From NCBI RefSeq assembly GCF_034480035.2, contig NZ_CP118753.2, positions 1,258,677 to 1,322,676 on the forward strand: DNA of 64,000 bases. Direction: 5' to 3'. The notes under the pieces are model-generated. The model saw nothing but the letters and a program-made list of their open reading frames with translations, was not told the DNA's origin and did no database searches. Shown piece after piece: positions 1-64,000 of this stretch. Within the stretch, counting starts at the first letter, position 1. Each line of letters begins with the position of its first letter. A program made the position numbers and the translations under genes. The stretch comes from Methanosphaera sp. ISO3-F5 (GTDB taxonomy: Archaea > Methanobacteriota > Methanobacteria > Methanobacteriales > Methanobacteriaceae).

Positions 1-211
1 ATACTCATAATACCACTGTTTCAAACCTTTAAACATTAATATTCACCCCATTTATTAAAATAATAATCATAACATCATACAATTTGTAAGACGATATAAC
101 CTAAAAAATTTATTCACTCTTGAAAAAATTTAGAATAAACTCTTACATCCTACCATATTCTATGAACATCATACCAACCATAAAAAAAGAGAAGGAATAA
201 TGTTATGGAAA

Positions 212-616
212 TTATAAGAAAATTTCCTCATAATAACCATCAGCATGTAACCACTTCTTAAATTGATTAACATCAACATCCATCCTGTTTGCCTGAAACT
301 CCAAATCTCTTTGACCAGGATATGGTATTGCCCTTAAAATATCCACGCACTCCTCATATAGTTTAGGCCTGAAATTGTTTATTTCATCAATTTCTTTAAG
401 TTTCTTATTTAACCGATTTAATTTTAATTTTTCCTTAGCTAAATCAACTTGTATCTTTTTAATATCACTTTCTATCAAAGATTTTTGATGCAGTAAATAT
501 TCCTTATTTAGCCGGAATTCATTTAATGCTTCCTTTACTATTTTACTCTTATTCTTGTACTGATCAAGATAATCCAAATGGGATTGATCCATATATAATG
601 TTATTCTTTGATTCAT
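212..616 (-). CDS. Hypothetical coiled-coil protein with RHH-like N-terminus
   Basis: A 134-residue protein that I cannot name. The first ~35 residues (MNQRITLYMDQ, then a helical segment with SKIVKEALNEF) look like the strand-helix-helix of a ribbon-helix-helix DNA-binding domain. Residues ~40-80 are a Lys/Glu/Leu-rich coiled coil. The last ~50 residues are globular and end in an aromatic-rich helix (KKWLHADGYYEE). The ATG is well supported: reading leftwards, GGAGTGA at 630-624 lies 7 bases upstream of it. A small transcriptional regulator or plasmid-type accessory protein is plausible, but that is inference from the N-terminal pattern alone. It stands alone and is transcribed away from the neighbouring + strand genes. 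Confidence 0.75.
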   Translation of the reverse strand: MNQRITLYMDQSHLDYLDQYKNKSKIVKEALNEFRLNKEYLLHQKSLIESDIKKIQVDLAKEKLKLNRLNKKLKEIDEINNFRPKLYEECVDILRAIPYPGQRDLEFQANRMDVDVNQFKKWLHADGYYEEIFL

Positions 617-802
617 AATTATTTCACTCCAATATGTGTTTTACAATTATATGTTATGTGAGAGGTATCAATGTTTGCTGAAAATCATATGTTTTAATAA
701 GAATATATTGCAAAGTAATAATATAATAATTTAATAACCTTTATATACTTTAATAATATATAATAATAAATGCAAAAAAAATAAAAGGAATGAAAAAATA
801 AA

Positions 803-1033
803 ATGAAAAACAACCTATACAAATCAATACTAAAAAGCATACTCGTAAACAAAAAAGTCGGAACAACCATAACAAGCAAAAAACACGAAAAACTACAACT
901 ATGGAAAAACGAACTAAAACCATACCTAGACAAACTAGCAAAAATGGGATACATCGACGGAAAATGGAAAACAATAAACATAAACCTCAAAATACTAAAA
1001 CCAATAAACACAAAAACCATAACCCAACTATAA
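803..1033 (+). CDS. Small basic hypothetical protein
   Basis: A 76-residue Lys/Asn/Ile-rich protein of unknown function. It starts with ATG but has no strong ribosome binding site (only AAAGGAATG about 15 bases upstream). It lies in a + strand segment that is almost devoid of T and G, so part of its amino-acid make-up is driven by base composition. The middle (KLQLWKNELKPYLDKLAKMGY) reads like a genuine amphipathic helix pair. It may be a real small protein or a chance open frame in an A+C-rich block. Confidence 0.45.
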   Translation: MKNNLYKSILKSILVNKKVGTTITSKKHEKLQLWKNELKPYLDKLAKMGYIDGKWKTININLKILKPINTKTITQL

Positions 1034-1139
1034 AAAAACCACACACAAACCCCCCCAAAAAACAAAAAAAAGACAAATAAAACTAAATAAAAAACAAAAC
1101 AAAAATAACAAATAACACAAAAAAAGGAAACAAAAGAAG

Positions 1140-1571
1140 ATGATATACGACTACCAAATGCACAAAGAAATAGAAGAAATGATACACGAAAGAAAACTCT
1201 ACGAACACAAATACAACAAAGGAAACGAACTAATAAAAGTACAAGAAAGCCTAAACAAAAGAATCATAACACTAAAACAACAACTACTAGACGACCCAGA
1301 AAACCCAAACCTCAACCTAGAACTCGGATTCTGCGAATCAGAAGTAGAAAGACTAAAAAAAGAACTAGACGAATTCCAAGACAAATACGAAAAAAAAGAA
1401 ATCAAAATAGCAATACACGAAAACATAATGGAATTCAACATAAAAGAACTAACCCGATACATAGAATACCTAGAAGAACTAGAAATCGACGAAGTACTAC
1501 TAGAAGGCATAAAAAACACAACAGAATCACTAGAATACAACCTCGCAATGCTAAAAATACTACAAAAATAA
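1140..1571 (+). CDS. Coiled-coil hypothetical protein
   Basis: A 143-residue, strongly charged and almost wholly helical protein. Heptad-like Glu/Lys/Leu runs extend from about residue 5 to 140, with one break at DDPENPNL (~residues 51-58). No catalytic motif is visible. AAAAAAGGAAA lies about 10 bases before the ATG. The regular coiled-coil pattern with acidic and basic residues balanced is unlike the Thr/Asn/Gln noise expected from the local A+C-rich bias, so I think the gene is real. Its partner and function are unknown. It sits in a row of small + strand genes at 803-2326. Confidence 0.6.
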   Translation: MIYDYQMHKEIEEMIHERKLYEHKYNKGNELIKVQESLNKRIITLKQQLLDDPENPNLNLELGFCESEVERLKKELDEFQDKYEKKEIKIAIHENIMEFNIKELTRYIEYLEELEIDEVLLEGIKNTTESLEYNLAMLKILQK

Positions 1572-1729
1572 CCCCCCACACCCCTCCACACCAATAAACA
1601 AAAACTTAACCAAACTACACTAATTCTTAAAAAAAGTAATACCAAAATATCAAACAAACAACAAAAAAGTAATACAAAAACCAAAAAAATCAATAACTTA
1701 ATAAACAATACAAAACAAAAATATAACAC

Positions 1730-2200
1730 ATGAATATGAAAAAAACACAAAAAAGTAATAACACACTAACCCAACAAACACAAACACTACAAAACATCAT
1801 CACAACACTAAACAACACAAACACAAACAACTTCACAAACACAATAAAACAATACGGAACAATCAACTACACCAGAACACAATACCTACCACAACTATCA
1901 AAAACAATAACCGAAAACCCACAACACCAAAACAAACTATACAACTACACAACACTAGAATCAATGATACTAGACCTACTAGAACACATAGAATCAAACA
2001 CAATCAAAACAATAGAAAACACACCCACCAACCAACAAAAAACCAAAACACAAATACAATACACAACACAACTACTCACACTACTACAACAAACACTAAC
2101 ACAAACCAACCAAGAAACAATAACACAAACAATACTACAAACACAAAACCAATACTACCAACTAATATACAACGAAAAAACAGACACAAGAATCAAATAA
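1730..2200 (+). CDS. Low-complexity Thr/Asn/Gln-rich hypothetical protein
   Basis: A 156-residue open frame in which Thr, Asn and Gln dominate and Gly, Val and Ala are nearly absent. The coding strand contains very little G or T. A helical, Leu-containing core (ESMILDLLEHIES, LLTLLQQTL) suggests a possible real coiled-coil protein. There is no signal peptide or known domain. The composition is what strand-biased mutation would give, so it could be a strongly drifted relative of the 1140-1571 protein or a non-coding open frame. The next gene, a 34-residue membrane protein, begins 21 bases after it. Confidence 0.4.
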   Translation: MNMKKTQKSNNTLTQQTQTLQNIITTLNNTNTNNFTNTIKQYGTINYTRTQYLPQLSKTITENPQHQNKLYNYTTLESMILDLLEHIESNTIKTIENTPTNQQKTKTQIQYTTQLLTLLQQTLTQTNQETITQTILQTQNQYYQLIYNEKTDTRIK

Positions 2201-2221
2201 AACAAAAAAAGGAGAAAAAAA

Positions 2222-2326
2222 ATGAACACACAAAAACAAGAAAAACAAAAAGAAATACCAAAAATAATCATACTACTCCTAACATTCTTCCTGATAAAAA
2301 GTCTACTACTAATATACCTATTATAA
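2222..2326 (+). CDS. 34-residue single-span membrane microprotein
   Basis: A very short frame, ATG at 2222 and TAA at 2324-2326. It has a textbook ribosome binding site, AAAAGGAG ending at 2214, with an 8-base spacer. The protein has a charged N-terminus (NTQKQEKQKEIPK) followed by about 19 hydrophobic residues, mostly Ile and Leu, which form one transmembrane helix. It follows the 1730-2200 frame by 21 bases and is probably co-transcribed with it. Its last 6 bases overlap the 3' end of the convergent radical SAM gene. The function is unknown. A small membrane peptide such as a toxin or membrane-complex subunit is possible, but nothing proves it. Confidence 0.5.
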   Translation: MNTQKQEKQKEIPKIIILLLTFFLIKSLLLIYLL

Positions 2327-3580
2327 ATTGATGTAACTTGGAACCCTAGGCGTCCAAGCATCATCAAGAATATTTTTAACCTCATCATAAGACATATAAC
2401 GGAGTTCTTTAGCTTTTTCTTGAGGTATTTTTTTACGTTCTAACTTAGAACTATGAAAATCAGCATCCATCCTAATACAAATATTATGTCTACGAACATT
2501 ACGTCTAAATGAACGAACTTCCTCATCAGTCCAATTAGGATTAATATGATACTCTTTATTAGTTTGTTTACGCTTACTAGGATTATAACCATCATCTGTT
2601 TTATCCAAAGGTCTAAAACGACAATCAGTTATCTGAACACCCCACTCAAAACATTTAACTCGTTTATCCTCCATTTCATTATAATCAATATCATGATTAT
2701 AAATCATGAAAACAGATATTTCTCTAGGTTTAAATCCAGCTTCAAACAATATGTCCAACTGTTGTTTAATAAACTCAGCATCACTATAATGATGATCCCA
2801 AGCAATTTTAGGATTTTTAAAACCTGCCTCTTTCATCTTATAAGCATATTCCGGATGATCTATCAATAAACGACCATCAAAACCACTCTGAGATTCAACA
2901 TAAGAAATCTTCTTTTCTTTCTTCAATTCAATTAATTCATCCAATATATTATCAATACAAGGATTAGCTAAAAGATTATTATCATAAAAAACAATCTTCT
3001 TCTTAAAAATTTCATCTTTAATACTTTTCTTATACAACCAATCTGGCTCCACTACATAAACACCACAAAAACCACATTTACGAATACAACCACGAGTAGT
3101 ATGTAAAATTTGATAATCAACATCAACCAAATCATAAGCAGGTCTTAATTTTTCAGCCTCAGGAATAATACCCGTAATAACATCATCACATCCAGTATAC
3201 TCCAAACAATGATCTCGTAATAAAGAAGCATAAATTCCACCAACCAAAACTGGAGCATTAGGATATAACCTTTTATAATACTGAACAGCATCTTTCACAT
3301 AACTAGACCAATAAGTAAAAACAGACGTTATACAAATTAAATCAGGAATAAAATCAACATCTGCATTATCTTCTATAAATAAAGTTTGTTGAGTTAAATC
3401 TTTATGTTCATGACGAATTAACTTTACATCAATAGATTTTTCCCTTAAGAAACTAGCAATTTTTAATAAACCTATAGGCAAAAAGTTAGAATGATTTCTA
3501 CTCTTTGTAGGAATAGGAAAATCTGGTTCAACTAATAAAACCTTTTTAGTCTCTTTTTTAATCCATTGATTTAACGTCAT
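2321..3580 (-). CDS. Radical SAM protein with B12-binding-like N-terminal domain
   Basis: A 419-residue cytoplasmic enzyme. Residues ~15-145 resemble the Rossmann-like cobalamin-binding fold found in many B12-dependent radical SAM proteins (VLLVEPDFPIP, PDLICITSVF, APVLVGGIYASL). The radical SAM core starts at TTRGCIRKCGFC with the CxxxCxxC cysteines at about residues 165, 169 and 172, which would bind the 4Fe-4S cluster. I see no DxHxxG motif, so B12 may not be bound through a histidine. I moved the start from a TTG at 3595 to the ATG at 3578-3580, because GGAAGGAT lies just upstream of it. The substrate is unknown, and there is no operon partner to suggest one. Confidence 0.85.
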   Translation of the reverse strand: MTLNQWIKKETKKVLLVEPDFPIPTKSRNHSNFLPIGLLKIASFLREKSIDVKLIRHEHKDLTQQTLFIEDNADVDFIPDLICITSVFTYWSSYVKDAVQYYKRLYPNAPVLVGGIYASLLRDHCLEYTGCDDVITGIIPEAEKLRPAYDLVDVDYQILHTTRGCIRKCGFCGVYVVEPDWLYKKSIKDEIFKKKIVFYDNNLLANPCIDNILDELIELKKEKKISYVESQSGFDGRLLIDHPEYAYKMKEAGFKNPKIAWDHHYSDAEFIKQQLDILFEAGFKPREISVFMIYNHDIDYNEMEDKRVKCFEWGVQITDCRFRPLDKTDDGYNPSKRKQTNKEYHINPNWTDEEVRSFRRNVRRHNICIRMDADFHSSKLERKKIPQEKAKELRYMSYDEVKNILDDAWTPRVPSYINL

Positions 3581-4050
3581 ATTTAATCCTTCCAATATTA
3601 ATAATATGAACTTGATCGTATATAATTATATTTAAAATAATTTCAAAAAAGTATATAATAAAATAAATGTATATAATATAGTTTAATTTAAATATTAATC
3701 TTTTAAAATGCTTTATTCAATAATTTTACAATTAATTATCTAGATAATAATGTACTAATTATATGCATTAGTATTTAATAGCTTAAATACAGATATTAGC
3801 AAATACTAATTAAATCAATAGAAAATAATTTGTTTTTTATATTTATACTTTTTAAATAAAAATAAATATTAATTTTTATATATCAATTAAATCAAAAATT
3901 TAACTTTTAACCATAAGATATTTTTTTATATAACCTGTTAAAAATTTAAAGATTTAATTTTAAAAATATAATGTTCATTGAAATACCTTCTAGAAAAATA
4001 TATTTACTATTTTAATTAGATCTTAAATTATTAAAGAAGATAGGGATTTT
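3581..4050. other. AT-rich intergenic stretch before the defence island
   Basis: About 470 bases without a credible coding frame. It must hold the promoter of the leftward radical SAM gene (AT-rich TATA-like sequence around 3620-3633) and, near its right end, the promoter of the island that starts at 4051. Long A/T tracts prevent me from choosing one TATA box for the island. I see no tRNA, inverted repeat or integrase remnant here. Confidence 0.5.
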
Positions 4051-4791
4051 ATGTCTTTTATTGATATCGATAAATTTATTAAAGCTACCTATAAATCCAC
4101 TAATAACGATTTAATATTGGATTTTTACAATATTGTTTTATCAGAATCTGTAAAATATGATAGAATTACAGGTTTTTTTAGTTCATCTAGTTTAGCTGTT
4201 GCAGCTTCAGGAATAGTTAACCTTATAGATAATAATGGTCATATGCGACTTTTATGTGGTTCAACATTAAATGACGAAGATACGGATGCAATTTTAAATG
4301 CAGATGATTTAAAAAATTTAATTAATTCTAAATTTTTAAAAGATATAGATAATATCGAAAATAAAATTATTGACGATCATGTAAAAATATTAGGTTGGAT
4401 GGTTGCCAATGATATATTAGATATTAAAATAGGTGTTAAAAAAACAAAATCTGGTTATAGTTCATCAAGCATGTTACATTCTAAAATTGGTATTTTATAT
4501 GATTCTAATCAGAATATAATAACATTTGATGGTTCTGTTAATGAAACAGCAAATGGTTGGATTAATAATATAGAATCACTAAAAGTTTTTAAAAGTTGGA
4601 AAGATTTTAAATTCATGCAAGAAGATATTGATGATTTTAATAAATATTGGGAAGGTAAAGAAGATTCTTTAGAAGTTTTTGATATCCCTGAAGCTTCTAA
4701 AAAATGTTTAGGCACTGTTCAGAATCTATGGGAATGTTGGTTTTTTGGGATTGATTTTGAAGAAGTTGTTGATGGGTTTTTTGTTTTGTAG
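4051..4791 (+). pseudogene. 5' half of a PLD-helicase gene, cut off by an insertion sequence
   Basis: Codons 1-220 (4051-4710) encode a phospholipase D-like nuclease domain. HxK is at His143/Lys145 (LHSKIGILYD), followed by DGSVNET, the usual HKD-type continuation. The frame then enters the insertion sequence and adds 26 foreign residues before a stop at 4789-4791. If the element (4711-6468) and one copy of its 7-base duplication are removed, codon 220 joins 6476 in frame. The product would then be a continuous ~685-residue PLD plus SF2 helicase protein. The two halves show no other mutation, so the insertion looks recent. The PLD fragment may still be made as a stand-alone protein. Confidence 0.85.
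4704..4710 (+). repeat. Left copy of 7-bp target-site duplication (ATGTTTA)
   Basis: ATGTTTA directly precedes the left end of the insertion sequence and is repeated directly after its right end. In the intact gene it encodes part of Lys-Cys-Leu at the PLD-helicase linker. Confidence 0.85.
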
Positions 4792-6468
4792 TACGTTTCT
4801 GTGGATCCATCGTATTCTTGCACTTTTAAGTCTTCTCTTTAGTCCTCGTATTGTTCTGTATCTTCTTTTTAGTTGACGTGGAAGTGTTGTTTTGAAGTAT
4901 AATTCTATTATGTTGTTGGTTTTTGGTATTGCTTCGTTGTTTAGGTATTGTGTTAGTTCGTTGAAGTTATTTTTAATTCTTTTGATGCTAGTTGCTACTG
5001 AATCTGGTAAAAACTGTATATTGTTGGTTAAGTGTGATAGGCGTCCTTTTGCTAGTTTTATGTTTTCTGCTTTGAATATGTTGGATATTCTTTCAAGGTA
5101 GTTGTTTAGTTCTTTGATCTGTTTTTTGTTGTGTTTTATTTGTTTTTTTATGTTTTTGATTTCTTTTTCTAGTGTTTTGATGTCATTGTGTAGTTTTTTC
5201 TGTTTTTTATCTGTTATTGGTCCCATGTGTGGTTTGTATTTTTCTAGTTTTTTATGTATTTTTTCGTTGATTTCTTCTAATTTATGGTATTTTCCATTGT
5301 TTTTACGTGTGATTCTTCGGATAACTGGATATACTTCCATTCCTACGTTGTACATCATGTGAAAGACGCATCTTTGTTGTATCATGTTAAATTCTTCTAT
5401 TATAGGAGGATAAGCTGAATATCCGTCGGTTATCATTATTTCATGTGGTATGTCGTCCAGTATTTGGTGGAAATATTTTTCAATAATTTCCGTGTCAAAT
5501 AGTGTTGCATATTCCAGAAAATCTTCATAAGGATATTGGGTATTTGCATCAATAATCATTAACCGTGACATATATTCTCCATTTTGTGATGGAAATTGCT
5601 CATCATAGTGATATTTGCCACTATCTTTAAGATTTTCTTTTTCTACTTGTTGTTCTACCTGTTTTTCTTTTTCTTCAAGGTATGAATCTGCAGTATTATT
5701 TTCATGATAAAAAACCGTAGATTTTGGTAAATGTATATCAAAAAGTGCTTCAAACAATTCAGACTTCTTTTCATATGATTCTTCACCAATCTCGGATAAT
5801 TTAACACCCCACTCTTTAACAGTAGAAGTATAAACAGAATAATTATCAATAAATTCATTAAAATTAGTTACAATACGATTACCACATTCTGGACAGGAAT
5901 AATCCTTAACACTAACAGGAATGCCATTAGGTTTACGAGTATGATAACCCTTAGAATGTAATTTACAACCACAATCACCACATACTTCATCAGTAAGAAC
6001 ATAAGTAACCTTAAAATCAAGTAAACCCATCATTTTAAAGATTAATAAAAAATCAGGAGATAAACAATCAGGAAAAATAATTTCATCAATATCACCAGAA
6101 ACGATATCTTTAAGACAAGTTAAATCTAATATATTATTGGTAAGAGTTTTATTCGACTTCATAATAATATATATTACTCTTACCACTATTTATAGACTTA
6201 TACAAACTTAAAATTAGAAATACAAAACAGAACAAAATCCATACAAATAAACAAGTTGATAAATATCAGATATTAACTAAAACAGTACATATAACACAGT
6301 ACAAAAAATAAAACAAATAATCACCAATTTAAACAAACATATAAGAACATAACTACTTTTAATTAAATAACAACACTCATTTAATCAACAAAAAATAAAA
6401 CTAATTTATTCTATCAAAAATTTTAAGAAAACAAGAAAAATTCATCCCCATGATTATTAGATAGTACC
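4711..6468. mobile_element. Insertion sequence, 1758 bp, with imperfect terminal inverted repeats
   Basis: The left end begins GGCACTGTTCAG and the right end, read inwards on the other strand, begins GGTACTATCTAA. Over the first ~26 bases, 16 match, including GG, ACT and an inner ATGGG block. Direct 7-base duplications (ATGTTTA) flank it exactly. One transposase gene fills most of the element on the - strand, and its stop codon lies 15 bases from the left tip. The family is uncertain. A zinc-ribbon N-terminus plus a DDE core suggests an ISM1/ISNCY-like or ISL3-like relative. A comparison with ISfinder would settle this. Confidence 0.9.
4726..6162 (-). CDS. DDE transposase of the insertion sequence
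   Basis: A 478-residue transposase. A zinc ribbon (CGDCGC ... CPECG) lies at about residues 65-100, probably followed by a helix-turn-helix. The candidate catalytic acids are Asp in LMIIDANTQYP, Asp in MITDGYSAYP and Glu in TNNIIELYF. CVFHMMYNV follows the second Asp, a C/H pattern seen in several DDE transposase families. A Lys-rich coiled-coil insertion lies before the final Glu. I prefer the ATG at 6160-6162 over an upstream GTG (6184-6186). The gene is intact, so the element is probably still mobile. It is transcribed against the defence operon it interrupts. Confidence 0.88.
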   Translation of the reverse strand: MKSNKTLTNNILDLTCLKDIVSGDIDEIIFPDCLSPDFLLIFKMMGLLDFKVTYVLTDEVCGDCGCKLHSKGYHTRKPNGIPVSVKDYSCPECGNRIVTNFNEFIDNYSVYTSTVKEWGVKLSEIGEESYEKKSELFEALFDIHLPKSTVFYHENNTADSYLEEKEKQVEQQVEKENLKDSGKYHYDEQFPSQNGEYMSRLMIIDANTQYPYEDFLEYATLFDTEIIEKYFHQILDDIPHEIMITDGYSAYPPIIEEFNMIQQRCVFHMMYNVGMEVYPVIRRITRKNNGKYHKLEEINEKIHKKLEKYKPHMGPITDKKQKKLHNDIKTLEKEIKNIKKQIKHNKKQIKELNNYLERISNIFKAENIKLAKGRLSHLTNNIQFLPDSVATSIKRIKNNFNELTQYLNNEAIPKTNNIIELYFKTTLPRQLKRRYRTIRGLKRRLKSARIRWIHRNVLQNKKPINNFFKINPKKPTFP

Positions 6469-6475
6469 ATGTTTA
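6469..6475 (+). repeat. Right copy of 7-bp target-site duplication (ATGTTTA)
   Basis: Identical to 4704-4710. Coding resumes in frame at 6476 (ATT AAA AAA GCA CCC ...), giving 23 codons that belonged to the split gene before the ATG at 6545. Confidence 0.85.
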
Positions 6476-6544
6476 ATTAAAAAAGCACCCAATAATACTA
6501 ACGAATTAAAAACCTTAATTAAAAAATTAAAAAATCAAAGAAAA

Positions 6545-7873
6545 ATGAAAAATAAAGATCAACGTAAATTATTTAAACACCAAGAAAATGCTATAAATTT
6601 TTGGTTTGACCATTCATGCAAAGGAATCTTTGAAATGGCTACAGGTACTGGAAAAACGTTTACTGCATTAAAATCTCTTGAAAAATTATTAAAAAAGGAT
6701 AATCAAATTTTAACTGTTATAGCATCCCCTCAAGCTCATATATCATTACAATGGATTAATGAAATAAATAATTTAGGATTTGCAAATTGTTATAACTTTT
6801 TTGGTAGCGTAAATAATCAGTGGTATAAGGAACTTTCTAAATTAATTACTAGAATTAATTTAAATGTACAGTTTAATAAACCCAACATTATTTGTACTAC
6901 TCATAAATCATTCTCTAATGAAAAATTTATTAAATTAATTAAACAAATTAAGAAAAAATGTGTAATAATTGATGAAATGCATCATGTTGGTTCTGATGTA
7001 CTAAGTAATGGTCTATTAGAATCATATGATTATAGATTAGGTTTAAGTGCTACTCCTTCAAGGTTTATGGATGATGAGGGTACAGAAAAATTATTAGATT
7101 ATTTTAATAATAATATTTACTCATTTACATTGAAAGATGCTTTAACAACAATTAATGAAATAACTGGTGAAACTTTTTTAACACCATATAATTATTATCC
7201 ATATAAAGTTAGATTAACACCTAAAGAAGAAGAGGAATATATTAAATTATCTAAATCTATTCTAATTTCATTTAACTCTAAAAATCAAAACAAAAAAAAT
7301 CTTAAAAAACTCATAATTAAACGTAAAAAAATTGTAAACAATGCGATTAATAAATATGAAATTTTTAAGAAAATTTTAGATGAAATAGAAGATAAAGATC
7401 ATTTAATAGTTTTTTGTTCAGATAAACAAATAAGTAATGTTTTAAAAATTCTTAACGAAAAAAACTTCACTAGACATAGATTTACTGAAAAAGAAAAATC
7501 TTACTCGAGTAAGAAATATAATGGATTATCCCAAAGAGAAAAAATATTGAAAGAATTTGATGATGGAGACATTAATGTTATTGTAGCTATAAAATGTTTA
7601 GATGAAGGTGTGGATGTACCTTCAGCAAATAAAGTAATTATTATGTCAAGTTCTACAAACCCTATAGAATATGTACAAAGAAGAGGAAGAGTTTTAAGAA
7701 GATATAAAAATAAAAAAATTGCAAGAATATATGATTTAACAGTTATTCAAAATGAAGACATAAGATTTAACTCTTTAAATAAAAATGAAATTAATAGATT
7801 AAATAATTTTATTGATACTGCAAATAATAAATTAGAATGTTACAAATTATTAGATAAATGGGGAGTTTTATAA
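6545..7873 (+). CDS. SF2 helicase, 3' half of the split PLD-helicase (Dnd-type restriction helicase)
   Basis: The 442-residue remnant, starting at an internal ATG, still carries a complete helicase. It has motif I MATGTGKT, motif II with DEMHH, motif III LSATPSR, and motif VI YVQRRGRVLRR. The frame is also open from 6476, so 23 native residues before this ATG are now untranslated or lost. Its length and order resemble the DEAD/DEAH protein often annotated as a DNA phosphorothioation system restriction enzyme; that is from memory. The next gene starts on the base after its TAA, so it belongs to the downstream operon. Expression now depends on the insertion sequence end or on a cryptic promoter. 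It might still fold, but it lacks the PLD nuclease domain. Confidence 0.85.
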   Translation: MKNKDQRKLFKHQENAINFWFDHSCKGIFEMATGTGKTFTALKSLEKLLKKDNQILTVIASPQAHISLQWINEINNLGFANCYNFFGSVNNQWYKELSKLITRINLNVQFNKPNIICTTHKSFSNEKFIKLIKQIKKKCVIIDEMHHVGSDVLSNGLLESYDYRLGLSATPSRFMDDEGTEKLLDYFNNNIYSFTLKDALTTINEITGETFLTPYNYYPYKVRLTPKEEEEYIKLSKSILISFNSKNQNKKNLKKLIIKRKKIVNNAINKYEIFKKILDEIEDKDHLIVFCSDKQISNVLKILNEKNFTRHRFTEKEKSYSSKKYNGLSQREKILKEFDDGDINVIVAIKCLDEGVDVPSANKVIIMSSSTNPIEYVQRRGRVLRRYKNKKIARIYDLTVIQNEDIRFNSLNKNEINRLNNFIDTANNKLECYKLLDKWGVL

Positions 7874-8083
7874 ATGATAAATCATGAATTAGATGAAAAT
7901 AAGTATTATAAAATTAATTCACAGATAATCGAAGAAATCAATAACTTAGAGATAGATATTAATCTAAAAGATTGTTTAAAAGAAATTTTATTATTTGAAT
8001 ATGATATTAGTAATCAATATAATCCAAATTTCAAAAAACAATACGAGAAAATAATAAATAAATATTTCGAACAGGGAGACTAA
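7874..8083 (+). CDS. Small protein of the Dnd/Dpt-type operon
   Basis: A 69-residue acidic helical protein with no recognisable catalytic residue. Its ATG follows the helicase TAA with no gap, and its stop lies 2 bases before the DndD-like gene, so translation is surely coupled. Small proteins at this position, between a helicase and a DndD-like ATPase, are known in DNA-modification-linked loci and are probably accessory subunits. I infer this from position, not from sequence. A ribosome binding site for the next gene (CAGGGAG) lies in its last codons. Confidence 0.75.
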   Translation: MINHELDENKYYKINSQIIEEINNLEIDINLKDCLKEILLFEYDISNQYNPNFKKQYEKIINKYFEQGD

Positions 8084-8085
8084 TC

Positions 8086-10041
8086 ATGATATTAAAGTCA
8101 ATAAGTGTAACTAATTATAGGCCTTATCATGGTTCTTTTACTATTGAATTTGCAGAAGGAGATAAAAATATTACTATTATTGAGGGGTCTAACGATAAAG
8201 GAAAAACAAGTTTATTAAATGCTTTTACCTGGTGTTTATATGGTCAAGAGTCTTATAAAAAAGAAGGTAAGGAGTCTATTTGGAATCGTACTGCTTTTAA
8301 TAATATAAGTATTGGTGAAACATTAGATGTAATTGTAGAAATTATCATGAAAGATAATGAAAACAATAATATAATTTTTAAAAGAAAACAAACATGTCAA
8401 AAATTGAGTCAAAATGATCGTGCAATTCAAACACCAGTTTTTAAAATTTTTAAAAATGATGGAATCAATGATATTCCAATAGATAATCCAACACAATACA
8501 TTGAAACACATCTTCCTTATGAATTACGCGAATATTATCTATTTGATGGAGAACAATTAGTTCAATTTTTTAACAAAGATTCAAAATCTGTTAAGAAAGC
8601 AGTGTTTAATTTATCGCAACTTAATTTATTAGATCGCTCTGAAGAACATATTAGTAAGTTTAGAGTTAAATTAATAGAAAATCAAACCAATATTGCTCCA
8701 AAATTAGCTGAATACCAAAAACAAAAAATAGATTTAGAAAAACTTCAAAAAAATTTGAAATCTAAAATAGAGGAACATAATGAAACGATTACTTATTTAA
8801 AGAATAAAAATGTTAATTTAGCTAATAAAATTAAAGAATTTGATTCTAATTCTGAAGAATTATATAATAAAAAAGAAGAATTAAAAGAAGAAGTTAAAAA
8901 TTTAGAAGAGAATCTTAAAAATCTCAACATAAGTTATACTAAATATTTGACTAATAATATAAATTATATACTTGCAAATTCCTTATTGAAAGATTTTGAT
9001 AATAGAGCTAAAGTTTTAGAAGACAAAGGTTTTATACCGGCTAAATATAAAAAAGAATTTTTAGAAGATTTACTTAAAAGAAATATATGTATTTGTGGAA
9101 CACGATTAGATGAAAATTCTGATTGTTATAACACATTACAAGAATTAATTAATAAAACCGATGATGTCACAAATATATCTGAAAATGTAAATCAATTATT
9201 ATCAATTTGTAGAAATATAAAAAAGAAATATCCAAAAAATATGAAAGACACATTAAGATTAAAACAAAGTGAAATAATTACATTAGAAAATGAAATATCT
9301 TATAAAAAAACACAAATTCAAGAAATTAATGTTAAATTAGAATCAATTCCTATAGATATGATTAAAGAGAATAATGCAAAAATTAGTAAAAATGAAAAAG
9401 AGATAGAAAATTTATATCAAGAAATTGGTAAATTTAAAGATAGGTCTAAAAATATTCCTAATAAAATTAATACAATTAATATACATATAGCAGAAGAAGA
9501 ATCTAATCAGGAGATACACAATAGAATATCAAACCAATTAATATTTTGTGAAAAATTACAAGAAATATGTTCTCAATTGAATTATAAAATGAAACGATCA
9601 ATACATAATAAACTTCAAAAATTAACTTCAGAAGAATTTAAACAAATTCATTGGAAAAAATCTTATAAAGATGTATTGATAAATGATGATTTTGAAGTTA
9701 GTTTTGTTATGAAAGATGGATCTGAAAAATCTGCTACTGATCCTTCAAGTGGAAGTCAATTAGTGTTAGCATTATCGTTCGTTATTGCGTTAAATTCATT
9801 ATCGGGTTTTAAATTACCTATTATAATTGATACTCCTATGGGTAGATTAGATTCTAGTGTTCGCGAAAAACTCGCAGAATTCCTTCCAGAATATTTAAAT
9901 AACAAACAAATGGCATTATTTGTAACGGATAAGGAATATGAAGGATTATTTAAAGAAAAAATAGATTACTATGTTGGTAAAAAATATTTATTAGCATCTG
10001 CATTAGATAATGATGATGAAACTAGGGTGATAAAATGTTAA
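8086..10041 (+). CDS. dndD: DndD-like SMC/Rad50-type ATPase
   Basis: A 651-residue protein with SMC/Rad50 architecture. Walker A (GSNDKGKT) is at residues 34-41, with a long coiled coil at ~190-540. A zinc-hook-like CxCG (ICICGTRL) lies at about residues 334-341, an ABC signature-like segment (SSGSQ) at ~553, and Walker B (LPIIIDTPMGRLD) at ~580-592. Length and N-terminal sequence fit DndD. In phosphorothioation systems DndD is an ATPase partner of DndC and DndE in sulfur insertion into the DNA backbone. No DndC or DndE gene is present nearby, so here it may act with the restriction proteins instead. Its stop overlaps the next start by 7 bases. Confidence 0.82.
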   Translation: MILKSISVTNYRPYHGSFTIEFAEGDKNITIIEGSNDKGKTSLLNAFTWCLYGQESYKKEGKESIWNRTAFNNISIGETLDVIVEIIMKDNENNNIIFKRKQTCQKLSQNDRAIQTPVFKIFKNDGINDIPIDNPTQYIETHLPYELREYYLFDGEQLVQFFNKDSKSVKKAVFNLSQLNLLDRSEEHISKFRVKLIENQTNIAPKLAEYQKQKIDLEKLQKNLKSKIEEHNETITYLKNKNVNLANKIKEFDSNSEELYNKKEELKEEVKNLEENLKNLNISYTKYLTNNINYILANSLLKDFDNRAKVLEDKGFIPAKYKKEFLEDLLKRNICICGTRLDENSDCYNTLQELINKTDDVTNISENVNQLLSICRNIKKKYPKNMKDTLRLKQSEIITLENEISYKKTQIQEINVKLESIPIDMIKENNAKISKNEKEIENLYQEIGKFKDRSKNIPNKINTINIHIAEEESNQEIHNRISNQLIFCEKLQEICSQLNYKMKRSIHNKLQKLTSEEFKQIHWKKSYKDVLINDDFEVSFVMKDGSEKSATDPSSGSQLVLALSFVIALNSLSGFKLPIIIDTPMGRLDSSVREKLAEFLPEYLNNKQMALFVTDKEYEGLFKEKIDYYVGKKYLLASALDNDDETRVIKC

Positions 10042-10475
10042 ATTATGAATCTAATACTAGCATTTACAATGAAACTGTTAAAGAAATTATTCATGTAGAT
10101 GAATCTGAATTTGAAAAAATGTACCAAATGTTTACTCAAGAAACTGACTATTTTAAAAATAATCAACATATATTCACTTTAGCAGTATTGATTGGAAAAT
10201 TTATCGTGAAAAAAAGAAAAAAAATAAATAAACGTCATGATTTTATTAGACATTCATATATCAAAGATAGCGATGAAGAAGTAATTTTAACTGCTTTAGC
10301 TATTCAAGAAGTTAATGATGTAGATGTAATAATTGATAAAAATGAAATATATACCATATGTGAAGAGTATGCCCGTAGTGGGATTCAAAAACTTTATGAA
10401 TGGTATGTTGATAGTAGTATAGATTTTGATATAGAATTAACTAATCTCATAAATGAATTTTTTGAAGAAGAATAA
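10035..10475 (+). CDS. Protein resembling DNA phosphorothioation-associated protein 4
   Basis: A 146-residue protein that overlaps the DndD-like gene by 7 bases. GGGTGAT just upstream is a strong ribosome binding site. The segment CEEYARSGIQKL near residue 115 matches my memory of the conserved EEYANGGI region in phosphorothioation-associated protein 4. A basic patch (KKRKKINKRH) lies near residue 57. No enzyme motif is seen. The position between a DndD-like ATPase and DptF supports a role in the same complex. The assignment is from memory and the role of the family is not established. Confidence 0.68.
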   Translation: MLNYESNTSIYNETVKEIIHVDESEFEKMYQMFTQETDYFKNNQHIFTLAVLIGKFIVKKRKKINKRHDFIRHSYIKDSDEEVILTALAIQEVNDVDVIIDKNEIYTICEEYARSGIQKLYEWYVDSSIDFDIELTNLINEFFEEE

Positions 10476-10484
10476 GGTGTTTAA

Positions 10485-12779
10485 ATGGAACAAAATGCAT
10501 TTACTTTTCTAAAAGATGAATTTTCAGAACCATATGAATATTGTAAAAATATGGAAGAGGAGTTAGTAGATGAAAAATTCGATAATTCCTGTGTTAATGG
10601 AAGAAAAGCCTTAGAAGTATTGGTAGATATAATAATTAAAAATGAATCTATCAAAAAATCTAAGTATGAATATGGAACTGTAGATTCAAAATTACATAAT
10701 AAACTTCAGTTAATTAGAAGATCTAAAACTACAATTACTTCAGATATTTTAAATAAATGTGATAATGTTAGAAAAATGGGTAATAAAGCTTCACACCCTA
10801 AAAATAAAATTTTAGAAGAAGATTGTAGAAATACTCATCAATATTTATATGAGATATTTCAATTTTTTTATGAAAGATATTCCATTTTATGTGATAAATC
10901 TAAAATTAAAATATATCCTGGTGTACTCTATAAAAAAATTGATGAAAATGAAGATTTAAAAAGAAGAATGAAAGAAATAGAAGAAAAAATTGATACTTTA
11001 ACTGGTTCTACTTCTGATAAACCTAAAAAAATATCTTGGATTAAAGAGCATACTTTTAATCAAAAGAAAGGTAGTTTTTTAATTTATGAATTATCAAAAT
11101 TAATGGATTCAAGTAAAGAAGCCGTTGAAGGTTCTGGATATTTAAGTGAATTTAAAGAATATATGCATATTAATAGAACTATTCAAAAAGAATTAGTTAC
11201 TAAATTAGAAATAGCTTCTAAAATGAATTCTTCCCAATTAATTTTATTATGTGGTAGTGTTGGAGATGGTAAATCTCATTTAATCTCATATTTAAATAAA
11301 AATCATAGCGATTTAATGAAAAATTTTAATTATTGGAATGATGCTACTGAAAGTAATGATCCCTCTAAAACTTGCATAGATACTCTTTCGGAAATTTTAT
11401 CTAATTTTAATGATACGAATATTGATAATAATTCAGAAAAATTAATTATTTCCATTAATTTAGGTGTTTTAAATAACTTTATAGATTCTGAATATGCTTT
11501 GAATAATTATACTAAATTATCCAAATTAATTAAGGATTTAAACATATTTGATACAAATAAATCTTCCACAAAAGAGGATTCTACCTGTTTAACTCTTATA
11601 AATTTTGGAGATTATAATTTATTTGAATTTGATGAAAGTAAAGATAATAAAGTATATTCTAAATATATAAAACAATTATTCAATAAAATTACTTCACCAG
11701 TTAAGGATAATCCATTCTATCAAGCATTTTTAAAGGATAAAAATAATGATATAAAAAGTCCTGTTCTCTATAATTATATTATGTTTAGTGATGATAAAGT
11801 ACAGGATATAATTATTGAAAATATTATAAAAATAATTATTAAATATAAGAAAATTATTTCTACTAGAGAATTATTAAATTTTATTTATGAAATTTTAGTA
11901 CCTTATGACCATGTAATAATTAAAAATAATGAATCATTTATACAATATCTTGAATGTTTATTACCTAATTTAATCTTTAATACTACTGATAGATGTGACA
12001 TATTGGAATTTTTACACAAAGAGGATCCAACCTTAAAACGTAATGAATTAACTGATGATTTACTTATGAAATTGAATGTAACCGATAAATTTTCAGATAC
12101 AATGTCTAAATATATGGATATGAATTCATTATTATTTTTTAAAGATTATATTGATAATATTAATATATCTAATTTAAAAGATGAAGAAAGATCTGTAATT
12201 ATATCAACAATTATAAGATGTATGAATATATTCGGTAATCCTGATATCAAAGATTTATTTACAAAAAAATCATATATAGACTATGTTAATTATTTGTATT
12301 ATTATAATAAAGGAGAAGTAAAACAATTACGAACATTATATAAGGAAGTAGAATCAGCTATATATACTTGGAAAGGAAGATTTAATACAAAAAATATATG
12401 TATTCAACAAATTGGTTCATTTTTAATCACTAAACAATTTAATATTAAACCAACTAACTTGAATGAAGAAATCTTAATTGATCCAGATAATGAAAATAGA
12501 TTTAAAACAGAATTAAGTTTAGAATATACTTTATCAGGAGTAGATGAAGATAAAATATTAAAAATTGACTACCAATTATATGAATTAATAACTAAATTAA
12601 ATAGAGGATATAAACCAAATAAAAATGAGCAAAAAGATTTATTATTATTTAATGATTTTATTGATGATTTAATAAATTTAGATAATGAAAAACAATTTAT
12701 TATACATCATCTGAAAGATAATGTTTCATTTGAATTAGAATTAAATGGTTTTGGCGAATATGTGTTTACAAGGTGTTAA
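10485..12779 (+). CDS. dptF: DptF-like restriction ATPase with DUF4145-like N-terminal domain
   Basis: A 764-residue protein. Residues 1-135 resemble a DUF4145-type helical domain (SCVNGRKALEVLVD ... MGNKASHPKN). The P-loop is LLCGSVGDGKSHL near residue 255, followed by DATESNDPSKTCIDTL and ISINLGVLNNF. These match the DptF pattern of DATHS...TAIDTL and IGINIG. LTLINFGDYNLF, further on, fits the DptF Walker B region. DptF is one of three proteins (F, G, H) that restrict DNA lacking phosphorothioate marks. The start is supported by AAGGTG 5 bases upstream. The N-terminal domain is not part of the DptF I know and may be a sensor fused in this lineage. Confidence 0.82.
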   Translation: MEQNAFTFLKDEFSEPYEYCKNMEEELVDEKFDNSCVNGRKALEVLVDIIIKNESIKKSKYEYGTVDSKLHNKLQLIRRSKTTITSDILNKCDNVRKMGNKASHPKNKILEEDCRNTHQYLYEIFQFFYERYSILCDKSKIKIYPGVLYKKIDENEDLKRRMKEIEEKIDTLTGSTSDKPKKISWIKEHTFNQKKGSFLIYELSKLMDSSKEAVEGSGYLSEFKEYMHINRTIQKELVTKLEIASKMNSSQLILLCGSVGDGKSHLISYLNKNHSDLMKNFNYWNDATESNDPSKTCIDTLSEILSNFNDTNIDNNSEKLIISINLGVLNNFIDSEYALNNYTKLSKLIKDLNIFDTNKSSTKEDSTCLTLINFGDYNLFEFDESKDNKVYSKYIKQLFNKITSPVKDNPFYQAFLKDKNNDIKSPVLYNYIMFSDDKVQDIIIENIIKIIIKYKKIISTRELLNFIYEILVPYDHVIIKNNESFIQYLECLLPNLIFNTTDRCDILEFLHKEDPTLKRNELTDDLLMKLNVTDKFSDTMSKYMDMNSLLFFKDYIDNINISNLKDEERSVIISTIIRCMNIFGNPDIKDLFTKKSYIDYVNYLYYYNKGEVKQLRTLYKEVESAIYTWKGRFNTKNICIQQIGSFLITKQFNIKPTNLNEEILIDPDNENRFKTELSLEYTLSGVDEDKILKIDYQLYELITKLNRGYKPNKNEQKDLLLFNDFIDDLINLDNEKQFIIHHLKDNVSFELELNGFGEYVFTRC

Positions 12780-12780
12780 T

Positions 12781-14172
12781 ATGGATTATAATGAAAATTT
12801 AAATATATTATTATCTGAGGTAATTACTTCAAATCATAAATTTGAACGTAAAATGGAACAAATTTATTTACCTATTATAACAAATCAAAATTCTAAATTT
12901 GAAAATGGTTTTAAAACGATAGTTGCTAATTCGGTAAGAATATTCAATCATAAAAAAATTACTGAAGAGTATTCAAATGAAAAATTAATTCATAAAATTA
13001 TAAATAATGATAATTTTTCTTATGATAAAAATGATAAAAAATATCTTGAAGCCTTAATTAAATCTTTTTTAATTAATGAAAATAATGAATTAAATATTAT
13101 TCATCCGTATTTTTATATGTATGTTCCTGAAGTAACAAATAAACAACGTTCTAATGAACTTCAAATAGGTCAATTCATTTCAGACTTATTTTATAGTGAT
13201 GTTGAAGGTATTGGAGATTATTTTGATTTTAAAGATGATGACAAAACTGAGTTATATTATAAAAACAATATTTTAACAGATTTAGTTTTTAAGAATTTAA
13301 TAGTATTGCCGGAAAATACATCTTCATCGAATTATGTTCTTAAATTAAATTATGTGAAAAAAGTGTTTAAAGAGGATATTGAATTTGTTATTGAAAATAA
13401 TGAAGAATTTTTAACATCAAATTTAGAAGAACTTTTGGCTTATTATTACTTTTATTATATTACCCAACTGACTTTTAAATTATATAATAAAAACAATAAT
13501 TTAAATAAAATTGAACCATTATATTATCTAACATCAAATGAGAATATCAGTAGTAATAGAAAAACAATTAATTCCGGATATTCATTAATTAAAAATAATA
13601 ATTTTTATGATATTGTTACTAAAATTTTAGTAATATCTTATTTAAATAAACTATTAGGTACTAAAGGATTAGTATATTCCGAAATTATAGAAAAAATTGA
13701 AAATATGTCTAATGAAGAATATAATGATTTTATATATGTATTAAAAGAATTTATAAAAATATATGTTGATTTAAATCCGAGATTAAACTTAAATGAAGAT
13801 TTTTTAAATGAAAATAATTATATTCAAATTATAGATTATATGTTTGAATGTTTCAATGATCCATTTTATAATGCTGCTAATAATAGATATTTCAAAGCAA
13901 TAGAAAATCTTGGTAAATTATATTTTTTAAAACGTAAAGGTAGGTATGGTTATGTTTTAAATATTTCTGATAATTTATTATTAGCAATTACTGCATTATG
14001 TATTAAAGAAGAAAAAATTAAATTAAAACAGTTATTTAAAGAATATGAACTAAGAGGATTATTTTTTGATAAAAAAAGTAAAAAAGAAATAGAAAATCTG
14101 TTAACGAAATTGAATTTAATTGATAAGAAAAGTGATAGTGGGGATGCACAATATGTCCGAAGAATTTTATAA
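12781..14172 (+). CDS. dptG: DptG-like restriction subunit
   Basis: A 463-residue protein between DptF and DptH, the usual F-G-H order. I chose the ATG at 12781 because AAGGTG lies just before it, 1 base after the DptF stop; an upstream in-frame ATG at 12745 has no such site. The sequence is acidic and Asn-rich, and ends in a winged-helix-like region (GYVLNISDNLLLAITALCIKEEKIKLKQL is the visible core). DptG has no known catalytic motif and is thought to bridge DptF and DptH. The call rests mainly on position and size. Confidence 0.72.
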   Translation: MDYNENLNILLSEVITSNHKFERKMEQIYLPIITNQNSKFENGFKTIVANSVRIFNHKKITEEYSNEKLIHKIINNDNFSYDKNDKKYLEALIKSFLINENNELNIIHPYFYMYVPEVTNKQRSNELQIGQFISDLFYSDVEGIGDYFDFKDDDKTELYYKNNILTDLVFKNLIVLPENTSSSNYVLKLNYVKKVFKEDIEFVIENNEEFLTSNLEELLAYYYFYYITQLTFKLYNKNNNLNKIEPLYYLTSNENISSNRKTINSGYSLIKNNNFYDIVTKILVISYLNKLLGTKGLVYSEIIEKIENMSNEEYNDFIYVLKEFIKIYVDLNPRLNLNEDFLNENNYIQIIDYMFECFNDPFYNAANNRYFKAIENLGKLYFLKRKGRYGYVLNISDNLLLAITALCIKEEKIKLKQLFKEYELRGLFFDKKSKKEIENLLTKLNLIDKKSDSGDAQYVRRIL

Positions 14173-17100
14173 ATATATATCAACGAAATTAATAGATACA
14201 TTTTCATTAGAAGGACAAATAAAAAATGGTGATAAATTTTTTATCGAATTTGATGAAAAAAATCAAGTTAAAAATTTATATGATAATTTAAAAGAAGTTG
14301 CTATTAATTATGGAAATAATATTAAAGTTGAACCTTTTAAATTTCAATATAATAATGGAAACCCCTATGAAACTTATACAATTACTTTTAATTCATTGAA
14401 ATTAGTTATTGCATCTAGTGATAATGCTACTAATGATTACTTAGTAACTTTAAGAAATGCTGTAACTGAACAAAATGATGTTTGGAAAGATACTGCTTTA
14501 TTAATTATTGGTATTAATTTAATTGATAGTATTCAAAATGGTATGAAAGATCTACAAAATAGGGGAATGCCATTTAATATTAATCGTTTAACAGATAATT
14601 TAAAAAGTGAAATTTATTCAAAAGATACTTTAAATAAATATGAAAAGGAATGTTTAAATTTTCATTTAGATAATATGTTAAATGATATGTATGAAACTAC
14701 TTTATGGGATTATGAAGATGTTTTGGCCATTATTAATCAAGGTAAAATATTAGAAGAACAATATCCTAAATTAGGATTATTCCCAGATAGTAAAATAAAT
14801 CAAGATAATCATAAACAAACACTTAAAAAACATATTAAAGAAAACCATAATGAATTTGAAAGAGTAGCTGAAGCACATAGATTAGAAGAACCTAAAGATA
14901 AATTAGAAAAACGTTATACAAATAGTGGAGTAACAAAATTAAATAAAGATAACTGGTATGAAACCGATTATAATAGTGTTAAACGTTATATTAATAAAGA
15001 TAAAGGTTTTATTGAATATGATGATGAATATAACAGTGTAAATAATGAAAAATTAATTTATTGGGAAAAACCTGAAAAAAATAATAAAGCAGGATTAAGA
15101 AAAAGACATATCATAGTGTTTAATCCTGATAATTTAGAAGAAATTACATTGGAATTTATGTTTGATTCAGTTTTATCTAAATCATTTATTAATAAGAAAT
15201 CTCAAAAAATTGCCACTACCAAAGGAAAGAAATTAATCATAAATTTAAAAAGTAATCCTAATACAACTACATTTAATAAAGTTACATATACTCATAAAGA
15301 TATATCTAGTATGAAATATATTTTTAATATAGCAATAGTTAATTGTCCTGAAGACATACTGAAACCTATAAAATCTAATTATCTTATAATGCCTAGTAAA
15401 AAATATATTCAAATATTAAATGAAGATAATAATAACTTAATTGAACTAGGTATTGGTGATGAAAAAAATAAAATAATTATTTCTGAAGAAAAACAAGAAA
15501 TCCCTATAACATTAAATGATACTATAATTATTAACGATGATAATTCATTATTTAGTGAATCAAATAACTTAATAGAATTCCAGTTATCCTATGATTTATT
15601 TTTTAAAATTCCATTAGCTATAAAGGAAAATGAAGAAAAAGTTATTCCTAAACAATCAGTCACTATATCAAATTATAAAAGAGAAAATGAATCTAATTTC
15701 ATATATAATGGTAATAAAATTATTCAAGGATCAAATATTTTCTCTATTGATAAAAAATTTAAAAAATTCCTTAAATTAGAAGAACAAATAGTTAAAGGAA
15801 AAATCTTTTCCGGTAATATAGATATAAATAATAACATAGAACCAGAAGAACTACTTCTTTCCAACGAAATTAGAGAAAAGTATGAAAATATTTTAAATTA
15901 TTATGAAAATATGAAAAATGAAAAAACTATTTGTGGTTATCCAAGTTTAGTTTATTTAGATGATAATTTAGAAAAATTATATACTGATTTTTTAATAGTT
16001 TATAATAAAGAAATTGAAAATATTACAGAAGAAGAATCCTTATCAGATTATCCAAATAAATTTAATTTATCTAAGATAGGTGTTTTTAAATCAATTAACA
16101 ATATTTATTATAGTAGTTTATCACCATTAGTTATGGCTTATCAAATAGAATTAAAACATCAGTTAAAAAATGAACCTATAGAAGAATCTTTATTAAATCG
16201 TTTAACACCAGATAATTTATTACCTTATATTTATAATGAAGATAATAAAATATTTAAACCATTAACACAAAACATTGCAAAAGAATGGATAATTTATGAA
16301 AAAGAAGTTGAAGTTAATCTAGGTTCTACAAATAAATTTATTGCTAAAGTAATAGAAGATAAAATGAATAGATTTATTAAAACTTTTTATTATCTATTCG
16401 ATTCAAATGATCCAGCACCTCTTAAATTAAATATTATTAACATACAAAATGATAAAGAAATAGTTAAAGGTATATTTAATTTTATTTATTCATATATCAA
16501 AAAATCTAGAAGTATAATACCAGTAGAATTAAATATTTATAACAACGAAGATAAAAGTTTTTTCGATTATCTATTTAAATGTAACAATGAGTCTGACTTG
16601 GAGGATATTTTTGACATAAAAATCAATAGTAAAGATTTTGATCCATCGGATATCTTAAGAATAATTCAAAACAATATTACCTATTACAAAATTGATAAAA
16701 ACATTACTAAAACATTCGAATATGCACATATATCCTTTTATAAGTCATCCACAAATATTGGTACTTCTAATAGTAATATGGAAAATGTTGAAACTGGAGT
16801 ATACTTAAATGGGTTACTTTCAGAAACAACTGCATTTAAATCAGGAAATAATTATAAAGTAGGATTTGGTACAAGAAATTTACGTAATAAAAATAATTTA
16901 CTTTTAAAAACCGCTATTAATACTAATGAAATAATACATAATACAAAAAATAATGGTGAAGATATTTATTCTAAAGGTAAATCAATTACTATTAAACCAA
17001 AAACACCTGAATTTGATGATATTGAATTATTATATGATAAATCAGTTTGGGTAACTTTTATTGAACCAGTATTTGGACTAGAATATTTTGATACTAATGA

Positions 17101-19324
17101 TAATTTAATTATAGTTCATTATAGTGAACAATACACTTCTTCGAATAAATACGATACAATTACAGTGTCAAATCAAAATAAAGAATATGAAAACATTATA
17201 AAACTTTTCTTAAATGAAAATAATTATGAATCTAATGATGAATATATGGAAAACAATTTAAAAATTTTTAATGGAATAAATGGTGAATGGTTATTAAGAG
17301 TAATAAGTGATAATAATCAAATTAATAGAGATAAATTAAGTATTATATCGGCTATAAAATATATACTATCCATATTACATAAAGAGAATATCATTTGGAT
17401 ACCTATTAGTTTAGATGAAATTAATAGAATATGTAAAACTATTAATATTACCCTTGATTCAAAATTGCATAAATTATTAAATAATAATCAAAATATGGAT
17501 TATATTTTGTTTGTAGGATTAGAATATGATACTGAATACAATGTTGAAATAGTTTACTACCCTATAGAAATTAATAACGATATTGATAACTCAGAAGATT
17601 TAACAAGTAATGATAATATAATAAATATATCTTATATATTTAATTCAGAACTATTACAAAATTCAAGTTTTAAAAGTAAGTTTTTCAGAAATTTCATTAT
17701 GCAAATTGCTTTAGCAAATTATAAAAAATTATCTTTAACGGATTTATGGAATGATACTAGTGACATTTTAGATAAAATTAAACCTAAATTACTTAATGAT
17801 GATTATAATTTTTCTAAAGAAATAAAAAAACATATCTTAGACTGTGCAATATTTAATTTCCGTGAAGATCTTGAAAACATTAAAATTCATTCAGAAAATA
17901 AAACCCAATTATACGAATTACCAAAAAAATATGCCTTTGAAGGAATTTCAGATAATGTAGATAGTATTATTAAAAAAATGAAAGATGATGTTGTGGTTTT
18001 ACCAGAACATAAATTTATATTAGATAATTATAATTCAAAAATATCTGAAAAAAATGTTTCTGTAAACAACAATGAAAATCCAACTACAGAACCAATTAAA
18101 AATGATACTCCAGATACAGATTTTATAAATGATGAAAATAATGATATAAACTCCGAAAAAAATAATAAGGGTATGATTTATAAACCTCATCGTTTTGATA
18201 GTTTGAATCAAGAAATTCCATTAGATAACATAAGAACATTAATTGGTACTATTCCTCATAGTAATAAGAAAATATTCATAGAGTATGGACATAAAGAATT
18301 ATCTAATAGACATGTATTAATATCGGGTAAATCAGGTTATGGGAAAACTTATTTCATGCAATGCTTAATTTATGAAATGTCTAAACAAAAAATCCCTACT
18401 TTAATTATAGATTATAGTGATGCATTTACTGAAAACGAACTAAAAGATGAAATAAAAGATTTTTTAGGAGAAAATTTAAAAATATTTAATGTTAAAAAAG
18501 ATAAATTCCCTTTAAATCCTTTCAGAAAACAATTTGAAGAAGATTATTTAGATATATCTTCTAAAATAAAAAGTATATTTAGTTCTGTATACAATATAGG
18601 ACCAATACAAGAAAATACATTGTTAACAACAATATTTGAAGAATTAAATAATAATCAAGAAAATATGGATTTTAATATTCTAAAAAATGCATTAATGAAT
18701 AAAAATGATAAAAATTCACAGTCAGTTTTAAGTCAAATAAATGAATTTTTATTATATGATCCATTTATGAATGATAAAACATTTGATTGGTCATGTTTAG
18801 ATAAACGTTCAAAAGATGTGATAATAATTCAATTACATGGATATTCCAAAAATATCCAAAAAATAATTACTGAATTCATATTATGGGATTTATGGAATTA
18901 TAAATTAATATACGGATCAGAAGAAAAACCATTTAATATTGTATTAGACGAAGCACAAAATTTAGATTTTAGTACAGATAAATCTCCTTCTGTTAAAATT
19001 TTAAAAGAAGGAAGAAAAAAAGGTTGGAGTGCATGGTTTGCTACTCAAACAATTAATGGTATCATTAAAAAAACTGGTGAAAATCCATTTAACATAGCTG
19101 AAAATATTATATATTTCCATCCAACAGACAAAATAAAAAATGTAGCTTCAGATTTTACAACCAATAATGAAGATAAACTTAAATGGACTGAAAAAATATC
19201 CAATTTAAAAAAAGGAGAATGTATATTTGTAGGCCCTACTAAAAATAGTGAAAATCATTTAAATCCTTCAAGACCATTTTATTTAAAAATTGATTCATTA
19301 AAAGATAGAAAAAATAATGATTAA
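14153..19324 (+). CDS. dptH: DptH-like restriction protein with C-terminal HerA/FtsK-type ATPase
   Basis: A protein of ~1723 residues. The start at 14153 follows GGGGATG by 6 bases and overlaps DptG by 20 bases. The long N-terminal and central parts carry no motif I can name. The C-terminal ~350 residues hold Walker A (SGKSGYGKT) near residue 1390 and Walker B (NIVLDEAQNL) near 1596. These are followed by WFATQTINGI and NIAENIIYFHPTD, typical of HerA/FtsK-like DNA translocases. Size and domain order fit DptH, the third member of the DptFGH restriction complex. It is the last gene of the island. The coding frame is intact with no frameshift, so the restriction half has been kept. Confidence 0.82.
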   Translation: MSEEFYKYISTKLIDTFSLEGQIKNGDKFFIEFDEKNQVKNLYDNLKEVAINYGNNIKVEPFKFQYNNGNPYETYTITFNSLKLVIASSDNATNDYLVTLRNAVTEQNDVWKDTALLIIGINLIDSIQNGMKDLQNRGMPFNINRLTDNLKSEIYSKDTLNKYEKECLNFHLDNMLNDMYETTLWDYEDVLAIINQGKILEEQYPKLGLFPDSKINQDNHKQTLKKHIKENHNEFERVAEAHRLEEPKDKLEKRYTNSGVTKLNKDNWYETDYNSVKRYINKDKGFIEYDDEYNSVNNEKLIYWEKPEKNNKAGLRKRHIIVFNPDNLEEITLEFMFDSVLSKSFINKKSQKIATTKGKKLIINLKSNPNTTTFNKVTYTHKDISSMKYIFNIAIVNCPEDILKPIKSNYLIMPSKKYIQILNEDNNNLIELGIGDEKNKIIISEEKQEIPITLNDTIIINDDNSLFSESNNLIEFQLSYDLFFKIPLAIKENEEKVIPKQSVTISNYKRENESNFIYNGNKIIQGSNIFSIDKKFKKFLKLEEQIVKGKIFSGNIDINNNIEPEELLLSNEIREKYENILNYYENMKNEKTICGYPSLVYLDDNLEKLYTDFLIVYNKEIENITEEESLSDYPNKFNLSKIGVFKSINNIYYSSLSPLVMAYQIELKHQLKNEPIEESLLNRLTPDNLLPYIYNEDNKIFKPLTQNIAKEWIIYEKEVEVNLGSTNKFIAKVIEDKMNRFIKTFYYLFDSNDPAPLKLNIINIQNDKEIVKGIFNFIYSYIKKSRSIIPVELNIYNNEDKSFFDYLFKCNNESDLEDIFDIKINSKDFDPSDILRIIQNNITYYKIDKNITKTFEYAHISFYKSSTNIGTSNSNMENVETGVYLNGLLSETTAFKSGNNYKVGFGTRNLRNKNNLLLKTAINTNEIIHNTKNNGEDIYSKGKSITIKPKTPEFDDIELLYDKSVWVTFIEPVFGLEYFDTNDNLIIVHYSEQYTSSNKYDTITVSNQNKEYENIIKLFLNENNYESNDEYMENNLKIFNGINGEWLLRVISDNNQINRDKLSIISAIKYILSILHKENIIWIPISLDEINRICKTINITLDSKLHKLLNNNQNMDYILFVGLEYDTEYNVEIVYYPIEINNDIDNSEDLTSNDNIINISYIFNSELLQNSSFKSKFFRNFIMQIALANYKKLSLTDLWNDTSDILDKIKPKLLNDDYNFSKEIKKHILDCAIFNFREDLENIKIHSENKTQLYELPKKYAFEGISDNVDSIIKKMKDDVVVLPEHKFILDNYNSKISEKNVSVNNNENPTTEPIKNDTPDTDFINDENNDINSEKNNKGMIYKPHRFDSLNQEIPLDNIRTLIGTIPHSNKKIFIEYGHKELSNRHVLISGKSGYGKTYFMQCLIYEMSKQKIPTLIIDYSDAFTENELKDEIKDFLGENLKIFNVKKDKFPLNPFRKQFEEDYLDISSKIKSIFSSVYNIGPIQENTLLTTIFEELNNNQENMDFNILKNALMNKNDKNSQSVLSQINEFLLYDPFMNDKTFDWSCLDKRSKDVIIIQLHGYSKNIQKIITEFILWDLWNYKLIYGSEEKPFNIVLDEAQNLDFSTDKSPSVKILKEGRKKGWSAWFATQTINGIIKKTGENPFNIAENIIYFHPTDKIKNVASDFTTNNEDKLKWTEKISNLKKGECIFVGPTKNSENHLNPSRPFYLKIDSLKDRKNND

Positions 19325-19587
19325 TATATAAAATGATGTATAAATATCCTATTAAAAATAATTTATACTAAAGATTATATTATTCTATTCATACAATATA
19401 TCTTTTTATTCTTTTTTTATTATTAGTACATTTTTTTATTAATAGCTCTGAAATAATAAAATATGCTATAAATACAGAACAATTACTTCGTATTCTAATT
19501 ATATTACATATATTAAAAAATTGAAAAATAATTTGTGGATTTTGGAGGGTAGGTGGATAAGATATGTTTCCATATCTATTCTTTTTT
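19325..19587. other. AT-rich convergent intergenic region
   Basis: About 260 bases between the end of DptH and the convergent PH-domain gene. Several T tracts (e.g. CTTTTTATTCTTTTTTT at 19409-19425) could end transcription rightwards. The right edge marks the start of the strongly G+T-rich block on the + strand. No gene is seen. Confidence 0.4.
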
Positions 19588-19995
19588 TTAGTCGCATAGG
19601 TAGTGTTTTTTGATTAGTTTGACTATTTGTTTGGCTTCTTGTGTTTGGTTTGATGGTACTTTGAAGGTTATTGGTACGTTTACTGATCCTCCTTCTGGTA
19701 GTATTTCGGGGTTGTTTGTTACTCCTATTTTTATGTCTGCGTCTATGTCGAATGTTCCTGCTGTTTCGAATGATATTGTTCTGATTGTTTTTTTGGGGAA
19801 GAATTTTACTTCTACTTTTTTTCCGCTGAGTCCTTGTATGTCTACTAGGTATATTCCTAGGTTTGTTAGTATTATTGAGTCTCTTAGGAAGTGGAATGAT
19901 TGTATTACTGTTTCGTTTTCGAATAGGTATTCTTCTATTATGCTTATGTCTCCGCCTATGTCTGCGTGTCCGATTACTTGGCTTAGGAATCCCAT
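19588..19995 (-). CDS. Bacterial-type PH domain protein
   Basis: A ~135-residue protein that fits the bacterial pleckstrin-homology (bPH_2/DUF1696) fold: HADIGGDISIIEEYLFENETVI at the start, strand-rich centre (DSIILTNLGIYLVDIQGLSGKK) and an amphipathic C-terminal helix. Members of this family are small cytoplasmic or membrane-associated proteins of unclear role. I use the ATG at 19993-19995 because GGTGA (20005-20001) lies 5 bases upstream; the longer frame would begin at a GTG inside that site. It stands alone. Confidence 0.8.
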   Translation of the reverse strand: MGFLSQVIGHADIGGDISIIEEYLFENETVIQSFHFLRDSIILTNLGIYLVDIQGLSGKKVEVKFFPKKTIRTISFETAGTFDIDADIKIGVTNNPEILPEGGSVNVPITFKVPSNQTQEAKQIVKLIKKHYLCD

Positions 19996-20096
19996 GTGTT
20001 TCACCTTTTTTTTGTTTGTATGTTTATGTGTTTGTTTTTGTTTTTATTTATTTTTTTGTTGTATTGTGTGGAAAAAAAGTATAGGGTGTGGGTGTT

Positions 20097-20681
20097 TTAG
20101 AGGGGTAGTTTTATTTTGTTTTTTGTTTTTTGTGGTAGGAATGATAGTATTATGCTTAGTAGGCAGGTTATCATTATTGCTGGTGGGTAGTATGTGTATG
20201 CTATGATGTATCCTATTGTGTATAGTATTGTTGTGAATATCATATTTTGTTTTGTGTTTTTTAGTTTTAGTCGTAGTGCTATGTTTGCTGGGTCTTTTCG
20301 TATTAGTAGTTGGTCTACTATGTAGAAGTTTATGTTTGTTAGGAAGAAGATTAGTCCGAACATTGCTTGTGCTGTGAATGAGTTCATGTTTGTTGATAGC
20401 ATTGTTGTTGCGTGTGGTAGTAGGCCTATTATCATCATGCTTATTGCGCTTGCCCATGTGATTGTGCTGTCTAGTTTGTTTACTACGTTGAATAGTGTGT
20501 GGTGGTAGTTCCATAGGTTGAAGCATATTAGGAAACTTGTTGTGTATGCTATGAATTCTGGGTTTAGTTCTAGTAGGCTTGTCCAGGTGGGTGTTGCTGG
20601 TAGTGGTATTTCCATTACTATTATTGTGATGATGATTGCTAGTATTGCATCTATTAGTGCTTCGAATCTTTCTGTTTGCAT
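20097..20681 (-). CDS. TMEM175-family membrane protein (DUF1211), copy 2
   Basis: A 194-residue integral membrane protein with about six hydrophobic helices. The first helix carries RFEALIDAILAIIIT, the form here of the FSDAxxAIxxT filter-helix motif of TMEM175 potassium channels. Prokaryotic TMEM175 proteins assemble as tetramers and conduct K+ without the classical TVGYG filter. Here the usual Ser in FSDA is Ile (LIDA), a common archaeal variation that may alter selectivity. The ATG overlaps the stop of the preceding paralogue (TAATG), so translation is coupled and the two may form hetero-oligomers. Confidence 0.83.
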   Translation of the reverse strand: MQTERFEALIDAILAIIITIIVMEIPLPATPTWTSLLELNPEFIAYTTSFLICFNLWNYHHTLFNVVNKLDSTITWASAISMMIIGLLPHATTMLSTNMNSFTAQAMFGLIFFLTNINFYIVDQLLIRKDPANIALRLKLKNTKQNMIFTTILYTIGYIIAYTYYPPAIMITCLLSIILSFLPQKTKNKIKLPL

Positions 20682-21262
20682 TAGTTTTCACCTGTTTTGT
20701 ATGTTTCCTGGTAGTGTGTTAGGAGGTTCCATGTTATTATGGTTAGTAAGCATATTATCATCATTATTATTGGGTATCCGTGTGTTGCTATTATTGCTCC
20801 TATTATGAATAGTGTTGTGTTCATGATGAATATTTTGTTGTAGCTTATTTGTTCTAGTAGTGTGTTGTGTGTGTCTTTTTTTATTGTTAGTGCTGTTGAT
20901 ACTACGAATAGTATGTTTACTATGAAGAATATGAATCCGAACATTATTTCGGGTACTAGGTCGTATGGTTTGTGTGCTACCCATGCTGTTAGGTATGGTA
21001 CGAATGTTGTGAAGAATATGAGTACTGAGTACATCCATATTACGTGGTCGTCTATGTTTTGTACTTTTTCGAAGAATTTTCTGTGGTGGTCCCATATGCT
21101 GAATAGTACTATGAAGCTTATTATGTATGCTAGGTACATTATTTTGAGGTCCCATATTCCCGTGAAGGTTAGTGTTTCGGGTTGTGGTATTTTAAGTACC
21201 ATTACGGTCATCATTATTGCGAGTATTGCGTCGATGAATGTTTCGAATCTTTCTGTTTGCAA
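20681..21262 (-). CDS. TMEM175-family membrane protein (DUF1211), copy 1
   Basis: A 193-residue paralogue of the downstream gene, with the same RFETFIDAILAIMMT first helix and about six transmembrane segments. The start is a TTG at 21262-21260, fixed by a strong GAGGTGA (21273-21267) 4 bases before it; no ATG is available. The N-terminal sequence MQTERFE is identical in both copies, so the pair arose by tandem duplication. The predicted role is K+ or cation conductance in the cytoplasmic membrane. Confidence 0.82.
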   Translation of the reverse strand: MQTERFETFIDAILAIMMTVMVLKIPQPETLTFTGIWDLKIMYLAYIISFIVLFSIWDHHRKFFEKVQNIDDHVIWMYSVLIFFTTFVPYLTAWVAHKPYDLVPEIMFGFIFFIVNILFVVSTALTIKKDTHNTLLEQISYNKIFIMNTTLFIIGAIIATHGYPIIMMIICLLTIITWNLLTHYQETYKTGEN

Positions 21263-21327
21263 TATGTCACCTCTTTTTTTTGTATTGTTGTATATTATTG
21301 TTTTTTGTTTGTTTTGTTATTTTATTT

Positions 21328-21915
21328 TTAGTATAGTAGTGCCATGAGTAGTGTTAGGTTTGTGGGTAGTTTTCCTTCTCGGATCCATTTTATTTCTTCG
21401 TTGAATTCTCCTCTGAGTGTTTCTGTGACTAGTCCTCCTATGGATTCTATGCTGTTTCTTAGTTTTTCTGGGTGTTTGCATGGCTTGTTTTGTGTTCTTG
21501 TGCATGTGTTGCAGTGTGTGCAGTATCCTGCGGAGAGTATTCTTCCATGGTATTTTTTTTCTTCTTGTTCTAGTTTTTCTTGTAGTTTCTTTTTTTCCTG
21601 GAATAGTGTGTTTTCTATTATTTTGTTTAGTTGTTCTGGTGTGTACTGGTTTTGTTGTGCTTTTTGTGTGTAGTTTATTTTTGTCATTATTAGTTTTATG
21701 TTTTTGTAGTTGTTCCATTGCTTGTAGGGGTTGTCATGGAATTCTGGGCATGCCCAGTTTTTTGAGTAGTTTGGGCATTCTTTGCATGCTTTCATTGTTG
21801 CTTCTTTGTCTATGTATTTTTGTTGGTATTCTTGTGTGGTTATTGTTTTGGTGTGTTGTTCTGGTGTGTATAATTTGTTTATTTCTTCTTGGTTCATATC
21901 TTTTTTTGCCCCCAT
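21328..21915 (-). CDS. DUF2284 Cys-rich metal-binding protein
   Basis: A 195-residue soluble protein. The N-terminal half has CKECPNYSKNWACPEF and the C-terminal half has CTHCNTCTRTQNKPCKHPEK followed by SIESIG, the arrangement of DUF2284 predicted metal-binding proteins. These cysteines probably hold an Fe-S cluster or zinc. Two starts are possible, the ATG at 21913-21915 and one six codons later. Neither has a close ribosome binding site. The gene lies head-to-head with the 22032 gene across a 116-base divergent promoter region. Its role is unknown; related proteins occur widely in anaerobes. Confidence 0.8.
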   Translation of the reverse strand: MGAKKDMNQEEINKLYTPEQHTKTITTQEYQQKYIDKEATMKACKECPNYSKNWACPEFHDNPYKQWNNYKNIKLIMTKINYTQKAQQNQYTPEQLNKIIENTLFQEKKKLQEKLEQEEKKYHGRILSAGYCTHCNTCTRTQNKPCKHPEKLRNSIESIGGLVTETLRGEFNEEIKWIREGKLPTNLTLLMALLY

Positions 21916-22031
21916 TTTTTCGGTTTTTTTGTGGTTATTTATTGTTTTTGTTTTTTATTGTATGATTAATTTTATGTTGTTTGAATGAGATAGTTAATAG
22001 TAGGAATTTATAATTTTTTTTATGTGATATT

Positions 22032-22487
22032 ATGGCAGTTAAAAATCCAGGATTTGATGGCTTAATTGGTGATGTACCATATGAAACTCTTAAACTTGAT
22101 GGCGGAGTTAATCTTGTAGTTGAATATCTTAGGACTCGTAAGTCTAAGGAGAATGATGGTAAGACTGGTCGTTTCACTAGTCCTTATCGTAGAATTACCC
22201 TCTTTGCTGGTGATGAGATCTTATCGGATAATGTTGAGATTAATCCTTATTTTGTGGATGATATCTTGGATGATTCTTTGAATACTATTCATGAGGGTTT
22301 GTCTCTTGGTGAGATTAAGAAGAGGATTAGTGATGATGAGGGTTATCTTGTTGTTTTATGGACTCGTGGCCGTACTCCTTTGCCTGTTGAGTTGGGTAAT
22401 TTTAAGGATTTGGTTCTTGAGAGGATTGATAGTGTTGATGATCTTACCAGTTTGACTATTGAGGTTGTTAATTCTTTTAGTGATTGA
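22032..22487 (+). CDS. Hypothetical soluble protein
   Basis: A 151-residue acidic protein that I do not recognise. It has no signal peptide or membrane span. The sequence alternates short strands and helices (VNLVVEYLRTRKS, PYRRITLFAGDE, EGYLVVLWTRGRTPLPVE), so it is probably an alpha/beta fold. ATG at 22032 with a weak GTGAT upstream. From about codon 40 the coding strand becomes strongly G+T-rich, in line with the surrounding block and in contrast to the divergent neighbour. It is probably specific to Methanobacteriales, but this is a guess. Confidence 0.7.
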   Translation: MAVKNPGFDGLIGDVPYETLKLDGGVNLVVEYLRTRKSKENDGKTGRFTSPYRRITLFAGDEILSDNVEINPYFVDDILDDSLNTIHEGLSLGEIKKRISDDEGYLVVLWTRGRTPLPVELGNFKDLVLERIDSVDDLTSLTIEVVNSFSD

Positions 22488-22972
22488 TGATTATTTTTTT
22501 TTACAAAAATATTATTTGTTTAATAATTGTACAAACCTTTATATACTATGAAGATAAACATTAATATGTACAATATATGTACAAGTTGTGTATATTATAT
22601 GTACAAAAAGTATTTCTTTAAACACAAACTAAGAAAAAAAAATCCTAAAAATCATAAACACGGAAAGTTTTATTGAAGAACCCTCCCAAAAAAAAAAAAT
22701 AATAATAAAATAAATATATTCCCAAACCATAAGAAACAAATACAATACAAAGATTAATCCAAAATTTATATAACTTGTAGCAATATCCCCCTAAACCCGA
22801 ATAAAAACTACAAGCACAAAGGATAAACTGACAACTTCAATAAAACTTCTATACATTACTTTTTTTAAACATAAACACAAATCATAGTAAAAAAAATGTT
22901 CCAACCCACTAAAAACTATAAATACCCACAAAAAAATAAACATAATACAATAAAATTAATGGGACAAAAACT
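22488..22972. other. Long leader or possible ncRNA region with operator-promoter
   Basis: A 485-base region without a convincing open frame. It contains a promoter with phased TGTACA boxes at its left end (separate entry) and a second TATA-like TTTATATAAC near 22765. An inverted pair, CTTGTAG (22774-22780) and CTACAAG (22808-22814), could form a 7-bp stem. A transcript from the left promoter would run ~400 bases before the next start codon at 22973, so it may be a long leader or a separate RNA. A weak TATA (ACTATAAATACC, ~22914-22925) lies closer to that start. Confidence 0.35.
22528..22605 (+). promoter_or_regulatory. Promoter flanked by four phased TGTACA palindromes
   Basis: TGTACA occurs at 22528, 22567, 22578 and 22600, each followed by A (extended consensus TATGTACAA in the last three). 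The last three are 11 and 22 bases apart, so they face the same side of the helix. A good TATA box (TTTATATAC, 22538-22546) lies between the first and second sites, which puts the expected start point near 22570, on top of the second site. This is the layout of a repressor array. The regulator and the controlled transcript are unknown. Confidence 0.5.
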
Positions 22973-23712
22973 ATGAATAAGAAAATAATATTATTCACAG
23001 CAATAACCATAACAATAATATGCCTATTAAACACCACAACAGCAACCAACACAAACAACATCCAATCCAACATAACAAACAACCCCGACAACCTCACCCA
23101 AAACAACCAACACACAAACCAAAACCACACACCACCACCATATAAAACAAACACAACCAACAACACCACAAAAAAAGAAAACAACACACCACTAGACAAA
23201 TCAAGGCCAATATACTTCGCAATGGACCACACCAACAACAAAGACGAAGAAATACTCAAAACAATCACAAACAAACTAGAAGCTGAAGGATTCAACATAG
23301 TAAGCGCAGAAATAGGACCAAACAAAATGTCACAAAACACACACTACCTATACGAACACAACATAACAAACGCAATAATATTCCACCTATTCAATGGAGC
23401 AGACCCATCCACCATAAGAGAACTAGCAACAAACGGAACAGACAACAGGGGCAGAACAGTAAGAAAAAGAGGAAACCAGTAGTACTAGCATGGTTCTATG
23501 ACAGCATAGACTGTGTAAACGACAATGCCAGCGGCACAGCATACATATACGCAAGCGAAACAGGACCAAGACTAGAAAACCCCAAACAATACATGGAAGA
23601 AAACGACATAATCGCAATATGCACCAGCAGCGACAACGGAAAACACAAAGAAAACGCAGACTACACAGGAGAAAAAACCGCAGAAGAATTCATAAAACTC
23701 TTCGAAGAATAA
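22973..23712 (+). pseudogene. Frameshifted secreted protein with the RPIYFAMDHT domain
   Basis: A signal peptide (MNKKIILFTAITITIICLL) is followed by an Asn/Thr/Pro-rich linker and, from about residue 77, a domain beginning RPIYFAMDHTNNKD. The frame breaks near 23477: compared with the intact paralogue at 27276-29465, one base is missing after GGA AAC. In the next frame the sequence continues as VVLAWFYDS ... SETGPRL ... ICTSSDN ... FIKLFEE and stops at 23710-23712. Both halves therefore match the paralogue and only one base is lost. A single-base sequencing error would also explain it. Unlike the paralogue, this copy has no Ig-like repeats. The function of the domain is unknown. Confidence 0.82.
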
Positions 23713-23977
23713 ACAAAAAAATAACACATAAAACACCAAAATACTAAACTTTATTTTAATTATTTTTTTTAACTAAATACTATAGGTGTAAAATTAGTAA
23801 ATATTATACACAAATAATATAACAGAATAATTATTCAACGCAAAAGTTTAAACAAAGCATAGATAAGTACTAAAGCACTAATTAATAATATAATCCTATT
23901 AGAAAAAAAGATTTGAATAAAAGAAAAAATAGGAAGAAATTAAAAGGTGATATATGTTTTCATTAATTCTATCTTAA

Positions 23978-26146
23978 TTAATAAAAATACTCAGCATCTT
24001 CGCGTTTAGATAATTGTTTCAATTGTAACTCTATTTTATATGGAGTTAACTTTGGATCATGTTTAATAACAACACTAAACTTATTTTCAATAGTTCCATT
24101 TATTGTTTTTGTTTGATTTTTACTGTTTTTTAGATAAAGTTTTGCTCCAACTATTTTATTTACTGGTAGAGCATCATAAATTAAAAGATTATTTACTTGT
24201 GCTTCAATTTCCCCATAATCCTTATTACCATTATTATATATTATATATTTTTCATATTCATTGGATATTTCTGAACGATGCTTTTTAATCGGTAAAACCA
24301 CTTTAGATGCTGTTTTGTTATAAACATAAAATGTAGTAGAGTTTATTGTTTCATGAAAATCCTGATTTTCTGATAACTTGATAGTTACTTTATTGGTTCC
24401 TACAAGATTAGTCTTATAATAAACACTGAAATGACCATCATCGTCAAGTTTAGCTTTTTGTGTCTTATTTTCATTATTGAATCTTGCTTCAAGAGTAATA
24501 TTATTTAAATCAATATACACTTCATCAAAACCATAATAAGCATCAGTAGGTATTATCTCTCCATAGATATATACAGTTTCACCTACTTTTAAAGGCATGA
24601 TATCAGTCCCTATATATAATTCTGGCATAAATTTTGCAGATGTATAATTTTTAATTCTTTTTGCAGGTGCAAATATTTCATTTCCTTCAAATACAACTAT
24701 TAACTGATTTGATCCTGCTGATAATAATGTTTTCTTACAATCAAATTTTCCTTTTTCATCAGTCATCCATTGATACATATAGCCATACTGTCCATACCTT
24801 ATTTTATACTCAGATAATGATGGATAAACATATACAAATTCCTCCTTCACTGGATTACCATCTTCATCTGTAATTTTTCCTCTTACACATATACTTTTTC
24901 CTGCACGAAGCTTGCTCTCGTTTAATATTTTGAATGTTATTATTGTATTTATACGATTTACTTTGAATGTAGTTTTTGTTTTTGTGGACAAGTAGTTGGC
25001 ATTACCAGGAGAAATTACTGTTATATTATTGGTTCCTGTTTTGTTTGCCTTTATTGTTTTTTGGAATGCTCCTGTTTTATCTGTTTTAATAATATATTTT
25101 TGGTTGTTTATTTTTAGTTGTATTTTTTTGCTAATTACTGGTTGGTTTTTTATGTCTACAAGTTTACCAGTTATTTTTACATTCTTTTTGACTGTTGCAT
25201 TTGTAATATTGTTAAGGATTATTTTTGTCGGATTTCTATATACACTGAATTTTGTATGGTTTTTATTTTGGTAATATATGTCACTTACTAGTACTGCTTC
25301 TATTGTATGATTTTTTGTTGTTCCATCATTATTTATTGCTTTCATTACTTGTGGTATTGTATAATTGTATGTTGCCTTGTTGTTTTCTATTTCTACAAGT
25401 ATTTTTTTTCCTTTATTGTTTTTTAATGTTTTTCCATCTATTTTGAACAGTACTTTTGATCCAGTGTTTAATGCCGTTTTGTTTTTATGTCCTAGTGTTG
25501 TGTCTTTTATTATGGTTTTGATTGTTATTGTTTCGTAGTGTTTTTGTTTTTTGGGTGTTGCTGTTACTGTTAGTTGTGCGTTTCGTTTCTTGATTTGTGC
25601 TGTAACTATCCTACTTTTGGCAGCAGTATACTGTTTTGTTCCACTGTATATCGCAGTTATGTTTTTAATGTTTCGTAGGTATAGGTCTGCTGTGATTGTT
25701 ATTCTTACTTTTCCGTTTTTTACCAGGAATTTCCATGGTGTTTCTGAGCTGCTGAAGCTTCCATCTTTTTTCAATGTTTTACTATTTAGTTTGAATACCA
25801 GGTTTCCACCAGTAACTGGTTTGTCTTCGTTGTCTGTGATGTTTGCTTTTAATGTTATGTTTTCTCCTACTATTCCACTGATTGAGTCAACAGTTATTTT
25901 TACATTCCTTTTTCTTGTGTTTCTATTGTTTGCTGTTTTAACGTTTTTATTATTATTTGTTTTTATTGTTTTTTGTGAGGTTTTTATATTATTATTTATT
26001 TCTTGACTGGATGGATTTATTGTTTGTTGTGCTTGTTTTTCTATCGTGTTGTCTTGTTCGTTTTGTACTTCACTTGCACATGCTATTCCAATCATTAACT
26101 GTAATAATAAAATAAATAATAATATCATTTTAGTATTTTTATTCAT
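23978..26146 (-). CDS. Secreted adhesin-like protein with Ig-like repeats
   Basis: A 722-residue exported protein. A signal peptide (KMILLFILLLQLMIGIACA) is followed by a Lys/Asn/Gln-rich linker to ~residue 75. Then come about six Ig-like (Big_3/Big_5-type) beta-sandwich repeats; repeat starts are marked by phrases such as VDSISGIVGENITLKANITD, ITGKLVDIKNQPV and VRGKITDEDGNPV. No transmembrane anchor or cell-wall motif is obvious at the C-terminus. GAGGTAAT lies upstream of the ATG. Proteins of this type are abundant on Methanosphaera and Methanobrevibacter cells and probably bind other cells or host glycans; the ligand is unknown. Confidence 0.82.
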   Translation of the reverse strand: MNKNTKMILLFILLLQLMIGIACASEVQNEQDNTIEKQAQQTINPSSQEINNNIKTSQKTIKTNNNKNVKTANNRNTRKRNVKITVDSISGIVGENITLKANITDNEDKPVTGGNLVFKLNSKTLKKDGSFSSSETPWKFLVKNGKVRITITADLYLRNIKNITAIYSGTKQYTAAKSRIVTAQIKKRNAQLTVTATPKKQKHYETITIKTIIKDTTLGHKNKTALNTGSKVLFKIDGKTLKNNKGKKILVEIENNKATYNYTIPQVMKAINNDGTTKNHTIEAVLVSDIYYQNKNHTKFSVYRNPTKIILNNITNATVKKNVKITGKLVDIKNQPVISKKIQLKINNQKYIIKTDKTGAFQKTIKANKTGTNNITVISPGNANYLSTKTKTTFKVNRINTIITFKILNESKLRAGKSICVRGKITDEDGNPVKEEFVYVYPSLSEYKIRYGQYGYMYQWMTDEKGKFDCKKTLLSAGSNQLIVVFEGNEIFAPAKRIKNYTSAKFMPELYIGTDIMPLKVGETVYIYGEIIPTDAYYGFDEVYIDLNNITLEARFNNENKTQKAKLDDDGHFSVYYKTNLVGTNKVTIKLSENQDFHETINSTTFYVYNKTASKVVLPIKKHRSEISNEYEKYIIYNNGNKDYGEIEAQVNNLLIYDALPVNKIVGAKLYLKNSKNQTKTINGTIENKFSVVIKHDPKLTPYKIELQLKQLSKREDAEYFY

Positions 26147-26324
26147 TTTATTACCTCTTATGATTTTTTAGATTATTTTATGATTTAATCTATATTGTTA
26201 TATTTGATTTTGTTATAATATGTACTTGTTTATGTTTTTTTCGTTTGATTATTTTATCATTTTTCTGGATTGGTTCTTTCTTTTGACTTTATACTATGTT
26301 TATTTTTTGTAATGGTTTTGATTG

Positions 26325-27053
26325 TTATTTTCCTTGTTCTCTTTTGTGGAGTAGTGTTAATGTGATTGTTGGTATTAGTATTCCTGCTAGTATTAAGCTT
26401 GGGTGTATTAGTAGTCCCATGATTATGAATGATATTCCACAAATTATTGTCTGTATTTTTCCGTGTTGTTTTGATTTTGTGTCTTCGTAGTATTGTAGTA
26501 TTATTGATAGTGATATTTCGATGCTTAAGCATAGTATGCCTGTCATGAATATGCTGAAGGTTAGGAAATTTTCTGGATCATAGTTTATTATGGCCGTTAT
26601 TGGGAGGATTATTGTTAGGGTTGATAGGATGTATCCTGTTATGATGAGTAGTGTGTGTGATTTTTTTGTTGTGTTTATGAAATTTTCTTTGGTTACTGTT
26701 TTTATGTCTGATGTTTCTGTTTTGGTGCTTTTGGTTTTTGGTATTTTGTCTAGTTGGTTTAGTAGTTCTTCGAGTATTGTGTTGATTGCTTGTTCTCCTC
26801 CTCTTGTTAGGTCCATGATTGCATGGGGGTAGTCTGCTGTGAATATGATTTTTGTTGTAGTGGGTGTGTTTTCTATTAGTGTGATGTGCATTATGAAAGT
26901 TTGATTGAATGTGTCTATTATTGTGTAGGTGTATGTGTATTGGTTGTATCTTCTTATTTTATAGTATTTATATGGGAATATGGAGTTTAGTTTTTTGTTT
27001 ACTGTTTCTAGGGGGTGTTCTAGGAGTATTTCTTTTGTTGTTTCGGCAAACAT
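26325..27053 (-). CDS. Membrane protein with soluble N-terminal domain
   Basis: A 242-residue protein. Residues 1-100 look like a compact alpha/beta domain (KEILLEHPLETVNKKLN ... FIMHITLIENTPTTTKIIF). Its amphipathic ending is followed by a Thr/Lys-rich linker and then four hydrophobic segments from ~residue 133 to 235. GGGTGAT just before the ATG supports the start. I do not recognise the family. The N-terminal part recalls SRPBCC/START-like folds, but this is weak. It sits between two secreted-protein genes and is transcribed with the upstream adhesin orientation, 178 bases away from its start. Confidence 0.7.
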   Translation of the reverse strand: MFAETTKEILLEHPLETVNKKLNSIFPYKYYKIRRYNQYTYTYTIIDTFNQTFIMHITLIENTPTTTKIIFTADYPHAIMDLTRGGEQAINTILEELLNQLDKIPKTKSTKTETSDIKTVTKENFINTTKKSHTLLIITGYILSTLTIILPITAIINYDPENFLTFSIFMTGILCLSIEISLSIILQYYEDTKSKQHGKIQTIICGISFIIMGLLIHPSLILAGILIPTITLTLLHKREQGK

Positions 27054-27275
27054 TTTTTTTAATCACCCATTTTTATTGTATGTGACATTTCTCTTTTATT
27101 TTATAGAGATTATTATATTAAATATTTTTTATTAATTAAGTGTCAATATTGTGATTTTAGTTTAAATTTTATGATTGTTATTTTTTTCTTGTTTATTGGT
27201 ATGTTTTTGTTCAAAGTTTTAAGTAGTAGTAATGATATACATATTATCTAACGAAAATTTTTTTATGGTAATTTA

Positions 27276-29465
27276 ATGAGAGGTAAGAAATTTAAGTTTT
27301 TCTTCCTGACTTTTACATTTTTATTATTTTTAGCTTGTTTATCTGGTATTCATGCTAGTAATGATACTGGTGATTTATTAGTTGATGATGGTAAATGTAT
27401 TTCTAAGTCTGTGGAGAATAAAAATATTAAAGAAGATTCAGATGATAAAGATGAATTAGACGTTACAGTAAATGAAGTTGAAAGTAAGGATTACCTATCA
27501 TACACTAGCATTACTGGTAATATATTTACTGATGATGACGATTTACCAGAAGAGTCATACATACACCTATATGTTGATGGTAAGAAACAGTCCCATAATG
27601 CTTTCAAATTATATGACAACGGAAACTATAAATACACAACAAAACAAAAAATAGGAAACCACACATTCAAGATACACATAAACGACCCCGAATACAAGAC
27701 AAGAACAGCCACAACAAACTTCACAGTAACCGACAAAATCAAACCAATACTAAACAAGTCAAGACCAATATACTTTGCAATGGACCATACCAACAGCAAA
27801 GACAAAAAAATATGTAACAACATAGTAAGCAAACTAAAACAGGAAGGATTCAAAGTAGTACGATACAGGATAGGACCAAACGCAATGTACCAGAACATGC
27901 TATACCTGTACAAACACAAAATACACAATGCAATAATGTTCCACCTCTTCAATGGAGTAGACCCATCCAATATCAGAGAAGTAGCAGCGAACGGTAACGA
28001 TAACAGGGGACGAATAGTAAGAAGTCGTGGAAATGATGTGGTACTCGCATGGTTCTATGATGCATCCGACCCTATACATGTGGGAGGAAACTGTTACAAG
28101 TCAGTAAGAGGTAGTGAAACAGGATCCAGACTATACAATCCAAAGGAGTACATGGACAAAAACAACATATACTATATATGCACTAGCAGTGACCACAGAA
28201 AACATAAGAGCACGGCAGACTATAATGGAGACATGACAACACTGGAATTTATGAAACTATTCACAGAAGACAAAAGCCTGAAATATCATACAACAACAAA
28301 GGCAAAGGTAAGCTTAACAGATGACTACTTGGTTACAGTGACAGGAACAGTTAAGTATCCAACCAGTACCGTGAACGGATACCTTGATATTAAGGACAGT
28401 AACAATAAAACATTATCTGATAATGTAATGGTAAAAGATAATAAATTCTCAACACAATTTATGTTAAAAAGTATTGGAAAACAAAATCTCCGAGTAACCT
28501 ATAAGGGATCCGCACTATATTCAGAGAGTAATCAGACAGTTACTGCAACAATAAGTGTGAAAAATGCCACAATAAATGTGGCACAGGAATCCAACCTTGT
28601 TGAAGACAACAGTGTAAGCATATCATTAACAGAACCTAACACGGATGAAATACTTGTAGATCAACTGGTAAAGGTTACATTTGATGGTGTAACACGTGAA
28701 TATCGTACAAATAGTACTGGTAGTGTGCTTGCACAACTTGATGTTAAGAAAAGTCAGAGGATTGTCATACAGGTATATCATGACAACAGGCTACTTAATA
28801 CCAGCAGGTTTTATGTTAAGGTTTACAAGGATAATGTAACAGTAAAGCTAGATAATATTAAGGCAGTGACTGGTAACAGGTTTATGCTTAGAGCCAATGT
28901 AACGGATAGTATGGGTAATCCTGTTAAGTCTGGTTATGTTGTGTTTAAGTTGAATGGAAGAAGCTTTAGAGAAGGTGATTCCTTTAATACCAGTAATCCT
29001 ATACGAAAATTTAAGGTTAAGAATGGTGTTGTGAATTATTATTTGACTGCTGATGTTAAATTTAATGCTAAAAACTTTGTAGCAGTTTACCTGGGTAATT
29101 ACAGGTATCATTACGGTAAGTCAAGCCTTGTTAAGGCTGTAATTACTAGAAGGTATGCTAAGATTAATATTAGTTATTCTGATGTTAGTAAGGGGAGTAT
29201 GAGTTTTGTCACTAAAGTTATTGATACTAAGAAAGATGTGGGTTTACTTCAGAAAAAATCCGTCATCCATGTTAAAATTAGTAATAAAGATATTGGTTTG
29301 GATAAAACGGTTAATCTTCATGTTAATAAGACTGGTATGGCAGAGTATTCATTACGTTTACCGGCTAGTCTTGTCAATAATTCTAAGATAAAGTTAAATA
29401 TTAGTGCGGAGTTTGTCAGTGATTATTATTATACTGCCCGTAAAAATAGGAAGGTTATTATCTAA
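27276..29465 (+). CDS. Secreted protein with RPIYFAMDHT domain and Ig-like repeats
   Basis: A 729-residue exported protein with a signal peptide (FKFFFLTFTFLLFLACLSG). One Ig-like repeat spans ~65-155. An unnamed ~170-residue domain spans ~161-333, from KSRPIYFAMDHTNSKD to FMKLFTED. It contains conserved blocks HLFNGVDPSNIREVA, DNRGRIVRSRGNDVVLAWFYD and YICTSSDHRKHK. Three to four further Ig-like repeats run to the end. The unnamed domain is shared with the frameshifted gene at 22973-23712. Invariant Asp, His, Arg and Cys residues suggest an enzyme or ligand-binding domain exposed at the surface. The codon choice swings from T-ending through A/C-ending (27600-28300) back to T-ending within this gene. 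Confidence 0.8.
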   Translation: MRGKKFKFFFLTFTFLLFLACLSGIHASNDTGDLLVDDGKCISKSVENKNIKEDSDDKDELDVTVNEVESKDYLSYTSITGNIFTDDDDLPEESYIHLYVDGKKQSHNAFKLYDNGNYKYTTKQKIGNHTFKIHINDPEYKTRTATTNFTVTDKIKPILNKSRPIYFAMDHTNSKDKKICNNIVSKLKQEGFKVVRYRIGPNAMYQNMLYLYKHKIHNAIMFHLFNGVDPSNIREVAANGNDNRGRIVRSRGNDVVLAWFYDASDPIHVGGNCYKSVRGSETGSRLYNPKEYMDKNNIYYICTSSDHRKHKSTADYNGDMTTLEFMKLFTEDKSLKYHTTTKAKVSLTDDYLVTVTGTVKYPTSTVNGYLDIKDSNNKTLSDNVMVKDNKFSTQFMLKSIGKQNLRVTYKGSALYSESNQTVTATISVKNATINVAQESNLVEDNSVSISLTEPNTDEILVDQLVKVTFDGVTREYRTNSTGSVLAQLDVKKSQRIVIQVYHDNRLLNTSRFYVKVYKDNVTVKLDNIKAVTGNRFMLRANVTDSMGNPVKSGYVVFKLNGRSFREGDSFNTSNPIRKFKVKNGVVNYYLTADVKFNAKNFVAVYLGNYRYHYGKSSLVKAVITRRYAKINISYSDVSKGSMSFVTKVIDTKKDVGLLQKKSVIHVKISNKDIGLDKTVNLHVNKTGMAEYSLRLPASLVNNSKIKLNISAEFVSDYYYTARKNRKVII

Positions 29466-29492
29466 TCCCCCATTTTATTACTCTATTTTTTT

Positions 29493-29834
29493 TTATAATG
29501 TGTGTTCTATGCTGTGGCTTGTACATGTTATTTCTTCATTGTTTATTATGATTTTCTCGTTCTTGTTTAGTTGGAACATTTTTTGCATGTTGCCTGTTAG
29601 TTGGGTGGTTGTAGTGTATGTTTCTAGTTTGTTTTCTTGTTTGTTTTCTATTACTATGTCGTATATTTGTTGTGGTGCAAAGTAGGATATGCTGTATGTT
29701 TTGTGTTCTGATTCTAGTATGGCGTGTTCGAATAGTACTACTCCGAAGGAGTATAGCATTTCTATTTCGTCTAGTGTTTCCTTGTCTTTTTCTATTCTTG
29801 TGTTTTGTGTTTCTTTTATTCCTTCATATTGCAT
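29493..29834 (-). CDS. Small hypothetical protein, paralogue of 31076-31390
   Basis: A 113-residue soluble protein. It shares a pattern with the + strand protein at 31076: FGVVLFEHAILESE versus EGIVVFEHNVLESE, then YSISYFAP versus YSICYCPL, a YD.V.E.K segment, an LTG/LSG turn and a CT.H..E ending. GTAGTGATCC upstream of the ATG supports the start. No domain is known to me. The pair lies either side of tRNA-Asn and an HExxH protein gene, in opposite orientation. Confidence 0.72.
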   Translation of the reverse strand: MQYEGIKETQNTRIEKDKETLDEIEMLYSFGVVLFEHAILESEHKTYSISYFAPQQIYDIVIENKQENKLETYTTTTQLTGNMQKMFQLNKNEKIIINNEEITCTSHSIEHTL

Positions 29835-29910
29835 TTTGGATCACTACCCCTTATTGGTATGTTTATCTTTTTTTCTAAATATTGGTGGAATATTATTAAA
29901 AATAGATAGA

Positions 29911-29919
29911 TTTATATAT
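29911..29919 (+). promoter_or_regulatory. TATA box of tRNA-Asn
   Basis: TTTATATAT, 33 bases before the first tRNA base, fits an archaeal TATA box with a short 5' leader. Confidence 0.55.
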
Positions 29920-29951
29920 GATAAAAAACATAATTTAATTTGTACTTTTAT

Positions 29952-30024
<73 letters not shown>

Positions 30025-30059
30025 CTATCTTTTTAAAACTTATTCTTTTTTATACATTA

Positions 30060-30905
30060 TTATATTTTATCATCAAACTTATCAACATATTCAATTAATT
30101 CATCGATATTTCCTTCACCGTTAACAAAGTAATCGAATATGAAATAGATCATTTCTATGATAATCTCTACTTTTTCTTCCTCATCAAAGCGTTCACTTGT
30201 ATAATCGAAGGTTAGTTTCTGGTTGAATTCGTCGATGCTGTCCTGTTTGAACTGTTCATGTATCTGTTTTTCTAATTTTTTTGTGATTACCTGTCTTAAT
30301 ATGTCATCTATGTCATGGCTTATTTCATGGGCAAATATGAAGAAATCCTTACTGTATTCCACGTCGATTCCATATTCTATGATTAACTGTATGAATGGCA
30401 GGTAGTTATGGTACTTGTCTGGTGTGAATCTTCCTTCCACTATATATGATAGGTATTCATCGGCTACTCTGTTTTCTATTGAATTGTTTAGCATGAACAT
30501 TACGAATGATTCTATTATTCGATAGTTTTTTATTGTGAATATTCTTGATAATACTTTTTCGAATATTTCTGCATAGATGTGATGGGTTAGTTCATGAATT
30601 AATGTGACTATCTGCTGTGATTCTGGCTGTTTATTGTTTAGGTATATTTTGTTGTATATGTAGTATCCTGATGATATTTCCTGTTCTGAGTAGTATATGT
30701 TTACGTGCTGTTTTGTTATGCGTTTAATGTTTTCTAGTGGTGTATGTGTGTAGTCCAGTTCAAGGTTTTCTAGGCTTTCTCTTGTTATTTCGTTTATTAT
30801 TTCATTGTAGTCTTTTGGTGTGAAGTCTACTGTTTCCAGTTTTTTCATGTTTTCTCTGGTTATTAATTGGTGCATGTTTGTTATTGTTTTTTCGTCAGAA
30901 CTCAT
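30060..30905 (-). CDS. HExxH putative zinc metallopeptidase-like protein
   Basis: A ~281-residue cytoplasmic protein with HELTHH (the HExxH zinc motif) in a hydrophobic helix near residue 120. ENRVADEYLSYIVEG follows some 45 residues later, where a Glu could be the third zinc ligand. There is no signal peptide or membrane span. The ATG at 30903-30905 follows GTGAT by 4 bases; an upstream GTG belongs to that site. The 51833-52756 protein shares the same core (ELAHH ... NEFVSHRVQEYF) but adds a zinc ribbon. Substrate and role are unknown. Confidence 0.75.
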   Translation of the reverse strand: MSSDEKTITNMHQLITRENMKKLETVDFTPKDYNEIINEITRESLENLELDYTHTPLENIKRITKQHVNIYYSEQEISSGYYIYNKIYLNNKQPESQQIVTLIHELTHHIYAEIFEKVLSRIFTIKNYRIIESFVMFMLNNSIENRVADEYLSYIVEGRFTPDKYHNYLPFIQLIIEYGIDVEYSKDFFIFAHEISHDIDDILRQVITKKLEKQIHEQFKQDSIDEFNQKLTFDYTSERFDEEEKVEIIIEMIYFIFDYFVNGEGNIDELIEYVDKFDDKI

Positions 30906-31075
30906 ATTAATCACATCTTCCTTATTTATGCTTTTATTTGGTAATGCATATATATTATTTTCTTTTTAGTTTTACCTTAGAATTATTAAGTTTAAACTAA
31001 ATGTATAGTTTTTATAGTTTTAATAGTTATGAGGTACATATTTATTTATTATAAAGTTGTGTTAAATGATTATAT

Positions 31076-31390
31076 ATGAGATTTATTGAAAGATGTAAGG
31101 ATAATGTTAGTGAGGTTAGTGAATATTATGCAGAGGGTATTGTTGTCTTTGAGCATAATGTTCTTGAATCAGAGAATTTTGTTTATAGTATTTGTTATTG
31201 TCCATTGTTGGATGTTTATGATGTTTTATTGGAGGATAAGGTTAATGGTAGGCTAGTTAATTATGAGGCTAGGAGGAAATTATCTGGTTCTACTTTAAAG
31301 TATTTTAATGTTTTTAAGGGTGATGTGGTTGATGATATGTTTGGTAACAGGTTTACTTGTATGACTCATCATTTGGAGATTAAAGACTAA
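31076..31390 (+). CDS. Small hypothetical protein, paralogue of 29493-29834
   Basis: A 104-residue soluble protein with the same pattern as the 29493 protein (EGIVVFEHNVLESENFVYSI, LSGSTLKYF, FTCMTHHLE). Its function is unknown. The coding strand is strongly G+T-rich whereas its paralogue's coding strand is A+C-rich, so the two have drifted towards opposite codon choice. It is followed by a universal stress protein gene 141 bases downstream. Confidence 0.7.
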   Translation: MRFIERCKDNVSEVSEYYAEGIVVFEHNVLESENFVYSICYCPLLDVYDVLLEDKVNGRLVNYEARRKLSGSTLKYFNVFKGDVVDDMFGNRFTCMTHHLEIKD

Positions 31391-31531
31391 TCTTTTGTTA
31401 TGATTTTAGTAGGATTAATGTATTTTTTGTAGGAAGTTTATTGTTTGTTTTATTTTGTTAATAAAAGGTTAAATATTGATTTGTACATAACTATTAATTA
31501 ACTATAAATTAATTTTTTGTGAGGTTTGGAT

Positions 31532-31996
31532 ATGTATAATAAAATTTTATTACCTAGCGATGGTTCAAAAAATTCTGATCATGCTATTAAGCATGCGTTG
31601 CAGATTGCCTCTGATGAGGGTGCTGAAATTACTGTTTTGCATGTTGTTGATAGTAAGCATTTGAGTAGTTTGTCTGATGAAGCTTTGGATAAGGATGATC
31701 TAATTTTTGATGAGCATAGTGATGAGGTTCTTGATCATGTGCTTGGTGTTATTGATGAGCTTCGGGATGAGCTTGGTATTGCTTCTGATATTAAGGTTTC
31801 TACTTTGACTGTTGAGGGTAATCCTGCTGATGTTATTGTGCGGGTTTGTGAGAAAAAGAGTATGGATATGGTTATCATGGCTAATAGTGGTAAGCATAAG
31901 TTGGATAGGTTCCTTTTGGGTAGTGTTACTGAGAAGACTATTCGGGAGGCTCCTGTTCCTGTTCTTGTTATTCCTGCTAATTATTCTCCCAACTAA
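31532..31996 (+). CDS. Universal stress protein (UspA family)
   Basis: A 154-residue single-domain Usp. It begins MYNKILLPSDGSKNSDHAIKHA and has the second strand AEITVLHVVD. The C-terminal nucleotide-binding segment is VIMANSGKHKLDRFLLGSVTEK, where the first Gly of the G-2x-G-9x-GS motif is Ala and the rest is kept. ATP binding is therefore likely but not certain. I place the start at the ATG 31532, 7 bases after GAGG; the frame is also open from a TTG at 31526. The family helps cells survive starvation and stress. It stands alone with its own promoter. Confidence 0.9.
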   Translation: MYNKILLPSDGSKNSDHAIKHALQIASDEGAEITVLHVVDSKHLSSLSDEALDKDDLIFDEHSDEVLDHVLGVIDELRDELGIASDIKVSTLTVEGNPADVIVRVCEKKSMDMVIMANSGKHKLDRFLLGSVTEKTIREAPVPVLVIPANYSPN

Positions 31997-32174
31997 TTTT
32001 TTTCTTTTTTTATAAGTAAAAATATAACAATGTTAATTTATTGTTTTTAAAAAAAAATATAACTAGGTATAGTGGGACCTAGTTAAGTTTCCGAATATAT
32101 TCAAATAATAAAGTTGAGAACACGCTAAAAAACTCAACCCTAAAATTGGTATAAGATATTGATATTTATATAAT

Positions 32175-32215
32175 AATTAAAAAAATTTGTAAGATAAAGA
32201 AGTATTATCTTACAA
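32175..32215 (-). terminator. Hairpin-plus-U-tract terminator of mtaBC
   Basis: A perfect 11-bp inverted repeat (TTGTAAGATAA at 32187-32197 and its complement at 32205-32215, 7-base loop) lies 14 bases after the mtaC stop. On the mtaC strand it is followed by a run of seven Ts within an AT-rich tail. It has the form of an intrinsic terminator. Two weaker inverted repeats (32061-32084 and 32113-32138) lie further downstream. Confidence 0.75.
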
Positions 32216-32229
32216 GAGAGTTAGTGAAT

Positions 32230-33063
32230 CTAGGAGTATGCTGCTACGTATTCACCGACAATGTCAGCGTATTCGTTTCTGATGTCTTCCCAGGATTTAC
32301 CGTCATCTACAATAGCATCTGCTAATTTAGGTGTGTGGTATGCTTCTACACCGTAGAAACAGTGTGCACTTTCTTCTACGAAGTCACGACGTACTGCTCC
32401 ACCACCACATCCAATAGGGATGTCTAAACCTTCTTCTTCCATTAATGCTGCAATTTTACCGAATGCGGTCATTGTTGTTGTCATTAATGCTGTTGCTGTT
32501 GCCATTGCTGGTTTGTGTTCTTTGAATGCTGCAATTACGTCTGCGTTAGGTACGTCACGACCGAGGTCGATAGGTTCGTATCCGTTTGCGTTTAAGAACA
32601 TAACAATTAAGTTTTTACCGATGTCGTGAGGGTCACCTTCTACTGCACAACATACGATTTTTGCTTTGGAATCTGCTTTGTGTCCGAGTTTTGCTTCACA
32701 AAGTGCTACACCGGACATCATTGCGTCTCCAGCTAACATTAAATCAGGTAAGAAGAATTCACCTTTAGTGTATAAAGCAGATACACCATCCATACCTTTC
32801 ATTAAAGCATTGTTAATGAGGTCTATTGGATCTGCACCATCGTTTAATGCTGCTTCTACGTCTGCATCGGTTTTGTCTTTGTCACCGTATAATACATCTA
32901 AAGCTAGGGTTCTTTTTACTCCTTCTTCTGCTGGTAAGATTTCAACTACTTCTGGGTCGTCTTCAGGTTTGAGAGCTGGACCTTCTACTTTTACGTTGTA
33001 TCTTATTGCAATTTTTTCGTAATCTTCAAATTTTTCATAATATTTTTCTAAAGGGCTAACCAT
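32230..33063 (-). CDS. mtaC: Methanol corrinoid protein MtaC
   Basis: The corrinoid carrier of methanol-dependent methanogenesis, ~277 residues. The N-terminal half is the helical cap domain. The Rossmann-like half carries the cobalt-ligand motif EGDPHDIGKN with His at about residue 146, then the GRDVPNADV and CGGGAVRR loops. MtaB methylates its Co(I) corrinoid, and MtaA then transfers the methyl group to coenzyme M. I chose the ATG at 33061-33063 because AAGGATGTG (33079-33071) ends 7 bases before it; an ATG four codons upstream lies inside that site. It is the second gene of the mtaBC operon, 49 bases after mtaB. Confidence 0.96.
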   Translation of the reverse strand: MVSPLEKYYEKFEDYEKIAIRYNVKVEGPALKPEDDPEVVEILPAEEGVKRTLALDVLYGDKDKTDADVEAALNDGADPIDLINNALMKGMDGVSALYTKGEFFLPDLMLAGDAMMSGVALCEAKLGHKADSKAKIVCCAVEGDPHDIGKNLIVMFLNANGYEPIDLGRDVPNADVIAAFKEHKPAMATATALMTTTMTAFGKIAALMEEEGLDIPIGCGGGAVRRDFVEESAHCFYGVEAYHTPKLADAIVDDGKSWEDIRNEYADIVGEYVAAYS

Positions 33064-33112
33064 TTGAATACACATCCTTAATTATTTCTATATATTTTAA
33101 TTTTTTTCACGC

Positions 33113-34498
33113 TTATAAATCGTATTGTTTTATGTCGTGTTCTTTTACTTTTCTGCTGTAACGTTTTACAGATTGTTTTAAGAATTTGTCAGAGTCATCT
33201 GGTAATTGTTCGTATGTTTTGTATGTAGAATCGAGAGTGTCTCTTTCGAATCTTGTTAATAAGATACGTTTTGCTTCTACAGCTTCGTTAATACAGTCCA
33301 TTGCTTTGAGTGCTGCTGCACGTGCTCTGAGGTAGTTGTCTTCACCGTCTGCTACGATTGCTTGACCAATTCTGTATGCGTTATCGTATGCGAGGATTAC
33401 ACCTTGAGGGTCTCGGTATTTATCTGCTAATACGTATGAGTCTCTTAATGCTTTTGCGGTTCCGATTTGTTTTGCTGTGTTCATTAATGCACATTCGTAA
33501 CCTAAGGATTGTAACCATACACCAGGGGTTGGTCCACCCATTTCTTCTCTGTTATATACAGATTCGTTACTCCATACATCACAAACTGCTGCGGTTAAGT
33601 TACCCATTAAGTCTGCGTGAGCACAGGTTGCGTTTTTACCTTCTGCACAGATAGGTACGGATGCGATTGATTTTACGATAGGGTTTTCGTATCCACAGTC
33701 TTTTGTAGGTCCGGTTGCTCCACATTCGAGAGCTACTAAACTTCTTGCTCCTGCAATTGCTCTTGCTACTGCTGCAATTGTGTGTGAAACGTTTTTACCC
33801 ATGAATCCACCAGCTAAGAACATTGCTGTGTTAGCTTGTGCACAGTCTGTGTCCCCACCAGCTACTACGCCGTTTCTTTTTGCTATGTCTACGATTTTTG
33901 TCCACATGTATTCCATATCGTTGGAACCTAATACACCGATACCGTATAGGATTGCTCTTGCGTCTCCTCTTGATATACCGTAGTCTGATACTACTTTACC
34001 ACCAACGGTTTCGATACATAACATGGATGCTCCACTTTGTGCACATGCTTCGAATGATTCGTCCATTGCTACGTCGTAGTCGGAGCCTCTTAATCCGTTT
34101 TCTTCTTCTCTCATATCAGCTATTGTTGACATTAAGGATACTCTTGTTCCGTATTTGTCGTGTAGTTTTTCGAGTTCTTCCCATGTTACTGCTGTACATC
34201 TTTCGGAAGCTTCTTTGCTGATTGATTGTTGTTGTACGTGTTCCATTTCTATTTGTACTGCTGGTAATCCAACATCAGCTGCTCTTTGACATGCTGCGAA
34301 AGCTATGTTTTTGGATGTTGCTTCTAATCCGTCAATACTTTCTTCTGATCCTTCTGCAGGTGCTACTTTGATGTTAGGGTAAACCATTCCGCCCCCTGCT
34401 ACTTGGTCTAATCCGAGTTTTACAGGGTTTTTAGTTTCCCCGAATAACATGTCGTCTGCTGATTCTGTTACCATTTTTGTATATACATTTCTTGACAT
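33113..34498 (-). CDS. mtaB: Methanol:corrinoid methyltransferase MtaB
   Basis: A 461-residue zinc enzyme that activates methanol and moves its methyl group to MtaC. The three zinc ligands known from Methanosarcina barkeri MtaB (Glu164, Cys220, Cys269) are found one position earlier as Glu163 (LCIETVGG), Cys219 (GGDTDCAQ) and Cys268 (TKDCGYE). Length and sequence are full. GGTGA lies 6 bases before the ATG. Order mtaB-mtaC is the standard one. No mtaA gene is in the window. For a Methanosphaera-type methanogen this is a central energy-metabolism gene, and such genomes usually carry several mtaBC copies. Confidence 0.97.
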   Translation of the reverse strand: MSRNVYTKMVTESADDMLFGETKNPVKLGLDQVAGGGMVYPNIKVAPAEGSEESIDGLEATSKNIAFAACQRAADVGLPAVQIEMEHVQQQSISKEASERCTAVTWEELEKLHDKYGTRVSLMSTIADMREEENGLRGSDYDVAMDESFEACAQSGASMLCIETVGGKVVSDYGISRGDARAILYGIGVLGSNDMEYMWTKIVDIAKRNGVVAGGDTDCAQANTAMFLAGGFMGKNVSHTIAAVARAIAGARSLVALECGATGPTKDCGYENPIVKSIASVPICAEGKNATCAHADLMGNLTAAVCDVWSNESVYNREEMGGPTPGVWLQSLGYECALMNTAKQIGTAKALRDSYVLADKYRDPQGVILAYDNAYRIGQAIVADGEDNYLRARAAALKAMDCINEAVEAKRILLTRFERDTLDSTYKTYEQLPDDSDKFLKQSVKRYSRKVKEHDIKQYDL

Positions 34499-34504
34499 AT
34501 AATT

Positions 34505-34570
34505 TCACCACTTGAATTGTTTAAATTTATACCCACATAGTTATTAGTATAGCCCTTTTAGGTATATAAA
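34505..34570 (-). promoter_or_regulatory. mtaBC promoter and ribosome binding site
   Basis: Reading leftwards, TTTATATA (34570-34563) is a strong TATA box, about 65 bases before the mtaB ATG, leaving a leader of roughly 40 bases. GGTGA (34509-34505) is the ribosome binding site. Such strong signals fit a highly expressed operon. Confidence 0.75.
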
Positions 34571-35047
34571 CCCTAAGTCTAATTTTGTAATTTTTACTTG
34601 ATTTTTGATTAATGTAATTTTATTTTCCTTGATTTTTAATTTTGTTTGATAATTTTTTAAATAACTTTTAAGTCAGTATTATATGATAATTCATGATATT
34701 TATGAGTATTTTATTATAATTCTTTTGTGTAATGTTATTTTTTAATTTTATCTATGTACTTTTGGTGGTATTTGTTATTATGTATTTTATTGAATGAATT
34801 AATGTTTGTCTATATACTAACATTTTATTAGAAAATGTTGCATAAATATTTTTGTTTAAAATACAATAACCCTTTTAGATAAATATTCCTTATAGATTAC
34901 ACTATTGTTAAAAATATACTAAAATCCATAATAATATTAAAATCAATAAAAAATAATATAAAAAAATCTGAATAATATATAATTATTACTAATAATAATC
35001 ATGTTAATAAAAAAAAATAGTAAAATAGTTAAAAGAATTAAAATCTT
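34571..35047. other. AT-rich spacer upstream of mtaBC
   Basis: About 480 bases between the mtaB promoter and the end of the adhesin gene at 35048. It is very AT-rich, with no open frame, RNA gene or clear repeat visible. It could hold upstream regulatory sites for mtaBC and the terminator of the adhesin gene (T-rich on the leftward strand at ~35007-35016). Confidence 0.4.
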
Positions 35048-38000
35048 TTAACCCTTAACAATAAAAGATCGTTTACAGACAGCTGACTTATAATACTTAT
35101 TACCAGCATAACTGACAGTTAAATTATTAGTACCACTAACACTAGCAGTAATCCTAATACTAAACTCGCTCTTACTGTTAACCTTAGCATTATACTTCTT
35201 ACCATTAATCTTCAAAGTAACAACACTGTTCTTCAAAGCCTTACCATTAACAGTAACAAACTTACCCTTAACAGTAACCTTACCACCAACATTCACACTA
35301 GCAATCTTATTAACAGTAATCTTAGTAGCCTTAGCAACAACATTAAACGTTGCCTTCTTAGTGTATGCCTTATACCTGGAATTACCGGCAAAAGACACTA
35401 CCACATTATTAGTACCAATACGGGTAGCATTAACCTTCAAGGTATAAACACCCTTGCCATTGGTCTTAACAGTCTTTTTAGCACCATTAACACTAACAAC
35501 AAGCTTTGAATACTTGAACACGACACCCTTATTGTTAGCAAACTTACCTGTAATAGTCACCTTATCAGTATATGCAGCCTGCTTAATCTTAGAGACACTA
35601 ATCCATGTGGCACGTTTAACTACCTTGAATGTGGCCTTTGAAACGTTATACTTATAATTAGTGTTACCAGCAAATGATACATGAACATTATTGGTACCAA
35701 CCTTAGAAGCCGTGACCTTCAAGGTATAAACACCCTTACTATTGGTCTTAACAGTCTTTTTAGCACCATTAACATTAACTATAAGCTTTGAATTCTTAAA
35801 TATTGTACCCTTATTGTTGGTGAATTTACCAGTAATAGTCACCTTATCGCCATAAACAGTATTTTTAATACTGCTGATAGTAATTCTGGTAGGTCTTTTA
35901 ACTACCTTGAATGTGGTTTTATTACTGGAAGCCTTATAATTACTGTTACCCGCAAATGATACTGTAACATTACTGGTACCAACCTTAGATGCTGTTACAT
36001 TAATCCTGTAAACACCATTAGTATCAGTTCTAGCAGACTTCCTAGCACCATTAAAGTTTACCGTTATCAGAGTATTCTTCAATACTACTCCATCAGCATT
36101 AGTGAACTTACCAGTAATTGTTACCTTATCCTGGTAAACCTTTTGAGTAATCTTACTAACAGTTACACGAGTATTTTTAGCATTCACATTAAATGTACCA
36201 GAAGTACGGGAAGCCTTATACTGTGTGTTACCAGCAAATGATACTGTGATATTGTTAACTCCACTATTATATGCCTTCCTGTTATATGTAAATACACCCT
36301 TACTATCTGTTCTGACATTAACAGTGTTACTGTTAATCTTTATTGACACCAGCATATTACTTAATAATAGGCCGTCACTAGTCGTTAATTTACCGCTTAC
36401 AGTCATACTGTCACTATACTTGACTGCCGGAATACTGTTTAACACTATTCTTGTATCCTTGGCTGTTACAGTAAATACCGTTGAAGCAGATCCTGTAGAG
36501 TATATGCTGCTACCAGCATAGCTGATGCTTACACTGTTTTGTCCGACACTAGTAGTCTTATAATTCAATGTAAAAGCACCATTACTATCCGTTGTAACAG
36601 TGTGTTTAACATTATTTACTGTTACACTTAGCTGTGTACCAGTTAACCTAGTGTTATACTCATCACTTAGTATTCCACTAATAGTTACGCTATCACCATA
36701 CTTGGTAGTTGCCACACCATTTACTGTTATTTTAACATTTTTCTTAAGAACATTGAAACTGGTTGTGCTAGTCTTACCAGAATACGTGCTGTTACCATTA
36801 TATGTGACTGTTACAGTGTTGGTACCAGCACTTTGTGTCTTATATGTGTACCTGTAATTACCGTTACTGTCAGTAGTTACAGTGGCCTTAACTGTTCCAA
36901 CAGTCACTGTTAAACTTGCCATGCCTAACCTGTTACTGTTTTCATCAGATAGTACACCACTTACTGTTACACTTTCACCAATCTTAGTATTTGCTAAAGT
37001 GTTAACTGTTAACCTGGTGTCTTTTATTAACGTGTTAGTTAATGTGATGTTTTGTTTTATTGCATAGTTTTCACTGGAATATACTACTGTTAAGTTAAAT
37101 GTTTTAAGGTTTGAATCATCCTTGAATGACATATTCACTGTCTGATCCTTACTCACACTCTGTGATAATACTTTTCCACCAACCTTTACGGCTTCTCCAT
37201 TAATTAGGTATGTTAACATTCCACCAGCCATGACATTATCCACTTTAGTGGTAACATGTATGTTGCTGTCTAGCTCATATGCCGTTGATGATACTATTGG
37301 AGTGTCCTTAGTATACACCTTCAGTGGAGCCGTACACTCATACTCATAGAGGTCTTCCCATTGTTTGCCATCAAATGACAGGAAAGATGTGCCGCTATGT
37401 ATTGATGAATAATACAGGTCACTATACTCCACAGGTACTGGAACCTCATCTTTACCTGTAATGGTTAATGTCACAGTAAATTCCTGATTCTTAGGCAATG
37501 ACAGGTATCTGTTTAATCTTATTGTACGATAACCAGGTATTGTCACCCTACCAGACTGTGTGTATATTACCTTATTGTTTGCCTTGAACTCAACAATATA
37601 GTTTGATTCCTGCAGGAAGTAACTTCCGAATGCTGCAATGTTTTCGTCACGGGTAGTGTTATACACGTTCCTGTATGCAAGATAATCTGTTAAGCTGCTT
37701 TCATCCAAAGTGTTAACTGCTATATCATACTGGTAGAGGTTAGTGTAATTATCCTTGTTTTCCAGTAATGGAACATAGTTGAACATTTCACTAATCTGAC
37801 TTGTTATGCCCAGAGATCCTAAGCTTTCATCATAATAGGATATGTAATGATAACCCTTGTTTCCGGTTGATTCACCCCAACTGTTTTTTATGATGAATGC
37901 ACCGTCACCAGGCGGATTAGGACTGAAGTTTGTCCTGCTGTAATTATCATCCCATCCGACAATTGTCACACTATGATCTATCTCCTGTCCAGTAGTATAA

Positions 38001-40111
38001 CTGTTCGTCGTGGTAGGCTTACGTACACCAGTAGATACTGCTCCAAACTGGTATAATGCCTGTTTGATAAGCTGATTATCAGTGACTGTTTTACGGTTTG
38101 GTATAATGTAAACGTCCTGTACATGAATATTACTGCCTATAACTGGTGAAACATAACTTGTTGCCAGATAAGAGTCATCAGATTCTGTTACAGGACCATA
38201 CCATCCGACAAGGTATCCTATAGGTTCAAGGTCGTTGAAACCACTATTCGGATTTGATTGAGAATCACCTATAACTGAGTACTTTTTAAGAACATTCTTC
38301 ATATTGTTCTCTGATAAATCATATGTTACTCCTGTCTTCTTTAGGAGAACTGATTCGAGGGATGCTAATGATGAGAATGCCCAGCAGCTACCACTGCTAC
38401 CCTGACTTTTTACAGGTGATACAAGGTTTTGGCTGCGTAAGTCATAGGATTTTGGTAATGTGGCAGTTGATAATGTTACATCATTACTCGTGATTGGCAC
38501 TATGATAATACTTGAATCCTTAACATACAAATAACCATTGACTGTTCTGGCCTTGTAGACACTGTTACCATTATAGGTTAATGTTGTGGTGTAGTTGTTT
38601 GCCTTCCATGATGATGGAATTGTATAAGTATACTTAGCTTCACCATTTGACATGTTCGGAGTTAATGTTACACCATTCACCTGTAGTTTCAGTTGCCCCG
38701 TTATTGCCCTGTTAGCGTGTATGTTGAAGGTTACCTGACTGCCAGGGGTTGCTGTGATATTGTTTATTGACAGGTATGGTTCTAGTAATGTGTTTACTAT
38801 TACTTCCTGGTTGTCCATTTTTACTTTTATGTTGTTGCTGTTTCCTGTGTACTTGTTGGTTACTGTACTGGTTATTGTCTGTGTGGTACTTGTGAAACTA
38901 CCAGTATCTGCAGTGTATGTTACCTGCCTAGATGGTATGTTAGCGGTTGCTATTGTCTGGTCACTTAGAGTGTTTATAGTGACTGTTAACTGGTTAGTGT
39001 TTGTGCTTGACTGGTTAGTAACTTTCAGGAGTCTCCAGTTTGTTGGCATGTACCCGTCTGTTACTATTTCAAAGTTTGGATTATTGGTTGACCACCAGTT
39101 GTTGTTGAGGTTGTTGTCACAGTTTTTGTCAATGCATACCCAGTTATTGTTTCTGGTGGATACTAATGCATTGTTGGTGATTGTATTATGGTAGTTTGTC
39201 CATATTGAATCTCCCTTTATTGTTGCCTTGTTGTTTGTGAATAAGGAGTTTGTTACCTGTAATTGTATCTTGTTCACATTGTTTCCGAGGTATAGTGCTC
39301 CACCGTTTCGTGCATTGTTGTTGTTGAATGTTGATGATGTTATTGCTGCACTTGACTGTACTGAGTATATGCTTCCACCATCATATTTTGCACTGTTCTG
39401 TGTGAATGTGCTACCTGTTACTGTCAGTGACTTGTTTCCTAGTTGTGTTACTGCTCCACCTATCTTATCTGAGGTGTTGTTCGTGAATGTGCTTCCTGTT
39501 ATTTTCAGGTTTGATTCCTTGGATAGTATTGCTCCTGCAAGTGTTCCCTGGTTGTTTTTGAATGTTACTCCCTGTATTGTTAGTTCTGAATTGGTTGATG
39601 ATATTGGTGCTGTTTCTGATTTTGAGTTGATTATTTGTATGTTCTGTAGTTTTACTGTTGCTCCGTTTATGTTGAATATTCCTGTTTTTTGTTGTCCGTC
39701 TAGTATGATTGTTTTTCCACTTTCTCCCACAATATTTATGTTCTTGTATATGTTTATTGGGGAGTTTATTGTGTATGTGTCTTGTGTGCTTGTTGTTGTG
39801 AGGGTTATTGTTTCCCCGTCTTGTGCATTTTCTATTGCCTTGGTGATTGTTGTTGGATTGGTTTTTGTTGATCCGTTGTTGTTAGTGTTTGCATTGCTTG
39901 TTGCGTATATGTCCGTTTTTGTATTCTGTTTGTTTGTATTTTTTTCTATTTTTGTATCTGTTTGTGTATCAACTTGTGATACTTGTTGATTGTCTTTTAT
40001 TATTTCTGCTGTCTCGTTTGTTATTTCGTTAGCAGAGGTTATTCCAATTGCTAAAAGAAATATTAGGGATAACATTAATAATAAAAAACAATGTTTTTTA
40101 TTTATTTTCAT
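35048..40111 (-). CDS. Giant adhesin-like protein with embedded papain-like (C1) protease
   Basis: A 1687-residue exported protein. It has a signal peptide (HCFLLLMLSLIFLLAIGITSA), a linker to ~70, then a parallel beta-helix of polymorphic-repeat type to ~340 (ITGSTFTNN, GGAVTQLG, TFTQNSAKYDGGSIYS). An Ig-like repeat at ~430-520 is followed by a papain-fold protease at ~550-830. The catalytic set is complete: Gln570, Cys576 (GSSGSCWAF), His713 (DHSVTIVGW) and Asn743 (IKNSWG). About nine Ig-like repeats follow to the end. AAGGATT precedes the ATG. The protease probably acts at the cell surface. Related adhesin-proteases occur in gut methanogens. No sorting motif is seen. Confidence 0.88.
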   Translation of the reverse strand: MKINKKHCFLLLMLSLIFLLAIGITSANEITNETAEIIKDNQQVSQVDTQTDTKIEKNTNKQNTKTDIYATSNANTNNNGSTKTNPTTITKAIENAQDGETITLTTTSTQDTYTINSPINIYKNINIVGESGKTIILDGQQKTGIFNINGATVKLQNIQIINSKSETAPISSTNSELTIQGVTFKNNQGTLAGAILSKESNLKITGSTFTNNTSDKIGGAVTQLGNKSLTVTGSTFTQNSAKYDGGSIYSVQSSAAITSSTFNNNNARNGGALYLGNNVNKIQLQVTNSLFTNNKATIKGDSIWTNYHNTITNNALVSTRNNNWVCIDKNCDNNLNNNWWSTNNPNFEIVTDGYMPTNWRLLKVTNQSSTNTNQLTVTINTLSDQTIATANIPSRQVTYTADTGSFTSTTQTITSTVTNKYTGNSNNIKVKMDNQEVIVNTLLEPYLSINNITATPGSQVTFNIHANRAITGQLKLQVNGVTLTPNMSNGEAKYTYTIPSSWKANNYTTTLTYNGNSVYKARTVNGYLYVKDSSIIIVPITSNDVTLSTATLPKSYDLRSQNLVSPVKSQGSSGSCWAFSSLASLESVLLKKTGVTYDLSENNMKNVLKKYSVIGDSQSNPNSGFNDLEPIGYLVGWYGPVTESDDSYLATSYVSPVIGSNIHVQDVYIIPNRKTVTDNQLIKQALYQFGAVSTGVRKPTTTNSYTTGQEIDHSVTIVGWDDNYSRTNFSPNPPGDGAFIIKNSWGESTGNKGYHYISYYDESLGSLGITSQISEMFNYVPLLENKDNYTNLYQYDIAVNTLDESSLTDYLAYRNVYNTTRDENIAAFGSYFLQESNYIVEFKANNKVIYTQSGRVTIPGYRTIRLNRYLSLPKNQEFTVTLTITGKDEVPVPVEYSDLYYSSIHSGTSFLSFDGKQWEDLYEYECTAPLKVYTKDTPIVSSTAYELDSNIHVTTKVDNVMAGGMLTYLINGEAVKVGGKVLSQSVSKDQTVNMSFKDDSNLKTFNLTVVYSSENYAIKQNITLTNTLIKDTRLTVNTLANTKIGESVTVSGVLSDENSNRLGMASLTVTVGTVKATVTTDSNGNYRYTYKTQSAGTNTVTVTYNGNSTYSGKTSTTSFNVLKKNVKITVNGVATTKYGDSVTISGILSDEYNTRLTGTQLSVTVNNVKHTVTTDSNGAFTLNYKTTSVGQNSVSISYAGSSIYSTGSASTVFTVTAKDTRIVLNSIPAVKYSDSMTVSGKLTTSDGLLLSNMLVSIKINSNTVNVRTDSKGVFTYNRKAYNSGVNNITVSFAGNTQYKASRTSGTFNVNAKNTRVTVSKITQKVYQDKVTITGKFTNADGVVLKNTLITVNFNGARKSARTDTNGVYRINVTASKVGTSNVTVSFAGNSNYKASSNKTTFKVVKRPTRITISSIKNTVYGDKVTITGKFTNNKGTIFKNSKLIVNVNGAKKTVKTNSKGVYTLKVTASKVGTNNVHVSFAGNTNYKYNVSKATFKVVKRATWISVSKIKQAAYTDKVTITGKFANNKGVVFKYSKLVVSVNGAKKTVKTNGKGVYTLKVNATRIGTNNVVVSFAGNSRYKAYTKKATFNVVAKATKITVNKIASVNVGGKVTVKGKFVTVNGKALKNSVVTLKINGKKYNAKVNSKSEFSIRITASVSGTNNLTVSYAGNKYYKSAVCKRSFIVKG

Positions 40112-40283
40112 GAACTTTTAATCCTTGATTTGTTTTAGCAATACTTAAATTATCATATAATTTATCAATAATTTAAGTTGATATGTATTTATATTATTTA
40201 GAGAATATATGCTTTTTGTAAAAGGAGTATGGGGAAATTATATTATAAAGTTATGAAAAGTATGGGAGGGCAGGTGTGTTTGT

Positions 40284-42749
40284 TTAACTTTTAAGGTATT
40301 GTGCTGTTATGCTGTCATCATTTTCCAGCACTTCATCTAGTGTTCCAGTGCATACTATTTGTCCACCTTCTAGTCCACCACCCGGTCCCATGTCTATTAT
40401 GTAATCAGCATTCTTTATAAGGTCCAGGTCGTGTTCAATGATTATGACTGTTGCACCATTTGTTACCAGTTCATCCATCACATGTATTAACTGTTTAACA
40501 TCCTCAGGGTGTAAACCTATTGTCGGTTCGTCAAATATGAATAATGTGTTCTTCTGTTTTCGTCCCATATGTGATGCAAGTTTTAATCTTTGTGCTTCTC
40601 CACCTGATAGTTCTGGTGTGGATTCTCCTAGTGTCAGGTATCCTAGTCCAATGTCCTGTAATGTTTTTAGTTTAGTGTATATTTTGTCTTCTAATTCGTA
40701 GACTCCTATTGCTTCATCTATTGTAAGTGCCATTGCATCTTTTATTGAGAATCCCTGGTATGTTATTTGTTCTGCTTTTCTGGAGTATCTTAGTGCTTCA
40801 CAGTCAGGGCAGTCTATTTCAACATCGGGGAGGAATTGTACATCCATACTTATTCGTCCTGTTCCGTTACATGTACTGCACCTTAATTTTCCCGTGTTAT
40901 ATGAGAAGTCCTTAAGTGTATATTGAAGCTCTCGTGCTTTTGGTTGGTCGGCGTATAGTTTTCTCAGGTTTGTCAGAACTCCACTATATGTTGCAAGGGT
41001 ACTTCTAACATTTTTACCTATAGGTGTTGCATCGATTAAATGTATCTTGTTGATATTATCATAGTCCACATAATCAATATGCTCTGGTAGCGCCTCACCA
41101 TCAAGTGATGCTTTAATAGCAGGGTAAAGGCTCTCCAGTATCAGTGTTGTCTTTCCACTACCGGATACTCCAGTGACAACATTAAACCTTCCCTTAGGGA
41201 TTTCAAGATATAATTCCTTTACTGTGTGCAGTGGCCTGGTACTTAGGGTGATTATTCCCTCATCAAAGAGTTCATCCTCATCATACTTGTCACGTACTAC
41301 AATTTCCTCCTCCTGGGCAATGTATGGTCCAATAATTGAATCTTTATCCTTCTTAATTTCATCTATTGTGCCCTGTGTTACAAGTTCTCCTCCATCTACC
41401 CCTGATGCTGGTCCAATCTCCACGAGGTAGTCTGCTACCTCCAGTATTCTTGTGTCATGATCCACCAGTATGACACTGTTACCATTTAACACTAATTCTT
41501 TCATAACATGTATTAGACCATCAATGTTTGATGGATGCAATCCTATAGATGGCTCGTCAAGCACGTATAATACTCCCGTTGTAGGGTTTCTTATTGTTCT
41601 TGCAAGCTGCACCCTCTGTAATTCACCAGTGGATAGTGTTGAGCTTGGACGGTCAAGTGTAAGGTATCCTAGGCCCAGCTTCAATAGAGCCTCTGCATTA
41701 TCCATGAACTCCTCAGATATTGACTCCGCCATACCCCTCATCTCAGAGGGTAGTGTTTCTATACTTTCCGGTATCCATTTTACTAGTTGTTCAAGTGTCT
41801 TCTGTGATGCCTCTGTAATGTTTATATCGTTTAGTAGTGTGGAGTTTGCCCTGTTATTGATTCGTGACCCGTTACATTCACTGCAAGTCTTTATTTCAAG
41901 GTACTGGTTAATTCTGCTAAGTCCTTTCTCTGATTTTGCCTTATTTAATGATTCCTTCACTGCACTTATTGCATTCCGGTATTCTGCGTTCAAATCAAAT
42001 AACTTACCGTTCTTGGAGGGGATTGCAACATAGCGTTTTACTGGTTCTCCATAGTAGACTATTTCCTTTTCCTCATCGGTCAAGTCCCTGAATGGTACGT
42101 CTGTCCTTACCCCTAGTTCTGCGGCCACAAGGTACATCCAGCTTATACCAAACTTGGACCATGGCTTAACTGCTCCTTCCTCGAGGGTTAAGGTGTCATC
42201 AGGCACCAGCTTTGTAACATCAACATCTCTTACAAATCCTGTTCCCGAACATTTCTGGCAGGCTCCGTCACTGTTAAATGCGTATTCTTCTGCTCCGAGT
42301 CCATAGAATTCCTCTCCACACTCAGGACATGTTAATGGTAATTCTCTTGCTATGTTCATTGATGCTTCGAGTTTATGGCCATTTGGGCATATATAGTTAC
42401 CACACCTTGAGTATAGTAGTCTTAGTGAGTTTAAGAGTTCTGTTGATGTTCCGAAGGTACTTCTTATTCCTGGTATGTTTGGTCGTTGGTGTAGTGCCAG
42501 TGCAGCGGGTACATGTTCTATAATGTCTACTTTTGCTTTTTCTGTCTGTGTGATTCTTCTTCTTGTATATGTGGATAATGCTTCCAGGTATCTTCGTGAT
42601 CCTTCTGCGTAGAGTATTCCCAGTGCTAGGGATGATTTTCCACTACCGGATACTCCTGCTATTGCAACTATCTTTCCTAGTGGTATGTCTACATTGATAT
42701 TTTTCAGGTTATGTACCTTTGCTCCTCTTATTTTTATACAGTCTACCAT
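40284..42749 (-). CDS. UvrA2-like tandem ABC ATPase
   Basis: An 821-residue cytoplasmic UvrA homologue with two ABC ATPase halves: Walker A GVSGSGKSSLAL (~residue 32) and GVSGSGKTTLIL, signatures LSTGELQRVQLA and LSGGEAQRLKLA, and both Walker B regions FDEP/LDEP. CxxC zinc modules are present (CQKCSGTGF, CSECNGSR, CSTCNGTG with CPDC). At ~820 residues it is shorter than typical UvrA (~940). Only ~40 residues lie where the ~120-residue UvrB-binding domain is expected. This marks the UvrA2/DrrC class, linked to drug or DNA-damage tolerance rather than UvrABC repair. It is divergent from an MFS exporter. Confidence 0.88.
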   Translation of the reverse strand: MVDCIKIRGAKVHNLKNINVDIPLGKIVAIAGVSGSGKSSLALGILYAEGSRRYLEALSTYTRRRITQTEKAKVDIIEHVPAALALHQRPNIPGIRSTFGTSTELLNSLRLLYSRCGNYICPNGHKLEASMNIARELPLTCPECGEEFYGLGAEEYAFNSDGACQKCSGTGFVRDVDVTKLVPDDTLTLEEGAVKPWSKFGISWMYLVAAELGVRTDVPFRDLTDEEKEIVYYGEPVKRYVAIPSKNGKLFDLNAEYRNAISAVKESLNKAKSEKGLSRINQYLEIKTCSECNGSRINNRANSTLLNDINITEASQKTLEQLVKWIPESIETLPSEMRGMAESISEEFMDNAEALLKLGLGYLTLDRPSSTLSTGELQRVQLARTIRNPTTGVLYVLDEPSIGLHPSNIDGLIHVMKELVLNGNSVILVDHDTRILEVADYLVEIGPASGVDGGELVTQGTIDEIKKDKDSIIGPYIAQEEEIVVRDKYDEDELFDEGIITLSTRPLHTVKELYLEIPKGRFNVVTGVSGSGKTTLILESLYPAIKASLDGEALPEHIDYVDYDNINKIHLIDATPIGKNVRSTLATYSGVLTNLRKLYADQPKARELQYTLKDFSYNTGKLRCSTCNGTGRISMDVQFLPDVEIDCPDCEALRYSRKAEQITYQGFSIKDAMALTIDEAIGVYELEDKIYTKLKTLQDIGLGYLTLGESTPELSGGEAQRLKLASHMGRKQKNTLFIFDEPTIGLHPEDVKQLIHVMDELVTNGATVIIIEHDLDLIKNADYIIDMGPGGGLEGGQIVCTGTLDEVLENDDSITAQYLKS

Positions 42750-42940
42750 ATGAATTCTCCTATAATATATATCTGTATGAGGATTTATTTTAGTTTAATT
42801 ACCTAATATTAATCAGGATATGATGACATATACTTAAATATGATAAAAATATAGATTTAAACAAAAATTAGTTATAAAAAAAAATTGTAGCCTTAAGTAT
42901 GGTATGATATAAATTTGAAGAGGATGGTTGACTGGTAAAT

Positions 42941-44320
42941 ATGAAAAATAAATCTGAAACATTAGTAATATTTGTATCTTTTATAACAACATTTTTTGCA
43001 GTGTTTTTATCTAATGGTGTTATAATTGGTGTTCCGATGATAGCAGAGGAGTTTGTGATGAATAATGTCCTGCAGAACTGGGTATCTACACTGTTCTTCC
43101 TTGTCGTGGCTGTTTTCACTGTTCCAGCAGGACAAATTTCTGGTAAATATGGTGTGAAGAGAACATTAACTGCGGGCGTAATGGTTTTCCTGTTGGGTTC
43201 CTTATTGGCTTGTGTATCATTTTCTGCTGAATTCTTTCTTATGTTTAGAATAATGCAGGGCGTAGGTGTTGCATTCCTGAATGTGTCTTCTATGGCTATG
43301 GTTGTACAGGCGGTTAATCCAGAGAATCGTGGAAGAGCGTTGGGTTATACTGTTACTGGAGTGTATCTTGCCACTTCATTGTCTCCTGTTATTTGTGGTT
43401 ATCTGGTGGATAATTTTGGTTGGAGATCAATGTTTTTATCTGTTATACCATTTCTTGTATTTTGCATATTATTATTGGTGCTTGAAATGCCACAGGAATG
43501 GAAGACTTATGAAGATGATAAGATTGATGTGATTGGTTCGGTATTGTATTCTATGGGTATTTTATTATTTATTTATGGTTTCACTACTGTGCTTTCCATG
43601 AATGGCTTAGTATTGACTTTGCTTGGTATTATCTTGCTGGTATTGTTTGGTTGGTATGAGTTGGGTCTTGATTCTCCAGTTTTTAATATGAAATTGTTTA
43701 GGAATAAGAAGTTTACTTCATCGAATATTGCTGCTTTATGTGGTTATCTGGCTATTATGGTTATTACTACTATTCTTAATTATCATTTCCAGTATGTGAG
43801 GGGTTGGAATGCTCAGATGTCTGGGTTGGTTTTGATTGTTACTCCTTTGGTTATGGCGGTTATTGCTCCTAATGCTGGTAAGTTATCGGATAGGATTCAT
43901 CCTCAAAAGTTGGCTGCTCTGGGTATGGGTATTACTAGTGTGTCTTTGTTGATTCTTGTGTTTTTAAGTGGTGATACTCCAGTGTATGTTGTTGTTTTGT
44001 CAATGCTTTTGGAGGGTGTTGGTATGGGATTGTTTTCTAGTCCTAATATGAATGCTATTATGAGTTCTGTTCCTCCGGGGGATGCTCCTACTGCTTCTGC
44101 GTCTCAGGCTACTATGCGTACTATTGGTCAGACTATGAGTTTGGGTTTGTTGACTTTGGTGTTTGCCTGGGTTATGGGTAATTTGGAGATTAGTGTTCGG
44201 TATGCTGATTTGATTATTGGGTCTTCTCAGATTGTGTGTTTGGTTTGCACTGTTTTCTGTGTGGTTGCTGTGTTTGTTTCTCTTGTTGGTATTAGGTCTG
44301 GTGATGAGTTTATTTTTTGA
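42941..44320 (+). CDS. MFS drug exporter (EmrB/QacA, DHA2-like)
   Basis: A 459-residue membrane protein with 12-14 hydrophobic segments. MFS motif A appears as GQISGKYGVKRTL after the second helix. The motif C-like GVYLATSLSPVICGYLVDNFGWR is typical of drug/H+ antiporters of the EmrB/QacA group. It lacks any ATP-binding domain. It shares a 191-base divergent promoter region with the UvrA2-like gene. The substrate is unknown; toxic organic compounds are likely. The second half of the coding strand becomes strongly G+T-rich. Confidence 0.87.
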   Translation: MKNKSETLVIFVSFITTFFAVFLSNGVIIGVPMIAEEFVMNNVLQNWVSTLFFLVVAVFTVPAGQISGKYGVKRTLTAGVMVFLLGSLLACVSFSAEFFLMFRIMQGVGVAFLNVSSMAMVVQAVNPENRGRALGYTVTGVYLATSLSPVICGYLVDNFGWRSMFLSVIPFLVFCILLLVLEMPQEWKTYEDDKIDVIGSVLYSMGILLFIYGFTTVLSMNGLVLTLLGIILLVLFGWYELGLDSPVFNMKLFRNKKFTSSNIAALCGYLAIMVITTILNYHFQYVRGWNAQMSGLVLIVTPLVMAVIAPNAGKLSDRIHPQKLAALGMGITSVSLLILVFLSGDTPVYVVVLSMLLEGVGMGLFSSPNMNAIMSSVPPGDAPTASASQATMRTIGQTMSLGLLTLVFAWVMGNLEISVRYADLIIGSSQIVCLVCTVFCVVAVFVSLVGIRSGDEFIF

Positions 44321-44355
44321 TGGTTTGATTTTCCATCATTTAATTTTTTTATTAA
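44318..44355 (+). terminator. Terminator of the MFS gene
   Basis: TGATGG (44318-44323, starting with the stop codon) pairs with CCATCA (44333-44338) across a 9-base loop and is followed by a T-rich run (TTTAATTTTTTTATT). Confidence 0.5.
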
Positions 44356-44405
44356 AAAAAAAAGTTATTATATGGGGGGAGGGTTAGTGTTTTGTTCTTG
44401 TTTTT

Positions 44406-45704
44406 CTAGCTGTCTTCTAGTGTTCCGTCGAGGTAGCTTTCGTATCCTTTGAAGTCTAGTAGTCCGTGTCCTGAGAAGTTTACTACTATTGTTTTTTCTT
44501 CACCTGTTTGTTTGCATTTTCTTGCTTCATCTATTGCTACTTTTACTGCGTGACATGTTTCTGGTGCTGGCACTACTCCTTCTGTTTGTGCGAATAGTTT
44601 TCCTGCTTCGAATACTTCTGTTTGTTTTACTGTTCTTGGTGTGATGTATCCTTCTTTTCTTAGTAGGGATACTTGTGCGTTCATTCCATGGTATCTTAGT
44701 CCGCCGGCGTGTACTGATGGTGCTACGAAGTCGTGTCCTAGTGTGAACATTTTGAATAGTGGTGTGAATCCTACTTCGTCTCCGAAGTCGTACCTGTATT
44801 CTCCTTCTGTTAGTGATGGGCATGCGGCTGGTTCTGCTGCTAGGAATTCTGTTTCACTGTTTCCTTCGATTTTGTCTTTTATGAATGGGAATAGTGCTCC
44901 TCCGAAGTTACTTCCTCCGCCTGTGCATGCTATCATTGTGTCTGGTGTTTCTTCTACTTTTTCTAGTTGTGTTTTTATTTCTTGTCCTATTACTGTTTGG
45001 TGTAGTATTACGTGGTTTAGTACGCTTCCTAGTGTGTATTTTACTTTTTCGTCATTTAGTGCGTCTTCTACTGCTTCTGAGATTGCGATTCCTAGTGATC
45101 CTGGGTGGTCGGGTGTTTCTTTTAGTATTTTTCTTCCTACTTCTGTGTTGTTACTTGGTGATGCGTAGACGTTTCCGTCGTATAGTTGCATGATTGTTTT
45201 TCTGAATGGTTTTTGGTTGAATGATACTTTTACCATGTATACTGTTGCTTCGAGGTCCATCATGGATGCTGCTAGGGATAGTGCTGTTCCCCATTGTCCT
45301 GCTCCGGTTTCTGTTGTGAGTCTTTCTACTCCTTCTTTTTTTGCGTAGTATGCTTGTGCTATTGCACTGTTTAGTTTGTGGCTTCCTGTTGGTGATGTGT
45401 CTTCTCTTTTGTAGTATATTTTTGCTGGTGTGTTTAGTTTTTCTTCTAGTCCTTTGGCTCTGCATAGTGGTGTTGGTCTTCCTAGTCTTTGGTATAGTTC
45501 TCTTACTTCGTTTGGTATTGTTACGTATCTGTCTGTTGTCATTTCTTGTTTTAGGCATTCTTCTACGAATATGTCTGGTAGTGTTGATAGTTGGTCTTTT
45601 CCTTCACTGTTTTTTGGTGCTGGTAGTTCTACTGGTAGGTCTGCGTTTATGTTGTACCATTTTTTTGTTACTTCGTCACTTGTTAGTTCTATTTTGTATT
45701 CCAT
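44406..45704 (-). CDS. trpB: Tryptophan synthase beta chain, TrpB2 type
   Basis: A 432-residue PLP enzyme. The PLP-binding Lys110 lies in TGSHKLNSA, with TTETGAGQWG after it and the CTGGGSNF phosphate-binding loop. The N-terminal extension (ELTSDEVTKKWYNINADLP) marks the TrpB2 class, which differs from TrpB1. TrpB2 proteins usually stand alone without TrpA; some archaeal ones use O-phosphoserine and indole to make tryptophan. Here too no trpA or other trp gene is adjacent, in keeping with an indole-salvage role. The coding strand is unusually A+C-rich. Confidence 0.93.
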   Translation of the reverse strand: MEYKIELTSDEVTKKWYNINADLPVELPAPKNSEGKDQLSTLPDIFVEECLKQEMTTDRYVTIPNEVRELYQRLGRPTPLCRAKGLEEKLNTPAKIYYKREDTSPTGSHKLNSAIAQAYYAKKEGVERLTTETGAGQWGTALSLAASMMDLEATVYMVKVSFNQKPFRKTIMQLYDGNVYASPSNNTEVGRKILKETPDHPGSLGIAISEAVEDALNDEKVKYTLGSVLNHVILHQTVIGQEIKTQLEKVEETPDTMIACTGGGSNFGGALFPFIKDKIEGNSETEFLAAEPAACPSLTEGEYRYDFGDEVGFTPLFKMFTLGHDFVAPSVHAGGLRYHGMNAQVSLLRKEGYITPRTVKQTEVFEAGKLFAQTEGVVPAPETCHAVKVAIDEARKCKQTGEEKTIVVNFSGHGLLDFKGYESYLDGTLEDS

Positions 45705-46005
45705 AATAAAAACTCCTATGTATTTTTTTATACATTGATGTTGATTTTTTCACATCTCTAATTATAATTAGTACATCATAGTATATAAATGTAATGCGAA
45801 AAGAAAACAATAATAAAATAATACTCAAAAATAATAACAACAAAACAAAAAAATATAAAAAAAGAGCCCTAAGAGACTTGGCATAAATTAGTTTCAAGAG
45901 AAAAAAAGTAATACTCGAAAAAATATTAACCTTTTTTTTCAAAATGATAACCAGCATTATGTCTTTGTTCAAATCAAATATAACAATACCCTTTTCTTTT
46001 ATTGT
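45705..46005. other. Spacer between trpB and tnpB with left inverted repeat
   Basis: About 300 bases. It holds the trpB promoter (rightmost ~60 bases of trpB upstream sequence), TTGGCATAAATT at 45878-45889 that reappears inverted at 47587-47598, and the 3' flank of tnpB where a guide RNA (omega RNA) would be encoded. No open frame is seen. Confidence 0.4.
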
Positions 46006-47602
46006 TTATTTTTGAAAATAGTCTTGTATTTTTTTGATTTTCCCTGGGGCAGTCCGTGCCCACTTATACAGTCGTTCCTTGGGGAAGTTCTGCTTACTTT
46101 TACGAATGATATTACATGCTGCATTGATATCTGCATTTATTAATATTCCGGTGCTTGTTTTATAGAGTCCTCTTTTTATTCGTTTTCCTTTAAATTCATA
46201 TTCCTCATTTTTTTCTTCGTTTGTTTTGTAGGTTGGTAATATGTCGTTGTCTAGGAAACTGCTTTTGCTTGTGTAGGATTCTTCGGTAATAATTAGTTTG
46301 ATGTCGTATTTTTGGCATTGTGTTTCTAGTTTGTTTATGAATTTTTTGAAAGCTATTTGTGTGAATATTTGGTTTTGTTTTTTTCCTATATCTGTTTCGT
46401 ATTGGAATTTTTTGTTGTATCCTAGTATTATGGTTCCTATGTCTTGTTTTTTGCATGTTTCTATTATGAATTTGGTTGTGTGATCTAGGAAGTTGTTTTG
46501 TATTGCTTTAAATTTGGTGTTGAATTTTTGTAATCGTTTGGATGTTTTTAGTCCCTGTTTGTTTAGTATTGATTGATATTGTGCTGTTTTTTTGCATTTG
46601 AAGGCTATTTGATTTTTTAAAAATCGCCCGCCCACAAGATATGGGGTCCCTTCACTTGTAACAATACTTGCAAAATTATTAACACCCAAATCAATACCCA
46701 TCATCTTACTTTCATCTAAACCTAGAGACTCTTTTTCCATTTGATATGTGAAATTGGCTTTAAACATTTGTCCATTATTTAATGGTATAATTTCTACTTG
46801 TATAATCTTTTTATCACGTATATTTTCAGGAATTCTAATACGTGGTCTGCAATCTTTGGATTTTAACTCTTTTTTATATTCTCTGCTTAAGGGTAATTCA
46901 ATGTAACCCTGTGCCAATTTTTTCTTGGAAGAAGTTATTGACTCCTGCGGTATTATGATATTATGTAAACGGTTATCTCTGGTTTTAGGTTTATTTAATG
47001 GTCGTTTATATTCATTATCTATGCTTTTATTTGTTAATGCAACATAAGAATTAAAAGATTCAACATGCTTTTTAATAACATTATTTGCTATATGAGCTTG
47101 AATAAGTGAATAATCTTTACTGAATTCGGTTCTAACTTTAGTGATTATTGATTTGAAATTCAACTGTTTAAAATGTTTATCATCAGCACATTTATCTAAT
47201 TTAGTAGTTTTTATAGCACAATTTCGTAAATCATTTAATTTCAATGAAATATCCACTAAAACATTGAATTGTTTCTTAGAAAGACCTCTAATAAGAGTAC
47301 TTTGAGTTAAATATATACAATTTTCATCCATCATAATAATTAATACTGCTTATTTCACTCCATTAACTTTAAAACCGAAAATCAAGAAAAGAATTTCATA
47401 AATAACAATTCTATGACTTCGATAATATAAATTATAAAATAAAATGTATATAAGTTTAATCCAAGAGCAGCTGGTAAGTAATCAAGGGGGGTCTTGGTAA
47501 GTAATATTTAAAAATATTATATATACATAAGTAACAATCATACCAAAAAAAAGTTTCATCCACATAAAAAAGTATTACAAAAACGAATTTATGCCAACAC
47601 TC
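45875..47602. mobile_element. Possible 1.73-kb inverted-repeat element carrying a solo tnpB
   Basis: TTGGCATAAATT (45878-45889) recurs inverted at 47587-47598. Further in, both arms share GTTT and GTAATACT at similar spacing. Directly outside lie two copies of CCCTAAGA (45867-45874 and 47603-47610), as in an 8-bp target duplication. IS200/IS605 elements, the usual home of TnpB, have no inverted-repeat ends and make no duplication, so this structure is unexpected. The evidence is short repeats only; a similar 11-base match occurs by chance inside the adhesin gene near 24625. Confidence 0.4.
46006..47334 (-). CDS. tnpB: TnpB, RNA-guided nuclease of the IS200/IS605 group
   Basis: A 442-residue TnpB. 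The RuvC-like catalytic residues are intact: Asp in GIDLGVNN (~residue 219), Glu in ITEESYTSK, and Asp in NADINAACNI. The zinc-ribbon cysteines usual between the last two motifs are absent (SKSSFLDND ... GKRIKRGLYKT), as in one common TnpB subgroup. No tnpA transposase is adjacent, so it is a solo gene. Known TnpB proteins cut DNA using an omega RNA made from the 3' end of the gene and flank, which would lie at ~45900-46100 here. The frame is intact and likely functional. Confidence 0.93.
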   Translation of the reverse strand: MMDENCIYLTQSTLIRGLSKKQFNVLVDISLKLNDLRNCAIKTTKLDKCADDKHFKQLNFKSIITKVRTEFSKDYSLIQAHIANNVIKKHVESFNSYVALTNKSIDNEYKRPLNKPKTRDNRLHNIIIPQESITSSKKKLAQGYIELPLSREYKKELKSKDCRPRIRIPENIRDKKIIQVEIIPLNNGQMFKANFTYQMEKESLGLDESKMMGIDLGVNNFASIVTSEGTPYLVGGRFLKNQIAFKCKKTAQYQSILNKQGLKTSKRLQKFNTKFKAIQNNFLDHTTKFIIETCKKQDIGTIILGYNKKFQYETDIGKKQNQIFTQIAFKKFINKLETQCQKYDIKLIITEESYTSKSSFLDNDILPTYKTNEEKNEEYEFKGKRIKRGLYKTSTGILINADINAACNIIRKSKQNFPKERLYKWARTAPGKIKKIQDYFQK

Positions 47603-47636
47603 CCTAAGAAAAAAAAATAGAAAAAAAATAATAAAA
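47335..47636. other. Spacer between tnpB and histone gene
   Basis: About 300 bases. It contains TGGTAAGTAAT twice (47472-47482 and 47495-47505), 23 bases apart, and CCAAGA/TCTTGG (47461 and 47492) as a loose inverted pair. The right inverted repeat of the proposed element (47587-47598) also lies here. The histone gene ends at 47637. No open frame is seen. Confidence 0.35.
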
Positions 47637-47834
47637 TTATAATGCTAATTTAATATCTTCAGCTTTAACAGTTTTTCTACCAGCGTGTTTAGCTAATTTA
47701 GTAGCTTCAATAGCAATATCTTCACCATATGCTTCTAAAATTTGTGCTAACTCTTCTGCAGCACTGTCACTGATTCTTGCTGCACCTGCATTTTTTAAAA
47801 TTCTTTTAACCGGTGCAACTGGTAATTCTGCCAT
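47637..47834 (-). CDS. Archaeal histone
   Basis: A 65-residue histone-fold protein of the HMf family ([20 protein letters not shown], then the long helix ending in [14 protein letters not shown]). It forms dimers and wraps DNA in archaeal nucleosome-like particles. It consists of the core fold only, with no tail, as usual. GAGGTGA lies 5 bases before the ATG, and a TATA-like run (~47850-47865) lies upstream. Such genomes usually encode more than one histone. Confidence 0.97.
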
Positions 47835-48120
47835 ATTTTCACCTCATAATAACTATTATATAATAATAGTATATACCAAGTTCTATTTAAAGATTGCTTA
47901 AAAATTAATATAATTATATAAAAAATACTAAAACATGGTACAAAAAAATTAGAGATATCCAAAATAAATTTTAATAAAGAACACCATTTCAAAATTATAA
48001 TAAAGATACAAAAAAATACAATTAACAATAAAAATCAGATACATCAAAAAATAAAAGTAATAATCTAAACAACAGACTAACAATAATAAAACACTATTCA
48101 AAATACACCAGAATATAAAA

Positions 48121-48645
48121 TTACCATTTATTCCAATGTAATTTATTCTCATCCCACTTATCCTTAACCAAAGAATCACCCCCAGGATAACCTAAAGCTA
48201 TAATTCCAAAAGGAACAATATTACCAGGTAAATTAAAATATTTAATTAACTTTTCACACCTTTCACGTAAAGGATAAATACCCAGCCAGACACCACCCAA
48301 ACCAAGAGATTCAATGGCCAACAACATGTTCTCAATACTAGCCGAACAATCCTGAACCCATAACTCAGAAAAATTTTCAACACAACGATCCATATTACCA
48401 CAAACTAAAATTCCAGCAGTTGCAGTTTTAAACATACCCGAATACTCATGAAGATCCACCATGAAATCAAGAATATCCTCATCATCAAAGACTATGAATT
48501 CCCATGGCTGAAGATTAATGGCAGACGGCGCACTCATACCAGCACGAACAATAAGCATTAAATCCTCACGACTTACCTTCCTATCCGTAAATTCACGGAC
48601 ACTTCTCCTATTAAAAATAGTTTCCAAAACATTATTTTCTGACAT
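48121..48645 (-). CDS. Nitroreductase family flavoprotein
   Basis: A 174-residue FMN-dependent oxidoreductase. The FMN-binding start is FNRRSVREFTDRKV, followed by GMSAPSAINLQPWEFIV and SIENMLLAIESLGLGGVWLGIYP and GYPGGD, all typical of the nitroreductase fold. The protein probably forms a homodimer and reduces nitro compounds, quinones or a specific metabolite with NAD(P)H or F420-linked electrons. The start has no obvious ribosome binding site, so it may be translated from a leaderless mRNA. It lies next to an iron-sulfur flavoprotein transcribed in the same direction. Confidence 0.9.
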   Translation of the reverse strand: MSENNVLETIFNRRSVREFTDRKVSREDLMLIVRAGMSAPSAINLQPWEFIVFDDEDILDFMVDLHEYSGMFKTATAGILVCGNMDRCVENFSELWVQDCSASIENMLLAIESLGLGGVWLGIYPLRERCEKLIKYFNLPGNIVPFGIIALGYPGGDSLVKDKWDENKLHWNKW

Positions 48646-48764
48646 AATATACTATATGCATACAATCAGTATAAGATACTTACAATTTTTAGAAGAAAAA
48701 AATAATAAAATGTGAATAATTGGGGGGGGTGATTAATTTATATGATTAAGTTAATATGCTACAA

Positions 48765-49295
48765 TTATAATTCTGCTGCTATAGCTTTAACTTCATCTAT
48801 GTATTTTTGTAACTCCTCTTCGTCACCAGCATTTTGTGTTCCCATTGCTGTAACGTTACCAACAACTTCCATTCCCATGAATCCGAATGGCATTGTCTTA
48901 AAGGACTCTATATAATTTCCGAATACATTTTCTGGTTGTGCCTGTGTGAATATTGTAACTACTTTTTTACCTTCTAATGTTTTTTCAGGGTTTCTTGAAA
49001 TCTGGTAGAATCTGTCTATGAATGATTTTGCTTGTGCTGTAATTTGACCATAGTATATTGGTGATGAGAATACAAGTACATCTGCATCAAGTAGTGCTTT
49101 GATTATTTCGTTTCCATCATCATCTATTACACAATCTCCTTCAACACATCCCATACATGCGTTACATCCATTTAATTCTTTTTCGTTTAAGAAGATGTAT
49201 TCTGTGTCTGCGTCTACTGCTTCTAAGAATTCTTTAACAAGTACGTCACAGTTTCCGTTTTTTCTTGGACTTCCTACTATTCCTAATACTTTCAT
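48765..49295 (-). CDS. Iron-sulfur flavoprotein (ISF-like)
   Basis: A 176-residue protein of the NADPH-dependent FMN reductase/flavodoxin fold (KVLGIVGSPRKNGNCD start, PIYYGQITAQAKSFIDRFY). CNACMGCVEGDC at about residues 44-55 is a compact C-x2-C-x2-C-x4-C set, the form that binds a 4Fe-4S cluster in archaeal ISF. ISF proteins pass electrons and reduce oxygen or peroxide in methanogens. GGTGAT lies just before the ATG. The neighbouring nitroreductase and DGC protein suggest a redox and metal-stress cluster, though each has its own spacing and probable promoter. Confidence 0.88.
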   Translation of the reverse strand: MKVLGIVGSPRKNGNCDVLVKEFLEAVDADTEYIFLNEKELNGCNACMGCVEGDCVIDDDGNEIIKALLDADVLVFSSPIYYGQITAQAKSFIDRFYQISRNPEKTLEGKKVVTIFTQAQPENVFGNYIESFKTMPFGFMGMEVVGNVTAMGTQNAGDEEELQKYIDEVKAIAAEL

Positions 49296-49780
49296 TTTAT
49301 CACCTATTATAATTATTTTATTTTATATAATTGTATTTTTGTTAAAAGAAGTAATTTAAATTTATCCCTAAAATATTTATTGAAAAAAAATAGTTAATGC
49401 ATCATTAAGAAGTAGGAGCTCTAAAAAAAATTGTTAATAAGTTAAATCTTATAAAAAAAAATTTTTTATTAAAGATATAATTGGATAGCTATATTTACAT
49501 GGTAGTTTTAGTTAAGTAGTATTAAATATATTATCGTTATTCTTTAGTATCTTTTTTTTATAGATTATAAGCTTATTATTTTGTTTTTCCGTTGTACTAG
49601 TAACTGTTTTAATTATTGTGTTTTACCAATCACACCGAATAATCATAAGTGTTACTAGTTAATTAATTCTAACTTTAATATTTTATTAAATAAAAGAAAA
49701 TATTTTATTTAATATTTAAACACAAACTTTATAGAGATAAAAAAGACTATGATTATTTTTTTTTATATTAATTCTATACT
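49296..49780. other. AT-rich intergenic stretch
   Basis: About 485 bases between the leftward ISF gene and the palindrome before the DGC-like gene. It must hold the ISF promoter. No gene or strong repeat is seen. Confidence 0.4.
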
Positions 49781-49804
49781 CCCTACATAGTAGGGTATAT
49801 ATAC
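49781..49804 (+). promoter_or_regulatory. Palindromic operator abutting a TATA box
   Basis: CCCTAC-ATA-GTAGGG (49781-49795) is a perfect hyphenated palindrome directly followed by TATATATAC (49796-49804). Bound protein would mask the TFB site (BRE) and the TATA box, so it looks like a repressor site for the DGC-like gene downstream. The regulator is not identified. Confidence 0.55.
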
Positions 49805-49892
49805 ATATATTGTTAGTAATATATAAATATAATGATAAATCATTATATTTATGTTATGGTTTAAACAAAAAATAGGTGAAGTGAGAAAAAAA

Positions 49893-50276
49893 ATGAAAGA
49901 AATAGCATTATGCGCATGCAGTGGAATGAACCCAAGAGGACAAGTAGCAAGAGCAGCAGTACATGACCTAACCGAAGAAAATGAAGCATACAAAACATGT
50001 TGTATCGTAGCAACAGCAGGAGGCAAACAAAAATACATAGACCTTGCAAAAACACACCCTATAGTAGCAATAAATGGATGCAAACAAAACTGCACAACAA
50101 CACTCCTAAAACAGAAAGAAGCAACAGTAGACAAAGTAATAGTAGTACCAGAAGTACTTGAAGAGTATGATCTTACAGCTGAATGCACTGTGAGAATGAA
50201 TGAAAACGATGAGCAATGCGTGAAAATAATAAAAGATAAAATTATTGAAACTATTAATGAAATAACAGATGAATGA
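49893..50276 (+). CDS. DGC-domain putative zinc-binding protein
   Basis: A ~127-residue protein. CACSGMNPRGQVARAA at the start, TCCIVATAGG in the middle and AINGCKQNCTTTLLK further on match the Cys pattern of DGC-domain proteins, which are thought to bind zinc through four conserved cysteines. I prefer the ATG at 49893 (MKEIALCACSG), because a GGTGA (49875-49879) lies upstream and the 14 additional residues from 49851 do not fit the family. Its role is unknown; related proteins sit near metal- and selenium-linked genes. A palindromic operator lies in its promoter. Confidence 0.82.
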   Translation: MKEIALCACSGMNPRGQVARAAVHDLTEENEAYKTCCIVATAGGKQKYIDLAKTHPIVAINGCKQNCTTTLLKQKEATVDKVIVVPEVLEEYDLTAECTVRMNENDEQCVKIIKDKIIETINEITDE

Positions 50277-50290
50277 TCATATTCATCTGT
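50265..50290. terminator. Perfect hairpin at the convergent gene ends
   Basis: ACAGATGAAT (50265-50274) pairs with ATTCATCTGT (50281-50290) around 6 bases and overlaps the stop of the DGC gene. It lies between two convergent genes and could act in both directions, though no T run follows at once. Confidence 0.45.
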
Positions 50291-50314
50291 ACCCAAATAA
50301 TACAACTCTTTTTA

Positions 50315-51028
50315 TCAAATTTTATCCTCTTTTTTCCTACTGTTTTTATTAACCAATCCCCATGGACAAACCTTCACACACAAACCACACAGACGTGGCT
50401 TACCCATTGATTCAAGCCTGTCAAAGTAGGATGCACATGCTCCTGCATCATATCGCTCATCACGTGAAACATCTTCACTAAATTCCTTATCATCAAATGC
50501 ATTAACTGGACAATTTTCAACACATAACCTGCAACTTTTACACCTTGACTTCATCCTCTTATTCTCTACGGGTAGTGCTGCATCTGTTAGGATTGTTGCC
50601 CACCTGACACGCGGACCATAATATGGATTGATGAATAATGCACTTTTCCCTATCCATCCCAGGCCTGCAAGATTAGCTACTAACTTATGGGATATTTCGC
50701 CGACAAAGTTTTCTCCCGGGAGAATGTAGGAACTGTCAACATTCACTGCATTAAAACCATATTGCTTTATTATTTCTACTATATGGCTTGCATTTTCATT
50801 CAGTAGATTATTGACTTGTGTGTATGCTTCCAAGTATTTTTTTCTGCCTTCATCTGTATCCAGATTATCAACTATGTTATCTGGAATGTTGATTCCTATT
50901 GCTATTGCATAGTCATATCTTTTTAACTGGTCCAGGAATACCGCTTCCTTATTTTCTTCCAGATTGGCAAATCCGTATAGTGTTAGTTTTGCTTCACAGT
51001 ATTCTGTTAATTTTTCATATAATTCCAT
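50315..51028 (-). CDS. QueG-like 4Fe-4S protein
   Basis: A 237-residue protein resembling epoxyqueuosine reductase and its relatives. The N-terminal part has the KLVANLAGLGWIGKSALFINPYYGPRVR region. The C-terminal part has two ferredoxin-type sets, CKSCRLCVENCP and CGLCVKVCPWG, so two 4Fe-4S clusters are likely. Classical QueG (~310-380 residues) is longer, with a full B12-binding region and a C-terminal HEAT-like domain; those parts are missing. Archaea make archaeosine rather than queuosine, so the role here is probably a different reduction. GGATGA lies before the ATG. Confidence 0.85.
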   Translation of the reverse strand: MELYEKLTEYCEAKLTLYGFANLEENKEAVFLDQLKRYDYAIAIGINIPDNIVDNLDTDEGRKKYLEAYTQVNNLLNENASHIVEIIKQYGFNAVNVDSSYILPGENFVGEISHKLVANLAGLGWIGKSALFINPYYGPRVRWATILTDAALPVENKRMKSRCKSCRLCVENCPVNAFDDKEFSEDVSRDERYDAGACASYFDRLESMGKPRLCGLCVKVCPWGLVNKNSRKKEDKI

Positions 51029-51832
51029 GATTTTTTCATCCGATGATATTATAATTATGTTAATTATTTTGTTTTACTTGTATTTATAATTCATTGCTTG
51101 ATATTTATTGATTGTGTCGTATGGGTATGGTTGTCTTATCATTTTTTGGGAGATGTTATTGTATTAGTAGAATTTATTGCTTGTATTATTGTGTGTAAGA
51201 TTTTTTCTACGCTCTATTAATACCTTAATGATTAAACAGATATTATTCTAGTAATAGATTAAATAAATCAAATAAAACTTTATTAAAATATCATTTAAAT
51301 AATTGTCTCTTTAAAATTTTATGAACAGCATCCAATTATATAAATTTTTATTATAACATACTGTACCATGTTACACATAATTTTAGATGAAGTTAAACTT
51401 AAAAAGAATAGTTGTTAGTTTCATTGGCAATACGTTTTATAATAAGTTTAGTGTGGAAAGATTTTTTAAAGTTGTAAGGTAATATTATTACCAGTTTATT
51501 TAGGGGTACTTTGTACCTTTATTTTATTCTATTTTTTTTTGTAAATAATTAATTTAATACATGACATGAATACTATTTTATAGAAAATTATATCTATTAA
51601 TTTAAGATATTAATATTTTTTAAGTTATTACTTGTTTTAATCATAGCACTATTCGATTATATTTATCCTAGTAGTAATATTATACTATTTATTATGTTAA
51701 CATATACATGTACTAGTATTATTATATGTAGTTTTCATTATAACCCATAGGTTACCATAATTATTTTAACCAATAACAATAATAACAATATCATAGACAA
51801 AAGACGAAATAATAATAGGAGAAAAAAGAAAA
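51029..51832. other. 804-base intergenic region with hairpins and a possible coding remnant
   Basis: It contains a perfect palindrome GGTAATA-T-TATTACC (51479-51493). An RNA hairpin with core GGTAC-TTT-GTACC (51505-51517) is followed by a T-rich run (ATTTTATTCTATTTTTTTT), terminator-like on the + strand. Just upstream (51370-51475) short frames on the + strand read MLHIILDEVKLKKN and, after a shift, SFIGNTFYNKFSVERFFKVV, which look like scraps of a decayed gene. No intact gene is present. Confidence 0.4.
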
Positions 51833-52756
51833 ATGAACGAAAAAGTCATATGCCCCAACTGTGGACACGAAAACCAGATAAACATGAACCAATGCTCACA
51901 ATGCGATGAAGAACTACGAAACTACACCTACTTCAAAAATGATTTCAAAGACTTCTACAAACTATTCAGCACACAAAACATAGAACTACTCGAAAAAATA
52001 CCACTAACAGACACAGCATATGACAGCATACTAAACACTATCATCGACATAGGAATAGAAAACTACCCGGCAATACCAGAAGATCCAAACACACAACACC
52101 TAATAAAAATAGCAAAACCATACGCAAGAGTACAATACGACAACCAAAACACTCACCCAGAATTCTTCAGCTACTACTCATTCAACCACATATACATCAA
52201 CAGAATAACACCACACCAAATGATACCAGGAGCAATAATACATGAACTAGCACACCACCTATTCAATGAAATAATAAAACAATCCATAATGCACCTACTG
52301 AATCTTGAAAAAAACCTGTACATAGAATCATTCGCATGGTACCTTACACTACAAAATGAATACCTTAAAATAGCAAACGAATTCGTATCACATAGAGTAC
52401 AGGAATACTTTATACCAGAACACTTCACAGGATACACATCACTACTGGAACTATTGGAAGAAAACAACGACCTGGAACATAAAAAGATAGAAACAGCACT
52501 CAGCGTAGGATTAAGTGTGAGCCAGGACGTAATATTCATACTCGAGAAATACATTACACCTAACATAAATACAAACCCTGATACCAGCCAATACCACCGC
52601 CTAGAATTTAACATAAGAGAACTTGATGAACAGGAAAAACTCAACGCAATGTACACCATCATACTAAACACGTTCAAATTCATAGCAGAACATAAACGTG
52701 ACATGCAACCCGTACTAAACGATTTAAACGAAAGCTATATCAGATATAATGTTTAA
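51833..52756 (+). CDS. Zinc-ribbon HExxH putative metallopeptidase
   Basis: A 307-residue cytoplasmic protein. An N-terminal zinc ribbon (CPNCGHENQINMNQCSQC, residues 7-24) is followed by a helical region and HELAHH at about residue 138 in an IIHELAHHLFNEI helix. NEFVSHRVQEYF about 50 residues later holds a candidate third ligand. The core matches the 30060-30905 protein, which lacks the ribbon. AGGAG precedes the ATG by 11 bases. The coding strand is A+C-rich. The substrate is unknown; it could be a conserved accessory protein rather than a working protease. Confidence 0.78.
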   Translation: MNEKVICPNCGHENQINMNQCSQCDEELRNYTYFKNDFKDFYKLFSTQNIELLEKIPLTDTAYDSILNTIIDIGIENYPAIPEDPNTQHLIKIAKPYARVQYDNQNTHPEFFSYYSFNHIYINRITPHQMIPGAIIHELAHHLFNEIIKQSIMHLLNLEKNLYIESFAWYLTLQNEYLKIANEFVSHRVQEYFIPEHFTGYTSLLELLEENNDLEHKKIETALSVGLSVSQDVIFILEKYITPNINTNPDTSQYHRLEFNIRELDEQEKLNAMYTIILNTFKFIAEHKRDMQPVLNDLNESYIRYNV

Positions 52757-53038
52757 ATACATATTAACTCCCTCCATATACATATCATCATTTTATTATA
52801 AAAGAACTTTTTAGATTTAAAACACTTTTTTAAAAATAAAAAAGCAATTTACTTATAGTAATGAAAAACAAATATTTACTTATAAAAATATAATTTAATA
52901 GTAAAAATGAATTTTAAATTTAAAAATATGATTTAAACTGATCAGCATAAAACATTATTATATTTCTAAAAAGTAATTTTAAAAGCATAAACTACTTTCA
53001 ACATTTAACATACATTTAAAGGGAGATTAAGAAAAAAA

Positions 53039-54223
53039 ATGAAATACATGCCCATAGTAATGCCAGAAGACATAGACAAATATTTCTACAACAGAACCAA
53101 CGAAATAGAATTACTAAATGCCAACTTATCACTACTCGAAAAAGGAATACCAAACCAATACCTATTAACAGGATACAGAGGTATAGGAAAAACATCACTT
53201 CTAAAAAAAATACTAAAACACCAACCCAAAAAATACCTAACCACATACATAGACCTATCAGCAATATACGGCCAACAAAAAGGAAAAATAACAGAAGAAG
53301 AACTAATCAAAGAAATACTACACCAAATAGAAGAAACACTAGAAGAAAACAGCACCACACTAAACAAAATTAAAGAAAAACTAATAAAAAACCTAAACCA
53401 ACTAAAACTTAAAAACTACACATTCAATAACACATCACTACACGATATTCCAATACCAACCATAACAGAAAACTATAGCAAACTAAGCAAATTCGTCATG
53501 GAACTACCACAAAAAATAGTTGATACAATAGACGAAATAAAAGGATACATAATAGTAATAGATGAATTCCAATTATTAAAAACATTAGAAAACCCCGAAG
53601 CATTCTTCTGGCTAATACGAAGTTATACACAAAAACAATTTAATGTAAGCTACATATTCACAGGAAGCGTATCAAACACGGCAGAAATAATAACCATGAT
53701 AAATGGACAAACAGGAGCATTTGGAGGAAGAATGCTACAAATAAACATCAACCCATTCACTAAAGAACAAACAAAAAACTATATAGATGAAAAATCCAAT
53801 AACATCAAATTTACACCAGAAGGATTTGAACGATTCTACAAATGTACAAGAGGAATACCAGCATACATAAACAGCTTCTGTAATATACTACCAAATAACA
53901 TCACATGTACACCAGAAATAATTAAAGAATCAATGATACTAAACATAGACAACATAGCAATAATGTGGCTAAGAGTATGGGGAACCCTAAACAGAACAGA
54001 AAAAGAACTAATAACACTATTCGTGGAATATGGATCAATGAATAATAAAACAATCCAAGACAAAGTAGATTATACAAAAATCACACTAAACAAATACCTA
54101 GAAATATTAAGCAACAAGGGCATAATAGACTATTCAGCAGACAAAAAATACTACCTAGCAGATGAAATGCTAAAAACATGGCTGAAAATAAAAAAAGACA
54201 CCCAAGGAAGATACCCACAATAA
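53039..54223 (+). CDS. Archaeal AAA ATPase (ATPase_2 family)
   Basis: A 394-residue ATPase with Walker A GYRGIGKTSLL (~residue 45-55), Walker B YIIVIDEFQLL (~174-184), FTGSVSNTAEI as sensor region and a C-terminal winged-helix-like part (KYLEILSNKGIIDYSADKKYY). This is the layout of the archaea-rich ATPase_2 (PF01637-type) STAND-like proteins, whose roles range from plasmid functions to suspected defence. GGGAG lies before the ATG. It is not clearly in an operon; the frameshifted DUF3990 gene follows 81 bases later. Confidence 0.87.
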   Translation: MKYMPIVMPEDIDKYFYNRTNEIELLNANLSLLEKGIPNQYLLTGYRGIGKTSLLKKILKHQPKKYLTTYIDLSAIYGQQKGKITEEELIKEILHQIEETLEENSTTLNKIKEKLIKNLNQLKLKNYTFNNTSLHDIPIPTITENYSKLSKFVMELPQKIVDTIDEIKGYIIVIDEFQLLKTLENPEAFFWLIRSYTQKQFNVSYIFTGSVSNTAEIITMINGQTGAFGGRMLQININPFTKEQTKNYIDEKSNNIKFTPEGFERFYKCTRGIPAYINSFCNILPNNITCTPEIIKESMILNIDNIAIMWLRVWGTLNRTEKELITLFVEYGSMNNKTIQDKVDYTKITLNKYLEILSNKGIIDYSADKKYYLADEMLKTWLKIKKDTQGRYPQ

Positions 54224-54304
54224 ACCATAACCAAAATAAGGACCAATTAACATTAATAATATTATAAAAAGAATATAAATTATATTAAAAGAAGGATAAA
54301 AATT

Positions 54305-54767
54305 ATGAAAATATACCATGGAAGTACAGTAATTGTAAAAAAATCCTGAAATAAGAATTGAAAAATACAATAAAGATTTCTACTTTGGATTTTATTGTAC
54401 TTTTTTAGAAGAACAAGCTATTCGTTGGACCACACGTTTTGGTGAAGGTTATGTAAATACATATAATTACCATCCAGATAATTCACTAAAAATATTAAAA
54501 TTTGAAGAAATGAGTGAAGAATGGTTAGATTTTATAATTTCGTGTAGAAGTGGTCATCCACACGAATATGATATTGTAGAAGGTCCTATAGCTGATGATA
54601 CTATCTATAACTATATTCAGGAATATAATGATAATAAAATTAGTAGAGAAGCATTTTGGTCTTTAGTAAAGTTTAGATATCCTACACGCCAAATCTGCTT
54701 TAATACTGAAAAATCCCTTAAAACTATTAAATTCTTCAATGCGATGAAAGAATATGAACAAAAATAA
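54305..54767 (+). pseudogene. Frameshifted DUF3990 protein
   Basis: The gene begins MKIYHGSTVIVKK and then hits TGA. Removing one extra T (54344) restores PEIRIEKYNKDFYFGFYCT ... AIRWTTRFGEGYVNTY ... GPIADDTIYNYI ... RQICFNTEKSL, a full-length (~153-residue) DUF3990 protein. This family lies, to my knowledge, in the ADP-ribosyltransferase fold group; the tract KDFxxGFYCT is its conserved core. The single-base shift makes it a probable pseudogene, or a sequencing error. It overlaps the next frame by 14 bases; the DUF3990-DUF3791 pair is a common gene couple. Confidence 0.82.
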
Positions 54768-54890
54768 TAATGCTTTATTTTACACATGTAGTTTAATTGA
54801 ATTTATTTCTAGACGAACAAAAAATCATAGAAGTGATGTTGTATCTTATCTTGATGAAGATATTGAAAGAATATATAATTATGATTCACC
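54754..54890 (+). pseudogene. Truncated DUF3791 gene
   Basis: About 45 residues (MNKNNNALFYTCSLIEFISRRTKNHR ... EDIERIYNY) match the first half of DUF3791 proteins, the usual partner of DUF3990. After ~54890 the frame enters sequence that belongs to an adhesin gene in the opposite orientation and runs to a stop at 54976-54978 with unrelated residues. The gene was therefore cut by a rearrangement. Confidence 0.72.
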
Positions 54891-54891
54891 T

Positions 54892-55042
54892 GTTACTGTT
54901 CCTGTAATATACTTGTTATTACCGTTTATTACCAGATTTTTAATTGCTTCGCTTAGTGTTATGGTTTCTGTTACGTAATATGTGTCATCACTATCAAGTG
55001 ATATTGTCATGTCTTCTTCTGCTTCTTATAGTATTTTTACGA
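54892..55042 (-). pseudogene. Adhesin gene fragment
   Basis: Read leftwards, this encodes about 45 residues (DMTISLDSDDTYYV ... LSEAIKNLVINGNNKYITG) matching the N-terminal beta-helix region of the adhesin at 55139-62005 (DLTITLKND ... NNAIKNLVINGNSKTINGN). It has no start, signal peptide or continuation. It is a scrap left by recombination among adhesin genes. Confidence 0.72.
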
Positions 55043-55138
55043 TATGTATTATTATGATATATAATAAATTTATATAAAAAAAGGGTAAAGTTTGAAGCAG
55101 GAACCCCAAGATCCCCAACTCCAAAAAAAAATAATAAA

Positions 55139-58100
55139 TTAGGAGGTTATTTCAGTTGTTGTAGCACGAGCACCCATATAACCCTCACGAGCTCCAGTAA
55201 CAAGCATCACTTCTTTCACATTAGTACCCTTAGCTATCTTAATACCTGTAAGATCAACATTACCATCCTTAACAGTGAAATACTTAACCTCACCATTTTC
55301 CTTATAGGTAATACCATTGATTTTTACACATACCTTATTATTTCCAACAACATTCTTATTCTCATAATCCGTGAATCTTGCTTTCACACTTAACACATTA
55401 TTCTTAATACCAGTCTTAATAAAGTTAACATTAATTATACTTCTCTGCACATGGAAAACTGATGAATTACGTGTATCCGGATAGAATACCGGATTATCAT
55501 AAACTGCCTCAACAGTATAATTTTTAACACCACTATCATCAACTCCACCCATACCAGTTGGTACATGATAAGCATAATTTATCACTGAATGAGTAACACG
55601 GATACGGTCTGCTTTACCATTTTTATCCTTAATAGTTACACCATTCACCTTAAATATAATGTTAGCATCAGTAGTAAGACTAGTTTTATTAGTTGCCCCT
55701 GGTGTCACATCACTAAGTGTAGCAGTAAATACTATGTCAGTATTCTGCACAGCCTTATTAGGTGTAATTGTTACTTTTACCTGAGCATTCCGTTTTTTGA
55801 TGTTAGCTGTTGCCACATTAGCCTTAGCAGCATCATACTTGGATGATCCACTATAGCTTGCTGTTATGTTTTTACCATTTCTAAGGTAAAGGTCAGCTTT
55901 AATAGTGTATTTTACTACACCATTCTCTACGTGCAGTTTTAATGGACTGCTGTTTGTGTCAAAGCGTCCATCAGTTCTTAGTGTTTTTCCGTTTAATTTG
56001 AATACAATGTTTCCTCCACTTACCGGTTTTCCATCATCATCAGTCACATAAGCAGTTAGTGTAATGTCTTCTCCTATTACTCCAGTAATGGATGGAACTT
56101 TTACTACTGTCTTGGATGTGCTTGCCTTGAATGATGCTTTAACGGTCTGAGTCTTGTATTCAGGGTCTTCATATTTCACGGACACATTGTTTGTTCCTTC
56201 TACTATGCCTGTTGCTGGTAACTGGTAGTTACCATTCTTATCTGTTGTAACAGTACTGGTTTTACCGTTTACTGTTACCTGTACTGGTGCATAGCTTATT
56301 GGCTTGTTTTGTTCGTCTACGAGTTTACCTGTTATGGTAATATTATCCTTGAGTTTAGAATCCTTAATTGGGTCTACTGTTAATTTTGCTTCTTTTCTGG
56401 TTGCCGTGAATTTACCACTTGCACTGTTAATGTTATAGTTAGCATTGGATGCTGTTGCTGTCACATTATTAGTGCCTTCACGGACATTGTTTGCTTCTAC
56501 TTGGAAGTTTCCATTACTATCCGTGACTGTAGGTATGGTTTTACCGTTTACAGTTACATTTACTGGAATGTTAGGTAATGTTTTACCATTCTTATCGGTA
56601 ACCTTACCCTTGACTGTAGCAGTTTGGTCTACTTTCACATTAGATGGCATTGATAGTGTGATTGTTGCATTGTTTTTAACAACACGTGCAGTTGATTCCA
56701 TGTTTGATGGGTTATACTTACTGTTTCCATCATAGATTACTATAACTTCCTTGTTGCCAACAGTACTTGTAGGAATAGTTACCCGGATGTTTCCATTATT
56801 ATCAGAGGTGACATTTTGTGTTTTACCATCAAAGGACACTTTTACCTGTGCGGATGCTACTGGTACTGCTTTTTCATCCACAACTTTAGCACTGATTACA
56901 ACATTTTCGGTTACTGGCACATCCTTAATTGTATCAATTGTTATCTTAGTGTTTAACTTTTCAACAGTTAAGGTTGTAGCTGCAGTACTGTTCATGTAGT
57001 TATTGTTTCCATTGTAGCTTGCCCCTACATTGTGTGTACCCACAATGGTGTCATTAAATGTTATGGTGTATTTTCCATATGCATTTGTAACTGGACTTGC
57101 CACGAGCTTGTTATCTACTTTCACTTCTACTTTTTCACCACTTACAGGTTTGCCTGTAGCATCAACTAGTGTTCCAGTTATTAGTGTTGATTGTCCTGCT
57201 TTTACCGGACTTGTAACGTTAACTGTTAATGTTGTAGCTGACTTTGTTACCTTGAATATGGTTGTGTTTGTTTTAGTTGCATATTTATCATCTGAATAGG
57301 TTACTGTGACATTGTATTCGCCTGCACTTATATTGTAAGCACCTATTATGTAAACTGCCCTACCATTTTCTGCCTTAACAGTATCTGCAATGTAATCAGG
57401 GATATTAATATTCACATTATCATTTGCATCACTTGGTAATGATATTATGATTGTTTCAATATCACCATAGGTGATGTTTTCAGCTGATACATTGATAGTG
57501 TAAATGGTTTTCTTAGTGACACTGAATTTTGTTGTGTTACTTGTTGGATCATAACGAGTATCGTCTCCACGATAAACTGCATTTACTGGTATGTTTTCGC
57601 CTGCTTCTGTTGTATTATAAGTGTATCTGAAAGCACCATCTTCATCTGTTCTTACAGTAGTAACAAGCTTATCATTTATGCTTATTTCTATGTATGCATC
57701 GCTTATTTTGTTACCCCTATTATCGGCTAAGTTACCAGTGATTACTGCATTTTCTCCTACTTGAACAGTAGCCTTTTCTATTGCTAATTCAAGTATTGGT
57801 CTCTCTGCATCCACAGGGATTAATACATCAATACTACTAGCAAGGTATGCATCGTTTTCTTGGAATTCAACCAGTACAGTAATTAAACCAGACCTGCGTA
57901 TATGATCACCTAATGGTACAATTATGCTTTCTCCTGTATAATCAGCTTTAACAGGAATGTAACCTTCAATAGTGATATTTAATTTACCATTCATTGAAGT
58001 GTTACCATCAGCACCTTCTACTCTTATTTCTAGTGATACATTACCCAGTGTACTGTTAACTACTCTTACAATATCTGTTGTGGAGTTAATCTTGTTCACA

Positions 58101-61100
58101 AGTAATTCGAGGCTTTCACTGGTAGCCTGTTTTGTCTCATCTTTTAGGTATGATGCGTTAACTGTGATTGTTCCATTACTTGTTGGAGTATAAATGTAAT
58201 TGTATTCTCCTGTTTCTGTGTCGAAGCCTGCTGGGTATTCCTGGCCATTTATTGTTACTATTACATTAGCATTACTGAGCATTACTCCTATTTCATTATA
58301 TACATTACCGTATATTGTGACTTGTTGTCCTATTACTGTCATGTTACGGGTCATGTTTATAGTGATTCTTGGGTCTACTGTTACTGTTATTGTTGTAGTG
58401 TTTTCCTGTCCATGAGTATTTCCTCGTGCATTGCTAGGAAGATAGTGTGTGTTTCCTTCATATGTGATGTTGATTCTTGCATCACCAGGTTCGGTTAGGC
58501 CAGGTAATAGTATATCAGCTTTACCATTGTCTAGGTCGCCTTCTCCAAGCAATTCTCCACTAGTAGCGTTAAATACGCTTACATGACCTGTAGGTATTAG
58601 GCTGCCTGTAGTGTTTGTTACGTTAACTCTTATTGTTACTTCACCGGATTTGTTACTTAATACTTTCTCTACCACTGTTATGCTAGGAATCTTTTCAACA
58701 TTTATTACGTACACATCTTTATCGAATGTGAATGCAGTTTCATTCCTATAATTACTTTCAAGGTATATGTTGTTTTCCTGGTAGTATACCAGTAACTTGT
58801 TAGTTCCAGGCTCTAATGGTAGTGTCAGGTTAACACTTCTGTTTCCAACTTGTACTTCCTGTTCTAATAATTCACTGTGTATGAAGTCATACACGTAGAT
58901 TAGACCAGTGGTTACAAAGTTTTCTTCATCACTTGTTGTGGTTACGTTTACTCTGATAGTCACATTATTATATGAATTATTCAATAACTCAACATTGGTA
59001 ATTGTTGGAAGCTTATTAACAATGAAAGATGAATTATTCCTACTTTCCTGGATTAATATGCTGCCGGACTCTGTTTTAGTAGCATTGAATGTTACATTAA
59101 AGTTGATCTGGCCACCAGTGTCGGTTGTGAAATTGTATTCATACCTTCCACCAGTAAATGGTACTAGGATAGGTTCCTTGCCATCAATATCTATTGTAAC
59201 ATTACCATTTTCTACTGGATTGTCAAATTCATCGAATACTTCTCCACTTATTGTAACATTTCTTGTGATGTTCTGTTGTTTTGGTGAAACTTCGACAGTG
59301 ATTCTGCTGGCTACCGGCCTAGCAGTAAACATGGTTATGACTTCGCCAGTAGTGTTATTGATACCTGTACTGTTAAGATCAACATCTGACTCCACAAACT
59401 CTACCTTAAACATTACAGGGTCAGTTGTTGTGATGTTAACTTCATCACTTAATGCTATCCTGGTAGTATTACCAGTTATTGGGTAAAGTTTACTGTTTTC
59501 ACCAACTGTAACATTAATATAACCACTTGTAATGTTGCCTGTGAATTTAGTGTCGTTTTCTCGTACACTAACATCAATGGTTACGCGGTTAACAATATCA
59601 TCTACAACGGATACATTAGTGATTGTAGGTATCTTATATAATGAAAATACTGTAGTATTTTTAAAATCAAAGTAATTAGTATTACCTTCCCATTCTACTA
59701 TGATATCATAATCTTTTGCTTCAGTAAGCGTGAATGTAGTACTATAAGTTCCAGTATTAGTTGTAAGAACGTTATGTGTTTCGGTACCCATAGTAACATT
59801 TATATTTACTTTGCTTCCAATATGATTTCCAAAGTCATTTGCTACCCTACCGGAAACTGTTAAAGTACCACCTACCTTAATTGGACCATTATTGTTAATA
59901 GTTGCATTAGTAATACCCTTTGTTACTGTAAATGTGGTGGTGTTCACTGAACTTGCATACAATCCGCTTGCTATGAATGTTACCTCAGCAGTTTTTGTAC
60001 CTATGTTTGTATAGGAGCGTAAATACTCAAATTTACCATCCACGATATTAGCTGTTTGTGGATTATTCACATTCGTTAATTTTATTGATACCTGACCTGA
60101 TTGAATTACTTCACCGGTTTCAATATCATATACGAATCCTGTTACATTGGTTTGTCCACCATACTGTGTATCACTAGCTGTGAATGTAATGTTAGTCTTA
60201 TATGGGTTAACTGTTAACTTTGTGGTATTTGATGTTGCATTAATACCTTTTGCTGCATCTCCACCGTAAGTGACTCTTAAATTATTTGCTGTATCATCAG
60301 CCAGATCTGTTATGTATTCAAATGAATATTCTCCAGAGTCATTAGTTATTGTGGATGCTTTGTACTGATTTTTAAATGTTAAATTAACAGTTGCTCCACC
60401 TATAGGATCACCTGTCATATTGGTTAATACACCATATACTTTGACGGGTTTTGCACCTGTTACCTCTGTTTCATTAGTGTATATGGATATATATGATGGG
60501 TCACCTTCTACTGTGAATGTAACACTTTTTGTTCGTGCATTACCAATACCACCATGTGCAGCTACAGTTAATGTGGCAGTGTAAATTCCCAGATTGTCTG
60601 GTGTATAGTTAAAGTATACTTCACCATTTGCATCAGTATTGCCTATGGCAACATAATCACCGATTGTTAAAGTTACCTTATTTGCAGATATTGGATATTC
60701 TCCATTTAATGTTCCTTTAATAGTGAAAGTATCTCCTACTCGTCCACTAGATGGATTAACACTGGCAGTAAGTGAAGGATTCTTAATACTTTTTGGTATA
60801 AACTCGGTTGAATTGGATATGCTTGATTCATAACTATTATCTTCTAGAGAAAAATATGAAAACCATACTGTTTTCCAGGAATAACTTCCCACTTTTACTT
60901 GTTGTTTAATATATGCATAGCTTAATTCAATCTTAGCTGTACCATTAACTACAGGTGCATAATATGATTGTTCATCATTTGTATCAACATATATTGTTCC
61001 ATTTCTAACTGTATCGTTATACTTATCATTGATTAAAACATATAAGTTAAAAAGGACGTCATCATATATTTCTGTTTGATCATGTATATTTAAATCCAAT

Positions 61101-62005
61101 TCTCTGAAATCCAAGCTTATAGATAAATAATTTCCTATATACTCATTATCATGTATTTCATTGACTTTTCTACTGAGTAAAGAATCATAAGTAAATGTTC
61201 CACTATTACGAGTATTGACATTGTTAATGAATGTGTTATTAACTATTTTACTTGTTTGAGGTAAAAGTAATATGAATGAATTTGTAGTACCTGATACTGT
61301 ATTTCCTTCTATAATGTTTCCTTCTAATGTTACTACTCCACTTGGAATGTATAGAACACCATTATTTGGATTAGCTCCTGAAGTAATTGAAGTTGACCTA
61401 CAGTTAGTGATGTTTGAATCCAGTATTGTTATATTACTGTTTGTTGATGATAATACTGGTGCATTGGAAGCTGCACAATTTGTGATTGTCATATTTTTTA
61501 TTGTTAGGTTCATGTTATTTGCTGTTAGGAATGCTTGTGAGTTTCCGTTTATTGTTTTACTATTACCGTTTATTACCAGGTTTTTGATTGCATTGTTTAT
61601 TGTTATTGGTCCGTTACTTGTTAGATCATTTTTTAGTGTGATTGTTAGGTCATCGTATGTTGTGCTTGTTAGTGCTGTTTTTAATTCTGTGTAGTCGTTT
61701 ACTGTGATTGGTTGTGTTTCTTGTTTTGTGTTCTGTTTTATTGTGTCTTTTTTTGTGATTGTCTTTGTATTTGTTGTTTTATTTTCATTATTTATTTTTT
61801 CATCGTTTGTTTCAGGGTTAGTATTGCTAACTCTGTTTTGTACCATTTTATCCACATCATATTTTTGTGGTGTGGATATTTCTTTGTTGTCTGTTATTCC
61901 TTGTGTGTTGTTGGTATCGTCTGTTGCTGATACCATTGTTGTTCCTAGTATTAGTGCTAGGAATATGGTGAGGAATATTAGACAATGTTTTTTGTTTAAT
62001 GTCAT
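55139..62005 (-). CDS. Giant secreted adhesin-like protein
   Basis: A 2288-residue exported protein with a signal peptide (HCLIFLTIFLALILGTTMVSA), a charged linker, and a parallel beta-helix-like region at ~105-290 (IKNLVINGNSKTING, ITNCAASNAPVLSSTNS). Some fifteen or more Ig-like repeats follow (typical phrases TISGEVFDEFDNPVENG, ITGNLADNRGNKISDA, VKGKVTDKNGKTLPN). It ends in a conserved ~120-residue tail (NPVFYPDTRNSSVFHVQRS ... VMLVTGAREGYMGARATTTEI), which recurs in the next adhesin. AAGGAG precedes the ATG. The function is probably surface attachment. The many near-identical repeats favour recombination. Confidence 0.87.
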   Translation of the reverse strand: MTLNKKHCLIFLTIFLALILGTTMVSATDDTNNTQGITDNKEISTPQKYDVDKMVQNRVSNTNPETNDEKINNENKTTNTKTITKKDTIKQNTKQETQPITVNDYTELKTALTSTTYDDLTITLKNDLTSNGPITINNAIKNLVINGNSKTINGNSQAFLTANNMNLTIKNMTITNCAASNAPVLSSTNSNITILDSNITNCRSTSITSGANPNNGVLYIPSGVVTLEGNIIEGNTVSGTTNSFILLLPQTSKIVNNTFINNVNTRNSGTFTYDSLLSRKVNEIHDNEYIGNYLSISLDFRELDLNIHDQTEIYDDVLFNLYVLINDKYNDTVRNGTIYVDTNDEQSYYAPVVNGTAKIELSYAYIKQQVKVGSYSWKTVWFSYFSLEDNSYESSISNSTEFIPKSIKNPSLTASVNPSSGRVGDTFTIKGTLNGEYPISANKVTLTIGDYVAIGNTDANGEVYFNYTPDNLGIYTATLTVAAHGGIGNARTKSVTFTVEGDPSYISIYTNETEVTGAKPVKVYGVLTNMTGDPIGGATVNLTFKNQYKASTITNDSGEYSFEYITDLADDTANNLRVTYGGDAAKGINATSNTTKLTVNPYKTNITFTASDTQYGGQTNVTGFVYDIETGEVIQSGQVSIKLTNVNNPQTANIVDGKFEYLRSYTNIGTKTAEVTFIASGLYASSVNTTTFTVTKGITNATINNNGPIKVGGTLTVSGRVANDFGNHIGSKVNINVTMGTETHNVLTTNTGTYSTTFTLTEAKDYDIIVEWEGNTNYFDFKNTTVFSLYKIPTITNVSVVDDIVNRVTIDVSVRENDTKFTGNITSGYINVTVGENSKLYPITGNTTRIALSDEVNITTTDPVMFKVEFVESDVDLNSTGINNTTGEVITMFTARPVASRITVEVSPKQQNITRNVTISGEVFDEFDNPVENGNVTIDIDGKEPILVPFTGGRYEYNFTTDTGGQINFNVTFNATKTESGSILIQESRNNSSFIVNKLPTITNVELLNNSYNNVTIRVNVTTTSDEENFVTTGLIYVYDFIHSELLEQEVQVGNRSVNLTLPLEPGTNKLLVYYQENNIYLESNYRNETAFTFDKDVYVINVEKIPSITVVEKVLSNKSGEVTIRVNVTNTTGSLIPTGHVSVFNATSGELLGEGDLDNGKADILLPGLTEPGDARINITYEGNTHYLPSNARGNTHGQENTTTITVTVDPRITINMTRNMTVIGQQVTIYGNVYNEIGVMLSNANVIVTINGQEYPAGFDTETGEYNYIYTPTSNGTITVNASYLKDETKQATSESLELLVNKINSTTDIVRVVNSTLGNVSLEIRVEGADGNTSMNGKLNITIEGYIPVKADYTGESIIVPLGDHIRRSGLITVLVEFQENDAYLASSIDVLIPVDAERPILELAIEKATVQVGENAVITGNLADNRGNKISDAYIEISINDKLVTTVRTDEDGAFRYTYNTTEAGENIPVNAVYRGDDTRYDPTSNTTKFSVTKKTIYTINVSAENITYGDIETIIISLPSDANDNVNINIPDYIADTVKAENGRAVYIIGAYNISAGEYNVTVTYSDDKYATKTNTTIFKVTKSATTLTVNVTSPVKAGQSTLITGTLVDATGKPVSGEKVEVKVDNKLVASPVTNAYGKYTITFNDTIVGTHNVGASYNGNNNYMNSTAATTLTVEKLNTKITIDTIKDVPVTENVVISAKVVDEKAVPVASAQVKVSFDGKTQNVTSDNNGNIRVTIPTSTVGNKEVIVIYDGNSKYNPSNMESTARVVKNNATITLSMPSNVKVDQTATVKGKVTDKNGKTLPNIPVNVTVNGKTIPTVTDSNGNFQVEANNVREGTNNVTATASNANYNINSASGKFTATRKEAKLTVDPIKDSKLKDNITITGKLVDEQNKPISYAPVQVTVNGKTSTVTTDKNGNYQLPATGIVEGTNNVSVKYEDPEYKTQTVKASFKASTSKTVVKVPSITGVIGEDITLTAYVTDDDGKPVSGGNIVFKLNGKTLRTDGRFDTNSSPLKLHVENGVVKYTIKADLYLRNGKNITASYSGSSKYDAAKANVATANIKKRNAQVKVTITPNKAVQNTDIVFTATLSDVTPGATNKTSLTTDANIIFKVNGVTIKDKNGKADRIRVTHSVINYAYHVPTGMGGVDDSGVKNYTVEAVYDNPVFYPDTRNSSVFHVQRSIINVNFIKTGIKNNVLSVKARFTDYENKNVVGNNKVCVKINGITYKENGEVKYFTVKDGNVDLTGIKIAKGTNVKEVMLVTGAREGYMGARATTTEITS

Positions 62006-62642
62006 AAGTTTTTTCTCCTTAATTACATTAAGCTTTTTTTTGTTTAATTTGTTAGTGGTACACCTAACTTTTTAAACAATGTTATACATTGCTTTTTTCT
62101 TGTATTTTAAACTTTTTTTTAATATTTTATTAAAGTTTGTGAGTTTTGATTATTAACCAATTATTTTGATTAATGGATTGTTTTTTATTTTAGGATATAT
62201 TTATATGTTTATTAGTGGGATTTGATTTTTTTCATGTTTTTAATGGTTTTGTTTGATTTTTTTGATTGTTTTCTTTTTTTATTTTATAATAGTTTATTAT
62301 TTGGTTAATGATTTTTGTATATTTTCCAATTCCTTTAATTATATCATTTTTTGAATATAACTCTTTTACCATATAATTATTAAACAATATGTCATTAATA
62401 ATATGTAATTTCATGATTACCCCTAAAACAACATAATTAAATAAAATACAAAAAAATTATTTAAAACAAATCAATAAAAATCTATAAAGAAAGAGCAAAA
62501 TAAATGGAATAAAAATAAGAATTTAATAAAAAAAATAAGTAATAAATCACATCTAAAAAAATAAAATCATAAAAAAATAGCCTTAAAAATAAAAAAAAGG
62601 AAATAATGAATCACATGATTCAATTATCCCCCTATTTGGTGT
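62006..62642. other. Spacer between two tandem adhesin genes
   Basis: About 640 bases holding the promoter of the 55139-62005 adhesin and the terminator region of the next. It contains one possible small frame at 62232-62414 (separate entry). The rest is AT-rich without visible features. Confidence 0.4.
62232..62414 (-). CDS. Possible small hypothetical protein
   Basis: A 60-residue Lys/Asn/Ile-rich frame. AGGGGT lies 4-5 bases before the ATG, a fair ribosome binding site. No domain is seen. It could be a real small protein or a chance frame in an AT-rich spacer. Confidence 0.3.
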   Translation of the reverse strand: MKLHIINDILFNNYMVKELYSKNDIIKGIGKYTKIINQIINYYKIKKENNQKNQTKPLKT

Positions 62643-64000
62643 TTAATTAAATGTTATATCTGTTGTTGTTGCACGTGCTCCAAGGTATCCTTCACGGGCA
62701 CCGGTTACGAGCATAACCTCTTTAACCTTTTGTCCACTACTAATTTTAATACCTTTTAGATCAACTCTTCCATTTTTAACATTGAAATATTTGACTTTAC
62801 CATTTTCCTGGTAAGTTTTACCGTTGATTTTCACACATACCTTATTTGTTCCAACAAGATACTTGTTTTCGAAATCCTTAAATGTTGCTTTAACACTTAA
62901 GACATTACGTTTTATAGTTGTCTTAATAAAGTTTACTTTCACTTCACTTCTTTCAACGTGGAAAACACTACTGTTTCTTGTGCCCGGATAGAATACAGGA
63001 TTATCATATACTGCTTCAACAGTATAATTTTTAAGTCCATTAGAATCATATCCACCCATACCAGTTGAAACATGATATACATAGTTTACTACACTGCTCG
63101 TTACTGGTAAACGTTGTGCTTGACCTTTACTATCCTTGATGGTTATGCCGTTTAGTTTGAATATTAAGTTTGCATTTTCTGTTAGACAAGTCTTGTTTCT
63201 TGCATTACTTGTAACATCTTTTAATGTTGCAGTGAATACAATATCATTGTTTTGTCTTGTCTTCTTAGGTGTCACCGTTACAGTAGCCTGTGCTGTTCGT
63301 TTACGTATGTTTACACTGGCAGTGTTAGCTTTTGCCTGTTCATATTTATATGATCCACTGTAACTGGCGGTAAGATTTTTACCATCACGTATGAATTTAT
63401 CAGCAGTCATGGTATATGTTACTATTCCATTTTCTACTTTGAACTTGTATGGTGTACTGTTTGAATTGAATTTTCCATCTGTTCTTAGTGTTTTTCCATT
63501 CATTTTAAAGACAAGGTTTCCACCATTTACAGGTCTTCCATTTTCATCAGTTATTCTTGCAGTGAGTGTTATTTCTTCTCCAAGTGTACCGTTTATGGAT
63601 AATACTGTAACTTTTACTTTGGTCTTAGTTGCCTTGAATGTTGTTTTTGCAGTCTTTGTATCGTATTTTGTATCTTCATATTTTACTGTTACATTGTTTG
63701 TTCCTGCGAGTGTGTCACTCGTGGTAATCTGGTAGTTACCATTTGTTCCGGTTATTGCCGTGATTGTGTTATTGTTTACTGTTACTTTTACTGGTGCATT
63801 TGTTATTGCCTTGTTTTCATCATCTACTAGTTTTCCTGTTATTGTTACAGGTTCCCCTACTTTTTTATCAGTTATTGGGTTTATTGTAACTTTTGCTTCT
63901 GGTTTATGGGCTGTGAATTTTGTTGTTGTGTCATCTGATTTGTATGCTTTGTCACCAGCATTTACTTTTATAGTGTTTGTTCCTTCAGTTGGTGTTACTT
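62643..64000 (-). CDS. Secreted adhesin-like protein, 3' part (runs off the window)
   Basis: An open frame from the window edge to the stop at 62643, at least 452 residues. The visible part has two to three Ig-like repeats (VTITGKLVDDENKAITNAPV, LTARITDENGRPVNGGNLV) and the same ~120-residue tail as the 55139 adhesin (NPVFYPGTRNSSVFHVERS ... VMLVTGAREGYLGARATTTDI). The start and signal peptide lie beyond 64000. An internal ATG at 63503 is not the real start, since homologous coding sequence continues upstream of it. It is a tandem paralogue of the preceding adhesin. Confidence 0.85.
   Translation of the reverse strand, partial: VTPTEGTNTIKVNAGDKAYKSDDTTTKFTAHKPEAKVTINPITDKKVGEPVTITGKLVDDENKAITNAPVKVTVNNNTITAITGTNGNYQITTSDTLAGTNNVTVKYEDTKYDTKTAKTTFKATKTKVKVTVLSINGTLGEEITLTARITDENGRPVNGGNLVFKMNGKTLRTDGKFNSNSTPYKFKVENGIVTYTMTADKFIRDGKNLTASYSGSYKYEQAKANTASVNIRKRTAQATVTVTPKKTRQNNDIVFTATLKDVTSNARNKTCLTENANLIFKLNGITIKDSKGQAQRLPVTSSVVNYVYHVSTGMGGYDSNGLKNYTVEAVYDNPVFYPGTRNSSVFHVERSEVKVNFIKTTIKRNVLSVKATFKDFENKYLVGTNKVCVKINGKTYQENGKVKYFNVKNGRVDLKGIKISSGQKVKEVMLVTGAREGYLGARATTTDITFN

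Follow-up and report, generated by a model that had tools for sequence, protein, structure and literature searches.

The question raised by this locus is whether the strong excess of G and T on the plus strand between about 19.55 and 22.5 kb, which is lost abruptly at about 22.5-22.6 kb, belongs to the genes that it covers or to the DNA in which they lie, and what process could have produced it. The locus is part of the window, i.e. the whole stretch of 64,000 nucleotides that we have analysed (C1:1258677-1322676 of the rumen methanogen Methanosphaera sp. ISO3-F5, a genome of 2,680,162 bases in two contigs), and genes have been called mechanically throughout the analysis. The earlier note had described the block as indifferent to gene direction, and our counts confirm both the block and its flip, more strongly than had been claimed. 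The G+T block (plus strand, 19531..22501; defined by synonymous sites, intergenic gaps, HMM segments and Pfam) covers four minus-strand genes, i.e. a PH domain gene (19588-20004), two genes of the TMEM175 family (20097-20681 and 20681-21262) and a DUF2284 gene (21328-21915), followed by a last, plus-strand gene (22032-22487). Within 19588-22487, 654 of the 687 synonymous sites are G or T on the plus strand: the counts are 112/112, 144/146, 137/141 and 159/168 in the four minus-strand genes (94.6-100%) and 102/120 in the plus-strand gene (85%), and the intergenic gaps inside the block are 78-84% G+T. The genes are considered real, because PH, TMEM175 and DUF2284 domains are matched by Pfam in the minus-strand genes and because orthologues exist in sister species. 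The block ends in a sharp, intergenic GT-to-AC flip, which we refer to as a “down” cusp (22502..22618 by the HMM; change-point estimate 22530, allowed range 22502-22602), and is followed by an A+C block (plus strand, 22619..23748; HMM and composition counts), where the next plus-strand gene (22973-23482) has G/T at 6 of 140 synonymous sites (4%) and the non-gene parts are 28% (intergenic 22601-22972) and 29% G+T (23483-23745). As a separate observation, this gene shares a domain (DKSRPIYFAMDHTN) with the plus-strand gene 27276-29465, and it is apparently shortened by a frame change, with the remainder running on to about 23.74 kb.

Blocks of both kinds recur across the window. An A+C block is located at 735..2250 (plus strand; HMM and composition counts), with only 0-6% G/T at 1730-2200, so that the A+C block previously placed at 0.78-2.33 kb is confirmed as 0.78-2.25 kb. 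A G+T block (24919..27418, plus strand; HMM and flip scan) extends up to the next down cusp, at about 27.6 kb, and the A+C block to the right of this cusp (27604..28516, plus strand; HMM, flip scan and counts) lies inside the plus-strand gene 27276-29465, whose 3' end returns to G+T; a flip inside this gene had been claimed and is confirmed. A weaker intergenic down cusp was found by the flip scan at 34743..34860 (refined estimate 34857). The G+T block at 43278..45699 (plus strand; HMM and counts) crosses the plus-strand gene 42941-44320 and the minus-strand gene 44406-45704, the quarters of which are 95-100% G/T on the plus strand; the claimed extent of about 43.3-46.6 kb holds as 43.3-45.7 and 46.1-46.6 kb, interrupted by a short A+C stretch at about 45.75 kb. 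The flip that had been claimed inside gene 42941-44320 was not found, as G/T climbs there from 61% to 93%, and the one claimed inside gene 46006-47334 is in fact the gradient of an insertion sequence, described below. The A+C block claimed for 49.9-54.2 kb holds in part: 50.8-51.2 kb is G+T, and a block covers the plus-strand genes 51833-52756 and 53039-54223 (51767..54375, plus strand; HMM and counts). Long neutral stretches are also present, e.g. at 6.5-19.5 kb. The stretch 6545-19324 is very A+T-rich (17-29% GC in 250-bp bins) and has little strand bias; among its six plus-strand genes are those for a helicase-like protein and an SMC-like ATPase, and one for a protein of 1734 aa in which a HerA-type motif can be recognised by eye. 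It resembles a recently acquired defence island, which is a possibility that its low strand bias would be consistent with.

Beyond the window, the bias has been analysed in two stretches of the chromosome, 0-800 kb and 1.1-1.5 Mb (1.2 Mb), with the other 1.3 Mb and the megaplasmid left out. The earlier note had inferred a regional mutational or repair process, had called for the skew to be compared with gene direction, replication and related genomes, and had named the absence of blocks beyond chance as a refutation. Such a refutation is not met: the variance of the bias in 500-bp windows is 15-18 times binomial in the two stretches. The bias does not track gene orientation either, the coding-strand bias of neighbouring genes being correlated positively on the same strand (+0.37/+0.33) and negatively on opposite strands (-0.28/-0.39); this is what is expected of a bias that is tied to the DNA rather than to the genes. 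Neighbours share the bias in all four orientations: across gene borders, the correlation is 0.35-0.46, alike for tandem, convergent and divergent pairs, and the signal fades over about 1 kb and is absent by about 2.5 kb. Intergenic DNA tracks the flanking blocks (r = 0.61 and 0.64), as do codon positions 1 and 2 (r = 0.39 and 0.58), so that the claim that protein make-up follows the blocks has also held. Because intergenic DNA and codon positions 1 and 2 follow the blocks, codon selection alone is ruled out as their cause, as is gene orientation; a regional, gene-independent bias is shown, and a regional mutational or repair process is supported, with import from skewed donors disfavoured. The blocks look like the product of an ongoing, strand-aware mutation process at fixed sites, which is not known to have been described for this archaeal group.

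The strong bias is restricted to one species. Its second genome, G010, is a goat-jejunum MAG that is about 97% identical to ISO3-F5 where the two can be aligned; it was assembled independently and has the same bias, which makes an assembly artefact unlikely. The variance over binomial is 15-20 in both genomes, as compared with about 5 in each of BMS and M. stadtmanae; other species that were sampled range over 0.8-9, the highest among them being G001 and G007, on only 20-33 kb. Genes at 0-8% in ISO3-F5 and G010 have mostly ordinary synonymous composition in G007, G008, G014, G017, G018 and G019; likewise, in the TrpB-like gene 44406-45704, 1% of the fourfold sites are G/T, versus 28% in its BMS orthologue (86% protein identity). 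Gene 22032-22487 is an exception, since its more distant homologues in G007 and G019 are also G/T-rich, while the closest one (G014) is ordinary. As orthologues in other Methanosphaera have ordinary composition, the bias arose in place in the species of ISO3-F5. Gene content for two candidate enzymes does not separate the species and is rejected as the distinguishing cause: a Y-family polymerase is absent from all 11 genomes searched, and a uracil-DNA glycosylase, which this species has, also occurs in some relatives that lack a strong bias.

The sharp flips, scored where both arms are opposed, are nearly all of one polarity. At a score of at least 0.2, GT-to-AC flips outnumber AC-to-GT flips by 17 to 2 (0-800 kb) and by 13 to 2 (1.1-1.5 Mb), i.e. 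30 versus 4 in total, and at a score of 0.15 the counts are 34 versus 9 and 19 versus 14; the third-moment asymmetry amounts to about 1.7 to 3.5 null standard deviations at lags of 300-1000 bp, the lowest of these values being from the second stretch. The GT-to-AC arrangement is unchanged by reverse complementation, and therefore marks a point from which something proceeds outward both ways. Outside insertion sequences, the mean profile climbs to the cusp and decays on either side; the best cusps decay symmetrically over 2-5 kb (the one at 401.3 kb is symmetric over about 5 kb), and the transition at some flips takes no more than tens of bases. For some cusps, definition and scoring relied on the same data, which inflates the mean profiles near their centres; the polarity counts and the strain comparison below are free of this inflation. 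Cusps are enriched in intergenic DNA (39% and 78%, against 14-17% of random points and 6-11% of opposite flips), and about half of 56 cusps lie within genes. The search for a shared motif at the cusps yielded nothing convincing once the number of tests was allowed for, repeated DNA was not in excess (15/56 versus 96/336 matched controls), and one repeat set resembling a CRISPR array is located at 726.9 kb. Separately, the intergenic cusps at C1 1159650 and 1232711 have in common a sequence of about 170 bp (about 70% identity). More copies of this sequence lie near 179.3 kb, and it may represent either a small mobile element or an RNA gene.

A gradient of the same polarity occurs within insertion sequences: all 28 of those examined in ISO3-F5, which belong to about eleven families, are rich in G+T on the left and in A+C on the right of their middle. 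Two are located on the minus strand of the window, each with a GT-to-AC gradient of its own: an element with an ISL3-like transposase (4711..6468; gene 4726-6186), where the gradient is centred near the middle, and a multi-copy element with a TnpB-type gene (45870..47623; gene 46006-47334), supported by a Pfam OrfB_IS605 hit at C1:1305084-1305422. When 200 kb of BMS are ranked by gradient, the top five genes are all transposase-like (four by family hits or homology, one by resemblance), so the transposase gradient is shared by members of the genus and could predate the genome-wide effect. It is not a general property of insertion sequences, being absent, with one mild exception, from eight elements of Bacilli, Butyrivibrio and Methanohalobium plasmids. 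The notion that cusps are former insertion sites is ruled out, as there is no net flip in the DNA flanking the 28 elements (0.005 +/- 0.038) or at 59 candidate element remnants, many of which are short translated hits. One cusp, at 537.4 kb, does fall on a remnant: within C1 536700-538000, the ends of a TnpB-type element are joined in a short remnant whose position coincides exactly with a strong cusp, and a second cdc6 gene is about 0.55 kb away. The one-sided polarity, the species restriction, the transposase gradient and the origin flip discussed below were all absent from the earlier note.

The comparison of ISO3-F5 with G010 has indicated that the process is probably still active, because the differences between the strains form strand-coordinated keto/amino patches. 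As the local bias rises, divergence increases from 4.3% to 5.7% at fourfold sites and from 1.1% to 1.4% at other coding positions. Neighbouring keto/amino differences share their sign far more often than by chance at distances of 4-20 bp (z 6.6) and of 20-60 bp (z 7.6), no such sharing being found in the same test for the control classifications, purine/pyrimidine and strong/weak; the patches span under about 100 bp, and in an intergenic stretch 70-240 bp to the right of one cusp, all 13 of 13 keto/amino differences are of one sign. Very short recombination tracts are not formally excluded and remain a possible source of the patches. If equilibrium is assumed, as it must be because two genomes cannot be polarised, the rates from A or C at fourfold sites are raised in strongly biased stretches, by about 2-4 fold for A>T, A>G and C>T, by about 2.8 fold for A>C and by 1.3 fold for C>A. 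In such stretches, G<->T differences are likewise more frequent, by about 4-fold.

The reading that we prefer, which is slightly more likely to prove wrong than right, is that clustered, strand-specific mutation acts around recurrent point sites in this species, most likely during the repair of breaks; the breaks, the resection, the single-strand exposure and the enzyme are all inferred. The effect would spread outward both ways from each site, fading over about 1-3 kb (up to about 5 kb), and on either side the strand with its 3' end toward the site would shift from A/C to G/T. Recurrent breaks would have their ends resected 5' to 3', and the 3'-ended strand, left single-stranded or extended by repair synthesis, would acquire several changes together; many such rounds, under purifying selection on the proteins, would lead to saturation at synonymous sites. 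Breakage and resection are favoured on two grounds: the polarity, the decay at the kb scale, the clustering of changes and their strand coordination are all predicted by them, and the same switch is seen in yeast. The model requires that opposite strands be changed on either side, with the 3'-ended strand mutated, and that clusters be strand-coordinated; both requirements are met, by the 30 versus 4 flips and by the sign sharing at 4-60 bp with null controls. Against it, the cusps have yielded no shared motif or repeat, so that it is unexplained why the sites are fixed; the insertion sequences have an element-wide gradient without a cusp in the surrounding DNA, although dispersed breaks within the elements would, as we infer, yield such a gradient; and the roughly 4-fold rise in G<->T exchange is not predicted by simple deamination and, like the species difference, is left unexplained by breakage alone. 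DNA synthesis would explain equally well why the origin is a flip and why the leading strand is A+C-rich.

DNA synthesis from fixed starts is, on account of that flip and of the leading-strand composition, a serious rival to resection: cusps might be points other than the main origin at which replication is initiated, by a secondary or a recombination-dependent route, and where the new leading strand drifts to A+C, so that G+T lies to the left and A+C to the right, a miniature of the sawtooth at mammalian origins. The chromosome starts at cdc6, and in the origin of the species (G010, L095 11300-12100) a long A+T-rich stretch upstream of cdc6 lies between five CAAGTGTAA repeats and an inverted set, a layout also found at the chromosome start of M. 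stadtmanae. The repeat array in G010, whose sequence includes the left side, is itself a down cusp, with arms like those of other cusps, and cusps of such strength occupy 1.1% of 500-bp windows. In both replichores, genes on the leading strand are rich in A and poor in T, so that the polarity of the flips matches the leading/lagging asymmetry of the chromosome; the amplitude is greater farther from the origin (rho 0.41, p 0.004), the second cdc6 gene (537.95-539.08 kb) lies about 0.55 kb from a cusp, and recombination-dependent initiation is possible in archaea (PMC12999951). However, the origin repeat occurs within 300 bp of none of 56 cusps, the bias is gone within a few kb and spares long stretches such as 6.5-19.5 kb, no comparable bias is found in M. 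stadtmanae on the origin side examined, and the cusp next to the second cdc6 sits on a TnpB-element remnant. We consider this explanation possible.

The remaining rivals are weaker. RecA-family proteins prefer GT-rich DNA, and GT-rich 3' ends that aid recombinase loading might have been selected at the flanks of break-prone sites; such selection would predict the same polarity, but it is unlikely, as the blocks diverge faster, codon positions 1 and 2 included, protein make-up is dragged along, sister species have the same genes without the bias, and the singletons among transposon copies number 42 and 42 in the two directions in the left half, with unequal per-site rates, as mutation bias predicts. 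Exposure during transcription, antisense transcription included, is likewise improbable: G+T enrichment of non-template strands is known (PMC10030826), and genes outside insertion sequences have a weak slope, with A+C towards their 5' ends and G+T towards their 3' ends, yet the bias should then follow gene direction and does not, being equally common to convergent, divergent and tandem neighbours, with many cusps within single genes and with the adjacent plus-strand genes 22032-22487 and 22973-23482 at opposite extremes. Least likely of all is a mosaic of DNA imported from strongly skewed donors, with the flips as recombination joints; the sharpness of some flips would suit it, but orthologues in relatives should then be absent or equally skewed, whereas they are present in several sister species with ordinary composition, the extreme bias being confined to the two genomes of this species, and neither the single polarity nor the coordinated patches are predicted. 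A bolder reading than break repair, possible but rather less likely than not, is that a species-restricted mutator turns A and C into G and T in one-strand patches at fixed sites, transposons included, by a polymerase or repair route without a described counterpart, the proteins persisting while synonymous sites approach saturation.

If the break-repair reading is true, recurrent break or initiation sites of an archaeon could be mapped from sequence alone to within tens of bases, strand-coordinated clustered mutagenesis would be a main shaper of a natural genome, the links among archaeal break repair, replication initiation and mutation could be tested directly, and what codon usage and protein composition mirror in such genomes may be position rather than function.

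Several known systems resemble these blocks in part. At the Haloferax volcanii origin (PMC12999951), also archaeal, the skew at third positions and in non-coding DNA, i.e. at near-neutral sites, has a polarity opposite to that of bacteria, but it is a genome-scale GC skew only, with no local keto/amino blocks reported in the sections bearing on skew. The transcription-associated G+T excess of non-template strands also places G and T on one strand and is ascribed to single-strand exposure, whereas the archaeal blocks ignore gene direction. The sawtooth at mammalian origins (Touchon et al. 2005, cited in PMC10030826) shares the sharp flips of one polarity, the gradual return and the irrelevance of gene direction; it differs in its scale, that of replichores or megabases and not of a few kb, while the archaeal cusps have no origin motif and the archaeal leading strand is A+C-rich. 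In yeast, bidirectional resection leads to changes of C on the left and of G on the right of a break, and 2-4 kb are resected in allelic conversion (PMC6786661); these break-induced clusters are alike in that the two sides change on opposite strands, with the same polarity, at the kb scale and in clusters, but they affect cytosine only, depend on an introduced deaminase and arise in single events, whereas in the archaeal blocks both A and C change, over evolutionary time and nearly to saturation.
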